Source: Apium graveolens (taxonomy: Eukaryota > Streptophyta > Magnoliopsida > Apiales > Apiaceae). Taken from it: a stretch of DNA of 64,000 nt. Where the stretch lies: the NCBI RefSeq assembly GCF_009905375.1, contig NC_133647.1:52820506-52884505 (forward strand), written 5' to 3'. The translations under genes and the position numbers were made by a program. Below, piece by piece: positions 1 to 64,000 of this stretch (within the stretch, counting starts at the first letter, position 1; the number at the start of each line of letters is the position of its first letter). Below the pieces are notes generated by a model. That model did no database searches, was not told the DNA's origin, and worked only from the letters and a program-made list of their open reading frames with translations.

Positions 1-45
1 AGTGGTGTTGCTGCTTACTTGAGTTCTTTGTCTTTTGGGTGCCAT
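1..45 (-). CDS. Athila ORF3, first 15 codons (runs off window)
   Basis: The ATG is at 45 on the minus strand and the frame reads MAPKRQRTQVSSNTT to the window edge. It matches the start of the intact-looking ORF3 of Athila 2 (MAPKRSRT..., starting at 33293) and sits at the same place relative to the GC-rich spacer and integrase. Function is unknown; in other Athila elements the ORF at this site is called env-like or ORF3. Only the start is visible, so its integrity cannot be judged. Confidence 0.75.
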   Translation of the reverse strand, partial: MAPKRQRTQVSSNTT

Positions 46-638
46 TGAAATTGAACAAGTTGAGAGAAAAGATAAGTGTTTAAGAGAGATTTGTTTTTGA
101 GAATTTGAGAAGTGATGGAGAAGTTTGTGTATAAGTGTGTGTGTATATATAGGAATTTGAGAATATAATTGGTTATGGAAAATAAGTGGGAATTGATTAT
201 GGGAGTAATGGGGTTGATTGAAATTGCTTTAGAGATGGGAAATATGGAAGTGGGAGAGTAAAATTCGGGTTTGGATTGATTTTATATTAAACCCCCCGAT
301 TTTATGTTATTTCTTTCTCTCTTTTTTTCGACTACATGAATGTAGCGCGGCCGCCCCGCCTGGCAGCGCGGGCGCGCCATGCTACTGGAAAACCAGCACG
401 GCCTCCACATATACCAGCCCGGGCGCGCGCACTTACTGGAAGATCAACGTGGCCGCCCTGCTTCGCAGCGCAGGCGCACCGTGCTACCGTAGTTGACACT
501 GGATTTTTTTCTTTTTATGATTTTTATGTGTTTTTCTCCTTGCTTTCTTCTTCCTCTACCTACTAATGTATAATAAACTTGGGTTGCCTCCCAAGAAGCG
601 ATTGCTTTACGTCGTTAGCTTATCGTAGAATCGTGAGA
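46..638 (-). other. Athila 1 spacer between integrase and ORF3
   Basis: No gene seen. AT-rich leader to about 330, then a GC-rich tract (340-490), then AT-rich sequence up to the integrase stop at 639. The same arrangement occurs in Athila 2 at 33294-33808. Short open frames here are by-products of the GC-rich repeats and are not supported as genes. Confidence 0.7.
340..490. repeat. GC-rich tract with palindromic GCGCGGCC / GGCGCGCC-type words
   Basis: A sharp GC island inside AT-rich element DNA. It has repeated words such as gcgcggccgc, gggcgcgcc and cgggcgcgcgc, separated by ctactgg and ccagca spacers. It corresponds to the tandem GC-rich blocks of Athila 2 at 33545-33650 and in its LTR at 30590-30665. 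Confidence 0.7.
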
Positions 639-1980
639 TCAAGTTGTCAACAAAATGGCACTAACCACCTCGCGGTTTTCCGTATCTATATAGTAATGCT
701 TCAATCGATGTCCATTTACCTTGAATGCTTTGCCTGGATCATTCTCAAAAATCTCCACCGCTCCATGTGGAAACACAATTTTGACAACAAACGACCCTAA
801 CCACCTTGACTTCAACTTTCCAGGAAAAACACAGAGACGAGAGTTAAACAAATGAACTTATTGCCCCAACACAAATGATTTGAGCACTAGACCCCAATCA
901 TGCCACCTCTTGACCTTCTCCTTATACATTTTATTATTCTCATATGCTTGAAGTCTCGTCGAGTTCATTCAATTGAAGCATTCTTTTTTTACCAACTGCA
1001 TCCATATCAAGGTTCAACTTCTGCAAAGCCCAATACGCTTTGTGCTCTAGCTCTACAGGCAAATGACAACCTTTCCCATAAACCAGTTGAAACGGTGACA
1101 TGCCTAGCAGAGTATTGAATGCTGTTCGATACGCTCAAACAGCTTCATCAAGCTTTAAAGACCAATCATTTCTTGACGGACACACAAATTTTTCCAAAAT
1201 GCGCTTGATCTCTCTGTTAGATACCTCAGCTTGACCATTAGTCTGAGGATAGTAGGCTGTAGCAATACGATGATTCACATTATACCTTTGCATCATGATA
1301 GTAAACTTGCAATTGCAGAAATACGATCCCTCGTCACTGATTATGACTCTTGGAGTCCCAAACCTTGTGAATATCTGCTTATGAAGGAAATTTAACACTA
1401 CCTTCACAACATTCGTCGGCAAAGCCTTGACTTCTACCCATTTCGGGACATAATCAACCGCCAACAAAATATACTGATTATTGCAAGATGAGATAAATGG
1501 CCCCATAAAGTCAATTCCCCAAACATCGAAGACCTCAACCTCGAGAAGCGCATTAAGAGGCATCTCATCCCTCTTGGACATATTACCCACACGCTGGCAT
1601 CGATCACATTTCAAAATGAACTGATGAGCATCCTTAAACAAAGTCATCCAAAAGAATCCCGCTTGAAGAATACGAGCTATTGTCTTTTTTCCACCATAAT
1701 GTCCTCCATAAGCAGTCGAATGGCAATCTCACAAGATCCCCCCCCCCGTTTCACTACAGAATACATCTCCTGATGATTTGGTCATCTCCTTGCCAAAATA
1801 GGAATGGCTCATCCCACATGTACCACTTCACTTCATGCAAAAAGTTCTTCCTTTGAGCATAAGTCAAGTCTGGAGGCATAACATTTCTCACAAGGTAGTT
1901 CACAATGTCGGCGAACCACGGTTCTTCTGCTTGAACTCCAAACAATTGCTCATCGGGAAAAGACTTATCAATCAAAGACT
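639..1980 (-). pseudogene. pol: Athila 1 pol: integrase region, broken
   Basis: Integrase would insert the element cDNA into host DNA. Visible parts, in minus-strand order, are the linker after RNase H (1754-1975), the zinc-binding end CDRCQRV and catalytic core with GIDFMGPF, ISDEGSYF and NGQAEVSN (1135-1647), and a C-terminal domain with PGKLKSRW (639-851). The catalytic D, D and E positions are present, but stops and frame changes separate the pieces. A run of nine C at 1738-1746 coincides with one break. The same domain in Athila 2 is open for 303 codons. Confidence 0.88.
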
Positions 1981-2700
1981 TATCATGTGAAGTTGCACTT
2001 GAATCCTCTAAACGAGAGAGATGATCATCGACTTGATTCTCAGTCCCTTTTCTATCCTTGATCTCTAATTCAAACTCCTGAAGTAAAAGAACCCATCAAA
2101 TCAGTCTAGGCTTCGAGTCCTTCTTCGAAATGAGATAGCGAATAGCAGCGTGATCAGTGAAAACTGTCACCTTCGTCCCAAGTAAATAAGATCAAAACTT
2201 TTCAAAACCATAGACAATAGCCAAAAGTTCTTTATCAGTAGCGGTGTAGTTCATTTGAGCACCTTTGAGGGTCTTACTAGCATAGTAGACCACATGAAAT
2301 ATGTTATTCTTTCTTTGCCGAAGAACTGCTCCAACTGCAAAATCACTTGTATCGCACATCATTTCAAATGGTTCAGTCCAATCAGGTGCAGTTATGACAT
2401 GTGCCATGATCAAACTCTTATTTAAGCTCTCAAAAGCAACAAGGCACTCTTCATCAAACATGAAAGGAACATCTTTATCTAACAAGTTGCACAACGGCTT
2501 CAAAATCTTAGAGAAGTCCTCGATGAAACGTCTAAAGAAACCCGCATGACCAAGAAAACTGCGAATTTCTTTAACATAAATTGGTGGAGGAAGATTTTCA
2601 GTAACCCTCACCTTGGATTTATCTACCTCGAGACCCTTACTATAGACCTTGTTCCCAAGAATGATGCCTTGGCGCACCATAAAATGATATTTCTGCCTAG
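1981..2700 (-). pseudogene. pol: Athila 1 pol: RNase H region, broken
   Basis: The stretch at 2192-2680 carries the RT thumb/RNase H segment, with the words RSFLGHAGFFRRFIEDF, APDWTEPFEMM, VVYYASKTL and TATDKELLAIVYGFEKF. These are the usual Ty3/gypsy landmarks for the RT connection and RNase H start. Residual RNase H follows to about 1980 in other frames. RNase H would degrade the RNA strand of the RNA/DNA hybrid. Stops at both ends isolate the segment. Confidence 0.88.
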
Positions 2701-3622
2701 ATTAGTCTAAACGCATCTTTTTAGCACTAACCCAAGATATTGCAAGCATTCATCATAAGAAGTTCCAAGTCCATGAACACTTCTACATTATTTTCTATCA
2801 ATTCAGAGAAGATAGCCATCATGCATCTATAAAATATGGATGGTGCACCACATAGCCCAAAAGAAACTCTGCTGAATGCAAAAATACTAAATAGACATGT
2901 GAATATGTAGTCTTCTCTTGATCTTCTGGAGGAATACAAATCTGATTATAACCCGAATAACCATCCAGAAGATAGTAGACTCATGCTCAGCCGATCTATC
3001 AAGCATCTGATCAATAAAAGGAAGAGGGAAGTGATATTTCCTTGTAGCTTTGTTCCGCTTCCTATAATTCATGCCTCCACCCCATGACTGTTCGAGTAGA
3101 AATGAGCTCATTCTTTTCATTCGCAACAACAGTGATACCTCATTTCTTTGGCACACACTGAACTGGGCTCACCCAAGAACTATCAGAAATGGGATAGATG
3201 ATCCCTGCATCTAGCCACTTGAGAATTTCCTTCTTCACAACCTCTTTCATGATCGGATTTAGCCTTCTCTGTTGCTCAACAGTATGCTTGCTTCCTTCCT
3301 CTAGTAGAATTTTGTGCATACAATTAGAAAGGTTGATTCCCTTGATATTTGCTATAGTCCATCCAATTGCCGATTTGAACTCTCGAAGAATTCTCAAAAG
3401 CTTTACCTTATCACTACCTGAAAGGTCAGTTGTGATAATAACAGACAAAGTAGATGCATCACCTAAAAACACATACCTCAAATATTCAGCCAAAGGCTTA
3501 AGCTTAAGAGTATGAGCTTCCTTAATAGATGGCTTGAGGCGCTTTGGAAAATTTTTCAGCTCTTCCGATCCAAGAGATTCAAAAGGCATTTCCAATCTTC
3601 GCTTCCAAGGAGAAGTATTCAA
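2701..3622 (-). pseudogene. pol: Athila 1 pol: reverse transcriptase, active site damaged
   Basis: RT would copy the element RNA. The first half (3140-3622) shows LKWLDAGIIYPISDSSWVSP; the palm follows in two more frames (2887-3156, 2727-2939) with VSFGLCGAP and CMMAIFSELIENNVEVFMD. Where Athila 2 has the catalytic MDDFS motif this copy reads MDLELL, so one catalytic Asp is lost through a small deletion at about 2768-2790. At least two frameshifts are needed to follow the domain. Confidence 0.88.
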
Positions 3623-4207
3623 ATATTATTACTGTTGGTCATTTTCATCATCTTCACTATCTGAATCCCCCAATAAGGCCTTCTCTAAGGCATCTGATTT
3701 TAGCACATGATCCAATTCTGAAGTAACCACAGATTCGACCAACTCCACCTTAAAGCATTCCTCTTCATCAGTAGGGAATTTTATGGCATTAAAAATATTG
3801 AAGGTGACATCCTGATCCTGAACTCGCATAGTGAGCTCACCCTTCTACACATCAATCAAGGTTCGGCCAGTAGCCAAGAAAGGTTTTCCCAAGATTTTGG
3901 GAATATTCTTATCTTCCTCGAAATCAAGAATAACAAAGTCAGCAGGAAAGATGAGTTTGTCCACTTTGACCAATACATCTTCCACAATGCCTCGTGGATA
4001 TGTAATAGAGCGATCGGCCAACTGCAAGGACATGTATGTCGGCTTTGGATCAGGTAGACCCAACTTCATGAAGATAGATAAAGGCATCAAGTTGATGCTA
4101 GCTCCCAAGTCACATAAGCATTTGTCGAATGACACTTTTCCAATGGTACAAGGAATAGTGAAGCTTAGAGGTTCTTTAAGCTTTGGAGGCAACTTTTGTT
4201 GCAGCAC
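3623..4207 (-). pseudogene. pol: Athila 1 protease and protease-RT linker
   Basis: Retroviral-type aspartic protease. The frame at 3845-4207 shows FDKCLCDLGASINLMPLSIF, with D-L-G-A at the catalytic place (canonical D-T/S-G-A), then ILGKPFLATG. The linker at 3629-3829 has an acidic tail. A frame change separates it from gag at about 4200 and a stop ends it near 3845. The protease would cut the Gag-Pol precursor inside virus-like particles. Confidence 0.87.
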
Positions 4208-5941
4208 TGCATTCCTCTATGAGAGCAACAGTCTCTAAGTCATCGAGCTTCACTTTCGGAGAGAGAATACCTTTCATGAACTTTGCATAACTAGGCATTT
4301 GTTCAAGAGCTTCAGCAAAAGGTATGTTGATGTGAAGTTTCTTGAAAACTTCCAAGAACTTAGCAAATTGCTTATCCAACTTTTGGTTCTGCAGCCTCTT
4401 ATGAAAAGGAGGTGAAGGATAGACCTGTTTTTCCTCTATATTACCCTGAGGAGGAGTGTTGACAACAACTGTCTTCCTTGGTTCCACTTCTGCTTCCTTA
4501 GGCTCATCTTTTTCAGCCACAACTTCAGATTCTGGAACTTTAGATTTTTCAGGATTCGCAAACTTTCCAGACCTAAATGTAATTGCCTTAACCTACTCCT
4601 TAGCTTCCCTCTTTCCTGGAACTTCAGTATCACTAGGGAGTGTACCAGGTTGTCGATTTAGCAAGACATTAGCAATCTCCCCAATTTGATTCTCCAAGGT
4701 CTTGATAGAATCTGTTTGGCTCTTGCACATAAGCCTCAACTCTTCCAATTCAGATTTTTCATTTTCTTAAGGCAGCTGCTGAAGTTGAAGTTTCCTTGGT
4801 GCATATTGCGGTTGTTGAAAACCAGGAGGGTTATACTGCTTTGCTGTGTATGGCTGATAAGGCTGTTGCACCATATTCTGATTGTTGCTCCAGCTAAAGT
4901 TTGGATGATTACAGTTATTGGGATGATAAGTGGCTGGAGCTTGCTGCTGTGACCTCTGAAAGTTGCTCACAAACTGAGCTGATTCACTAGAAATAGCACA
5001 CTACTCAGTCTCATGTGCTCCCGCACAAAGCTCACAAACACCAGTGATCTGATTAACTCCATAATTAGCCAAAGAATCCACCTTCATCGTCAAAGCTTGA
5101 AGTTGAGCAACTATAGCAGTAGATGTATCCACTTTTATAATTCCTCCTACCTTGCCTTGCGATATTCTCTGCGTTGGATTCTGGTTTCATTAGATGCCAT
5201 AAGCTCAGTCAATTCATAAGCTTTATTATAGCTTTTGGCCCATAAGGCTCCACCTAATGCTGCATCAAGCATAGGTCTAGACTGTGCACCTAAACCATTG
5301 TAGAAATAGTTTATGATCATCCAATCAAGCATGCCATGGTGTGGGCACTTCCTAAGCATCTCTTTGAATCGATCCCAAGCCTCACATAAAGATTCTCCAG
5401 ATTGCAGTGCAAACTGAGTAAGAGCATTCCTGATTGCAACCATTTTTGCCATTGGGAAGAACTTAGTGAGAAACTTTTGAGCAAGATCCTCCCATTTAGT
5501 GATAAAACCTATGGGTAGAGAATGTAACCAGCACTTAGCCTTAAACCTCAAAGAGAATGGGAAAAGTTGCAACTTAATAGCATCTTCAGACACGCCATTG
5601 AACTTGAAAGTGTTGCAGATCTCGATGAAATCCCTGATGTGCATGTTGGGATCTTCTATAGGAGAACCCCCAAACTGAACTGAATTATGTATCATCTGAA
5701 TCATGCTCGACTTGATCTCAAAGGTGTTAGCCGATTTGGCTGGTCTGATAATGTTGGATTGAATATCATTGATCCTAGGCTGAAAATAGTCCATCAAAAC
5801 CTTCAGATTTTCTGCTTGATCTCCCATCACAACTAGTGCTTCTTCCTTAACTTTTGCTTCTTCCCCACCTTTCTTCTGTACCATAACTTCTTCCTCGGCT
5901 TGATCCAGTGTTCTCTTATGAGACCACGAACGCGTATGCAT
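4176..5941 (-). pseudogene. gag: Athila 1 gag, broken
   Basis: Gag forms the virus-like particle. The start chosen is the ATG at 5941, giving MHTRSWSHKRTLDQAEE, equivalent to the start of Athila 2 gag (MQTRSRTRKR). The first 264 codons are open (5147-5941) and include the capsid words FSLRFKAKCWLHSLP and QKFLTKFFPMAKMVA. The rest continues through stops: a Q/P/N-rich stretch at 4767-4970 and the conserved C-terminal block DKQFAKFLEVFKKLHINIPF at 4176-4520. The region after codon 264 is degraded. Confidence 0.88.
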
Positions 5942-6053
5942 ACACGCTCGCTAGAGTGCCTGAAATATGACAAGGAAACAAGTAACAATATTCGAGTCAA
6001 TGAACTTTAACGATCACTGAGGACAAACACATAAACTAGAAATTAACACCGAG

Positions 6054-6071
6054 TCCCCGGCAACGGTGCCA
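6054..6071 (-). promoter_or_regulatory. Athila 1 primer binding site
   Basis: On the minus strand this reads TGGCACCGTTGCCGGGGA, the Athila-type PBS, which is thought to pair with the 3' end of tRNA-Asp. It sits between the LTR remnant and the gag leader (5942-6053). One base differs from the PBS of Athila 2. Confidence 0.85.
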
Positions 6072-6222
6072 AAAGCAATGCTAAATCACCTGGATCCTTT
6101 ATTTATGCCTGAAATGCAAAACACTTCAAAAACACATCAAAAACACATATAAGTTGAGTACAAAACATCAATTTGAAGCTTTACGAAGCATTATAAGTTG
6201 ACATAAATGCCACTTAACATCA
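6072..6222 (-). repeat. Athila 1 5' LTR remnant (about 150 bp of about 1.4 kb)
   Basis: The sequence beside the PBS should be the R/U5 end of the LTR. Instead it matches the opposite (U3) end of the Athila 2 LTR: cctgaaatgcaaaa at 6107 and an ending of the form aatgccactta...tca at 6207-6222, as at 30790-30902. Over 1.2 kb of LTR is therefore missing between the PBS and the U3 end. Without promoter and polyA sequences this LTR could not work. Confidence 0.7.
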
Positions 6223-6842
6223 ACACCTTCTCCTTGGATTGTGAAGACAGTGCATGTATTCATACAACTGACTGTAATGTAATACTTGATTACCCAAATA
6301 TTTGTTGAATTACATAAAATTTCATTCTCACCATTGAATAGTACATTCTTCGCATGGTATAACTTGAGGACACGGTCAGCCGACATCTTCAATTTCATCC
6401 TACATTTTGACATTATATGCTCAAAGGCATTATGCTGTATCTTTTGTTGTTGTTCCAGAAGATGAAGACTGTGATCATTAGTTTGTTTTAAGCATTGTTC
6501 TTCATAGACGTTCATAATGTGATAAAGAATGTAACATTCTGGGGTAATTTCACATGTGATTTCTTACAAACTTCTGAAAGTTGCAATATAAACTTTATGT
6601 AATTCTGATTTTGTTGTGCTATGGTCAGGTAGAGATATAACAAATTTACTTGAATTTGTAAATTTCTTCTTCATTAAACTTGACTTCAAGTTGCAAGGTG
6701 AAACTTTATGTAATATTGTAGGATTGAATAAATTTTAGTACAACAACAAAACAAAATGTATAGGCTTCTGCATGAACAACAAAATACAGGAGGTACTTAA
6801 AATAATATATATTGTTCTGACATTTACATAATGCCTCCAACA
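6223..6842. other. Spacer between Athila 1 and the Helitron remnant; nothing recognised
   Basis: AT-rich. A minus-strand open stretch (6223-6515) gives a Gln/Lys-rich, helix-prone peptide that I do not recognise, and it runs into the Athila LTR. It could be 3' sequence of the Helitron or a captured fragment. I saw no convincing Helitron 3' hairpin or CTRR end. Confidence 0.5.
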
Positions 6843-7819
6843 CTAAACCGTTAGCAAAGCGTAGAATACTTCTTTGTACATAACATTTTTGGTAACGTCA
6901 GTAGGCATGCCACTATCATCATCTACAAAAATCTTCAAACCACCTGATGATGTTACCTGACTTATAACAACGTAAAACTGCCCATGGGTGAAACATGATT
7001 TCAGTAAAAGTAAACCAATGATTTCTAATAAATGCCTCTGATATTTATTACTTGTCACTGCGTAGCATATTTGAAGTGGCATTTGTTTTCGAATCAACTT
7101 GAACGACATTCGACTCTCGCTATGACATAATTCCATCCTCGGCATAAAATGCCGAGTACCAACAAATGACCAACATATGACTTCACACTCCACACAATAT
7201 TTAAAACACTTGGTAACAATCATTCGTGTTCCGTTACACAACCATAGTGTCTAATTTAAATTTCGCATTAGCATGACTACTGCACCAACTTTTAACTTCA
7301 ACTCATGAGGTGGTAACCCTGGTTTGGTGATGGAGTTAAGGTATTCAACTGGAAATGTATGATTTAAATCGGCTTCTGTACCTCCAAAATCTTCAGTAGT
7401 ATCAATGCTAAAATATGAAATTGAGTCACCGGGTAACTTCTCACCAATGAGAGAATTGATATGGTAAACAATGTGATTGGTAGGAGTAAAGATGGCCCTC
7501 TCACTCAAATACTTCGGATCTTGACATTTAGTATAGAAATGAGGATACGTCGCTGCCATCATATTGTCAATCGAATTCTCATTGTTTAAATCAATAAACT
7601 CCGCTGGAATAATGATATCATCTTCACCACAACGCAACGCTTCACTTTCTTGAGGATAGACCTTGCCATCTCCAATGTCCATAACCCACTTGGCAAAAAT
7701 TTGTAAAGCTTCTATTTCTACAGAAGTGGTACCTCTGTTCAATTGCATATTCTGTGTTAGCAGGAAAATTTTGCACACTGACCACAGTCTTGACTGGGTA
7801 ATGCATGCAGAAGTAATCT
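6843..7819 (-). pseudogene. Helitron RepHel, C-terminal PIF1-type helicase fragment
   Basis: Helitron transposases fuse a HUH replication initiator to a PIF1-family DNA helicase. About 325 codons of the helicase C-terminus are visible: WVMDIGDGKVYP, IIIPAEF, LSERAIFTPTN, LPGDSISYFSIDTTED, LPPHELKLKVGAVVMLMRNL, NGTRMIVTK and FTHGQFYVVISQVTS, in the usual order. An in-frame TAG at 7251-7253 splits it. The SQG of the late helicase motif is altered. The N-terminal helicase and Rep parts are absent because the LTR of element X starts at 7820. They may lie to the right of the nested stack. Confidence 0.88.
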
Positions 7820-8356
7820 TGTTAGGAGCAATTGATGATATCAAACAGAAACTATCAGAAGTTCACATCAGAACTTATATATTAACGGATTCTGATGACA
7901 TCAACGGATGATGAAATATCAACGGATGATAGGATATCAACGGATAATGATTTCAAAGGATGATGATATCAACGGATAATGAAATCAGTATTTGTCACAT
8001 CAGTTAATCTTCGAGGAGGAAAAGGAAACAGGAACTCAAGAGGGTGAAGGACTTTATCTCAAAAGCAATAGTATAGGTTTCCTTGTTTTCAATAGAAAAG
8101 GATTCCTTATACATTTGTAGTTGTACTCTATATAAAGCACAGTTTATGTGCATGCTATATGCATTGCGATATTGTTATATCTTTCGCATAACCTAGCAGC
8201 TCTCAAGGATAATTGTTCATCCTTTCGAGAGAGTACTTTTGTAATAAGTTTTTATCTGATAATGTAAAAACTGTTGATTATGTTGAAGATTTATCGAATA
8301 GATTGTATTAACTGTATTCACAATCCCCCCCTCTACAGTTGAATAAGGGCATAACA
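7820..8356 (+). repeat. 5' LTR of SIRE-type copia element X (537 bp)
   Basis: Starts TGTTA and ends TAACA, a perfect 5-bp terminal inverted repeat, directly followed by attggtattagagc (PBS). Inside are repeats of the word caacggatgat (7905-7980) and a pyrimidine tract ccccccctct near the 3' end. The 5 bp before it (aatct, 7815-7819) are the expected target duplication; the other copy lies outside the window. Confidence 0.82.
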
Positions 8357-8358
8357 AT

Positions 8359-8370
8359 TGGTATTAGAGC
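8359..8370 (+). promoter_or_regulatory. Element X primer binding site
   Basis: Reads tggtattagagc, one base from tggtatcagagc, the initiator tRNA-Met PBS of many plant LTR elements. It lies two bases after the LTR end. Confidence 0.85.
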
Positions 8371-8416
8371 TTGCTGTGAACGTACAAATAGTTTAAGATT
8401 TGAAGATCAATCTACA

Positions 8417-9891
8417 ATGTTAGACAAAGAAGAAGAGACACAGACTCCAAAACCATCACCCTCAGCCACATCACAGACTAGCAGCAACATGAGTAGGTAT
8501 GAAGAAATCAAGGTGCCTATCCTGAAGATACATGAATATCCAATATGGAAAGTCAGGATGGCCATGTGCTTGGAAGCCAAGGATCCTGAATACCTAAGAA
8601 GGATCTATGATGGTCCTCATAGACCAATGAAGGTAGCTGTTACGCATACAGGAGAATCAGAGAAGATGATAAACAAAGGCAGGAAAAACTACTCTCCTGC
8701 AGATATCTCGTCTATCATGAATGATGCTAAGGTTAGACATATCCTGCACCACAATCTTGATAGTGTTATGTCCAATAGAGTCATTGGAAGTAAAACAGAA
8801 AAGAGATATGGGATGCTTTAGAAGTAAAGTATCAATGTACAACTGCTATCAAGAAGAACAGGAGAATAGTGCTTACTCAAGAATATGAGCACTTTGACTC
8901 AAGGGACAATGAGTCCCTAACTGAGATCTATGATAGATTTCAGAAGTTGTTGAATGACTTATTCCTTGTCAATAAAGAATATGATTTGGAAGACTCAAAC
9001 TTGAAGTTCCTACTTTCTCTCCCTGAAAAGTGGGACTTTAAAGTCACATCAATCAGGGATAACTATAATCTTGGTATCACACCTCTAGATGAGATCAATG
9101 GAGTTTTGAAAACTCATGAACTAGAGATGGAGCAAAGGAGCAATAGGAAAGGATCAAAAGCTAGACCTGTTGCACTCAAGATTGAAGAGAAGCCAAAAGA
9201 GAAAGCTAGAAGAAAAAGCTACCCCAAAGGGAAAGCCATGATTGCTAAGTCAGATACTGAATCATCAAATTCTGATGATGACTCAAATCCTGATACTGAA
9301 TTAGATACTGACAGTGATCACAACAACAATGAAGATATGGATCCAATGGCCGCCTTACTGGTTAAAAGTTTCAAGAAGATGGTCTACAGAAACTTCAATA
9401 AAGGGAGAAGATTTTCCAGAAAATGTTCCAGTTCCTCAAACTCTGATAAGAGGAACAACAGAGGAAATACTGATTTGAAGGAAGCTAGATCTGGAAGACT
9501 TGACAAGTGAAAAGAGAGATGTTACAACTGTGATGGGCTTGGACACTTTGCAAATGACTGGAGAAAACCCAGAGCTGAGAAGAAATAAGCTTTGATCTCA
9601 AAGAAGAGAAACTGGTGTGATTCATCAGACTCAGATGATGGGATCAATTATGCTCTCATGGAAAATGCTAATGTTGAGGCTGACAATACTGAATTAAAGG
9701 CACCACAGTCTACTCTTGCATATGATACTGATGATATCTATAAATTAAGATTATTTCTTAAGTCTCTGCATGTTATTTTTAGGGATCAAACCTTAGTGAA
9801 CAACAGAAATAAGAGTGAAAACTTTGTGCTAAAGAAAAGGAATGATTACCTAGAAATTGAGTTGCTTTCCATGCTAGAAATTCAAAAATAA
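8417..9891 (+). pseudogene. gag: Element X gag, broken
   Basis: SIRE-type copia Gag. The ATG at 8417 is preferred to upstream non-ATG frames. The frame is open to 8821, shifts near 8803 and resumes as LTQEYEHFDSRDNESLTEIY and LKFLLSLPEKWDFK (8869-9510), the UBN2/Gag capsid signature. A zinc knuckle follows at 9520-9560, CYNCDGLGHFAND, with its last Cys changed to Trp. The Ser/Asp-rich part continues to 9891 after a stop. At least three lesions. Confidence 0.85.
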
Positions 9892-10800
9892 AGACATAAT
9901 GTTGTTTATGGTAAAGAAAAATTATTTGAAAAACATGCTTATCTAGAAAAGAAGCTAGCTAAAGAAAGAGAAGTCATTAAACTTTGGACTAACTCAGGAA
10001 AGACAACTCAGAAAATCTTAGAAAATGGCTGTTGGTGATCAGGATTAGGATATTCAGCTAGATCTAATTCTGATAAGAAAAGTGGAGAAGAAACTGAGAT
10101 AACATAACCAATAAAAACATATAGTCAGGTCAAATTGAACAAGGTTCAAATAAAGACCATTAAGTTTAATCCAAGTGCTAATAATGCTAACTCAATCCAT
10201 GAGGAAGGTACTACCTCAGCATCTAGATCAAACTTAATTACTGAAAATAGTGAACAAGTTCATACAAATTCACTAAATATTGGTTCAATGACTCAAAAAC
10301 AGCTTAAGAAAAAGCTGAAGAACTTACACATGAAAGACAAGAGGAAAAGGTCTAGGAAAATAGGAATGGCAAGGTAGGTGTTAATAAGAATGGAAATTAT
10401 GTGACTCCTCCTAATGCACCTAGAAAGACCTGTTCAAACTGTGGTAGCACTAATCATCTTGCTAATTCTTCCAGGAAGAGTAAAGAGATAAAAGTTTAGG
10501 AATAAAACAATTAGATATAAACCATAGAATCCTTGTTTTCATTATGGCAGTGTTTGGCACTCAATTTATACATGTAAAAAGTATCACAGTTTGTATTATG
10601 ATTTTTATAAACTGAAACCCTCTTTAGTTAAAGCAAAATCTGTTTCTGCATGTATAAATAGTGATAGTAAGAATGTGAACATAAATTCTGATATGAAGTC
10701 TTCTGCTGCATATGTTAACAAACTTAAAGAGGCAAAAGGATCCAGGAAAGTCTGGGTACTTAAAAAAACTAACTAATTCAAATTACTAATCATAGGTTGA
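9892..10800 (+). pseudogene. gag: Element X gag C-terminal and linker region, decayed
   Basis: Lys/Glu-rich coiled-coil-like coding remnants in several frames (10135-10377, 10591-10776), with a second Cys/His cluster CSNCGSTNHLANSS at about 10434-10475. Element Y has the same layout at 24769-25764 (KCGSVNHLFVNC). SIRE elements have long Gag C-terminal regions of this kind. Many stops. Confidence 0.65.
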
Positions 10801-12120
10801 CAGGAAGAATGCTCTAGTCTTGGACAGTGGATGCTCAGGACATATGACTGGTTATAAAGCCCTGCTATCAGAATTTGAGGAGAAAGTTGGCCCAAACGTT
10901 TCTTATGGAGATGGCAACTTCGGAAAAATCTTGGGATATGGAAAAATAAAAATTGGGAATGTCATCATTGAAAATATAGCTCTGGTTGCAGGACTCAAGT
11001 ATAATCTGATCAGTGTGAGTCAAATCTGTGACAGAGGTTACCATGTCAATTTTTATGAGGAGCATTGTGAAATTGTCAGTAGGTCTGATGGCCATATCAC
11101 ATTGACTGGTGTAAGATATGGTAGTTTATATAAAGCCAATATCTCCACAAGAATTGATAATTCAGAAGTTTGTCTGTTAAGTAGAGCATCTATGGAAGAC
11201 AGCTGGAACTGGCATAAAAGACTTTTTCACCTCAACTTCAACAATATCAATGAACTTGTGAGGAAAGATCTTGTAAGAGAATTGCCCAATGCAGTGTTTA
11301 CTTCTGATGGCTTATGTGATTCATGCCAGAAATCCAAGCAAAGGAAGACATCTTTTAAGAGTAAAATTGAATCCTCCATTCTTGAATCATATCATCTACT
11401 TCATGTTGATCTCTTTGATCCAGTGAATGTTATGTCTATTTCCAAGAAGAGGTATACACTTGTGATTGTTGATGAATATAAAAGATACACATGGGTGTAT
11501 TTTATGCATACCAAGGATGAATATCCATCCATTCTTCTTGATCATATGAGGGTGCTGGAAAAAGGATCAACATACAAAGTGAAGATCATTAGAAGTGATA
11601 ATGGAACTCAATTCAAGAATAGCTCTATGGAAGAGTTCTGCAAACTCATGGGGATAACACAAGAGTTTTATGCTCCTGGAACTCCACAACAAAATGGAGT
11701 TGTTGAAAGAAAGAATAGAACTCTGATAGAAGCTATAAGAACCATGCTAGAAGAAGCAAGACTACATACCTACTTCTGGGATGAGGTTGTGCAAACTGCT
11801 TGATTTACACAAAATGTAACATTGATCAACAAGCATGGAAAAACACCATTTGAGATGGTGAAAGGAAAGAAGCCAAATTTGAAATAATTTCATATATTTT
11901 GTTGTAAATGTTTTGTTCTCAAAACTCATCCTGAGCAGCTTACCAAGTTTGAATTAAAAACCGATGAAGGAACCTTTGTGAAATATCCTTTGTCTACAAA
12001 AGCCTTCAGAGTTTATAATCTGAGAACAAGAACATTCATGGAATCTATACATGTACCTTTTGAAGAAAAGAATATAACAGGTCTAGAAGATGCAGATGAC
12101 CATGATAAGTTGATATTTTA
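10801..12120 (+). pseudogene. pol: Element X protease and integrase
   Basis: An open frame of 327 codons (10820-11803) holds the protease active site DSGCSGHMTG, the pre-integrase zinc region (WHKRLFHLNFNN, then CDSCQKSK), and the integrase core with LLHVDLF, IIRSDNGTQFKN and GTPQQNGVVERKN (the D, D, E positions). A TGA at about 11802 ends the frame; the integrase C-terminus continues to 12120 through further stops at about 11886 and 12119. These stops recur in the two tandem copies, so they predate the duplication. Confidence 0.9.
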
Positions 12121-13830
12121 AAATGAAGTACCTTATGCTGAACTTGTAAATCCTGACTCTGATTCAGTAAATCCTGATATCACTCAAAACTCTGAGGTTC
12201 CACAGAATAGTGGAAATTCTTCTGAAACTGAAGCATATATTGAGGGGGAGCAACATGACTCAAATCCAGAGACAACTGCAAGTGATTCAACCCAAGGAAC
12301 ATCAGTAGAAAGATCATCAGACTCATCTTCCTCAAACTCTGATGAGTCAAATACTGATAACAATGGAAACACTGATTCAGGGGGAGCATCAGGAAACAAT
12401 AGTGGTACTACTCAAGGAAATAACAGAGAATTCATGGATCAAGAGGGAGGTTCTTCTTTTAGGAGTCAACTTCCATCTGCAAGAAAATGCTCTAAGTCAC
12501 GCACACCTAACTTAATCATTCGAAACCCAGGAAATGGTGTAAGAACAAGGAAAGCCACTCAGAATGAATGTTTCTACCATTTTTTTCTATCTCAAACTGA
12601 ACCTAAGAAGGTTGAAGAAGCTCTGCAAGATGCTGATTGGGTCACAGCAATGCAAGAGAAACTCCATGAATTTGAAAGGAACAAAATCTGGACTTTTGTG
12701 CCAAGACCCAAGAACAGATCTGTAGTTGGCACGAAGTGGGTGTTCAGAAACAAAACTGACAGTGAGGGCATTATCACAAGGAATAAAGCAAGACTGGCTA
12801 CAAAGGGTTATTCAAAACAAAAAGGCAATGATTATGATGAAACATTTGCTCCAGTTGCAAGGTTAGAGGCAATAAGAATCTTTCTTTCCTATGTTACTCA
12901 CACGAAGTTTAAGGTGTTCCAAATGGATGTGAAGAGTTTATTTCTAAATGGAGAACTTGAAGGGGAATTTTATGTTGAACAGCCTCCAGGGTTCATTGAT
13001 CCAAAGTATCCAGATCATGTCTACTTACTGGATAAAGCACTCTATGGATTGAAGCGAGCTCCAAGGGCCTGATATGACACACTTTCTCTATTTCTGCTAT
13101 AGAGTGGTTTCACAAGAGGTCCAATTGATAAAACTCTATTTTATAAATACCATGGTAAGAACTTGTTATTAGTACAAATATATGTTGATGATATCATTTT
13201 TGGATCTACTAATGATAAAATTTGTGAGAGATTTGCAAAGCTAATGCAGTCCATGTATCAAATGAGTATGATGGGAAAATTGAAATACTTTCTGGGGTTA
13301 CAAGTTAAACAGAATGATAAAGGAATCTTCATAAATCAATCCAAATACACCTGGAATTTACTCAAAAGATTTGGAATGCATGACTTCTCAACTGCATCAA
13401 CTCTTATGGCCACTGCAACCAAGTTAGATTTAAATATTGGTACTTCAGTAGATATAACTAACTACAGAGATATGATTGGCTCACTCCTATATTTGACTGC
13501 TAGTAGACCTGATATCATGTATGCTACTTGTCTCTATGCAAGGTTCCAAGATGACCCTAGAGAACCTCATCTATTAGCTTTGAAAAGAAATTTCAAGTAT
13601 CTCAAAGGCACCATGAATCTGGGATCATGGTATTCTAAAGATTCAGACTTTAAGCTAATTGGATATTCATATGCTGATTTTACAGGATGCAAAATAGACA
13701 GGAAAAGCACTTCTGGAACTTGCCAATTTCTTGGAGGTAATTGGTTTCTTGGTACATCAAGAAACAAAAGTCAATTTTTACATCAACTGCAGAAGCAGAA
13801 TACATTGTTGCAGGAAGCTTGTTAGAAATA
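12121..13830 (+). pseudogene. pol: Element X reverse transcriptase and truncated RNase H
   Basis: A Ser/Asn-rich hinge (12121-12433) is followed by [56 protein letters not shown] (12434-13072), then a TGA and a TAG. RT resumes with the catalytic [14 protein letters not shown] and continues to RPDIMYATCLYARF (13163-13825). RNase H is cut short at AEYIVAGSC by the start of element Y at 13831. No X sequence follows in the window. Confidence 0.9.
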
Positions 13831-14831
13831 TGTTGATAAGATTAACATAACACCTTAGTAGATTTAACTTAGTGATATTGTAGATTTCTACGAATGTTTA
13901 ATTACTGTCCCGACGGATGATCTTTATAGTCCCAATGGATGGTAACTGAACATCCATCGAGAGTGTAGCTTATGAACAATAAGATTGTAACATATTTCTC
14001 CCAGCAACAATGTGTAGATTCTGCAGGAGTATTTAAGTCATGTTGACTACTAGTTGATATATAGAATAGGGTGACTAATAGTAAATATAAGTTTTTTTGT
14101 AATTCTGTATAAATGAAATGGATTCAAGTGACAAAAAAGGCTCCCGACGGATGGTTCACAAAGTCTCCCGACGGATGATCAAAAAAATCTCCCGACAGAT
14201 GATCAACAATGTCCCGACAGATGATCTAATTCAAATGGCTGTTAATAGTGACAACACAGTCACATGCGTCGGATGTTTGCAAATGGAATGTGGTAGCCTA
14301 ATTGCAGGTGTTAGAGAATAAAGAAGCATTACCATTTCTATGCAATTGTGAAATAGTCAAAGATACTAGAAAGAGTAATGAAGCAGCATGAATTTAGACT
14401 AGATACATTTTGTTTTATTATCTTGTCTTATTATTATGTAACTTGGTGATATATAAACCAAGTGTAGCAAGTAGAACAAATTAACTAAGCAAGCTTATTT
14501 TTCAGAGAAATATATCAAGCTGTATTTTGTAAGCATTTCTTTGTAGTTTTGTTTGTTCAACTTGTAAAGCAGGTGTGAGCTATTCAAAGCTTCACAAAGT
14601 TCTCAATTAATGTATATATATCTGGTGGATACTTTCAAATCCACCAGAAAGTTTTAAAAGCTTGTGTTTTTATTACTTAGTATTTTGATTCTCACTACTC
14701 TTTTATTCTGCACCATATCAAATCAAATACTGTTATATTTATCAAGTTAGACTTTCTTAAAATTGAAAAAGGTAGCCAGAATTACATTCAACCCCCTTCT
14801 GTAATTCTTGTTGTATTGTTAGGGAATAATA
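13831..14831 (+). repeat. LTR of copia element Y, unit 1
   Basis: Starts tgttgataag where X RNase H homology stops, and ends just before the PBS. The start is inferred from loss of X similarity, because no 3' LTR of Y is in the window. Contains five cccgac(g/a)gatg words (13909-14220) and paired atccatcgag forms. Probable U3/R features are an aataaa-free AT-rich stretch and taatgtatatatatc at 14606. Confidence 0.72.
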
Positions 14832-14833
14832 AT

Positions 14834-14845
14834 TGGTATCAGAGC
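14834..14845 (+). promoter_or_regulatory. Element Y primer binding site, unit 1
   Basis: Exact tggtatcagagc, the initiator tRNA-Met type PBS, immediately downstream of the LTR and upstream of gag. Confidence 0.88.
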
Positions 14846-15529
14846 AAGCTCTTGAAGGACAAAGAGTATAAAGATCACAAAAAACAACAAGGTGAACAAG
14901 AAGGATGCTTGAGTTAAAATTCCATTTCTGGACAAAGATAACTATCACCACTGGAAGGTGAAGATGCACCTACATCTTCTTTCTCAAGATAAGGCCTATG
15001 TGGACTGCATAGAGAGAGGTCCTCATGTACCTATGAGAGCTGCAACTACCAATGAACGATCTATTCCAAAACCTAGGCATGAATGGTCAGATCCTGATAT
15101 TGAGCAAGTCAGGAAGGATAAGAAGGCAATGAACATATTATTCAATGGTGTTGATTGTGATATGTTTGATAACATCATTAACTGTAAAACAACCAAAGAG
15201 GTTTGGGACACAATACAGATTATTTGTGATGGTACTGAGCAAGTGAGGGAAAACAAGATGCAGCTCCTGATTCAACAATATGAGCACTTCCATTATGAAG
15301 ATAGTGAGTCACTCACTGATATTTTCAGTAGGCTTCAGAAACTACAGAATTCTCTAAAACTGTTTGGAAGAGTCTATCAAACGAAAAACTCTAACCTCAA
15401 GTTCCTTAGATCTCTCCCAAAGGAGTGGAGGCCAATGACAGTCTCATTGAGAAATTCTCAGGATTACAAGGAGTTCACCTTGGAGAGACTGTATAGCATC
15501 CTGAAAACTTATGAGTTTAAAATAGAGCA
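14846..15529 (+). pseudogene. gag: Element Y gag, 5' part, fused to X integrase (unit 1/2 junction)
   Basis: Gag frame with HHWKVKMHLHLLSQDKAYVD, EVWDTIQIICDGTEQVRENK, LLIQQYEHFHYEDSESL and LKFLRSLPKEWRPMT, a UBN2-type copia capsid. A TGA at 14909 precedes it. It is cut at 15523-15529 (TAGAGCA) where X integrase begins in another frame, giving a meaningless tail. It is not a functional fusion but the scar of the tandem duplication. Confidence 0.87.
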
Positions 15530-16480
15530 TCTATGGAAGACAGCTGGAACTGGCATAAAAGACTTTTTCACCTCAACTTCAACAATATCAATGAACTTGT
15601 GAGGAAAGATCTTGTAAGAGAATTGCCCAATGCAGTGTTTACTTCTGATGGCTTATGTGATTCATGCCAGAAATCCAAGCAAAGGAAGACATCTTTCAAG
15701 AGTAAAATTGAATCCTCCATTCTTGAATCATATCATCTACTTCATGTTGATCTCTTTGGTCCAGTGAATGTTATGTCTATTTCCAAGAAGAGGTATGCAC
15801 TTGTGATTGTTGATGAATATACAAGATACACATGGGTGTATTTTATGCATACCAAGGATGAATATCCATCCATTCTTCTTGATCATGTGAGGGAGCTGGA
15901 AAAAGGATCAACATACAAAGTGAAGATCATTAGAAGTGATAATGGAACTCAATTCAAGAATAGCTCTATGGAAGAGTTCTGCAAACTCAAGGGGATAACA
16001 CAAGAGTTTTATGCTCCTGGAACTCCACAACAAAATGGAGTTGTTGAAAGAAAGAATAGAACTCTGATAGAAGCTATAAGAACCATGCTAGAAGAAGCAA
16101 GACTGCATACCTACTTCTGGGATGAGGTTGTGCAAACTGCTTGATTTACAAAAAATGTAACATTGATCAACAAGCATGGAAAAACACCATTTGAGATGGT
16201 GAAAGGAAAGAAGCCAAATTTGAAATAATTTCATATATTTGGTTGTAAATGTTTTGTTCTCAAAACTCATCCTGAGCAGCTTACCAAGTTTGAATTAAAA
16301 ACCGATGAAGGAACCTTTGTGAAATATCCTTTGTCTACAAAAGCCTTCAGAGTTTATAATCTGAGAACAAGAAAATTCATGGAATCTATACATGTACCTT
16401 TTGAAGAAAAGAATATAACAGGTCTAGAAGATGCAGATGACCATGATAAGTTGATATTTTAAAATGAAGTACCTTATGCT
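15530..16480 (+). pseudogene. pol: Element X integrase, tandem copy 2
   Basis: Second copy of the X integrase, starting at the junction and lacking the protease. The 203-codon frame (15533-16144) has WHKRLFHLNFNN, the CDSCQKSK zinc half, VDLFGPV, IIRSDNGTQF and QQNGVVERKN. It keeps the stops seen in copy 1 (TGA at about 16142, TAA at about 16226 and 16460). It differs from copy 1 at several residues shared with copy 3, for example VDEYTRYTW where copy 1 has VDEYKRYTW. Confidence 0.9.
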
Positions 16481-18171
16481 GAACTTGTAAATCCTGACTC
16501 TGATTCAGTAAATCCTGATATCACTCAAAGCTCTGAGGTTCCACAGAATAATGGAAATTCTTCTGAAACTGAAGCATATATTGAGGGGGAGCAACATGAC
16601 TCAAATCCAGAGACAACTGCAAGTGATTCAACCCAAGGAACATCAGTAGAAAGATCATCAGACTCATCTTCCTCAAACTCTGATGAGTCAAATACTGATG
16701 ACAATGGAAACACTGATTCAGGGGGAGCATCAGGAAACAATAGTGGTACTACTCAAGGAAATAACAGAGAATTCATGGATCAAGAGGGAGGTTCTTCTTT
16801 TAGGAGTCAACTTCCATCTGCAAGAAAATGCTCTAAGTCACGCACACCTAACTTAATCATTCGAAACCCTGGAAATGGTGTAAGAACAAGGAAAGCCACT
16901 CAGAATGAATGTTTCTACCATTCTTTTCTATCTCAAACTGAACCTAAGAAGGTTGAAGAAGCTCTGCAAGATGCTGATTGGGTCACAGCAATGCAAGAGA
17001 AACTCCATGAATTTAAAAGGAACAAAATCTGGACTTTTGTGCCAAGACCCAAGAACAGATCTGTAGTTGGCACGAAGTGGGTGTTCAGAAACAAAACTGA
17101 CAGTGAGGGCATTATCATAAGGAATAAAGCAAGACTGGCTGCAAAGGGTTATTCACAACAAAAAGGCATTGATTATGATGAAACATTTGCTCCAGTTGCA
17201 AGGTTAGAGGCAATAAGAATCTTTCTTTCCTATGTTACTCACACGAAGTTTAAGGTGTTCCAAATGGATGCGAAGAGTTCATTTCTAAATGGAGAACTTG
17301 AAGGGGAATTTTATGTTGAACAACCTCCAGGGTTCATTGATCCAAAGTATCCAGATCATGTCTACTTACTGGATAAAGAACTCTATGGATTGAAGCAAAC
17401 TCCAAGGGCCTGATATGACACACTTTCTCTATTTCTGCTATAGAGTGGTTTCACAAGAGGTCCAATTGATAAAACTCTATTTTATAAATACCATGGTAAG
17501 AACTTGTTATTAGTACAAATATATGTTGATGATATCATTTTTGGATCTACTAATGATAAAATTTGTGAGAGATTTGCAAAGCTAATGCAGTCCATGTATC
17601 AAATGAGTATGATGGGAAAATTGAGATACTTTCTGGGGTTACAAGTTAAACAGAATGATAAAGGAATCTTCATAAATCAATCCAAATACACCTGGAATTT
17701 ACTCAAAAGATTTGGAATGCATGACTTCTCAACTGCATCAACTCTTATGGCCACTGCAACCAAGTTAGATTTAAATATTGGTACTTCAGTAGATATAACT
17801 AACTACAAAGATATGATTGGCTCACTCCTATATTTGACTGCTAGTAGACCTGATATCATGTATGCTACTTGTCTCTATGCAAGGTTCCAAGATGACCCTA
17901 GAGAACCTCATCTATTAGCTATGAAAAAAAAATTCAAGTATCTCAAAGGCACCATGAATCTGGGATTATGGTATCCTAAAGATTCAGACTTTAAGCTAAT
18001 TGGATATTCAGATACTGATTTTACAGGATGCAAAATAGACAGGAAAAGCACTTCTGGAAGTTGCCAATTTCTTGGAGGTATTTGGTTTCTTGGTACATCA
18101 AGAAACAAAAGTCAATTTTTACATCAACTGCAGAAGCAGAATACATTATTGCAGGAAGCTTGTCAGAAATA
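16481..18171 (+). pseudogene. pol: Element X RT and truncated RNase H, tandem copy 2
   Basis: Hinge, then RT in two open stretches (16775-17413 and 17504-18199) separated by the same TGA and TAG as in copy 1. The catalytic YVDD is intact ([14 protein letters not shown]), as are [16 protein letters not shown] and [10 protein letters not shown]. RNase H again ends at the Y LTR boundary. Here the codon after the GSC-like stretch is CAG rather than TAG. Confidence 0.9.
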
Positions 18172-18949
18172 TGTTGATAAGATTAACATAACACCTTAGT
18201 AGATTTAACTTAGTTATATTGTAGATTTCTACGGATGTTTAATTACTGTCCCGACGGATGATCTTTATAGTCCCAATGGATGGTAACTGAACATCCATCG
18301 AGAGTGTAGCTTATGTAACAATAAGATTGTAACACATTTCTCCCAGCAACAATGTGTAGATTCTGCAGGAGTATTTAAGTCATGTTGACTACTAGTTGAT
18401 ATATAGAATAGGGTGACTAATAGTAAATATAAGTTTTTTTGTAATTCTGTATAAATGAAATGGATTCAAGTGACAAAAAAGGCTCCCGACGGATGGTTCA
18501 TAAAGTCTCCCGACGGATGATCAAAAAAATCTCCCGACAGATGATCAACTATATCCCGACAGATGATCTAATTCAAATGGCTATTAATAGTGACAACACA
18601 GTCACATGCGTCGGATGTTTGCAAATGGAATGTGGTAGCCTAATTGCAGGTGCTAGAGAATGAAGAAGCATTACCATTTCCATGCAATTGTGAAACAGTC
18701 AAAGATACTAGAAAGAGTAATGAAGCAGCATGAATTTAGACTAGATACATTTTGTTTTATTATCTTGTCTTATTATTATGTAACTTGGTGATATATAAAC
18801 CAAGTGTAGCAAGTAGAACAAATTAACTAAGCAAGCTTATTTTTCAGAGAAATATATCAAGCTGTATTTTGTAAGCATTTCTCTGTAGTTTTGTTTGTTC
18901 AACTTGTAAAGCAGCTGTGAGCTATTCAAAGCTTCACAAAGTTCTCAAT

Positions 18950-19001
<52 letters not shown>

Positions 19002-19209
19002 GGTGGATACTTTCAAATCCACCAGAAAGTTTTAAAAGCTTGTGTTTTTATTACTTAGTATTTTGATTCTCACTACTCTTTTATTCCGCACCATATCAAA
19101 TCAAACACTGTTATATTTATCAAGTTAGACTTTCTTAAAATTGAAAAAGGTAGCCAGAATTACATTCAACCCCCTTCTGTAATTCTTGTTGTATTGTTAG
19201 GGAATAATA
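18172..19209 (+). repeat. LTR of element Y, unit 2, with TA microsatellite
   Basis: Near-identical to the LTRs at 13831 and 22551. A pure TA run of about 48 bases (18952-18999) replaces the much shorter TA tract in the other two units and explains the greater length of this unit. It carries the same cccgacggatg words. Confidence 0.75.
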
Positions 19210-19211
19210 AT

Positions 19212-19223
19212 TGGTATTAGAGC
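19212..19223 (+). promoter_or_regulatory. Element Y primer binding site, unit 2
   Basis: tggtattagagc, one C-to-T change from the sites of units 1 and 3. Confidence 0.82.
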
Positions 19224-19908
19224 AAGCTCTTGAAGGACAAAGAGTATAAAGATCACAAAAAAATAACAAGGTGAACAAGAAGGATGCTTGAGTTAAAATT
19301 CCATTTCTGGACAAAGATAACTATCACCACTGGAAGGTGAAGATGCACCTACATCTTCTTTCTTAAGATAAGGCCTATGTGGACTGCATAGAGAGAGGTC
19401 CTCATGTACCTATGAGAGCTGCAACTACCAATGAACGATCTGTTCCAAAACCTAGGCATGAATGGTCAGATCCTGATATTGAGCAAGTCAGGAAGGATAA
19501 GAAGACAATGAACATATTATTCAATGGTGTTGATTGTGATATGTTTGATAACATCATTAACTGTAAAACAACCAAAGAGGTTTGGGACACAATACAGATT
19601 ATTTGCGATGGTACTGAGCAAGTGAGGGAAAACAAGATGCAGCTCCTGATTCAACAATATGAGCACTTCCATTATGAAGATAGTGAGTCACTCACTGATA
19701 TTTTCAGTAGGCTTCATAAACTACAGAATTCTCTAAAACTGCTTGGAAGAGTCTATCAAACGAAAAACTCTAACCTCAAGTTCCTTAGATCTCTCCCAAA
19801 GGAGTGGAGGCCAATGACAGTCTCATTGAGAAATTCTCAGGATTACAAGGAGTTCACCTTGGAGAGACTGTATAGCATCCTGAAAACCTATGAGCTTAAA
19901 ATAGAGCA
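19224..19908 (+). pseudogene. gag: Element Y gag, 5' part, fused to X integrase (unit 2/3 junction)
   Basis: Same Gag segment as at 14846. An added TAA (near 19363) disrupts LHLLSQDK. The open frame 19379-19981 contains EVWDTIQIICDGTEQVRENK and LKFLRSLPKEWRP, then crosses the TAGAGCA junction at 19902-19908 into out-of-frame X integrase. Confidence 0.87.
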
Positions 19909-20860
19909 TCTATGGAATACAGCTGGAACTGGTATAAAAGACTTTTTCACCTCAACTTCAACAATATCAATGAACTTGTGAGGAAAGATCTTGTAAGAGA
20001 ATTGCCCAATGCAGTATTTACTTCTGATGGTTTATGTGATTCATGCCAGAAATCCAAGCAAAGGAAGACATCTTTCAAGAGTAAAATTGAATCCTCCATT
20101 CTTGAATCATATCATCTACTTCATGTTGATCTCTTTGGTCCAGTGAATGTTATGTCTATTTCCAAGAAGAGGTATGCACTTTTGATTGTTGATGAATATA
20201 CAAGATACACATAGGTGTATTTTATGCATACCAAGGATGAATATCCATCCATTCTTCTTGATCATGTGAGGGAGCTGGAAAAAGGATCAACATACAAAGT
20301 GAAGATCATTAGAAGTGATAATGGAACTCAATTCAAGAATAGCTCTATGGAAGAGTTCTGCAAACTCAAGGGGATAACACAAGAGTTTTATGCTCCTGGA
20401 ACTCCACAACAAAATGGAGTTGTTGAAAGAAAGAATAGAACTCTGATAGAAGCTATAAGAACCATGCTAGAAGAAGCAAGACTGCATACCTACTTCTGGG
20501 ATGAGGTTGTGCAAACTGCTTGATTTACAAAAAATGTAACATTGATCAAGAAGCATGGAAAAACACCATTTGAGATGGTGAAAGGAAAGAAGCCAAATTT
20601 GAAATAATTTCATATATTTGGTTGTAAATGTTTTGTTCTCAAAACTCATCCTGAGCAGCTTACCAAGTTTGAATTAAAAACCGATGAAGGAACCTTTGTG
20701 AAATATCCTTTGTCTACAAAAGCCTTCAGAGTTTATAATCTGAGAACAAGAAAATTCATGGAATCTATACATGTACCTTTTGAAGAAAAGAATATAACAG
20801 GTCTAGAAGATGCAGATGACCATGATAAGTTGATATTTTAAAATGAAGTACCTTATGCTG
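19909..20860 (+). pseudogene. pol: Element X integrase, tandem copy 3
   Basis: Third integrase copy, like copy 2 but with an extra TAG at 20212-20214 (Trp in copies 1 and 2). The frame therefore splits into 19912-20214 and 20215-20523. D, D, E motifs are still recognisable (VDLFGPV, RSDNGTQF, VVERKN). Older stops shared with copies 1 and 2 are present. Confidence 0.9.
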
Positions 20861-22550
20861 AACTTGTAAATCCTGACTTTGATTCAGTAAATCCTGATAT
20901 CACTCAAAGCTCTGAGGTTCCACAGAATAATGGAAATTCTTCTGAAACTGAAGCATATATTGAGGGGGAGCAACATGACTCAAATCCAGAGACAACTGCA
21001 AGTGATTCAACCCAAGGAACATCAGTAGAAAGATCATCAGACTCATCTTCCTCAAACTCTGATGAGTCAAATACTGATAACAATGGAAACACTGATTCAG
21101 GGGGAGCATCAGGAAACAATAGTGGTACTACTCAAGGAAATAACAGAGAATTCATGGATCAAGAGGGAGGTTCTTCTTTTAGGAGTCAACTTCCATCTGC
21201 AAGAAAATGCTCTAAGTCACGCACACCTAACTTAATCATTCGAAACCCTGGAAATGGTGTAAGAACAAGGAAAGCCACTCAGAATGAATGTTTCTACCAT
21301 TCTTTTCTATCTCAAACTGAACCTAAGAAGGTTGAAGAAGCTCTGCAAGATGCTGATTGGGTCACAGCAATGCAAGAGAAACTCCATGAATTTGAAAGGA
21401 ACAAAATCTGGACTTTTGTGCCAAGACCCAAGAACAGATCTGTAGTTGGCACGAAGTGGGTGTTCAGAAACAAAACTAACAGTGAGGGCATTATCATAAG
21501 GAATAAAGCAAGACTGGCTGCAAAGGGTTATTCACAACAAAAAGGCATTGATTATGATGAAACATTTGCTCCAGTTGCAAGGTTAGAGGCAATAAGAATC
21601 TTTCTTTCCTATGTTACTCACACGAAGTTTAAGGTGTTCCAAATGGATGCGAAGAGTTCATTTCTAAATGGAGAACTTGAAGGGGAATTTTATGTTGAAC
21701 AACCTCCAGGGTTCATTGATCCAAAGTATCCAGATCATGTCTACTTACTGGATAAAGAACTCTATGGATTGAAGCAAACTCCAAGGGCCTGATATGACAC
21801 ACTTTCTCTATTTCTGCTATAGAGTGGTTTCACAAGAGGTCCAATTGATAAAACTCTATTTTATAAATACCATGGTAAGAACTTGTTATTAGTACAAATA
21901 TATGTTGATGATATCATTTTTGGATCTACTAATGATAAAATTTGTGAGAGATTTGCAAAGCTAATGCAGTCCATGTATCAAATGAGTATGATGGGAAAAT
22001 TGAGATACTTTCTGGGGTTACAAGTTAAATAGAATGATAAAGGAATCTTCATAAATCAATCCAAATACACCTGGAATTTACTCAAAAGATTTGGAATGCA
22101 CGACTTCTCAACTGCATCAACTCTTATGGCCACTGCAACCAAGTTAGATTTAAATATTGGTACTTCAGTAGATATAACTAACTACAAAGATATGATTGGC
22201 GCACTCCTATATTTGACTGCTAGTAGACCTGATATCATGTATGCTACTTGTCTCTATGCAAGGTTCCAAGATGACCCTAGAGAACCTCATCTATTAGCTT
22301 TGAAAAAAAAATTCAAGTATCTCAAAGGCACCATGAATCTGGGATTATGGTATCCTAAAGATTCAGACTTTAAGCTAATTGGATATTCAGATGCTGATTT
22401 TACAGGATGCAAAATAGACAGGAAAAGCACTTCTGGAAGTTGCCAATTTCTTGGAGGTATTTGGTTTCTTGGTACATCAAGAAACAAAAGTCAATTTTTA
22501 CATCAACTGCAGAAGCAGAATACATTGTTGCAGGAAGCTTGTTAGAAATA
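20861..22550 (+). pseudogene. pol: Element X RT and truncated RNase H, tandem copy 3
   Basis: Hinge and RT as in copy 2 (21154-21792, then to 22545). The YVDD region at about 21893-21925 is intact. A private TAG at about 22028 (Gln in the other copies) interrupts the palm after LGLQVK. RNase H is truncated at the same base as in the other units, by the Y LTR. Confidence 0.9.
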
Positions 22551-23558
22551 TGTTGATAAGATTAACATAACACCTTAGTAGATTTAACTTAGTGATATTG
22601 TAGATTTCTACGGATGTTTAATTACTGTCTCGACGGATGATCTTTATAGTCCCAATGGATGGTAACTGAACATCCATCGAGAGTGTAGCTTATGTAACAA
22701 TAAGATTGTAACACATTTCTCCCAGCAACAATGTGTAGATTCTGCAGGAGTATTTAAGTCATGTTGACTACTAGTTGATATATAGAATAGGGTGACTAAT
22801 AGTAAATATAAGTTTTTTTGTAATTCTGTATAAATGAAATGGATTCAAGTGACAAAAAAGGCTCCCGACGGATGGTTCATAAAGTCTCCCGACGGATGAT
22901 CAAAAAAATCTCCCGACAGATGATCAATAATATCCCGACAGATGATCTAATTCAAATGGCTGTTAATAGTGACAACACAGTCACATGCGTCGGATGTTTG
23001 CAAATGGAATGTGGTAGCCTAATTGCAGGTGTTAGAGAATAAAGAAGCATTACCATTTCCATGCAATTGTGAAACAGTCAAAGATACTAGAAAGAGTAAT
23101 GAAGCAGCATGAATTTAGACTAGATACATTTTGTTTTATTATCTTGTTTTATTATTATGTAACTTGGTGATATATAAATCAAGTGTAGTAAGTAGAACAA
23201 ATTAACTAAGCAAGCTTATTTTTCAGAGAAATATATCAAGTTGTATTTTGTAAGCATTTCTCTGTAGTTTTGTTTGTTCAACTTGTAAAGCAGCTGTGAG
23301 CTATTCAAAGCTTCACAAAGTTCTCAATTGATATATATATATATATATCTGGTGGATACTTTCAAATCCACCAGAAAGTTTTAAAAGCTTGTGTTTTTAT
23401 TACTTAGTATTTTGATTCTCACTACTCTTTTATTCCGCACCATATCAAATCAAACACTGTTATATTTATCAAGTTAGACTTTCTTAAAATTGAAAAAGGT
23501 AGCCAGAATTACATTCAACCCCCTTCTGTAATTCTTGTTGTATTGTTAGGGAATAATA
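22551..23558 (+). repeat. 5' LTR of element Y, unit 3 (the original Y 5' LTR or its copy)
   Basis: Same LTR as units 1 and 2, followed by a PBS and then by the only Y gag that continues past the TAGAGCA junction into the rest of Y. It contains the cccgacggatg repeats (one is changed to ctcgacggatg at 22628) and a short TA tract at 23331-23350. Confidence 0.75.
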
Positions 23559-23560
23559 AT

Positions 23561-23572
23561 TGGTATCAGAGC
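23561..23572 (+). promoter_or_regulatory. Element Y primer binding site, unit 3
   Basis: Exact tggtatcagagc. Confidence 0.88.
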
Positions 23573-24768
23573 AAGCTCTTGAAGGACAAAGAGTATAAAG
23601 ATCACAAAAAACAACAAGGTGAACAAGAAGGATGCTTGAGTTAAAATTCCATTTCTGGACAAAGATAACTATCACCACTGGAAGGTGAAGATGCACCTAC
23701 ATCTTCTTTCTTAAGATAAGGCCTATGTGGACTGTATAGAGAGAGGTCCTCATGTACCTATGAGAGCTGCAACTACCAATGAACGATCTGTTCCAAAACC
23801 TAGGCATAAATGGTAAGATCCTGATATTGAGCAAGTCAGGAAGGATAAGAAGGCAATGAACATATTATTCAATGGTGTTGATTGTGATATGTTTGATAAC
23901 ATCATTAACTGTAAAACAACCAAAGAGGTTTGGGACACAATACAGATTATTTGTGATGGTACTGAGCAAGTGAGGGAAAATAAGATGCAGCTCCTGATTC
24001 AACAATATGAGCACTTCCATTATGAAGATAGTGAGTCACTCACTGATATTTTCAGTAGGCTTCAGAAACTACAGAATTCTCTAAAACTGCTTGGAAGAGT
24101 CTATCAAACGAAAAAATCTAACCTCAAGTTCCTTAGATCTCTCCCAAAGGAGTGGAGGTCAATGACAGTCTCATTGAGAAATTCTCAGGATTACAAGGAG
24201 TTCACCTTGGAGAGACTGTATAGCATCCTGAAAACTTATGAGCTTAAAATAGAGCAAAATGAAAGGATGGAGAAAGGAAGGAAGAAAGGAGGGTCCATAG
24301 CACTGGTTGCTGAGTTAGAGAAGGAGAAAGAGATGAAGGTAGAAGCTGTTGAATCTACATCAAAGGTCTGTGAAAGCAAGGGTAAAGGGCTGGTAGCTGC
24401 AAGTGAAGAACAGTTGAGTCAAGATGACATGGATGATACAGATGTGCATTTAGCATTCTTATCCTGAAGATTTGCCAATCTCAAATTCAAGAAGAATTTT
24501 GGAGCTGCTAAGCCAAATAGAAACATGGTGGATAAATCCAAATTCAAGTGTTTCAAATATGGCTTAGCTAGTCATTTTGCTAATGAGTGTAGAAAGTCTG
24601 ATTTTAGCAAAAAGAAGTTTGAGCTTGTTGATTATAAGCAAAAATACTTTGAGCTGCTCAAACAAAAGGAAAGGGCTTTCATTACATAGGAAAATGACTG
24701 GGCTGCAGATGGATTGGATGAAGATGAAGAAACAAGCTATGTCAATCTAGCCCTAATGGCCAAGTCAG
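23573..24768 (+). pseudogene. gag: Element Y gag, full-length version, broken
   Basis: Copia Gag continuing beyond the duplication point. Open from 23856 to 24467 (EVWDTIQIICDGTEQ, QYEHFHYEDSESL, then a Lys/Glu-rich tail). After a TGA the zinc knuckle appears as CFKYGLASHFANEC, with its second Cys replaced by Tyr, then a TAG at about 24688. Upstream there are stops at about 23640, 23715 and 23816. Confidence 0.87.
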
Positions 24769-25995
24769 ATGAAACAGAGACAAGTTCATCAAGCAATCAG
24801 GATAATCACAACTAACCTAGCATATTTATCCAAAGATGAGTGTAATGATGCAATAAATGACATGTCTACTGAGTTATATCACCTGCGTGTTACACTTAAG
24901 TCCCTCACTAAGGAAAATGCTAAAATTAAAGAAAATAATTTGTTTTTAAGTGAGAGGAACATTTTGCTAGAGTCTCAATTTATTGAATTTGAAAAATTGA
25001 TTAAATACAAGATTGCTAAAGATGAACTAACCGAGTCCTTAAAGAAAGATAAGATTTTAAGAAAGCAGCTTGAACGAGACCATGAAGTAATTAAAGCATG
25101 GAAATCATCTAGAGGTGTCCACCATGCTCAGATTACTAAAGTTCAAGGTATAAAATCTTTTTGTGATGCAGCCTGGAAGAAGAGTAAGGAAAAACTGGAA
25201 TCCATTCTGAAAGATGGTTACTTGATAGATGTTGAGTCGACGGATGATGAGGAACATCCATCGGATGAGAAACATGATCATTCGTCGAGTCAAACAAAGT
25301 CAGTTAACAAATCTCAGTTAATCAAGCTTAATGAAAAATATGGATCAGTTTCTAAAAACTTTGTTCCAGGAGAATCAAGTCAAGTTAGAAAAGAAAAGAA
25401 AGCTAATGTAGGTCATATACCTATCGAGAAATTGAATGACAGACTTGAAAAGATTGAGGTAAAAACAGAATCTAAAAGGAAAAACAATAGAAATGGGAAG
25501 GTAGGGATTAACAAATATAACAATTATACACCTGATAAATATGCTCCAAGAAAAATCTGTGTTAAGTGTGGTAGTGTTAATCACTTGTTTGTTAATTGCA
25601 AGATTGCTATGCCTACTCCCATGACTGCACCTTCTTCTTTTCCCAACATGACTGCCATGACTGCAATACCTATGAATGTTATGCCTGCTCAGAATATGAA
25701 TGCACAATTTGCTAATATACCATTTGTACCTAATCCTTATTATGCTGTATTTAGTATGCCATAAATGCCATTTAGCATGCCTTATTGGAATAATATGTTT
25801 GCAAATAGCATGCCTTTTCATGTAAATCAAAATATGCATGATAATTCTGTTTCAATGACTGGCTTCAAAGGTCTAACTCAAATGACTAAGGATGAATCTG
25901 AGTTCCCCAAGTCAAATGAGAGCAAACCTAAGAAACCCAAGAAAAAGGCTAACAAGGCAGGACCCAAGGAAACTTGGGTACCAAAATCAACTTGA
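24769..25995 (+). pseudogene. gag: Element Y gag C-terminal coiled-coil and second zinc finger region
   Basis: A long open frame (24769-25764, 331 codons). First comes a heptad-rich coiled coil (LYHLRVTLKSLTKENAKIKE and onward), then an acidic stretch, then CVKCGSVNHLFVNCK (a CCHC-like knuckle), then a Met/Pro/Asn-rich segment. A TAA at 25762 splits off the last part (25765-25995). SIRE Gag proteins have extended C-termini of this kind. The DNA encoding the acidic stretch contains gtcgacggatg and catccatcgg, words also found in the LTR. Confidence 0.75.
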
Positions 25996-27389
25996 TTTGA
26001 TTTTGATGTGTGCAGGGAAATAGAAAGAATCTTTGGTATCTGGATAGTTGTTGCTCAATGCACATGACTGGAGATTCTACCCTTCTTATTGAGTTTAAGG
26101 AAAGAGCTGGCCCAAGTATTACTTTTGGAGATGATAACAAGGTTTATACTGTGGGATATGGCTTGATTTCAAAGGGTAATGTCATCATTGAGGAGGTTGC
26201 CCTAGTGGATGGACTCAAATATAATCTGTTGAGTATCGGCCAGCTTTGTGATAAGAGCAACTCAGTCACTTTTAATTCTGAAGCCTATGTTGTGACAAAC
26301 AAGAAAAGCAACAAAGTGGTTCTTACTGGAGTAAGAAAAGGAAATGTGTATCTAGCTGACTTCAATTGAACAAATGCAGAATCTGTAACTTGCTTCCTCA
26401 GTAAAGCAAGTCAAGATGAAAGTTGGTTATGGCACAAGAAGCTGTCCCATCTAAATTTCAAGACCATGAATGAGTTAGTCAAGAAAGAACTGGTTAGAGG
26501 TATTCCTCAAGTGGAGTTTTCAAAGGATGGATTGTGTGATGCCTGCCAAAAAAGAAAGAAGATTAAAGCATCATTCAAAAGGAAGCTTGAATGAACAATT
26601 GAAGAACCTTTACAACTGGTGCACATGGATTTATTTGGACCAGTCAATGTATTGTCTATCTCAAGAAAAAGATATTTCCTAGTAATTATAGATGATTTCT
26701 CGAAGTTCTCTTGGACATATTTTCTAAAATCCAAAGATGAAGCTAGTGAAATCATCATCAATCACATAAGGCAAGTTAACAATCATCCTGACTTCAAAAT
26801 TAGAAGAATCAAGAGTGGTAATGGAACTGAGTTCAAGAATTCTGTGATGTGATCATTTTGTGAAGAGAATGGGATCATGCATGAGTTCTCTGTAGCTAGA
26901 ACTTCACAACAAAATGGAGTGGTAGAAAGGAAGAACATATCTCTTATTGAAGCTGCAAGGACAATGATGGAAGAATCAAAGTTGCCAACATACTTTTGGA
27001 CTGAAGCTGTTAATACTGAATGCTACACTCAGAATATTTCTTTGATCAATCAGGCAAAGTGCATGACACCCTACCAATTGTTCAAAAATAGGAAACCAAC
27101 TCTAAATTTCTTACATGTATTTGGCTGCAAATGTTATATCTTAATGAATCAAACTAATCAATATGGAAAGTTTGATGCCAAAGCAGATGAAGGATTTTTT
27201 GTTAGATATGCTGTTGGAAAAGCATTTAGAGTCTACAATCTAAGAACCAACATTGTAATGGAATCTGTACATGTTGTGTTTGATGATAAAAAGATTAAAG
27301 GACTGCAAGATGAAGATTTCCATGAGAGCCTCAAATTTGATAATGTTGAGATGGTTAGTGATGACAGTGATGATGAAAGTGATCAATAA
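25996..27389 (+). pseudogene. pol: Element Y protease and integrase, broken
   Basis: The protease starts near LWYLDSCCSMHMTG (26037-26075). The expected DSGCSRHM-type site has Gly changed to Cys, so it is probably inactive. Integrase pieces: a pre-integrase His/Cys region at 26420-26560 with CDACQKRK, the core LVHMDLFGPVNVLSISRKRY (26619-26852), then QQNGVVERKN (26877-27389). The second catalytic segment reads IKSGNGTEFKN, so the Asp of SDNG is missing. TGA stops at 26369, 26594 and 26852. Confidence 0.88.
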
Positions 27390-29357
27390 ATAGTGGCTAA
27401 GGATAATGTGGAAAAATCTACTACTAATGAAGCACACAACTCAACATTTATCGTGTTACAGAATGCTTCATCCGTCGGTAGGCAATCTGCTTCATCTGTT
27501 GGTAGACAATCAACTTCATCCGTCGAGATACGAAGTGCATCATCCATCGGAACAATGAGAGAAGCTGAGAGTCAAGACAAATCACTTAATGAAAGAACTC
27601 CATCTTTAAGTCAAATATTTTTAAACTTAGGGGGAGTTTCTTTTAATTAAAACTCAGTCACACATCTAGACAACAATGAGGCCTCTTCAACAAGAGCTAA
27701 TCTACCACAACAGAGAAAATGGACAAGAGATCGCCCTTTTGAGCTCATTATTGGTGATGCATCTTCTAGAGTTCATACAAGGAAAGCAACTCAAGAAGAA
27801 TATTTGTATAGCAGCTTCCTATCTAAGGAGGAACCAAAGAAGGTAGAAGAAGATCTGTTGGATCCTGATTGGGTTTTAGCTATGCAGGAAGAGCTAAACC
27901 AATTTGAAAGGAATAATGTATGGAAGCTGGTACCCAAGCCTAAAGGAAAGAACTCAATTGACACCAAATGGGTTAACAGAAACAAGATGGATGAAAATGG
28001 CATAGTCATCAGGAACAAAGCTAGATTGGTTGCTAATGGCTATTGTCAATAAGAAGGAATAGATTTTGATGAAACTTTTGCTCCTGTTGCAAGACTTGAA
28101 GCCATCAGAATTTTCCTAGCCTATGCAGCACATGCCAATTTCAAAGTCTATCAAATGGATGTCAAAAGTGCCTTTCTGAATGGAGATTTGGAAGAGGAAA
28201 TCTATGTTAGTCAGCCTCCTGGTTTTCAGGATCCAAATTTTCCTGAATATGTCTACTATCTTCTGAAAGCACTTTATGGATTGAAGCAAGCACCTAGAGC
28301 CTGGTATGATACGTTGTCAAAGTTTCTCCTAGAAAATCAATTCACTAGAGGTACTATTGATAAAACTCTATTCTTTAGAAATGTTAATGGCTCTAGCATA
28401 CTTCTTCAAATTTATGTAGATGATATTATATTTGGCTCTACAGATAAAAAACTTTGCAAAAAGTTTTCCAATTTAAGGAAAAGTAAGTATGAAATGAGCA
28501 TAATGGGAGAACTAACTTACTTTCTTGGTTTACAAGTTAAGCAAGTTAGTGATGGAATATTCATTGGTCAAATTAAATACATTTATGATCTTTTAAAGAA
28601 GTTTGAACTAATGGATTGCACATCTGCAGAAACTTCCATGCCCACTGCTACTAAACTTGAATTAAACACTATTGAAAAGTCTGTGGATATTTCGAGTTAT
28701 AGAGGCATGGTTGGCTCACTTCTGTACTTAACAACTAGTAGGCCAGATATAATGTTTGCTACTTATCTTTATGCTAGATTTTAGGCTAATCCTAGAGAAT
28801 CTCACTTAATAGCTATTAAGAGAATTTTCAGATATCTCAAGGGTACACCAAAACTTGGCATTTGGTACCCTAGAGATTCTGGTTTTAATCTAGCTGGTTA
28901 TTCAGATGCAGATTATGCAGGTTGTAGAATTGATAGAAAAAGTACAACGGGAACTTGTCAATTTCTAGGAAATAAGCTAGTATCATGGTTCAGTAAAAAG
29001 CAAAATTCAGTTTCTAATTCTACAGCAGAAGCTGAATATATTGCTGCTAGAAGTTGCTATGCAGAGATTTTATGGATGAAAAACCAATTGATGAACTATG
29101 GTCTGCAAGTGGAAAGAATTCCTATTTTCTGTGATAACACTAGTGTAATTTCCATTACTGAAAATCCAGTACAACATTCAAGAACAAAGCACATAGAAAT
29201 CAAGTACCACTTCATTAAGGAACATGTAATGAATGGTTTTGTGGAACTTCATTTTGTTCCACGTGAAAAGCAGCTTGCAGACATCCTTACCAAGCCACTT
29301 GATGAATCCACCTTTTCCAGGTTGGTAAGTGAGTTAGGTATGCTTAATTATTCTTGA
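27390..29357 (+). pseudogene. pol: Element Y reverse transcriptase and RNase H
   Basis: The integrase-RT hinge (27390-27800) is rich in Ser and carries repeated ATCCGTCG-type words. [62 protein letters not shown] and the catalytic [12 protein letters not shown]. RNase H: GYSDADYAGCRIDRKSTTGT, STAEAEYIAARSCYAEI, HIEIKYHFIKEHV and QLADILTKPLD, ending at a normal stop at 29357. Stops at about 27389, 27650, 28052 and 28784. The only nearly complete copia RNase H in the window. Confidence 0.92.
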
Positions 29358-29487
29358 ATTCTTTCTGGTATTTTTGTAAGTTGTAATGCAGCCAGAAACT
29401 TAATTGATTTTTCTATTTTGGATGAAATTTTGGCTAAGTCAAAAAATACATCTCGACGGATGCTCATTATCCATCGAGTTTTATCAT
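29358..29487 (+). other. Element Y 3' untranslated stretch, cut by Athila 2
   Basis: 130 bases after the RNase H stop. Near the end is ctcgacggat followed seven bases later by atccatcgag, an inverted repeat (29452-29478). The Y 3' LTR should follow but Athila 2 begins at 29488. Confidence 0.7.
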
Positions 29488-30902
29488 TGTTAGGCACAAA
29501 GCATGCGCTAAATAATTCACACAAGTATACGCGTTCGTAAATAATATAAAATGATTTCTAGTTCGTTCCCAGAGAGACTCTGATTAATTATATCTAATTA
29601 ACACTTACTCACCAATGTATGATTATTCTTCAATGTCAAGACAACAACAATTAAGGTTGATTAACTAATATTAACTACGAGAATTAAACACTTAATTTAA
29701 AAATATTAAATACACATGAGATCATAACTTCATTACTACTTCATTCAATAGTTATTGTTATTACCCTTAGCATGTAATGGTGATGATATTAATCGAACAA
29801 CACAAAAACTGATAGACGCCAACTTTCGTTGTACGAATACCATTCTACCAAGCATCCACAATTAAAATAGAAGTTGAATATACATCAATTAGGTTGAGAC
29901 CCTATATGTCTACAGAATTTGACAACATAACAATTTAAGCACAAGTTATCATTATGATTACATAGGGCAAGTAAAACAGTTATAGTTACCCACTAATCAT
30001 GCATACAATACATGAACCTATGCTAGCATGGTAAGTTTTAAATCTCAAGATTCACTGTCACTTCACAAGAGATTAACAGGCTATCTTACATGTTCGCGAT
30101 GCACATAAGACGAATAAGCACAACCTATGCTAGATATCATAAAATCATCAAATACCAATGTATTAAACAATTAACTAAAGAAATCCATAGTAAATCCATT
30201 ATGATCACATGATCACGATTAGCCCATAATAGAAATCATCGTCACCATGGGTTCATATGAAAGCATGATAATAATACAACGATATAAACTAATAAGAATA
30301 CTTAATAAATAGTGAAGTACGTCACAAGAGTATTAAGGTTCAAAGCATAAATAAAACTAGCATCCACTGTTACAACGAATTAAAAGAATCACAAGATAAA
30401 CGTATGCTTCCTCTTCTTCGTTGTTGCGTGCTAAAACGGTCTTCTCGATCTTCTTGCCTTCGCTCCTTATTTCTTGTTGTCGAAAACGTATTCCAAGATT
30501 GTTTATATAATAGCCCAAAAGAACCAGTGATAACAGAAGCCCAATAGAACTCGAATTCTAAAAATCAGATTCTGAAAATCCTCACCCAGGTGGCCGCCTC
30601 CTCCTTCCAGGCGGGCGCCTGCTACCAGGCGGTCTCCTGCTCTCATCAGGAGGGCGCCTGCAACCCTTCTGGAAAAATTATTATTTTGCTTCCGTTTTTC
30701 TTGAATTCCTCGCACATCAACCTGGGACTGACTCCAAGCACTTCTTTAAGCTTATTTTGATGAAATCCACCTATCTAAGCAAGTTATACCCTGAAATGCA
30801 AAAACACTAAAAAAACACGTCAAATTCACAAAATACTCAAGTTCAAGACACTCATTCAATCCGTTATGAGACGCTCTGAGTGGTATAAAATGCCACTTAT
30901 CA
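29488..30902 (-). repeat. Athila 2 3' LTR (1415 bp, complete)
   Basis: On the plus strand it starts tgttaggcacaaag and ends ccacttatca, so the element-sense LTR is TGATAAGTGG...CTAACA. The left start is fixed by the matching 5' LTR start at 39316, right after the PBS. The right end is fixed by the adjoining polypurine tract. It contains a GC-rich block (30590-30665) with aggcgggcgcct words. Confidence 0.88.
30590..30665. repeat. GC-rich palindromic block inside the Athila 2 LTR
   Basis: Imperfect repeats of the unit caggcgggcgcctg (variants gtggccgcctc, ggcggtctcctg, gagggcgcctg) spaced 16-24 bases apart, in otherwise AT-rich LTR. It matches the block at 33545-33650. Confidence 0.75.
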
Positions 30903-30911
30903 CACCCCCAA
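30903..30911 (-). promoter_or_regulatory. Athila 2 polypurine tract
   Basis: Minus strand tgggggtg immediately before the 3' LTR, the expected primer site for plus-strand DNA synthesis. Confidence 0.75.
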
Positions 30912-32105
30912 ACTTGAATCGATGCTTGTCCTCAAGCAACACAGACTCAAACTCACAATAAAACATGCATGAATGCAAACTATATGAATGCAACGATCCC
31001 CATCGCGATGACTAAACCACCCAACACATGAAATCTTAACAAATGCAATTAGGCGACTAGAGATCAATCAAATCACGCAAGCTATCATACAACTAGAAAT
31101 GTGGTGTGTGCGAATGTTTAACAGATATGCTTCGAAACTAGATCAATCACCATAACTTAATTATCCTCAAGGCAATCACAAGCTTATACGAAGAATATAT
31201 TCTAGACACAAAATGACTTATAACACTTCAAGATTATTGGAGTTTATTACGGAATCATGCTTTTATTCAGCACATAAACAAATGCTTATTTTCTCGTGCA
31301 ATGAGTGAGGTCCACAAAAGAATTATGTAATGGTACCCATTTAGCGAGCGTTAGGTTAGCGGATCCCAGACTATAAAAGCCTTAGGTCACTAGGCACAAA
31401 ATCCCCTAAGAACTTAATAACTCAAATACCAAAGAGCCCACTCATGATCAATTGTGCATTAAACTATATTTTTTTTCTTTCTTTTCTTTCCCCCCCTTTT
31501 CTCTATATTTTTTTTCAATTTCTGAGCAAGTGCGTTTCGCTCCATCTTGCTCAACCCTAGACTACTCGTATACAATATGAGATGTCTACTAGCCAATTGA
31601 CGCCTAGCCACAACTAGCAATGAACTCCAATTTTTATCTCCAATTTTTATCTTTTGATGTCTTTTATCATTAAGAACCTCATGCATTCTAAGCATAAGCA
31701 ATAGATTAACCTCAAAAACCATCAAACCATGACAACAATCTAGTCCTTAAGCATACTCTAAGACTTAGTGAAATTACAAGTGTTTCTAGCATGCATGCCA
31801 ACCTAACAAGATTCAACATCACTCTAACGCTATCACTACACTCGCATCAATATCACATATTAATCAGTAAAGCAACACAAAGGGATCATGGTATATGCAT
31901 GAGCTATATGACATGATAAATAAAGCTATAAAATAAAAAAATAACAAAAAAAACTATATGGCAAAAATATGCAACTATATTAACTAAACTAACATGAAAA
32001 TGCAACTACATGACACACACACAAATATGTTCCTTAACTACCACCCCCAAACTTAAAATCTTCATTGTCCCCAGTGAAGGTAATAGAAAGGAACACAGGG
32101 TATAC
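30912..32105 (-). other. Athila 2 noncoding region between ORF3 and the 3' LTR
   Basis: About 1.2 kb, AT-rich, with a T/C-rich run at 31468-31518 and no credible reading frame. Athila elements commonly have a long noncoding stretch here. Confidence 0.7.
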
Positions 32106-33293
32106 CTACTCAGACGAATCATCATCATCATCACCCTTAGAGGGTGGAGTATCAGGAGGTGGATAAGTAGAATCCTCACCATAAATAGGCCACTGGATGT
32201 CAGCTCCAAGGCCTCTAAATGTAGTCCCAAGTACTTGGGTGAGCTCCTGCGTAAACCGACTCTACGACTCATACATCGCATCCATCCTCCTGGAAAGCCT
32301 CCTGTACTCGACATCAGCCAATCCCGAACCATCTCCTCCCTGGGCTCTCGAAGGACCTGCCTCTCCCCGAGCCCGACTGGGCCTAGCCATGGTAGCACAA
32401 GCTGCTGGAACTCCTCTTGGAAGGTGATATCCCAAACCATGTGACTCGGGCTCTCCACCAGTCCATTCCTGCATCGCATTCAACGTTGATGAATCAATAG
32501 AAGCGGCCGACATCTGCAGCTGCTCATAAGACGGCCACTGGACTTCACATGTCGTACAAAGCTTCATGACAATAGAGGCGTACAGGATAGAGTACTGCAA
32601 TTTCCCCCTCAAAAACTTCAAAATCCCTTGGTAGATGTACTCACCAAGGTCCACATAATATTCCTCATTCAGAATTCCCAATAAAAACCTAGCCCTCTCC
32701 ACTGCAACCTCATGTGCATGCACATACGGAAGAATATTAGCACACATAAATGCATTCCAAGAACGAGTATACCTGTTCATCGCGACAGCAGGGAAATTAA
32801 GATACTCGTTGGTTCCCCTTTTGAACTTCCATAATGTGCCTGGCCGATAGAGAGTAGTAATAATCAAGTCCATATCAAAGTCCTCAGGGGACTTTTCATT
32901 CCAATTCTCCTCATGCGGTTTCCTATATCGCTGCCCAATAACATGGCGAATTGCCTCGAGCTGATAATCAATAGTAAGCCCACGAACAACAGAAAACCCA
33001 TTCTTGTCAGCCTTGGCATTCGCATAGAACTCGCGAACGATACTCATCGGAACCGCCTCAGGTGACTCACAGTATATAATCAATCCCTTCTCAGCAATCA
33101 TTGGTAAAAAATCACCATCCCTCCCTGATAGCAAGAACCCCCTCTCCCTCATAATAGGCTTAGTAAGAAGCTTGGTGTACTCTTCTTCAACAACCCCATC
33201 CAATAATCGGGGCCTCGCAGCAGTGTTCCTCGAAGAATCAGCAGTCGGAATGGTGCTGTTGCTCCCTACAGTTCGTGATCTCTTTGGGGCCAT
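32106..33293 (-). pseudogene. Athila 2 ORF3 (env-position protein), one internal stop
   Basis: 396 codons from ATG at 33293 (MAPKRSRTVGSNST) to TAG at 32106-32108, interrupted only by a TAG at 32262-32264. Landmarks are FYANAKADKN, VRGLTIDYQLEAIRHVIGQR, PGTLWKFKRGTNEYLNFPA and an acidic Asp-rich C-terminus. It resembles the plant proteins annotated as 'putative plant transposon protein' domain, common in Athila 3' regions. I see no signal peptide or clear transmembrane helix, so a true envelope role is not supported by the sequence. Function unknown. Confidence 0.75.
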
Positions 33294-33808
33294 GGAAACT
33301 GAAAATAAGGGTTAGAGAGTTGTGTTTAGTGTGTAGGAGAGATTTGGTAGAGTTGAAAGTATATGGGATGTGTATGGAGAGGTTGTATGTATATATATAA
33401 TAAGATTAGGGGTTGAATTTGATTAGGAGTGGGTATTGTGGCTAATATTGGGGAAGAAATCGTGGGTTAATGGGGATTGTGGGCTGTGGTTTTTATTTTT
33501 TTTGTTTTTTTATATATAGGCTGAAAACTATTTTTTTTCAAAAATCAGGTCCGCAGGTGGTCGCCTGGCACCAGCAGGCGGGCGCCTGGCACCAGCAGGC
33601 GGGCGCCTGCTAGCGCGTGGCCGCTTGGTCCTAGCAGGCGGACGCCTGCAAGGTCTTTGGAAAAAAAATTCTCTGCCAACTTTTTTATGATTTTTTTTGG
33701 GTTTTAGGATAGAGTACTAAATTCTAAGGGTTCCTATGGTCTCATATCTTGGGTTGCCTCCCAAGAAGCTCTTCTTTTATGTCATTAGCTTGATGTAGAG
33801 TAATGCGA
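33294..33808 (-). other. Athila 2 spacer between integrase and ORF3
   Basis: No gene. AT-rich ORF3 leader, a GC-rich tandem block (33545-33650), then AT-rich DNA to the integrase stop at 33809. Same plan as 46-638. Confidence 0.7.
33545..33650. repeat. GC-rich tandem repeat, unit about 21 bp (gcaggcgggcgcctggcacca)
   Basis: Two close units and about three diverged ones. Each contains the near-palindrome aggcgggcgcct, followed by ggcaccagc or gctagcg. The surrounding DNA is strongly AT-rich. Confidence 0.85.
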
Positions 33809-35344
33809 TCAAGTTGTCAATAAAACGGCACTAACCACTTCATGGTTTGCCGTATCCCCATAATAGTGCTTCAATCTCTGACCATTTACTTTGAATGATT
33901 GGCCCGGATCATTCTCAAAAATCTCCACCACTCCATGTGGAAACACAGTTTTGACGATAAATGGTCCAGACCACCTTGATTTTAACTTTCCAGGAAAAAG
34001 TCGGAGACGAGAGTTGAATAGAAGAACTTGTTGCTCTGGCACGAATGACTTAGGCGATAGCTTCCTATCATGCCATCTTTTTACCTTTTCCTTGTACATT
34101 TTGCTGTTTTTATATGCTTGAAGTTGAAATTCATCAAGTTCATTTAACTGAAGCATTCGCTTCTTCCCAGCTGCATCTAGATCAAGGTTTAACTTCTTCA
34201 ATGCCCAATAAGCCTTATGCTCAAGCTCCGCAGGTAAATGACATCCCTTACCATAGACAAGTTGAAATGGGGACATCCCAAGTGGAGTCTTGTATGCTGT
34301 TCTATAAGCCCAAACAGCTTCATTGAGCTTCAAAGACCAATCTTTCCTTGACGGACAAACGACTTTCTCTAGAATGCGCTTGATCTTTCTATTAGACACT
34401 TCAGCTTGACCATAAGTTTGCGGATGATAGGAAGTAGCAATTCGATAATTCATATTATAGCGTTGCATCATAGAAGTGAACTTACGATTGCAAAAATGCG
34501 ACCTTTCATCACTTATGATAACTCGTGGCGTTCCAAACCTTGTGAATATCTGCTTATGAAGAAAACTCAACACTACCTTTGCATCATTAGTAGGTAGAGC
34601 TTTGACTTCTACCCATTTCGAGACATAATCGACTGCCAGCAAGATGTATTGATTATTGCAGGACGAGATAAATGGTCCCATGAAATCGATTCCCCCAAAC
34701 ATCAAAGACCTCAACTTCAAGCATCATATTTAAAGGCATCTTATACTTTCTGGTAAGATTCCCAACTCTTTGGCAACGATTACACCTTAAAATAAACTGA
34801 TGTGCATCCTTAAACAACGTAGGCCAGAAAAACCTGCTTGAAGAATACGAGCTGCTGTCTTTTCCCCACCATAATGTCCACCATAAATTGTGGAATGACA
34901 GTCTCGTAATATCCACTCCGTCTCACAGAATGGGATACATCTCTTGATGATCTGGTCAGCTTCTTGTCTAAAAAAATATGGTTCATCCCACATGTACCAC
35001 TTCACCTCATGCAGAAACTTCTTCTTTTGAGCTGCATTCATATTAGGAGGCATTATATTGCTAACAAGATAGTTCACAATGTCTGCGAACCATGGCTCTT
35101 CCTCTTGAATTGTGAAGAACTGCTCATCCGGAAAAGATTCGTTGATCAATATCTTATCATGTGAAGTAGAATTGGGATTCTCCAATCTAGAGAGATGATC
35201 AGCTACTTGATTTTCAGTAACATTTCGATCCTTGATCTCTAACTCAAATTCCTGTAGCAAGAGAACCCAACGAATAAGTCTAGGCTTCGAATCCTTCTTT
35301 GAGACCAGATAGCGGATGGCAGCGTGATCAGTGAACACTGTCAC
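33809..35344 (-). pseudogene. pol: Athila 2 pol: integrase region, nearly intact
   Basis: The core and C-terminus are open for 303 codons (33809-34720): GIDFMGPFISSCNNQY, FGTPRVIISDERSHF, YHPQTYGQAEVSN (D, D, E present) and [14 protein letters not shown]. The N-terminal zinc region sits in other frames (34653-35344): the histidines in GGHYGGEKT and FKDAHQFIL, and the cysteines in CNRCQRV. Two frame changes, near 34690 and 34840, separate the parts. The end of RNase H ([13 protein letters not shown]) is at about 35160-35220. Confidence 0.9.
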
Positions 35345-35975
35345 CTTTATCCCCAGGAGATAAGATCAAAATTTTTCGAAACCAAAAACTATAGCCAAGA
35401 GCCCCTTCTCAGTAGTGGTGTAGTTCATTTGGGCTCCATTTAGCGTCTTACTATCATAGTAGACCACATGAAAGATATTATTCCTTCGTTGTCCAAGAAC
35501 TGCTCCCACTGCATAATTACTTGCATCACACATCATCTCAAAAGGTTCTCTCCAATCAGGTGCCGTAATGACTGGTGCGGTAATTAAACTCTTCTTGAGA
35601 GTCTTGAATGCTGCCAAACATTCATCATCAAATTTGAAAGACACGTCTTTTTCATGCAAGTTGCACAACGACTTAGATATCTTAGAGAAGTCCTTGATGA
35701 AATGCCAATAAAAACCCGCATGACCAAGAAAGCTACAGATTCCTTTCATAGAAATAGGTGGCGGAAGATTTTCAATGACGCCCACCTTGGCTTTATCTAC
35801 CTCAAGACCTTTACTAGAGACCTTGCGCCCAAGAATGATGCATTGTTGCACCATGAAGTGACATTTTTACCAATTGAGCACTACATTGGTTTCCACACAC
35901 CTTTTGAGCACCAAACAGAGATTATTCAAGCATTCATCATACGAATATCCAAAGATAGAAAAGTCATCCATGAAC
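35345..35975 (-). pseudogene. pol: Athila 2 pol: RT catalytic turn and RNase H
   Basis: After a stop at the end of the RT fragment comes VFMDDFSIFGYSYDE, the intact catalytic MDD (about 35930-35975). RT connection and RNase H follow (35366-35854): CSFLGHAGFYWHFIKDF, APDWREPFEMMCDAS and NYTTTEKGLLAIVFGFEKF. Stops at about 35870, 35976 and 35363 interrupt the frame. Confidence 0.88.
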
Positions 35976-36790
35976 ACTTAGACATTATTTCCAATCATAT
36001 CAGAGAAGATCGCCATCATGCATCTCTGAAAAGTGGCAGGTGCACCACATAAGCCAAAAGAAACTTTGCGAAAGGCAAACGTGCCCAATGGACAAGTGAA
36101 AGTAGTCTTCTCTTGATCTTCTGGTGTAATGAAAATCTGATTGTATCCCGAATAGCCGTCCAGAAGATAATAATACTCATGACCAGCCAACCTGTCAAGC
36201 ATATGATCAATAAATGGAAGAGGGAAATGATCCTTCCTCGTGGCTTTATTCAACTTTCTGTAGTCCATGCATACCCTCCATCCTGTGACTGTTCGAGTGG
36301 GGATGAGCTCATTCTTCTCATTTTCTACCACAGTAATACCTCCTTTCTTAGGTACACATTGCATGGGGCTCACCCAAGAACTGTCATTAATAGGATATAT
36401 GATTCCTGCATCCAGCCACTTTAGAATATCTTTATTCACCACTTCTTTCATGATAGGATTAAGCCTTCGTTGTTGCTCAATAGTTGACTTGCTACCTTCC
36501 TCTAGAAGAATTTTATGAATGGAGTACGAAGGGCTGATCCCTTTTATATCTGCTATAGTCCATCCGATGGTCGATTTGAATTCTCTCAGGATCCTCAAAA
36601 GCTTGTCCTCATCACTTCCTGAAAGGTCAGATGCAATAATAACAGGCAAAGTAGATGCATCACCTAAAAAAGCATACCTCAAGTGTTCAAGCAATGGTTT
36701 AAGCTCCAAAGTAGGTGCTTCCTCAATAGATGGTTTGAGCTTTCCCTCAACATTCTTGAGATCAGTATTTACCAGAGATTCAAGTGGCAT
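35976..36790 (-). pseudogene. pol: Athila 2 pol: RT N-terminal half
   Basis: 270 open codons. Landmarks are LKWLDAGIIYPINDSSWVSP, VCMDYRKLNKATRKDHFPLP, LLDGYSGYNQIFITPEDQEK and KVSFGLCGAPATFQRCMMAIF, all canonical Ty3/gypsy RT palm and fingers. A stop right before the MDD motif truncates it, and a single TGA separates it from the gag-protease frame upstream. Confidence 0.92.
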
Positions 36791-39175
36791 GTCTAGCTTT
36801 CATTTCCAAGGGGAAGCATTTAGATATTGTAACTTTTCATTTCCTTCGTCATCTTCACTGTCAAAATCCCCCAATAAGGCTTTTTCTAAGGCATCAGACC
36901 TTAGCACATGATCAAGTTCTGAAATAACTGCAGAATCAACCAAATCCACCTTGAAGTACTCCTCATCTTTCGTAGGGAATTTCATCACATTGAACACATT
37001 GAATGTCACATCTTGATCTTGCACCCTCATAGTGAGTTCACCTTTTTGCACATCTATCAAGGTACGACCTGTTTCTAAGAAAGGTCTTCCCAAGATTATG
37101 GGAATCTTCTTATCTTCCTCGAAATCCAAAATGACAAAATCTGCAGGAAAGATGAGCTTGTCCATTTTTACTAGCACGTCCTCCACGATGCCTCGTGGGT
37201 ATGTAATCGAACGATTAGCCAATTGTAGAGACATGTAGGTGGGCTTCGGATCAGGAAAATTCAACTTTTTGAAGATAGACAATGGCATCAAATTGATGCT
37301 TGCTCCCATATTGCAAAGGCACTTGTCAAATGATAACTTGCCAATGGTGCAAAGAATGGTGAAGCTATCTTGATCCTTAAGCTTTGGAGGTAACTTTTGC
37401 TGCAGCACGACACTGCACTCTTTTGTCAGAGCAACGGTATCAAGATCATCCAGTTTCACCTTCTTTGAAAGAATACCTTTCATGAATTTTGCATAACTAG
37501 GCATTTGCTCCAGAGCCTCAGCGAAAGGTATGTTAATGTGAAGTTTCTTGAACACCTCCAAAAACTTACCAAATTGCTTGTCCAGCTTTTGTTTTTGCAA
37601 TCGCTTAGAAAAATGTGGTGGCAGATAGAGCTGTTTCTCCCCTGTATTACCCTCAGGCAGAGTGTGTTCAACAGTAGTCTTCCTTGGTTCCCCCTCTTTC
37701 TCCTTTTGCTTTTCTTCTTCATCTACAACTTCAATTTCTCCATCTTTTGCTTTTTCAGCATCAATAACTTTTCCAGACCTTAAGGTGACAGCTTTGACTT
37801 GCTCTTTAGCTTCTTTCCTGCCTGGCACTTTAGCATCGCTGGGAAGTATGCCAGGTTGACAATTGAGCAAGCCATTGGCTATTTGTCCAATTTGATTTTC
37901 CAAGGTTTTGATAAAAACAACCTGACTTTTGCACAACAGCTTTAACTCCTCAAAACCAGAACTAGAAGGTGGAGCAGCACCTCCTTGTTGAGGATATGAT
38001 TGCCTTTGAGCATATTGCTGAGGTTGCTGGAATCCAGGTGGATTAAACTGTTTACTTGTAGCTTGCTGATATGGTTGCTGAACAGCATTCTGATAATTGT
38101 TCCAGCTGAAATTGGGATGATATATGTTATTAGGATGATAAGTAGCGGGCACAGGTTGTCGTAGTCTCTGAAAATTGTTCACATACTGAACAGCTTCATT
38201 AATAAGAGAACACTGATCCATAGCATGAGAGCTTGCACAAAGCTCACAGACACTAGCTATTTGATTTACTCCATAGTTGGCTAAAGAATCGACCTTCATA
38301 GACAACACCTGAAGCTGCGCTGCAATAGCTGTAGCTACATCAACTTCCAGAATACCTGCTACCTTCCCAGGAATCATTCTTTGAGTTGGGTTTTCATACT
38401 CATTTGCAACCATAGTTTTAATGAGATTATAGGCCTCAATATAGCTTTTGGCCCACAAGGCGCTTCCAGAAGATGCATCGAGCATGGGCCTAGATTGGGC
38501 CCCCAAACCATTATAAAAACCAGTGTTCACCATCCAGTCAGGCATATCATGATGTGGACACTTTCTCAACATCTCCTTGTAGAGCTGCCAAGCTTCGCAC
38601 ATAGATTCTCCTTGTTGCTGCACAAACTGAGTAAGAGCACTCCTCATAGCTGCAGTCTTGGCCATTGGATAGAACTTCACCAGAAACTTTTGCGCAAGAT
38701 CTTCCCAAGTAGTGATGGACCCAGCTGGTAAAGATTATAACCAGTCCTTAGCTTTGTCCCTTAGAGAGAATGGGAAAAGCCTCAGCTTGATAGCCTCATC
38801 AGTAACACCATTATATTTGAAAGTACTACATATCTCGACAAAATTCCTGATATGCATGTTGGGATCTTCAGTCGCAGCACCTCCGAAAGAAACAGAATTC
38901 TGCACCATCTCAATAGTGCCTGGCTTGATTTTAAAAGTATTGGCCTGAATAGCCTGATGAATGATGCTTGACTGAATGTCATCAATTTTAGGCCGAGAAA
39001 AGTCCATAAGAGCTGGATCAGCTTGAACTATACGATCACCCATTGTTTCAGGTTCTTTCTTTTCACTCTCTTTATCCAAATCTTCAAAAACTATCTTCTC
39101 CGGAAAGTCAAGAGCTGTATCTGTCTCCTCAGCTTTATCCAGATTCCTCTTGCGAGTGCGAGAACGTGTTTGCAT
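36791..39175 (-). pseudogene. gag: Athila 2 gag-protease, two lesions
   Basis: ATG at 39175 (MQTRSRTRKRNLDKAEE). Open to 38735, a TAA, then 626 codons open to 36800. Capsid words are LFPFSLRDKAKDWL and FYPMAKTAAMRSALTQFV; a Cys cluster lies in ASVCELCASSHAMDQC. The C-terminal Gag block LEVFKKLHINIPFAEALEQM precedes the protease. In the protease the usual D-x-G-A reads CLCNMGASINLMP: the catalytic Asp is Asn, so proteolysis is predicted to be lost even without the stops. It ends SPWK plus TGA before RT. Confidence 0.9.
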
Positions 39176-39290
39176 AAACGCTCGCTAGAGTACCTGAAAC
39201 ACAACCGGAAGCAGTAAGTAACAAGTCCTAATCAATGAATCCTAATGACCACTAATGGCAAGTACATAAACTAAACAAATTAACCCCGAG

Positions 39291-39308
39291 TCCCCGGCAG
39301 CGGTGCCA
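39291..39308 (-). promoter_or_regulatory. Athila 2 primer binding site
   Basis: Minus strand TGGCACCGCTGCCGGGGA, Athila-type (tRNA-Asp class), seven bases from the 5' LTR edge at 39316. Confidence 0.85.
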
Positions 39309-39315
39309 AAAAACT

Positions 39316-39531
39316 TGTTAGGCACAAAGCATGCGCTAAATAATTCACACAAGTATACGTGTTTGTAAGTAATATAGAATGATTTATAACTCATTCCCAC
39401 AGAGACTCTGATTAATTATATCTAATTAACACTTACTCATCAATGTATGATTATTCTTCAATGTAAAGACAATAACAATTAAGGTTGATTAACTAATATT
39501 AACTACGAGAATCAAACACTTAATTTAACAA
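39316..39531 (-). repeat. Athila 2 5' LTR, first 216 bases (interrupted)
   Basis: Aligns base by base with 29488-29705 until tttaacaa, where the chromovirus LTR (tgtaacaccccc) replaces it. The missing 1.2 kb should resume with aaatattaaatacacatgag-like sequence beyond the window. Confidence 0.9.
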
Positions 39532-39782
39532 TGTAACACCCCCAAATCCGGGGTCGGGGATCCGGATTGTCACGAGTTCCATTTCCCTTAATTACACTTA
39601 GTTCTTAATAAACAATCATCTACTGCGTACTGTGACCCCACAATATACACACACACCACAAGTTATAGTCTCAGAGATGAATACCAAAAAATAACACAAG
39701 TCATTTTATTCCACAATTGTAAGTCATTACACCTCAAAAAGGTTTTTGAATAAATTTACATATTATTTGCCATTATTACAAT

Positions 39783-39929
39783 TCATAAATGTACATAAGT
39801 CTGGTACAAGAAAAGTTGAAAGCCTAGCCTATTGGTAGTTCCTACCTCAGCTACAACGGCATCAACGCCTACAGGAAACTGCGGAACGTTTCCTATCCGC
39901 TCACGAATTGGGAGCTTGGTCCTGTTCAT
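39783..39929 (-). CDS. Small LTR ORF, A type, 48 codons
   Basis: Starts MNRTKLPIRERIGNVPQF and includes AEVGTTNRLGF. It is homologous in sequence and position (about 150-400 bases before the LTR 3' end) to the ORF at 55106-55258 on the other A-type LTR. The frame is open in both copies despite LTR divergence. First residues resemble the histone H3 start at M1, R3, T4, K5 and R9. An additional ATG lies one codon upstream. Expression is unknown; it could simply be part of a structured R/U5 RNA. Confidence 0.45.
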   Translation of the reverse strand: MNRTKLPIRERIGNVPQFPVGVDAVVAEVGTTNRLGFQLFLYQTYVHL

Positions 39930-40684
39930 CATGTCTATCTGTTGTTGTGTGATGAAAGAATAAAGCAAGGGTGAGCAACAAGCCCACCGAAATAATATGT
40001 ATAATAATTAACAATATATGAGCATTCTCATAGTACTTATGAAAGTCTTGGTCAAGAAGAAATGAACCAAGTTTGATATCTTAACGCGACGAAGTCACAA
40101 AATATTCAGTATATATACTTATATACTTTTCAAAATCTTTGAAATCCTCTGCCATGTATAATATACATAGAGTTCCAGTTTATAACTGTATAAAAATATC
40201 GTTGCAAGGTGATCTTATATATCTAACCTTGTCTCAACTTTTTTCTGAAAATCTTTGTCATGCATAAGATAATCATTAACCAGATATAAGTTGAAAATAT
40301 GAAGTTACAAGATACCCCAATATACTTATATCTTTTCCAAATACTACTTGAACTACCACCATTCAAGTTATAACCAGTTTCAAAAGTTCATCACATGGAT
40401 GAGACTACAAGATAAGACTTGCATAGATTCGATCTTTAAAATATTATTGAATGAAATGAAGTTACGAGATACTTCATTAAGTCCCGATATATATATCCAT
40501 ATATATCTCTCATACATTTCCTGAAAACCTCTGTCATGTAATGTATGAACAGAGTTGCAATATCCAATGAATTTTGGAAAGAAAAGAATTTTGGCATAAA
40601 CCTGATATCTTGCTGATGAGGAAAAGATAACAATAAGTAACATTTTCTACTAGTAGATGGATGAATCCCCCACCGGTCATAACC

Positions 40685-40805
40685 CTGGCCTCATTAGGAC
40701 CTTGTGCTGGACCGCCACCCGGCCTCTTACGTGTTGATGGGCTGCCACCCAGCCACTTACACTTTGATGGACCATACCCCGGCCTGTCGCTTATGTCGAC
40801 TCAAT
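40685..40805. repeat. Imperfect tandem repeat, about 35 bp, GC-richer
   Basis: Roughly three units containing gccaccc(g/a)gcc, then ttac, then ttgatgg, within the A-type LTR. The LARD LTR has a different, GC-rich segment at this site (54225-54290). Confidence 0.6.
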
Positions 40806-41297
40806 TAGATGGACTTACTTCCCGAACATTGGGTAAGTAATCAATTCATTTATCAAAACAGCAACCTCGTTACGAATATAAAATACACCACAGAGCCGGA
40901 TCCCTCAATTTTTAAGCGAGTATTTAAATCCCCTTCGAAAGGAAGATCTTAAATTTGAAAACGAGTTTTGGGATCCGCTCTAACTTTTAAAAATCATTTT
41001 GAAGACTCGAAAACATTTTTAAGAATGTTTGGAGTAATGCTGATTTAATAAAATAAATCAGTCCCAATATATTAGAAAATATCTGAATATTATTATTTAA
41101 ATAATATTCTCATAAAGAATAATCTTTATAAAAATAATTGAAGTAGAAGTTTTAAAATTCATACTTGAAATGAATATTAAATAACCAAAGATATACATAT
41201 ACGAAAGTACGATCTTTATTTGAATAATCGAAAATAAGTTTGATTATCAAAACATTATTCTTTAATAAAATAAAGAATATTATTTAGTAAATAAGCG

Positions 41298-41465
41298 GAG
41301 TCATAAGTCCTCGAATGAATATTCAAAATAATATTCATTAAATAGAATAAACAGAGTCATAAGTCCTCGAATGAATATTCAAGATAATATTCCTTAAATA
41401 AAATAAACCGAGTCATAAGTCCTCGAATGAATATTCAAAGTAGTATTCATTAATAAAAAATAAAG
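41298..41465. repeat. Tandem repeat in A-type LTR, 56-bp unit, three copies
   Basis: The word gagtcataagtcctcgaatg starts at 41298, 41354 and 41410, each followed by an AT-rich tail with aatattcatt. The LARD LTR holds the reverse-complement equivalent at 53393-53600. Confidence 0.85.
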
Positions 41466-44139
41466 TTATCGAATAAACCTTATTCGATTAATAGTTTTGA
41501 AAACTATATCTATATATATATTATATAAATATATAATATACTCGGGAACATCGACTCCCGGTTTTAGAAAATGTTCGCTTTTGGGTCCCCTATACTAAGG
41601 GTATACGCAACTACTGCTTATCTCTAGCATAGGTATTATGCAATTATAAGCATTGGAATCAACAGATAGATATCAAGATTATGAAATAGACATGCATATA
41701 AACCATATCAACATGCTCCAATATATCACAAGATTTTCTAATTAACCATCATGCATCTATCACAAGCTAATGCATATACATATATACATCACAACAACAG
41801 TATAACGGGTATAAAACTTGCCTTAGTGTTCCCGAATAGACTTAAGCTTAGAGTGGATCCGATAACCTATGAAGAACAACATAAGTCGGAATTAACCCAC
41901 AGTCGCTTAAGAAACTAGACTTTAACCAATTGAACCCTAATGTTCGCTTATGGTCACTTCTACGCTTAACGAATCATATAAGTCGTTCGAGTACCCTTGT
42001 CTCCACCATTTTTAATAAATTAACCATTAAGAATTTTAAGGCGATTCTTTCGCGAGTACTCTACCAACTTCCCAATCCACTTTACTTAATTTTTTCATAC
42101 TCCAATTAGTCGTTTAAGGGCCTTAACCAAGGTTTCAAAGTAAGGCGAAGGGGGTCACAAAATGCCGTTACTTAAAATGGTCGTTTCTCCTAAACCGTAC
42201 ATCGGATTCAAGTGAACCACATATCAAAACGAAGCTTACGACATAATCTAACTAAATATGTAAAAGTCACAGATTCAATAGTTAGATCTCTATCCCTAAC
42301 ACTAAGATCAAGCAGTTGTATGAAATTGGGCATTACGACGACTATGTTTACGCGATTACCAAGTTTTAAACCACTTCAAACAACCACCATTCAACTCACA
42401 ACCAACAATACAACCAACCCTCATCCAAACCTTACTACATCAGTCCCCAAACCTCAAGATTTTCCAATTTATACAACCCCACACATCAACTACTAGCTAT
42501 ATTTAAGTTTCATTAACTATAAACAAGATTTCAACATCCAAATCACTACAAATCCAATCCAAACTCTAAACACACAAGCATCATGCTTCTCATTTACTAT
42601 ATCCATAAACACCATCATAATACTCAAAGTAAAGTTAGGGTTTGGAGGTGTTATACCTTCCTTGGAGTGATTAGAGTAGCTAGGAAGTCTTAGGGAGCCT
42701 CCTACAAGCTTGATCTTTCCAAAGAAATCAAGAACACAAAGTTAGGTTTCGAAGTTTCTAAAAGTCAGATTGAAATAACTGTCAAAACGAGGGTCTTACC
42801 GTGCTTATTTGGACGAGACTTGTGAACAAGAGTTGTAGGCCATCTCAATACCTTTCCACAGAGCTATAGAACATACTATTTGAGTGAGTATTGAAGGAGA
42901 TATGGTAGTTTGAAGTTGCTGCTCTGGTTTTGGCCGAGAGCTTGCTTCTTTAAAATGAAAAGTCAAGTTTGTGTTATGATTTTTTTGTTTTGTTTCTTTG
43001 TTTATGGCTTGGATAATTTTGAGGATTTACCATGGTAAAAAATGAATGGCTCACAATCAACCAACAACACACTTCTTTTTGTCATGCTTAGGTCATCATT
43101 CTTATGTCATCCAATTGTCACATGTCTCTTCCTTGTGGTTTGATGATGTCACAATCATTAGCTTCTTGTACAAGCTTGTCTCTTGGTCGCTTATTTATTT
43201 TACGGTTCGCTTAACTTTCATTCTCGTTCGTCATTCTCATCCCTATGATACTATAACTCATGGTGAAAGCCTTGAATTCACAAGAATCAAGGATATTCAC
43301 TTTGAGTTTAACAAAAAAAATATCACCATGCAAAGTCAACACGTAAGTTTTCTACTCTAAACTCTTTAGATACACATGAAAAACATGTAGGGAGTAAGAT
43401 TACTTGATTATAGGATGATTATTTGAGTGAAGAAATGAAGAAAGAAGGGGATGGGGGCTTCGGTTTTGGAAATTGCCGAGAGGGAGGGGAGAAAGCCGAG
43501 AGGGAGGAGGAGAAGAAGAGGAGAGTGAAGTGGTGGAGTGGAAGTGGAGTGGTGATCACTTCCTTGATTTGTTTTTATGTCTTGACTTGACTATAATGTG
43601 AGTGGGTTTGGGTAATGACAAGAGTAACCTTCTAGCTAGAGTTAGGCTATCTTGCATGCAAGGTGAAGGAGGTAATTTAGCTAATAAATCATGAGTTAGT
43701 GGGTTTAGAAATGTCTTCTTTGTCCTTGAAGAGTATAGAAAGGTAGTTTGCATGCAAGGGCTTCCTTGTAATTTGCTAATTATTACAACTAAAATTTGTA
43801 AAGATTTATTTTTATAAAATAAAATACAAGTTCAAATATTATAAAATTTATACCATAAAATAACTTGGATTTTTAGAAATTTTATAAAATCACTTTCAAA
43901 ATTTGTGAACAAAATAACCTTTAAAAGAAAATTTCTCCAAGGTTTAGAATATTCCTTATAAATCAAAAATAAAGGAAATAAATAAACTTTTGCTTTGAAA
44001 AATCATATATTACATAAAGAAAATTTATAATGTAGAAATCTTCATTCACACAAATGTACAACCATTAAGTATATTTACATTCGGCTCTAATATTATACCA
44101 AGTCCACAAATAATATTACACAAAATGTCGGTCATAACA

Positions 44140-44152
44140 TCCTCTCCCCCTT
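44140..44152 (-). promoter_or_regulatory. Chromovirus polypurine tract
   Basis: Minus strand gggggagagga directly before the LTR start TGTTATGACC, as expected for plus-strand priming. This supports an LTR edge at 44139. Confidence 0.75.
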
Positions 44153-44173
44153 CAGGGATTCTGTCCCCGGAAT

Positions 44174-44368
44174 CTAAGAGAACAGATGAGGATACCGGGA
44201 ACGCATATCAGACTCTAACTCCCAAGTTGATTCTTCAACCTTGGGGTTCCTCCAAAGTACTTCCACTAACTTTACCGACTTATTCCAAAGATTCTTTACT
44301 TGCCAGTCAAGTAATTTGATAGGTTGCTCCACAAATGACAGGTGTGCCTGAATTTTTACAGGTTCATA
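44174..44368 (-). pseudogene. pol: Chromodomain, integrase C-terminus (beyond a premature stop)
   Basis: Continues the integrase frame after a TAA at 44369-44371 and ends at a TAG (44174-44176). The read-through contains FVEQPIKLLDWQVK, LVKVLWRNPKVEESTWELE and MRSRYPHLF, the signature of the chromodomain that ends plant chromovirus integrases. In other chromoviruses this domain is linked to targeting of integration to marked chromatin. Here a single nonsense change cuts it off, so an ordinary translation product would lack it. Confidence 0.85.
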
Positions 44369-45400
44369 TTATATCACATGGTTGGTGTCAGGATTGTACT
44401 TTTTAAGCAACGACACATGGAACACATTATGCACATGCTGATACTGAGGTGGTAAGGCTAACTCGTAGGCTACCTTCCCCACTTGACTCAAAATCTCAAA
44501 AGGACCTATATATCTAGGTGCTAACTTCCCCTTCTTGCCAAATCTAGACAACCCTTTTCTTGGTGACACCTTCAACAAAACGGCTTCGCCTACTTGGAAT
44601 CGAACATCCTTACGCGCTGGATCCGCATACTTCCTCTGTATATCTTGAGTAGCAAGCAATCTCTTCTGAATTAACTTGACTGTTTTATGCAACTGTTGTA
44701 CCAATTCTGAGCCTAGAATCCTTCCTTCTCCTACTTCATTCCAACTTATCGGTGATCTACATTTTCATCCGTACAAAGCTTCGTATGGTGGCATGCCAAT
44801 ACTAGAGTGATAGCTGTTGTTGTAAGAGAATTCTATCAATGGCAAGTGGTCGTCCCAACTTCCTGCAAAATTGATTGCACAACTGCGCAACATGTCTTCG
44901 ATTGTTTGAATTGTCCTTTCACTCTGACCATCGGTCTGTAGGTGGTACGCCGTACTCATGTTCAACTTCGTGCCAAGAATTTCTTGAAATTGCTTCCAGA
45001 ATCTTGAGTTAAATCGGGGATCTCTGTCTGAAACTATCGATACGGGTACTCCATGACTTAGTACGATTTCACGCACGTACAGATGAACTAATTTGTCCAA
45101 TGATGACTTCTCATTAATTGGAAGGAAATGCGCCGACTTTGTAAGGCGATCAACTATAACCCATATAGCGTCATGTCCGGATTTTTTTCGCGGTAGTCCC
45201 ACTATAAAGTCCATAGAAATATTTTCCCATTTCCATTCTGGATTCTTTAGGGGCTGAATTAATCCGCTTGGTCGTTGATGTTCTGCCTTCACTTTCTAAC
45301 AAGTATAACACTTTGCAACCCATTCTGCCACGTCTCGCTTCATATTTGGCCACCAAAAGTTCTGCTTTAAGTCCTGATACATCTTGGTGCTCCCCGGGTG
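44369..45400 (-). pseudogene. pol: Chromovirus integrase, broken
   Basis: Zinc region remnant MVAKYEARRG and [15 protein letters not shown] frames, then [37 protein letters not shown] and [16 protein letters not shown] (D, D, E positions) at 44765-45292. The GPY/F-type C-terminal module [21 protein letters not shown] is at 44369-44704. A stop near 44762 separates the last two, and a frameshift or stop separates the zinc-binding part. Confidence 0.9.
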
Positions 45401-46327
45401 GATTGAAAATCTTGAATTGTGGGCTTCTTGTAGGATCTCATTCTTCAATTCAGGTACATGAGGAATCCAAATTCTTGAGGAAAACGTTAGTATACCTTTC
45501 TCATCCCTTTAAATACCAATCTCTTCTCCAGTTAGCTGATTCTTCTCTTTCTCCATTACTTCTTCCTGACATTTCGTTATCTTTTCCACTAGTGTAGGCT
45601 GAAAAGTCATTGCACGACAAACTTCTTCAACTATTCCACAATCACAAAGTTCTAATCCAAATTTCTTAATCTCTTCAGACAATTCCTTTGGTGTTGCCAT
45701 CATATTCAATCTCTCCTTCCTACTTAAAGCATCGGCTACAACATTCACCTTTCCAGGATGATAATTTATCGAGCAATCGTAGTCCTTGATCAATTCCAAC
45801 CATCTCCTTTGCCTCATATTGAGCTCCTTCTGAGTGGAAATATACTTTAAACTCTTGTGATCCGTGTAGATTTCATACTTTTCTCCGTAGAGGTAATGTC
45901 TCCAAATCTTAAGTGCGAACACTATGGCGGCTAGTTCTAAGTCATGCGTCGGGTACTTCAACTCATGCGGTTTTAACTGTCTTGACGTATATGCGATCAC
46001 CTTATTGTGTTGCATTAGCACACAGCCCAATCCTTTATGTGAAGCGTCACTGAAAATCACAAAGTTTCCTTGGTCATCTGGTAGTACTAACACCGGAGCC
46101 GTTACCAATCTCTGTTTCAACTCTTGAAAGCTAATCTCACATTATGCACTCCATTCGAACTTCTGATTCTTCCTAGTTAACTTAGTCAATGGCGTGGTGA
46201 TTTTCAAAAAATCCTTGACAAACCTTCTATAATACCCTGCCAATCCTAGAAAACTTCGCACTTCCGTAGGTGTCTTTGGCCTCTCCCAACTCATAATCGC
46301 CTCAATCTTTGCCGGATCTACTTTAAC
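45401..46327 (-). pseudogene. pol: Chromovirus RNase H, and RT connection
   Basis: 203 open codons (45509-46120): [61 protein letters not shown] and [15 protein letters not shown], the complete Ty3/gypsy RNase H with its D, E, D residues. Stops at about 46143 and 46327 break the link to RT, and a stop at 45507 ends it. Confidence 0.9.
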
Positions 46328-47272
46328 TCATTCATTTCCAATGACGTGTCCCAAAAATTGAACTTCCTTTAACCAAAACTCGCATTTAGAAAACTTGGCA
46401 TACAACTTCTCTTGTCGGAGTATCTCCAATGCTATCCATACATGCTGCTTATGTTCTTCTTCCAACTTTGAATAAATAAGGATGTCATCAATGAATATCA
46501 CTACAAACTTGTCCACATACTTTTTAAATACCCGATTCATCAGATCCATAAATGCGGCCGGGGCATTAGTCAATCCAAACGGCATTACTAAGAATTCATA
46601 ATATCCATATCTGGTCCTGAATGCTGTCTTGGGAATATCTTCTTCCTTGATCCTTAATTGATGGTATATTGATCTCAAGTTAATCTTCGAAAAGAACTTT
46701 GCTTCTTTCAGCTGGTCAAATAGGTCATTTATTCTTGGTAGCGGGTAGCGGTTCTTGATCGTTACCTTATTCAACTCCCGATAATCTATACATAGTCGCA
46801 TACTTCCATCTTTCTTCTTTACAAACAGAACAGGTGCTCCCCATGGCAACGTACTTGGCCGAATCACTCCTTTATCCAACAATTCTTGTAGCTGGCTCGC
46901 CAACCCTTTCATTTCTGCTGGTGTCATCCTATATGGGGCCTTTGAAACTGCATCTGTGCCCGGAGCAAGGTTGATCTCGAACTCGATTTGTCGATCTGGT
47001 GGTAAGCCTGGTAGTTCGTCTGAAAACACATCTGGGAACTCGTTAACTATGGGGATATCTTCTATGCTGGGATTGCCCTTTTCTGAATCCACTACATAAG
47101 CTAGGAACGACTCACAACCTTTTCTAAGTAGCTTATTAGCCTGAACGATTGTAAGAAACAGTTGCTCTTGCCTCTGTCCCTTAAATACTACCTTCTCTCC
47201 ACTCTTCGTCTTTAAATACACTTTCTTGGTCTTACAATTAATCTGGGCGTTATTCTTCCCTAACCAATCCAT
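46328..47272 (-). pseudogene. pol: Chromovirus reverse transcriptase
   Basis: 314 open codons: [60 protein letters not shown] and the catalytic [13 protein letters not shown]. The motif YHQLRI is present but the preceding Ser/Gly is changed (LRSIYHQL). The upstream join to protease is broken: the frame passes from ADL directly to a sequence equal to ILGMDWLG, suggesting a small frame-changing deletion at about 47273-47285. Confidence 0.92.
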
Positions 47273-47274
47273 AC

Positions 47275-48756
47275 CTAAAATAAGTCGGCTGTAAACTTAT
47301 GCCCCAAAATATCAATCTCACACTTCGGACAGAATTGATTCACAGGAATCTTCTCTTGGTTCGCAATTACCACATTTACTACCTCGCTCATAATCATTTT
47401 ATCACATTGAAGTTTATCAACAAAAGTTTCTGATATGAAAGATCTTGTTGCTCCCGAATCAATCAATACTTTAGCTTTGACATTATTGAGTAAAAGTGTA
47501 CCTGCTATCACCTCAGAGTTCTGAACAGTGTCCTTCATTTTCAAATCGAATGTCCTTGTTGTTGCTTGCGGAGTTGTTGTAGGTGGTGGAGGTAATGCCA
47601 ATACCTCAGCTGGCACGCTTGCACTGGTACTTGCCACATTCATTAAAGCTTTGACTGGTCTGGTTGTCTTGCACTCCCTAGCTATGTGTCCAGTCTTTCC
47701 ACACTTGTAACATGTAACTCCTGGCTTCGGCATCTTACACTCATTTCCCAAATGTCCCTTCTGGTTGCACCTATAGCATGTCATGCTCAGCTTATTACAC
47801 ACTCCGGGGTGCCTTCTTCCACAATGCTTGCATTCCGGTCTCTGGAATCTGTTTTCTCCAACTTGTCCTTGGTTGGCCTGGTTGTTCCATTTCGATTCTT
47901 GTCTTTTGCCCAAATTTCCCTTCTTTTGAAAATTTCCGCCCTTATGGAATCCAATCCTCTTTACATTCCGATCTTGTGAATTTCCGGCTTCAGACTTTTC
48001 TTCATAAAATGGAACATTTCTCTTTTTGTTATCCCTTTCCTTTCTTGACTGCATCCCATTGTTCTCAATCAGAGCAGCTTTCTGTACTACTCCCGCATAA
48101 GTATCAAGCTCAAACATAGCCACTCTATCTCTGATCCAAGGCTCCAATCCTTGTTGAAATCTCTTCGCTTTTTCCTCCTCAGTGCTGGTATACTTTGTCA
48201 CAAACCTTGACAACTCGGTGAACTTCTTCTCATACTCCAGTACCGACATATTCCCTTGCTTCAACTCAAGAAATTTAAACTCCATCTGATTCTGCATGTA
48301 CTTAGGGTAATACTTTTCCAGAAATAACTTCTTAAATCTTTCCCAAGAAACTTGTTGAGTTGCTTTCATAGCTTTTACTGATTCCCACCAATAGATGACT
48401 TCTCCCTTCAAGAAGTAAGTAGCATATGGGGTATTCTGATCGTCCCCTAACTGTACCAACTCAAAATCCCTTTCCATTTCCTTAATCCATGTGTTAGCTA
48501 TTATTGGATCAGTGGTATCAAGAAATTCAGGTGGATTCACATTCTGAAAAGCCTTGAAAGTGACAACTTGTCGAGGTGGTACTGGTGGATCAGGTGGTTG
48601 GTGTGGTTTTCGGTTATCTTGGTTTTCAAATCGTTGTTGAAGAGTTAGTTGTTGTTGAGCTATAGCATCGGTTTGTTGTTGCAAAGTTTCCAGTAATCAA
48701 AGAATATTTGGATCTGTGGTAGATGTGGTTGTTGGGTTCTTCTTTTTGGGTGGCAT
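47275..48756 (-). pseudogene. gag: Chromovirus gag-protease, early stop
   Basis: ATG at 48756 (MPPKKKNPTTTS), a TGA at codon 20 (48697-48699), then open to 47275. Gag landmarks are TWIKEMERDFELVQ, FLKGEVIYWWESVK and FLELKQGNMSVLEYEKKFTE. Two CCHC knuckles follow, CYRCNQKGHLGNEC and CYKCGKTGHIAREC, after a shorter Cys cluster CKHCGRRHPGVC. Protease: VLIDSGATRSFIS with intact DSGA. The frame ends at the deletion before RT. Confidence 0.92.
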
Positions 48757-49067
48757 GATCCTGAAATAAGAGTTATATCAAAACAGGTATGAATAATGAA
48801 ATAATTCGAGGGTATTGCATGGCATTCTTATTTACATATGAGGTCAAGTTTCAAATTAAACAGATATGGTGATGCATATAAAGGCGTAAAATAACAGTTG
48901 AGAGCAAATGGAACGATAGTGCATAATAATTGAAATTTTAAGGTCACAATACATCGGGATTAGGACAAAGTCTGATTCTAGGAATAACATGCTTATTTAA
49001 AGGAAACAACTTGGAATTCTACGAAGTCTGATAATACAACAACATGGAAGGTAGATAATGGAAAGAA
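48757..49067 (-). other. Chromovirus leader between upstream ORF and gag; nothing seen
   Basis: About 310 bases, AT-rich, without a credible reading frame or clear motif. Confidence 0.6.
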
Positions 49068-49436
49068 CTAAGGCTCCACTCCATCAGAACGGGGCCTGGT
49101 AGTCTTCTCCTCTCGAAGCGTCTTCACAATGCTCTGGAGCTCATCCGCCACCATCTGGATGATATACTGGCTGGTGCGGTCTCGGTGTGATGGCATCTCC
49201 TCAAGCTTAGTGTTGACGTACTGAACCAAAGTCTCAAGTCTCGCAGTCATCTGCTCCTTAGGCTTCCCTTCATAGTTTCGGCTGTCCGGGTACACGTTCT
49301 TCAGTCGGTCTATCAGTCGGTCATGCTTGCCCTGAAGCATGTCAAACTCGCGCCTCAACTCAACATACACGGAAAAATCAATAGTGTCGTCCGACCTAGA
49401 GGATGACGAGGAATGCACCCTTTGCTGACAAACCAA
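49068..49436 (-). CDS. Extra ORF between PBS and gag, about 90-122 codons, unknown
   Basis: An uninterrupted frame in the leader, ending TGA/TAG-free until 49068. The first in-frame ATG gives MLQGKHDRLIDRLKNVY and about 90 residues; the open frame extends 32 codons further upstream (SSSSSRSDDTIDF) without an ATG. A pyrimidine-AG (ttggtttgtcag) lies at the 5' edge and could be a splice acceptor. The peptide is highly charged and helix-prone, with no cysteines in the ATG-initiated part. It is intact while gag and pol carry stops. Some plant Ty3/gypsy lineages have an ORF before gag, but I do not recognise this one. Confidence 0.5.
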   Translation of the reverse strand: MVCQQRVHSSSSSRSDDTIDFSVYVELRREFDMLQGKHDRLIDRLKNVYPDSRNYEGKPKEQMTARLETLVQYVNTKLEEMPSHRDRTSQYIIQMVADELQSIVKTLREEKTTRPRSDGVEP

Positions 49437-49558
49437 TTAGAGGAATATTAATCATAATAATAATAATAAATTTACTTAACCTACTCTCTCGCATATTATC
49501 TATAGCCTATACATATATCCCATAACCTATTTGGGCTGTCCAGGGACTCTAAACTGTA

Positions 49559-49570
49559 GCTCGGATACCA
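49559..49570 (-). promoter_or_regulatory. Chromovirus primer binding site
   Basis: Minus strand tggtatccgagc, one base from the iMet site tggtatcagagc. It lies five bases from the LTR edge at 49576. Confidence 0.85.
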
Positions 49571-49575
49571 AAACC

Positions 49576-51198
49576 TGGCACACCCCAACTTAAAATACAA
49601 AATAAATAACTTTTACAATATTTAAAAGAATGTAAACTTGACTGAATCCAAGATCTTACAGTTTAGGGTTTGGAACAACCTAACACTACCATCTATTACA
49701 ACTGATTTTTTTATCGAGTCCTCACATAAAACTATCTATTATTCTACCTGAGCTCGGACATACGCATCGGCGTCACAGGTCTTACGTGCTGTCTGCTTGA
49801 ATCTAACCATAGCTACTAGCTGTAATATCAGGGTAAAGCAAGGAGTGAGCCAAATGATCAACAAGTGCTAAATAATATGGTATAAAGCATAAATCGAGAT
49901 ATATATAAAAGAATGACAATGCGAAGACGTAACCAATATTAACAAGAGATAAAACTTTGAGTGATGGCATCATTTGCTTGAATCAAAACATTTTCAAAAT
50001 CATAACTTAAACAAAATCATTTTATGACGCTACGGATTACAGCCGGTGATCAGCTGCGAAGTAATCCCGAACCTCGCTGGGTTTTAAAACATTAATGGGA
50101 TCCCTAGGCAACTTTTAAGCCTACAATATAAGTGTGGAAATGACTCGCGTCTCAGTCCAGATCCACTATTCAAAGAAAACATTTATCCCCCTTTGGGACT
50201 GAAAATCCATATTTTAAATATTTCAAAAACTGATGTTGATTCATGATAAAATCTCTTAAGTAGTAAACATTTTTATCAAGGGATTATAGATCAACTTGAA
50301 ACACTGGGAATATGTCACCAAATCTCAGGGCCATGATCCACTAGACTTTACTATATTAGGGTAATTGAAAGGTTTCCATAGACAAGAACTTTGACAAGGA
50401 AATTTAGCAAGGTTATTGGATATTATGAAAGAGTAATGCCAAACTAGGCTTAAAGCAATGGTTTTCGACAAGGTACAAGTACTAGAACATCAAGAAGATA
50501 AGCTTCATGAATACTAAGGGTGTTAAGGTATGAGGAAATGATATTTAGCTCAAGGTATATCAGGATTGTAAAACTTTAGGGCAAGAAAAAGGGTTATCAA
50601 TCAATTAAGAACAACTTTAAAGAATATCTGGCTTTTAGATATCAAGGTACAGTTTCTATTGGGGTTCAAGCATCAGGGTGAGATGTCAATATTTTAGGAA
50701 TCAATAGCATGTTAATCAAGAGGATAAATCAAGTATTATATCATATCTTTATTTTATCATGGCATTCCAATTACTTTGATATACTAGCGTGATACGACTT
50801 TTAATCTACTTGCAATATGTACTTGAGGGTCCATGGCATTTCTATATAATATAAAGATAGATTTAAGAATCGCTTGGTTCAAGTATATCAAGATAACTCA
50901 GGATAATCACATCAATATATATGAACTAATTATCACACATTTACAGTGTAAACGAAAAATAGGTTGAATCACTTGCCTTGAAAAATGCTGGTCTGGTCTG
51001 GCTGGTAGGAGCAACTGGAAGCTTTACTCGACCTTTATGGCAAGTTTACCCTCGTCTCGAGATCCCACACAATTAATAATAACCTCATTATAATATATTC
51101 TCACCAACTCAACCTATTTACAACCCGAAATTAAACACAAATGGCACTTAGGCCTATATGCACGAAATTTATAATCACCTCATAAATACAATAGTACA
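49576..51198 (-). repeat. Chromovirus 5' LTR, B type, truncated (1623 bp seen)
   Basis: On the plus strand it begins tggcacacccc just after the PBS and continues until the LARD-like element at 51199. Except for a short block around 49740-49850, which includes the word taaagcaagg(a/g)gtgagc, it shows no visible similarity to the A-type LTR at 39532-44139. Apart from the small ORF at 49739 it contains no gene. The rest should lie beyond the right edge of the LARD-like element. Confidence 0.75.
49739..49810 (-). CDS. LTR micro-ORF encoding a histone H3 tail-like peptide (23 residues)
   Basis: ATG at 49810, stop TAA at 49739-49741, followed by TAG. The peptide starts MVRFKQTARKT and ends AYVRAQVE. 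Plant histone H3 starts MARTKQTARKS: residues 1, 3 and 5-10 are identical (eight of ten) and position 11 is a Thr/Ser exchange. K4 and K9 of mature H3 have equivalents, with the ARK(S/T) context of K9 kept. Similarity stops after position 11. A splice-acceptor-like ttacag lies just upstream and the frame remains open upstream of the ATG. It sits 164 bases from the LTR 3' end. Translation is unproven. Confidence 0.5.
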   Translation of the reverse strand: MVRFKQTARKTCDADAYVRAQVE

Positions 51199-53248
51199 TG
51201 TAATAACCCCAATTTTTGGGAAATTTTTGAAACCCTTATGAATAGTGTTTTTGCTGAATGAGAAAACTTTTCATGCCACACTATGTAGGGGTTCTGATAT
51301 GGATATTCTGAGATTTTATTAGTACTTTATATGGGATATAAGTGTATGTAAAGATCGTCAGAATTCAAATCCGAACACTTTGATTTTTCCCGGAAATACA
51401 CTAGATACGGAAAGATTTGAGAAAAAGGTAACAGGATAAAAAGGATTTAAATTAAAGGATTATAGGAGAGGATCATAAAAGGAATATAATATATTGAGAA
51501 AGGTTAAGGGAACCTAAGTAATAAGATCCCGGGTATGATCCCTCAAACGATAAATGAAAACGAAAGTTAAGCGAACCGTATAACAGATCAGCGGTCATTA
51601 GGCAAACGATTAGGAAGTTAATCAAGGGGATTAGTGGGGATGATGTCATCCAACCAATAGAAAGAGGACAAGGAGGGGAGGATGACATCATGAGGATGAC
51701 ACAAGCATGACATGGGAAGGAAGAAGATGTGGTGGCTTTTTAACCACACAAAATCAAGGGCAACTAGGTAATTTACTAAAACAAACACAAAAATCAAACC
51801 AACTAAGCCAAGCAAATCATTTTTCATCAAAATCAAAAAGAAACCAAGACATTGTTCTTCATGCTCTCGGCCAAAACAGAACCAGAACACTAAAACTGCT
51901 GTATCTCCTTCATTTCTCACTCAAATATTGTGTTCTATAGCTCATTGGAAAGGTATTGAGATGGCCTACAACTCTTGTTCACAAGTCTCGTCCAAATAAT
52001 CATGGTAAGACCCTCATTTTTACAGTTCTTTAAATCGGACTTTTAGAAACTTCAAAGCCTAACTTTGTGTTCTTGATTTCTTTGGAAAGATCAAGCTTGT
52101 GGGAGGCTCCCTAAGGCTTCCTAGCAACTTAACACCTCCCAAGGAAGGTATAAACTTCAAACCCTAGCCTTTACTTTATTTGTTAGTAAGTTTAATGGTT
52201 GGTGTTGTGAAATGAGAAGCATGGATTGTGATTATTAGTAGTTTGGTTTGATTTGGAAGTGTTTTGGTAATTGAAGCTTGATTATAGTTCATAGGTCTTG
52301 ATTGTGGTTGTTTGAGTTGAAAACCTTGGAGATTATGGACTGATGTGGTATGGTTTAGGTGAAGTTTTGTTGTATTGATGGTTATGAGTTGGTTGGTGGT
52401 TAATTGGAGTAGTTTAAACATTGGTAATCGCGTAAACATAGCCGTCGTAACGTCCGATTTTCTTTGGACTGTTTTTGTGCATAACATTAGGACCCGAGAA
52501 ACCCCTGATAGATTATGACCACTGCCATGTTTAGATAGCTCATATTACGAGCTTCGTTTTGATATGTAGTTCGTTCGATTCCGATGCACGGTTTAGGAGA
52601 AACGACCGTTTCAAGTAACGGCGTTTCGCGAACGAAACTTTTCCCCTCGCCTTACTTTGAAACATAGGTTAAAGACCAAAAATGGTTAATTAATGTATGA
52701 AACATTTATTGTAAGTGTGTTAGGCAGTTGGTAAGACACTCGCGAAGGAATCGCCTTAAAACTCGTAAAGGTTAAATTATTAAAAATGGTGGAGCCGAGG
52801 GTACCCGAGTGACTTAAGCGAATCAGTGAGCGCAAAACGAGCGTTAGAGTCTAAGTTAGTTAAAGTATAGATTTACAAGTGACTTTGGTTTAATTCCAAC
52901 TTACTTGTTGCTTATAGGTTACCAGACTCGTCCCGAGCCATTCGTAACCCCCAGTCGCTCAGGCAAGTTTTCTACCCGTTATACTGTTGCTGTGATATAA
53001 ATATATGTATATGCATTATCTTGTGATATTGCATGATTGTTATTAGCAAATTTTGCGATATATTGGAGCATGCTAATATGGTATATATGCATGTCTGTTT
53101 CGTAATCTGGTTATCTATCTGTTGATTTCAATGTTTATAGTTGCATAATACCTATGCTAGAAATAAGCAAGTAGTTGCGTAAACCCTTAGTATAGGGGAT
53201 AAAAGGTGAACATATTTCTAAACCGGGAGTCGATGTTCCCGAGTATAT

Positions 53249-53285
<37 letters not shown>

Positions 53286-53392
53286 GGATATAGTTTTTAA
53301 AACTATTAATCGAATAAGGTTTATTCGATAACTTTAACTTTATTTTATTATTGAATATTATTTCGAATATTATTCGAAGGCGTATGACTCCT

Positions 53393-53600
53393 TTACATTA
53401 TTTATTGGATATTACTTGGACATTCAATTGAGGATGTATGACTCCTTTATTTTATTTAATGAATATTATTTATAATATTCATTCGAGGTATTATGACTCA
53501 GCTTATTTCATTTATTGAATATTATTTGAATATTCATTTGAGGATCTATGACTCCGATTATTTGCTGAGATATATTCTTTATTTTATTAAAGAATAAGGT
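53393..53600. repeat. Tandem repeat in LARD LTR, about 44-55-bp unit, four copies
   Basis: tatgactc occurs at 53393, 53437, 53492 and 53547, each preceded by aatattattNgaa..cattNgagg-like AT-rich sequence. It is the counterpart of 41298-41465. Confidence 0.8.
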
Positions 53601-55105
53601 GTCGATAATCAAACTTATTTTTGATTATTCAAATAAAGATATTACTTTCGTATAAGTATATCTTTGATTATTTGCTACTCGTTTCAAGTATAAGTTTTAA
53701 TACTTCTACTTCAATTATTTTTATAAAGATTATTTTTTTATGGGAATATTATTTAAATAATAATATTCAGACATTTTCTAAATATTCTGGGGACTGATTT
53801 ACTTCATTAAATCAGTTTTACTCCAAACACTCTTTAAAGTATTTTCGAGTCTTTAAAATGATTTTCAAAAGTTAGAGCGGATCCCAAAACTATTTTTATA
53901 TTTAAGATCTTCCTTTTAAAAAGGGGATTTAAATACTCGCTCAAAACCTGAGGGATCCGGCTCGGTGGTGTGTTTTATATTCGCAACAAGGTTGCTGTCT
54001 TGGTAAAAGAGTTTTTGATTACTTACCCAATATTCGGGAAGTAAAATTCTTGGAACAAGTTAATCCATTAACAGGCATCGCCTGGGAAATATCGGTGAGT
54101 TTTCCTTTCCAACTAGATACGACTTCTTGGTGAAGCCGTATCAACAAGTTTCTACTTGGGGAAAGTGGGGACGAGCTTTACGTTTCAGAGTCATGGATTT
54201 CATCTGAACTAGGAGTGGCGTAAGTGGCCGAGTAGCGCCGGCCCAGCCTTATTATATTGGCCCAAATGGCCTGGAAGTTCCGCTAAGGCGGTCCATTCCT
54301 TAGGAGTTCAGTGTTCGGTTGACAAGTAAATCCGACAGGTTCTCCTCTACATGTAGAAAATGGTGGGGTTGCACTACTACGACTGATCATCGTAAGTGGT
54401 CTTCCTGGCGCGGCAAACTCCCGTAATGAGTTCATCATCCAATTGGATAATTTCTGCAACACTACCCAGAGCACTTCGATAGAAAGGCTACGGTTGGGCG
54501 ATTGTTGAGTGTTGGCAGGGTCAAGTTTTCAAAATGATGTTTACATCAAATGAAGTATCTCGTAACTTCATTTTATTTTGATAATATTTTAAAGATTTAA
54601 TCTATTCAAATCTTGTCTTATAGTCTCATCTATGTGATGAACTTTTGAAACTGATTATAACTTGAACGGTGGTAGTTCAAGTAGTATTGGGAAAGATATA
54701 AGTATATTGGGGTATTTGGTAACCTCATCTTTTAAACTTATATCTAATTAATAATTGTCTTATGAATGACAAAGATTTTCAGAAAAACGTTGAGACAAGG
54801 TTAGATATATGAGATCACCTTGCAACGATATTTTTTTTTATACAGTTATACACTGGGACTTTGTGTATATTATGCATGGAAGAGGACTTCCAATATTTTG
54901 AAAAGTATATATGTATATATATATATACTGAATATTTTGCGACTTCATCGCATTAAGATATCAACTTGGTTCATTTCTTTTGACCAAGACTTTCATGAGT
55001 ACTATGAGAAGGCTCATATATTGTTAATCATTATACATATTATTTTGGTGGGCTTGCTGCTCACCCTTGCTTTCTTCTTTCATCACACAACATCAGATAG
55101 ACAAG

Positions 55106-55258
55106 ATGAACCGGACCAAGCTCCCGATTCGCAAGAGGTTAGGAGACGTTCCGCAGTTTTCTAGAAGCACGGATGCCGCCATAGCTGAGGTAGGAACTAC
55201 CAATAGGCTAGGCTTTGAACTTTTGATGTATCAGATTATGTATATTTATGAATTGTAA
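55106..55258 (+). CDS. Small LTR ORF, A type, 50 codons
   Basis: ATG at 55106, TAA at 55256-55258. It starts MNRTKLPIRKRLGDVPQF and includes AEVGTTNRLGFELLMYQ. The equivalent ORF at 39783-39929 keeps about two thirds of the residues and the whole frame. The N-terminus shares M1, R3, T4, K5, R9 and K10 with the histone H3 tail. It lies at the position of the H3-like micro-ORF in the B-type LTR, after the same cttgcttt word. No known domain. Confidence 0.48.
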   Translation: MNRTKLPIRKRLGDVPQFSRSTDAAIAEVGTTNRLGFELLMYQIMYIYEL

Positions 55259-55505
55259 TAATGGCAAAGAAATGTAAATTTATTCAGAAACCTGTTTAAG
55301 GTGTATTGGCATATAATTGTGGAATAAAACGACTTGTGATTATTTTTGGATATTCATCTCTGAGACTATAACTTGTGGTGTGTGTGTTTATTGTGGGGTC
55401 ACAGTACAGAGTAGTTGATTATTTATTAAGATTGGGTGTTGTTAAGGGAAATGGAACTCGTGACAACCCGGATCCCCGACCCCGGATTTGGGGGTGTTAC
55501 AGAAA

Positions 55506-55517
55506 TGGTATCAGAGC
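55506..55517 (+). promoter_or_regulatory. LARD-like element primer binding site
   Basis: Exact tggtatcagagc, four bases after the LTR end; initiator tRNA-Met type. Confidence 0.9.
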
Positions 55518-55673
55518 TAAGCGTTATAAACCTCAGAGATGATGTGATGTTAAGATAATAAGTTAACCAAGATAATAAGAACTCTTGCCAAGTTCATAGT
55601 TGGGCTACCTAACGTAGTACTGACAGTTAAAACCCTTATGGGAACCCTTATAAATATCGTGATAGGAGCGTAG

Positions 55674-55895
55674 TTCGTTATCGTATATGGTAGCGGAACT
55701 CCGAGCCCTGAGGTTGAGGAGCAACAACCCGATGATGTTTTATTAGTAATTGGAGATCGGATTGTGGATCCGATAGAGTGTCCTAATACAGGACCGGATG
55801 ATGTTGATATTGAGGATGTAGCGGTTGAGGATGTTGTCCTAGAAGGGATAGTTGCTGAGGAAGATCCCATGGAGGATCCTGACAAGAATGAATAA
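55674..55895 (+). pseudogene. Acidic open frame in the leader, unknown
   Basis: 73 codons without an ATG at the start, following a TAG. Very acidic: EVEEQQPDDVLL, DDVDIEDVAVEDVV and AEEDPMEDPDKNE, ending TAA at 55893-55895. It occupies the place between PBS and gag, as does the extra ORF of the chromovirus, but shares no obvious sequence with it. It may be a remnant of a pre-gag ORF or of the Gag N-terminus. Confidence 0.4.
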
Positions 55896-55989
55896 AAGGA
55901 CCACGGATGAATTAATGACCATGGTTAGGTCGACTATCAGAGGTAGGATTGGTCGGTCACTACCGGAGGTTCGTTCAAGTTGTAAAGAT

Positions 55990-56780
55990 AGTAGCCCCTT
56001 TAACGCGGCTTACTCATAAGACTGAGAAGTTCGAATAGACAGAGAAATGCGAGAACAGCTTTTAAGAACTGAAGCAAAGGTTGGTGACGGCCCCTATGTT
56101 GGCGTTGCCGGATGGAAAAAGGAGATTTTGTGATTTGTAAGTGACGCTTCGCATAAGGAATTAGGGTGCTTCTTAGCACAGCAAGATAATCGCGTCTGCG
56201 TCAAGACAATTAAGGGAATTTAAAATTCGATATCCCCACCCATGAGCTTGGGCTCGTGGCAATAGTTTTGCCCTAAAGATTTGAGGCACTACTTGTATGG
56301 AGAGAAGTGCGAGAATTACCTAAGCCATAAGTGCTCTAGTACATTCTTATGTAGAAAGAGCTCAACATACGCCAGAGGAGGCGGTTAGAGCTAATCAAGA
56401 ATTATGATTGGGAGATTCTTTATCATTCGGGGAAAGCCAATGTGGTGGCTGATGCCATTAGTAAAAAGGAGAGACTCAAGATGATAATGTCTTTGGGAGA
56501 GTTGATAAGAGATTTTGAGAAAATGGAAATAGTAGTGAAGGTAACCGGAGCCGGTACCGAAAAGCTGTTTGAGATTGCAATAGAGACCGAATTATTGGAA
56601 AAGAGCATATTGTGCCAGAAAAAGGTGATGAATGAAGGCAGAGAGCCAAAAAATAGATAAGAGGTTAATACCGAGAAAGATGAGAAGGGAATAATGAGGT
56701 ATTCCTACAGAATTTGGGTTCCAAATGTTCAAGAGCTTAAAGATGAGATCTTAGATGAAAGCTAGTTTGAGGAATAAGAT
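55990..56780 (+). pseudogene. pol: Displaced RT-end / RNase H / integrase N-terminal fragment
   Basis: Traces in several frames: EKFE.TEKCENSF with LVTAPMLALPDGK, SDASHKELGCF, then HSGKANVVADAISKKERLK (56430-56475), a Lys-rich linker (open 56442-56660) and YRIWVPNVQELKDEIL (56700-56755). This is the order RT connection, RNase H, integrase start of a chromovirus. It lies upstream of gag, out of canonical order. A second RNase H end occurs in the expected place near 58790-58850. Confidence 0.65.
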
Positions 56781-58070
56781 TTAGAGCAAACCCTGAACAT
56801 GATAGTCAGGGAGGTCGCCATCAAGATAGAAGGAACCCATGACATAATGGAGTGAAAAATGAGGATTTTAAATTAAAAGATGACCCCAATTATGGGGAGT
56901 AGGATGAAACATTTCATACTAAGGAAACAAAAAGTCGAGTAAGGAAAGGAGACCCGAGATGGTACCCCTATACGGCAATTCATGGATCTGTCTAAAGAGA
57001 ACTTAGACTATTATCCCCAACCACCACCCTGAGGAGACAGTACGGTGAGAAATTCTTTCAGGACCTTTAAGTCGCTAAGCTCTCAGAGTTCCAAGGAACA
57101 GGTTGACCTAGCCGAGGCAAGAGCCTGGCTAAAGGAAATATAGGAATCATTTGAGATTCTAAATGATTGACGAATCTCAAAAGGACTGTTTTTGTCAATT
57201 ACCCTCCTAAGAGAGAGACCACCCGCTGGTGAAAGACCAAGAAAGGCACGGAGCAAGAGATTATAATAAACTGATTTAAGTCCAGTCAATTGTTTTCGGG
57301 AAAGTAATTCCCAAAGATAAGGAGATAGTGTAAAAGCTTTAGAGCCAGAACAAAGGCAGACAAGTATGATAAATTATGAATCTAAGTTGTAAAAGTTGTC
57401 AAGATTCGTTCTGAGGACACGAATCCAGAATGACGGGATGTTTGAAATCAATGCTTATATTGAGATTGGTTTGTGAAATAATGATAAGAGAAAGGAAAAT
57501 AAAAAGAAACTGAAGTGGAAAGGAATATAAAGGCAATAGAGTTTGAGGAATGATAAGGGAGTTGGGTATGAGGAAACCCTAAAGACTCATAGCAATAGAA
57601 ATAGAAAAGTATGTAATCTTCAGGATGATGATGATCCACCATGAGTTAAAATTGATGGTTGAAGGCATAAGAGATACATATATTGTACCCCCTTTAAGTT
57701 GGGAGGATTCGAGGAAACCTTGAGATAGTTCGAAGGATAAATATTGAGACACGGATGGACTGAGGAGACAAGAAAGTAAGAAATTAAGAAAATTGGATGA
57801 AGGAAGTGACCTTCAAGAATGTGAAGTGTAAGACCGGTGGCTTGATACCCAGGAAGGGAGACGCCAGGTATGAAAGATATCCCAACATTGAGATGACTGT
57901 TGAGATAAACAACAAAAGTAAATAAGGATTTATTAAGAAGAAGTTCACGTTGAACACGACCAATATCTTCCAGATCATCCATGTGATCATTACCAAATCA
58001 GGAAAGAAAAGCGGATAACCATTTTTATCTTTTGGAGGCCATGTGGATTGACCTTAACTTGAATAAGGAT
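56781..58070 (+). pseudogene. gag: Degraded gag (and probable protease) region
   Basis: Gag is recognisable at 57100-57290 as AEARAWLKEI.ESFEIL, equivalent to TWIKEMERDFELV in the chromovirus. The rest to about 58070 keeps the base composition of coding sequence, but I cannot trace a frame. A possible Gag/protease tail with an isolated match near 57990-58080 leads into RT. Stops are frequent in all three frames. Confidence 0.5.
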
Positions 58071-58870
58071 GCTATTGTGAAATTCGGTATAGACTATCGA
58101 GGTGGAAATGATTGAATAAGATACCCTTATCAGGGATATATGACTTTATTTATCCATGGAAGGATGCTTGTACCTTTTTAAAGGTGGAATTAAGGATAGA
58201 ACATCGGTAACTTAAAATGAATCCTAGGGGAATGCATAAAGGTTGGCATTTCACCCTTAATAGGGACATTATGAGTTTTGACAGTATGATTGGGAAAGGG
58301 TTAAGGTAACAACAACCTTTAAGAATCAGTGGAGAAATTTTTCAGAAGTATATAGACAATGGTTCTAGTATTAGTAAATGGTATTTTGATATGCCCTGTA
58401 TCTAGGGAATACAGGAGGAACGATTGAAGGATAACCTTAGAGGTTTTACAAGGAGAAAGGTAATATTTAAAATTCTCAAGAATAGAAATGTTGATAAAGG
58501 AAATATGACGTAATTATAATGATGCCAAGTGGGGCACGTGTTAAACCACGAGAAAGTATGGATCGAACCAGTAATGGTCGAAATTGTTCAGGGCAATTAG
58601 GACTTAAGATAAAAAATGTTCTAAGTATGATTGAGAGTCAGTCTTGACAGTGATTAGCCTCTAAAGACTGAGGCAATAACTTATGGAAAAATGGTGATAT
58701 TTTTTTTTCCCATCTGATTTTAAGGAAAACATCTTCACTCAAGCAGTGATCGGAAATAAGGTAGAAAATTTATTTGGAGGTGGTTAAAATGACATTGACT
58801 GTAAGGAAATTTTACTATCAGGAAAGGCCAAAGAGGTGGCCGACACTTTAAAGGTAAGAGGATAATTATA
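58071..58870 (+). pseudogene. pol: Degraded RT and RNase H
   Basis: IDYRGGND.IRYPLSGIYDF at about 58090-58160 corresponds to [20 protein letters not shown]; remnants of the palm follow. At 58785-58850 SGKAKEVADTLK corresponds to the RNase H end [15 protein letters not shown]. Catalytic residues cannot be confirmed. Substitution density is far higher than in the LTRs of the same element. Confidence 0.55.
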
Positions 58871-60267
58871 GGCGCTTGTGCCAGAGGAATACAGTGATGA
58901 TGGTTAAAAATGTGAAGGTTGAATTATGGTTTGGAAGATTGTCATTCCTTCTGATGACTGTGCAATACCCAACCGTAATAGTAGTTGGTAAAGGTTTAAT
59001 TCGTGTAATCGCCAGGAACGGGCTATCTATCTTAGGAGGTCCTATCTTGAGAATAATCCAGGACCATGTTTCAAAAAGGACTAAACGAACCTTTGAGTTA
59101 AGTCTTCTATTTAAGGCATATGACTAAGAATGGTATTAACCTGCTATCGTTGCTTTGATTGAAACTCTTCTGTAATTTTATCTGCTTCACGTCATGAATG
59201 TACGTCAGGATCAGGAGTGTTCTTCATGAATCAAGAACGGTGATCATGTTACCTCCTTAAAAGAATTCGATATGATATGAATGGACTCCGTATGGTTAGC
59301 TATTAAAACTTCATGGAAAATGAATGACTACAGTAGGTCAACGGTGGGCCATAGTAATGTAGGAATGATTCTGAGAGTAATGAGCTGATTACTTACAACC
59401 GTGAGAGTTGTATTGGAATGGATGTTGAGAGTAAGTACCACTAATCGGGTCGTGGTGGTGTATAAGTTATCATTGATAGACTAATTAAGTCAATTATCTA
59501 CCTATGATATATTTATTCCTTCTTATCGATAAAGAGTAGTATTACCCATACGAAGAAGGTTGCGGTATAGAAATGGATTCTAGTAACGATGAGGTCTAGA
59601 ATGAGATCCCAGATTCGATTTTTGATATCGAGGGAGTTTCAAAGGTGATTGTGTATAAGCTCGAGGAAGAGCATGGGTCCATAGAATGATGGACGGAATA
59701 GAAATATTTAGGCATGGGAAATACGATGCTATAATACTTGATGCTGATATAAATACGTTTATGTTTTGTTCTCCTATGACAAACCTCTATAATTCAGAGG
59801 TAGGTTCCAAGCCAGATATTTTGTGGCAGTATATATATTTTTTTTTATATATACAATTCTCTTCAGTTCGTTCTTTTCTCTTCTTTTCATTTCATGTAAT
59901 CTGAGAAGAACAACCCTTCCAGAAGGGGAGGTATTGCCGAATGACTATCTATCTGTGTGATAGAAGCCTAGTAGGATACCATCTATTGTTTAATTGCTTG
60001 TCAAGTACTAAAGGCTGGCCACCTTCTGTACTAACTATGCAATATAACAAGTGTTCATGATCATAGTGATCTCTCAACAAATTCCTTTACTTCTATTTGA
60101 TTGATCAAATTTTGGAAAATAGAAACAACTGAAAAAGGAGTAATAAAGTAGTGGTAGTATACGGAATGGAAACATATTCGTGATACTAAGGTTGTCGTGG
60201 TTATTAAAAGGTTATAGAACGCTAACGAGTAAAAGTATAACTAGTATAATATTAGGAACGGAAGGTA
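58871..60267 (+). other. Interior stretch of LARD-like element; integrase N-terminal part expected, not traceable
   Basis: About 1.4 kb with short open stretches (58876-59127, 59686-59904) that match nothing I recognise. By position it should be integrase N-terminal and core sequence. The segment 59830-59860 is a TA/T-rich run. Confidence 0.4.
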
Positions 60268-61080
60268 GTGGCGACTACGAACTGGGAAAAAGGATGGGTA
60301 GTGAGAAGCAAAAGCTCTAATGCTAAAAGCTATAATGAGAGTCTGTGCAATAGACTTGAAAGAAATTGGAATGATCACTTAACACGGGTTGAGTTTTCTT
60401 ACGACAATAGATCATATGTCAGTATTGAGGTATCGCCTTATGAGATCCTTGAGGGAAGACAATGTCGATCTCCCTTATGTTAGGATGAAGTTGTAGAGCG
60501 CAAGATGCTCGGACCCGCAGTAGTCCAAAGGACCAAGGATATAATAGATCTAATCAGAGGACAGCTGGTAGTAGCCCAAGATGGACATAAGAAGTATGTT
60601 GATTTGACACGAAAGAACAAAGAATAGGAAGTAGGGGACCTAGTGTTGTTAAAGGTATCCCCATTGAAACCCTTGGAAAGGATTGATGAGGTTCGGAAAG
60701 AAAGGAAAGCTAAGTCTACAATTTGTTGGACCCTTGGATATATTAAGACGTTTGGGAAGTTAGCATAGTAGCTAGCCCTACCCCCGAACCTGTAGCAAGT
60801 TCATAACGTGTTCCACGTATCAATGTTAAGGAAGTGTAATTCGGATGCCAGACAAATAGGGGCATATGAGCGCATAGACATGCAACCAGACGTAACCTAT
60901 ATGGAGCAACCAGGAAGGGTATAGAGTAAAAAGGAACGAGTGCTTAGGAGAAGGGTTATCAAACTAGTAAGAGTTTGATGGTAGAACCATAATGTGGGAA
61001 AATTTACTCGAGAGTTAGAAAGTGCAATGCTAAGAGAGTATCCCTATTCACTTTCTATCTGATTCCGGGACGGAATCCTT
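60268..61080 (+). pseudogene. pol: Degraded integrase C-terminus and chromodomain
   Basis: RNWNDHLTRVEFSYDNRSYV and PYEILEGRQCRSPLC (60355-60480) match the integrase end of chromoviruses. Further on, GDLVLLKVSPLKPLERI (60635-60690), [15 protein letters not shown] (60795-60840) and the chromodomain-like LRRRVIKLVRVWWQNHNVGK and YPYSL (60945-61065) follow. Several stops. The order matches the chromodomain end of the chromovirus at 44174-44704. Confidence 0.75.
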
Positions 61081-61082
61081 TT

Positions 61083-61095
61083 AAGGAGGGGAGAC
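61083..61095 (+). promoter_or_regulatory. LARD-like element polypurine tract
   Basis: aaggaggggagac immediately before the 3' LTR start at 61096. Confidence 0.85.
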
Positions 61096-63145
61096 TGTAA
61101 TAACCCCAATTTTTGGGAAATTTTTGAAACCCTTATGAATAGTGTTTTTGCTGAATGAGAAAACTTTTCATGCCACACTATGTAGGGGTTCTGATATGGA
61201 TATTCTGAGATTTTATTAGTACTTTATATGGGATATAAGTGTATGTAAAGATCGTCAGAATCCAAATCCGAACACTTTGATTTTTCCCGGAAATACACTA
61301 GATACGGAAAGATTTGAGAAAAAGGTAACAGGATAAAAAGGATTTAAATTAAAGGATTATAGGAGAGGATCATAAAAGGAATATAATATATTGAGAAAGG
61401 TTAAGGGAACCTAAGTAATAAGATCCCGGGTATGATCCCTCAAACGATAAATGAAAACGAAAGTTAAGCGAACTGTATAACAGATCAGCGGTCATTAGGC
61501 AAACGATTAGGAAGTTAATCAAGGGGATTAGTGGGGATGATGTCATCCAACCAATAGAAAGAGGACAAGGAGGGGAGGATGACATCATGAGGATGACACA
61601 AGCATGACATGGGAAGGAAGAAGATGTGGTGGCTTTTTAACCACACAAAATCAAGGGCAACTAGGTAATTTACTAAAACAAACACAAAAATCAAACCAAC
61701 TAAGCCAAGCAAATCATTTTTCATCAAAATCAAAAAGAAACCAAGACATTGTTCTTCATGCTCTCGGCCAAAACAGAACCAGAACACTAAAACTGCTGTA
61801 TCTCCTTCATTTCTCACTCAAATATTGTGTTCTATAGCTCATTGGAAAGGTATTGAGATGGCCTACAACTCTTGTTCACAAGTCTCGTCCAAATAATCAT
61901 GGTAAGACCCTCATTTTTACAGTTCTTTAAATCGGACTTTTAGAAACTTCAAAGCCTAACTTTGTGTTCTTGATTTCTTTGGAAAGATCAAGCTTGTGGG
62001 AGGCTCCCTAAGGCTTCCTAGCAACTTAACACCTCCCAAGGAAGGTATAAACTTCAAACCCTAGCCTTTACTTTATTTGTTAGTAAGTTTAATGGTTGGT
62101 GTTGTGAAATGAGAAGCATGGATTGTGATTATTAGTAGTTTGGTTTGATTTGGAAGTGTTTTGGTAATTGAAGCTTGATTATAGTTCATAGGTCTTGATT
62201 GTGGTTGTTTGAGTTGAAAACCTTGGAGATTATGGACTGATGTGGTATGGTTTAGGTGAAGTTTTGTTGTATTGATGGTTATGAGTTGGTTGGTGGTTAA
62301 TTGGAGTAGTTTAAACATTGGTAATCGCGTAAACATAGCCGTCGTAACGTCCGATTTTCTTTGGACTGTTTTTGTGCATAACATTAGGACCCGAGAAACC
62401 CCTGCTAGATTATGACCACTGCCATGTTTAGATAGCTCATATTACGAGCTTCGTTTTGATATGTAGTTCGTTCGATTCCGATGCACGGTTTAGGAGAAAC
62501 GACCGTTTCAAGTAACGGCGTTTCGCGAACGAAACTTTTCCCCTCGCCTTACTTTGAAACATAGGTTAAAGACCAAAAATGGTTAATTAATGTATGAAAC
62601 ATTTATTGTAAGTGTGTTAGGCAGTTGGTAAGACACTCGCGAAGGAATCGCCTTAAAACTCGTAAAGGTTAAATTATTAAAAATGGTGGAGCCGAGGGTA
62701 CCCGAGTGACTTAAGCGAATCAGTGAGCGCAAAACGAGCGTTAGAGTCTAAGTTAGTTAAAGTATAGATTTACAAGTGACTTTGGTTTAATTCCAACTTA
62801 CTTGTTGCTTATAGGTTACCAGACTCGTCCCGAGCCATTCGTAACCCCCAGTCGCTCAGGCAAGTTTTCTACCCGTTATACTGTTGCTGTGATATAAATA
62901 TATGTATATGCATTATCTTGTGATATTGCATGATTGTTATTAGCAAATTTTGCGATATATTGGAGCATGCTAATATGGTATATATGCATGTCTGTTTCGT
63001 AATCTGGTTATCTATCTGTTGATTTCAATGTTTATAGTTGCATAATACCTATGCTAGAAATAAGCAAGTAGTTGCGTATACCCTTAGTATAGGGGATAAA
63101 AGGTGAACATATTTCTAAACCGGGAGTCGATGTTCCCGAGTATAT

Positions 63146-63182
<37 letters not shown>

Positions 63183-64000
63183 ATGGATATAGTTTTTAAA
63201 ACTATTAATCGAATAAGGTTTATTCGATAACTTTAACTTTATTTTATTATTGAATATTATTTCGAATATTATTCGAAGGCGTATGACTCCTTTACATTAT
63301 TTATTGGATATTACTTGGACATTCAATTGAGGATGTATGACTCCTTTATTTTATTTAATGAATATTATTTATAATATTCATTCGAGGTATTATGACTCAG
63401 CTTATTTCATTTATTGAATATTATTTGAATATTCATTTGAGGATCTATGACTCCGATTATTTGCTGAGATATATTCTTTATTTTATTAAAGAATAAGGTG
63501 TCGATAATCAAACTTATTTTTGATTATTCAAATAAAGATATTACTTTCGTATAAGTATATCTTTGATTATTTGCTACTCGTTTCAAGTATAAGTTTTAAT
63601 ACTTCTACTTCAATTATTTTTATAAAGATTATTTTTTTATGGGAATATTATTTAAATAATAATATTCAGACATTTTCTAAATATTCTGGGGACTGATTTA
63701 CTTCATTAAATCAGTTTTACTCCAAACACTCTTTAAAGTATTTTCGAGTCTTTAAAATGATTTTCAAAAGTTAGAGCGGATCCCAAAACTATTTTTATAT
63801 TTAAGATCTTCCTTTTAAAAAGGGGATTTAAATACTCGCTCAAAACCTGGGGGATCCGGCTCGGTGGTGTGTTTTATATTCGCAACAAGGTTGCTGTCTT
63901 GGTAAAAGAGTTTTTGATTACTTACCCAATATTCGGGAAGTAAAATTCTTGGAACAAGTTAATCCATTAACAGGCATCGCCTGGGAAATATCGGTGAGTT
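61096..64000 (+). repeat. LARD-like element 3' LTR, first 2905 bp (runs off window)
   Basis: Matches 51199-54100 almost exactly. Differences found by eye: t/c at about 61260, c/t at about 61472, a/c at about 62405, a/t at about 63079, a/g at about 63849, and TA-tract length near 63150-63183. The window ends about 1.4 kb before the expected LTR end, so the copy of the small ORF at 55106 is not visible. Confidence 0.93.

Follow-up and report, generated by a model that had tools for sequence, protein, structure and literature searches.

An exon resembling the histone H3 tail in the LTRs of celery retrotransposons, predicted to begin a spliced 5' accessory protein

Why does the long terminal repeat (LTR) of a celery retrotransposon contain a reading frame that starts like histone H3, and is that frame a free peptide or part of a larger protein? 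The locus lies in a stretch of 64,000 nucleotides of Apium graveolens (contig NC_133647.1, positions 52,820,506 to 52,884,505), here called the window. A sequence-only reading had reported the frame and considered its likeness to H3 hard to explain by chance. Translation bears out the likeness on the minus strand, where the frame runs from 49810 down to 49739 and reads MVRFKQTARKTCDADAYVRAQVE followed by a stop: eight of its first ten residues are those of H3 (MARTKQTARK), and threonine replaces serine at residue 11. The plus-strand translation of 49739..49810 contains no H3-like peptide. Over all six frames of the whole window this is the top 11-residue match to the H3 start (8/11), against a top match of 6 in nine and 5 in eleven of 20 Markov shuffles of the window, and several LTR families encode such a peptide, some with a better match to H3, so that the argument against chance holds. 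The H3 likeness of the frame is real, and it is a likeness to the tail: no histone family is among the Pfam hits of the related accessory proteins P0002 and P0003 (E up to 1), and none of the six PDB sequence matches of P0002 (E up to 1) is a histone. A second copy of the exon was not found in the window with up to three mismatches, and a pattern search of viral_contigs gave no matches.

The frame stops about 160 nt ahead of the end of the LTR of an element, E1 (Table 1); on the minus strand this end reads ..GGGGTGTGCCA, with its CA at 49576, and a primer binding site (PBS)-like sequence comes next. The order of gag, protease, reverse transcriptase (RT), RNase H and integrase is that of Ty3/gypsy elements, in a frame that is broken by stops in the window copy. 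The end of pol matches Pfam Chromo with E 0.0025 and 18.2 bits, under the cut-off of 25.1, and its tentative assignment to type II was made by eye. We provisionally take E1 to be a Tekay/Del chromovirus from its layout, its PBS and its resemblance to such elements. Five stretches of viral_contigs matched a pattern for its RT, none of which was confirmed. Past the E1 polypurine tract, the LTR (39533-44141, minus) is E2-type-like (78% and 89% over long stretches); since the 5' LTR (49576-51198, minus) is of another type, E1 looks like a recombinant that carries unlike LTRs. Elsewhere in the window (11179-24256), a segment of about 4.36 kb with copia RT pieces occurs in three tandem copies, about 98% identical, with PBS-like sites at 14834, 19212 and 23561.

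Table 1. Features of elements E1 and E2 in the window. A slash marks a predicted splice point.
Feature	Position	Strand	Evidence or remark
5' LTR of E1, 3' portion	49576..51198	-	truncated at 51199 by inserted element E2
LTR-borne coding exon 1, predicted, 21 codons, MVRFKQTARKTCDADAYVRAQ, H3-tail-like	49748..49810	-	same peptide in celery gene models P0003, P0011, P0016
Predicted intron, 323 nt, CAG/GTAGAA ... GTTTGTCAG/CAA, phase 0	49425..49747	-	spans LTR end and PBS
PBS-like site TGGTATCCGAGC	49559..49570	-	sequence reading
122-codon frame without ATG, containing predicted exon 2	49436-49071	-	ORF reading
Predicted exon 2 of 5' accessory ORF, 118 codons and stop, QRVHSSSSSRSDDTIDF...GVEP	49068..49424	-	homologues found, purifying selection
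E1 gag, zinc knuckles and protease start	47275..48684	-	sequence reading
E1 pol pieces: RT, RNase H, integrase, SH3_Tf2-1, interrupted by stops	44369..47290	-	sequence reading
E1 pol C-terminus, chromodomain-like	44177..44368	-	Pfam Chromo E 0.0025
E2 LTR exon, positional equivalent of exon 1, MNRTKLPIRKRLGDVPQFSRSTDAAIAE, donor GAG/GTAGGA, phase 0	55106..55189	+	donor used in P0025-P0030
E2 5' accessory frame FVIVYGSGTPSPEVEE..., opens after stop overlapping TAG acceptor, phase 0	55674..55895	+	
Equivalent exon in E2-like LTR, MNRTKLPIRERIGNVPQFPVGVDAVVAE	39846..39929	-	

A donor-like CAG/GTAGAA follows codon 21 of the H3-like frame in phase 0, and an acceptor TCAG/ lies 323 nt downstream, just within the 122-codon frame and again in phase 0; a stop codon stands a little upstream of it. 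The predicted joined sequence runs from ..GCTCAG/ onto /CAAAGGG.. or /CAACGTGC... This junction was derived from the window sequence before gene models using the same junction were met. When the 122-codon frame alone was used for a protein search, nine proteins were recovered, and the two annotated celery proteins that reach across both use the predicted junction: P0003 (..MVRFKQTARKTCDADAYVRAQ/QSAHSSSSSGSDDT..) and P0008 (the same, with I3 and N15). Searching with both exons widened the set to 16 proteins (P0002-P0017), in which the exact junction occurs five times (P0003, P0008, P0011, P0013 and P0016), P0014 joins exon 1 elsewhere, a gag-like exon follows exon 1 in P0017 and nine are without exon 1; these are celery gene models, not transcripts, made on a celery assembly other than the genome searched, and any gene predictor would repeat one choice across near-identical element copies. 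The H3-like frame is very probably the LTR-borne first exon of a gene for which splicing is predicted. The stand-alone micro-peptide of the sequence-only reading was set aside because the junction to the accessory ORF is in phase; its H3 likeness stands, and the frame most likely serves as coding exon 1 of an accessory protein made from a spliced message. The accessory ORF is a sense ORF between the 5' LTR/PBS and gag that is retained across copies and under selection, as is expected of a 5'aORF. Comparison with Pfam and PDB sequences gave weak matches only, and an AlphaFold model of P0002, made from an alignment of 10 sequences, is poor (mean pLDDT 54.5), with helices at 33-63, 74-95 and 102-124.

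A search of the celery genome with the LTR tail gave 5706 first-look candidates, the best 40 of which were scored, corresponding to 39 copies besides that of the window. In these 39 nearest copies the Met of exon 1 is present in 37, the 21 codons are stop-free in 34, and 32 have both, so the Met-initiated frame is conserved elsewhere. There are no indels in exon 1, and the donor GT and the acceptor AG are each intact in 38/39. KQTARK, which might have been peculiar to the window copy, is found in 18/39 as well as in other families; residues 1-11 are whole in 14 and all 21 residues in 10. The exon differs at 64/2520 letters, as against 640/23559 upstream and 325/11662 downstream (2.5% vs 2.7%), and codons 1-11 show 36 nonsynonymous changes against an expectation of 31, and 5 synonymous ones against 10. 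Thus no constraint on exon 1 was detected among the 39 recent copies, where it decays at the rate of its surroundings, and its variation there is post-insertion decay. Exon 2 of the same copies has 219 nonsynonymous and 165 synonymous changes (expected 321 and 136), a pattern that marks selection before insertion.

Constraint is visible between subfamilies. Exon 1 of the window and that of L055 have 21/21 residues in common, with 7 synonymous and 0 nonsynonymous differences, 4 and 0 of which fall in codons 11-21, outside the search pattern (P 0.006 under the flank mutation spectrum); the counts are 7 and 0 against L061 and 6 and 0 against L059, the pairs not being independent of one another. 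The flanks of L055 and L061 are 74-81% identical to those of the window, rising to 88-90% in the last 50 nt upstream of the ATG. The expectation that the exon varies less than the neighbouring LTR is therefore upheld between subfamilies and fails among recent copies. A comparison chosen free of any pattern, that of the E2 exon with the E2-like LTR exon, both in the window, gives dN 0.04 and dS 0.89 for codons 1-11, and dN 0.33 and dS 0.16 for codons 12-28, with few changes in all. For exon 2, dN is 0.01-0.05 and dS 0.05-0.28 within the window's type, A, and dN 0.06-0.13 and dS 0.14-0.52 within type C.

Exons of other LTR families were retrieved from the celery genome only, by patterns in which part of the peptide is set in advance; an upstream LTR anchor lying outside exon 1 is CCCTGNTNNTACAGCTAGCARYY. 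The pattern M-[GNN]-[R/S]-x-[K/Q]-Q-T-x-[R/S]-K is matched 28,227 times (reversed control 0), by copies of a handful of families and not by independent events. By peptide, the 30 of these loci that were fetched comprise 18 of type B2 (MARL[K/Q]QTQRK), 10 of type A and 2 of a third kind (MVRFKQTARKTSGDSGYAYRKMLEQ), with the donor AGGT retained in 18/18, 9/10 and 2/2, respectively. A stricter pattern, M[A/V]RTKQTARK, has 221 matches (reversed control 0); the 30 fetched include 2 H3 genes, the other 28 being exons with the same layout that belong to families C (MVRTKQTARKSTGRQGEDHLRAQ), C2 (MVRTKQTARKS..ENHLRAQ) and D (MVRTKQTARKSTGGD.EAYARAQ and kin). Beyond the residues fixed by the strict pattern (1-10), serine comes next in 24/28, threonine in 24/28 and STG in 14/28; GT stands at nt 69 in 24/28 and AGGT at the donor in 20/28. 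Several families are nearer to H3 than the window (MVRTKQTARKSTGR and MVRTKQTARKSTGG), and L096 and L097, which read MVRTKQTARKSTGG, agree with the H3 tail at 13/14 residues. Several LTR families have the core H3 positions R2, K4, Q5, T6, R8 and K9, encoded by differing codons. H3 identity is not universal: in B2, Q replaces A7 and often K4, and E2 has LP in place of Q5-T6.

Exon 1 lengths to the donor are 63, 69, 75, 84 and 87 nt in five types, every one a multiple of three. At loci with a PBS, a homologue of the second exon follows in phase in 3/3 of type A and 5/5 of C/C2 (L079, L087, L089, L101 and L106), where it has 44-53% protein identity to A in the pairs computed and opens at TGA CAG/CAA in four. 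In D it is found in 1/4, in phase with a stop further in (L108, acceptor TTGTCTCTCAG/CAAATGATG). Six B2 second frames are in phase as well: four open after TAG/ with an acidic frame, one opens later and one is E2-type. From these second exons and the exon 1 lengths, the in-phase exon pair appears to recur in diverged families. The E2-type case, L066, has a B2-type LTR exon and then an E2-type accessory frame, for which a simple E2 label is unsuitable; as this locus illustrates, exon 1 and exon 2 types are swapped between families. At L073 and L110 a copia-type gag lies downstream of the exon MVRFKQTARKTSGDSGYAYRKMLEQ/GTAGGG, which may reflect a nested insertion or another element class.

Element E2 has LTRs of about 4.3 kb (51199-55501 and 61096-64000), and appears to be a recent insertion because these copies are 99.76% identical across the 2.9 kb present twice in the window; its internal frames are badly broken nonetheless. 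A protein search with the E2-type exon gave 13 proteins: six gene models (P0025-P0030) exit at GAG/GTAGGA, P0021 and P0023 read through the donor, and five are unspliced frames. In the P0023 gene model the E2-type LTR exon is joined to the E2-type accessory frame via a later donor. P0025-P0030 have E2-type LTR exons spliced, as modelled, onto assorted downstream exons.

We consider it fairly probable that the element encodes a spliced accessory gene whose product uses the H3 tail as a bait or decoy for the proteins that write or read H3. Exon 1 would be spliced from the 5' LTR across the LTR end and PBS onto the ORF between the PBS and gag, and since it sits in the LTR each element holds it twice. 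The predicted translation product here would have 139 residues: the 21 H3-tail-like ones come first, followed by a serine-rich linker and then a helical body. A nuclear accessory protein would in this way carry R2-K4-Q5-T6-R8-K9. Its N-terminal tail would contact host writers or readers of H3 and, by occupying H3K9 or H3K4 enzymes and readers, might weaken silencing of the element; for this last step we infer from short H3 mimics elsewhere. A wider version, which we offer tentatively, would see the LTR as a portable H3-tail exon, in tens of thousands of copies on changing accessory bodies, serving as H3 decoys to dampen H3K9 methylation or RNA-directed silencing, while the same LTRs graft H3 tails onto downstream host genes.

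The same data must be weighed against readings in which H3 is not the point. The exon could be a basic N-terminus for nuclear localisation or nucleic-acid binding with an incidental H3 likeness: every exon type is basic (R and K at 3, 5, 9 and 10), E2 holds the charges without Q-T (MNRTKLPIRKR), and Tekay 5'aORF proteins of sunflower and grasses are predicted to be nuclear (PMC11728184, as far as its accessible text goes). Charge does not account for the uncharged Q5 and T6 of the A, C, C2, D, L073 and B2 exons, though these are pattern-fixed there, or for S-T-G, fixed by no pattern, following in 14/28, and we regard this explanation as unlikely. Less probable still is capture by an ancestor, in which the 5' end of an H3 gene became a handy start exon whose peptide has drifted since without H3-related function. 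Capture of an H3 gene start is in itself possible, judging by nucleotide agreement: C exons match the H3 gene at L088 at 31-32/36 nt, and those of L079 and L086, at 32/36, use the same codon at 8/11 shared residues. The second H3 gene, L105, agrees with C exons at just 26-27/36 nt (26/36 nt and 2/11 codons for the same comparison), which makes codon agreement with H3 genes inconsistent, and H3 likeness ends after residue 13 or 14. Drift is seen in A (T3F, S10T), B2 and E2, and is opposed by the silent-only change between A subfamilies.

That the stretch is an untranslated RNA or splicing signal in R/U5 we judge very improbable. The 50 nt preceding the ATG are indeed more alike than the outer flanks (0.88-0.90, window vs L055 and L061) and resemble a 3' splice site; against this, five exon types have phase-0 lengths, changes fall at silent sites, and exon 2 continues in frame under purifying selection. 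The suggestion that the peptide is a ligand of the element's own chromodomain is less likely on published chromodomain data, because, in the parts of those papers available, an aromatic cage is reported from non-seed-plant chromoviruses only (PMC6317226) and the plant type II chromodomain had no binding partner known at the time (PMC3350952). Overall, the interpretation of the sequence-only reading is partly supported, and the H3-tail bait or decoy on a spliced accessory protein is the reading that we prefer.

The nearest known counterparts, as described in the accessible parts of the sources, cover one side of this arrangement each. The 5'aORFs of Tekay/Del chromoviruses (sunflower Tekay 13-2, rice Retrosat-2 and maize Tekay; PMC11728184, PMC7264820) are likewise sense ORFs between the 5' LTR and gag, with helical stretches and no known domain, retained in most copies of a family. 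There they are described as one internal-region ORF, 402 aa long in sunflower, with an LTR exon, splicing and an H3-like start unmentioned in the accessible text. Their proteins are predicted to be nuclear, are given as of unknown function, and show no sequence similarity between sunflower and grasses (PMC11728184). Spliced messages are known from LTR elements, as the accessory or env-like gene of Bagy2 (PMC7264820) and spliced isoforms of sunflower elements (PMC7730604). Those excerpts and the celery prediction have subgenomic spliced messages in common; the former concern env-like or shortened Gag products, whereas in celery the first coding exon would lie within the LTR itself. H3K9 mimics in G9a, GLP and ATF7IP are substrates of H3K9 methyltransferases and ligands of chromodomains (PMC9768651, in part). 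They too are short non-histone motifs resembling H3 near K9, where the window has ARKT. The G9a site is also ARKT. As far as these sources go, the motifs are internal, of the host and a few residues long, whereas the celery tail is N-terminal, has up to 13/14 H3 residues with both K4 and K9, and belongs to a mobile element. The SNAG domain of GFI1 and SNAI1 binds LSD1, filling its cleft (PMC5896174, in part). It is likewise an N-terminal peptide imitating the H3 tail, and the celery tail might occupy the cleft of a histone enzyme in like manner; SNAG is far less H3-like in sequence, and in the excerpts its carriers are host transcription factors, not a retrotransposon. In the literature, seen in part and with Steinbauerova's surveys covered through citations of them, we found no description of an LTR exon that resembles H3.

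Plant transposons are silenced chiefly through the mark of H3K9 methylation. An element-made protein carrying an H3 tail would, if the preferred reading is true, be a direct counter-move to H3K9 silencing, and would give a handle on the role of chromovirus 5' accessory proteins. With splicing as predicted, an LTR can hold a coding exon, and therefore ORF surveys of internal regions would miss the true protein start. LTRs may also act as suppliers of a first coding exon to host genes, and those close to genes could give host proteins an H3-like start.
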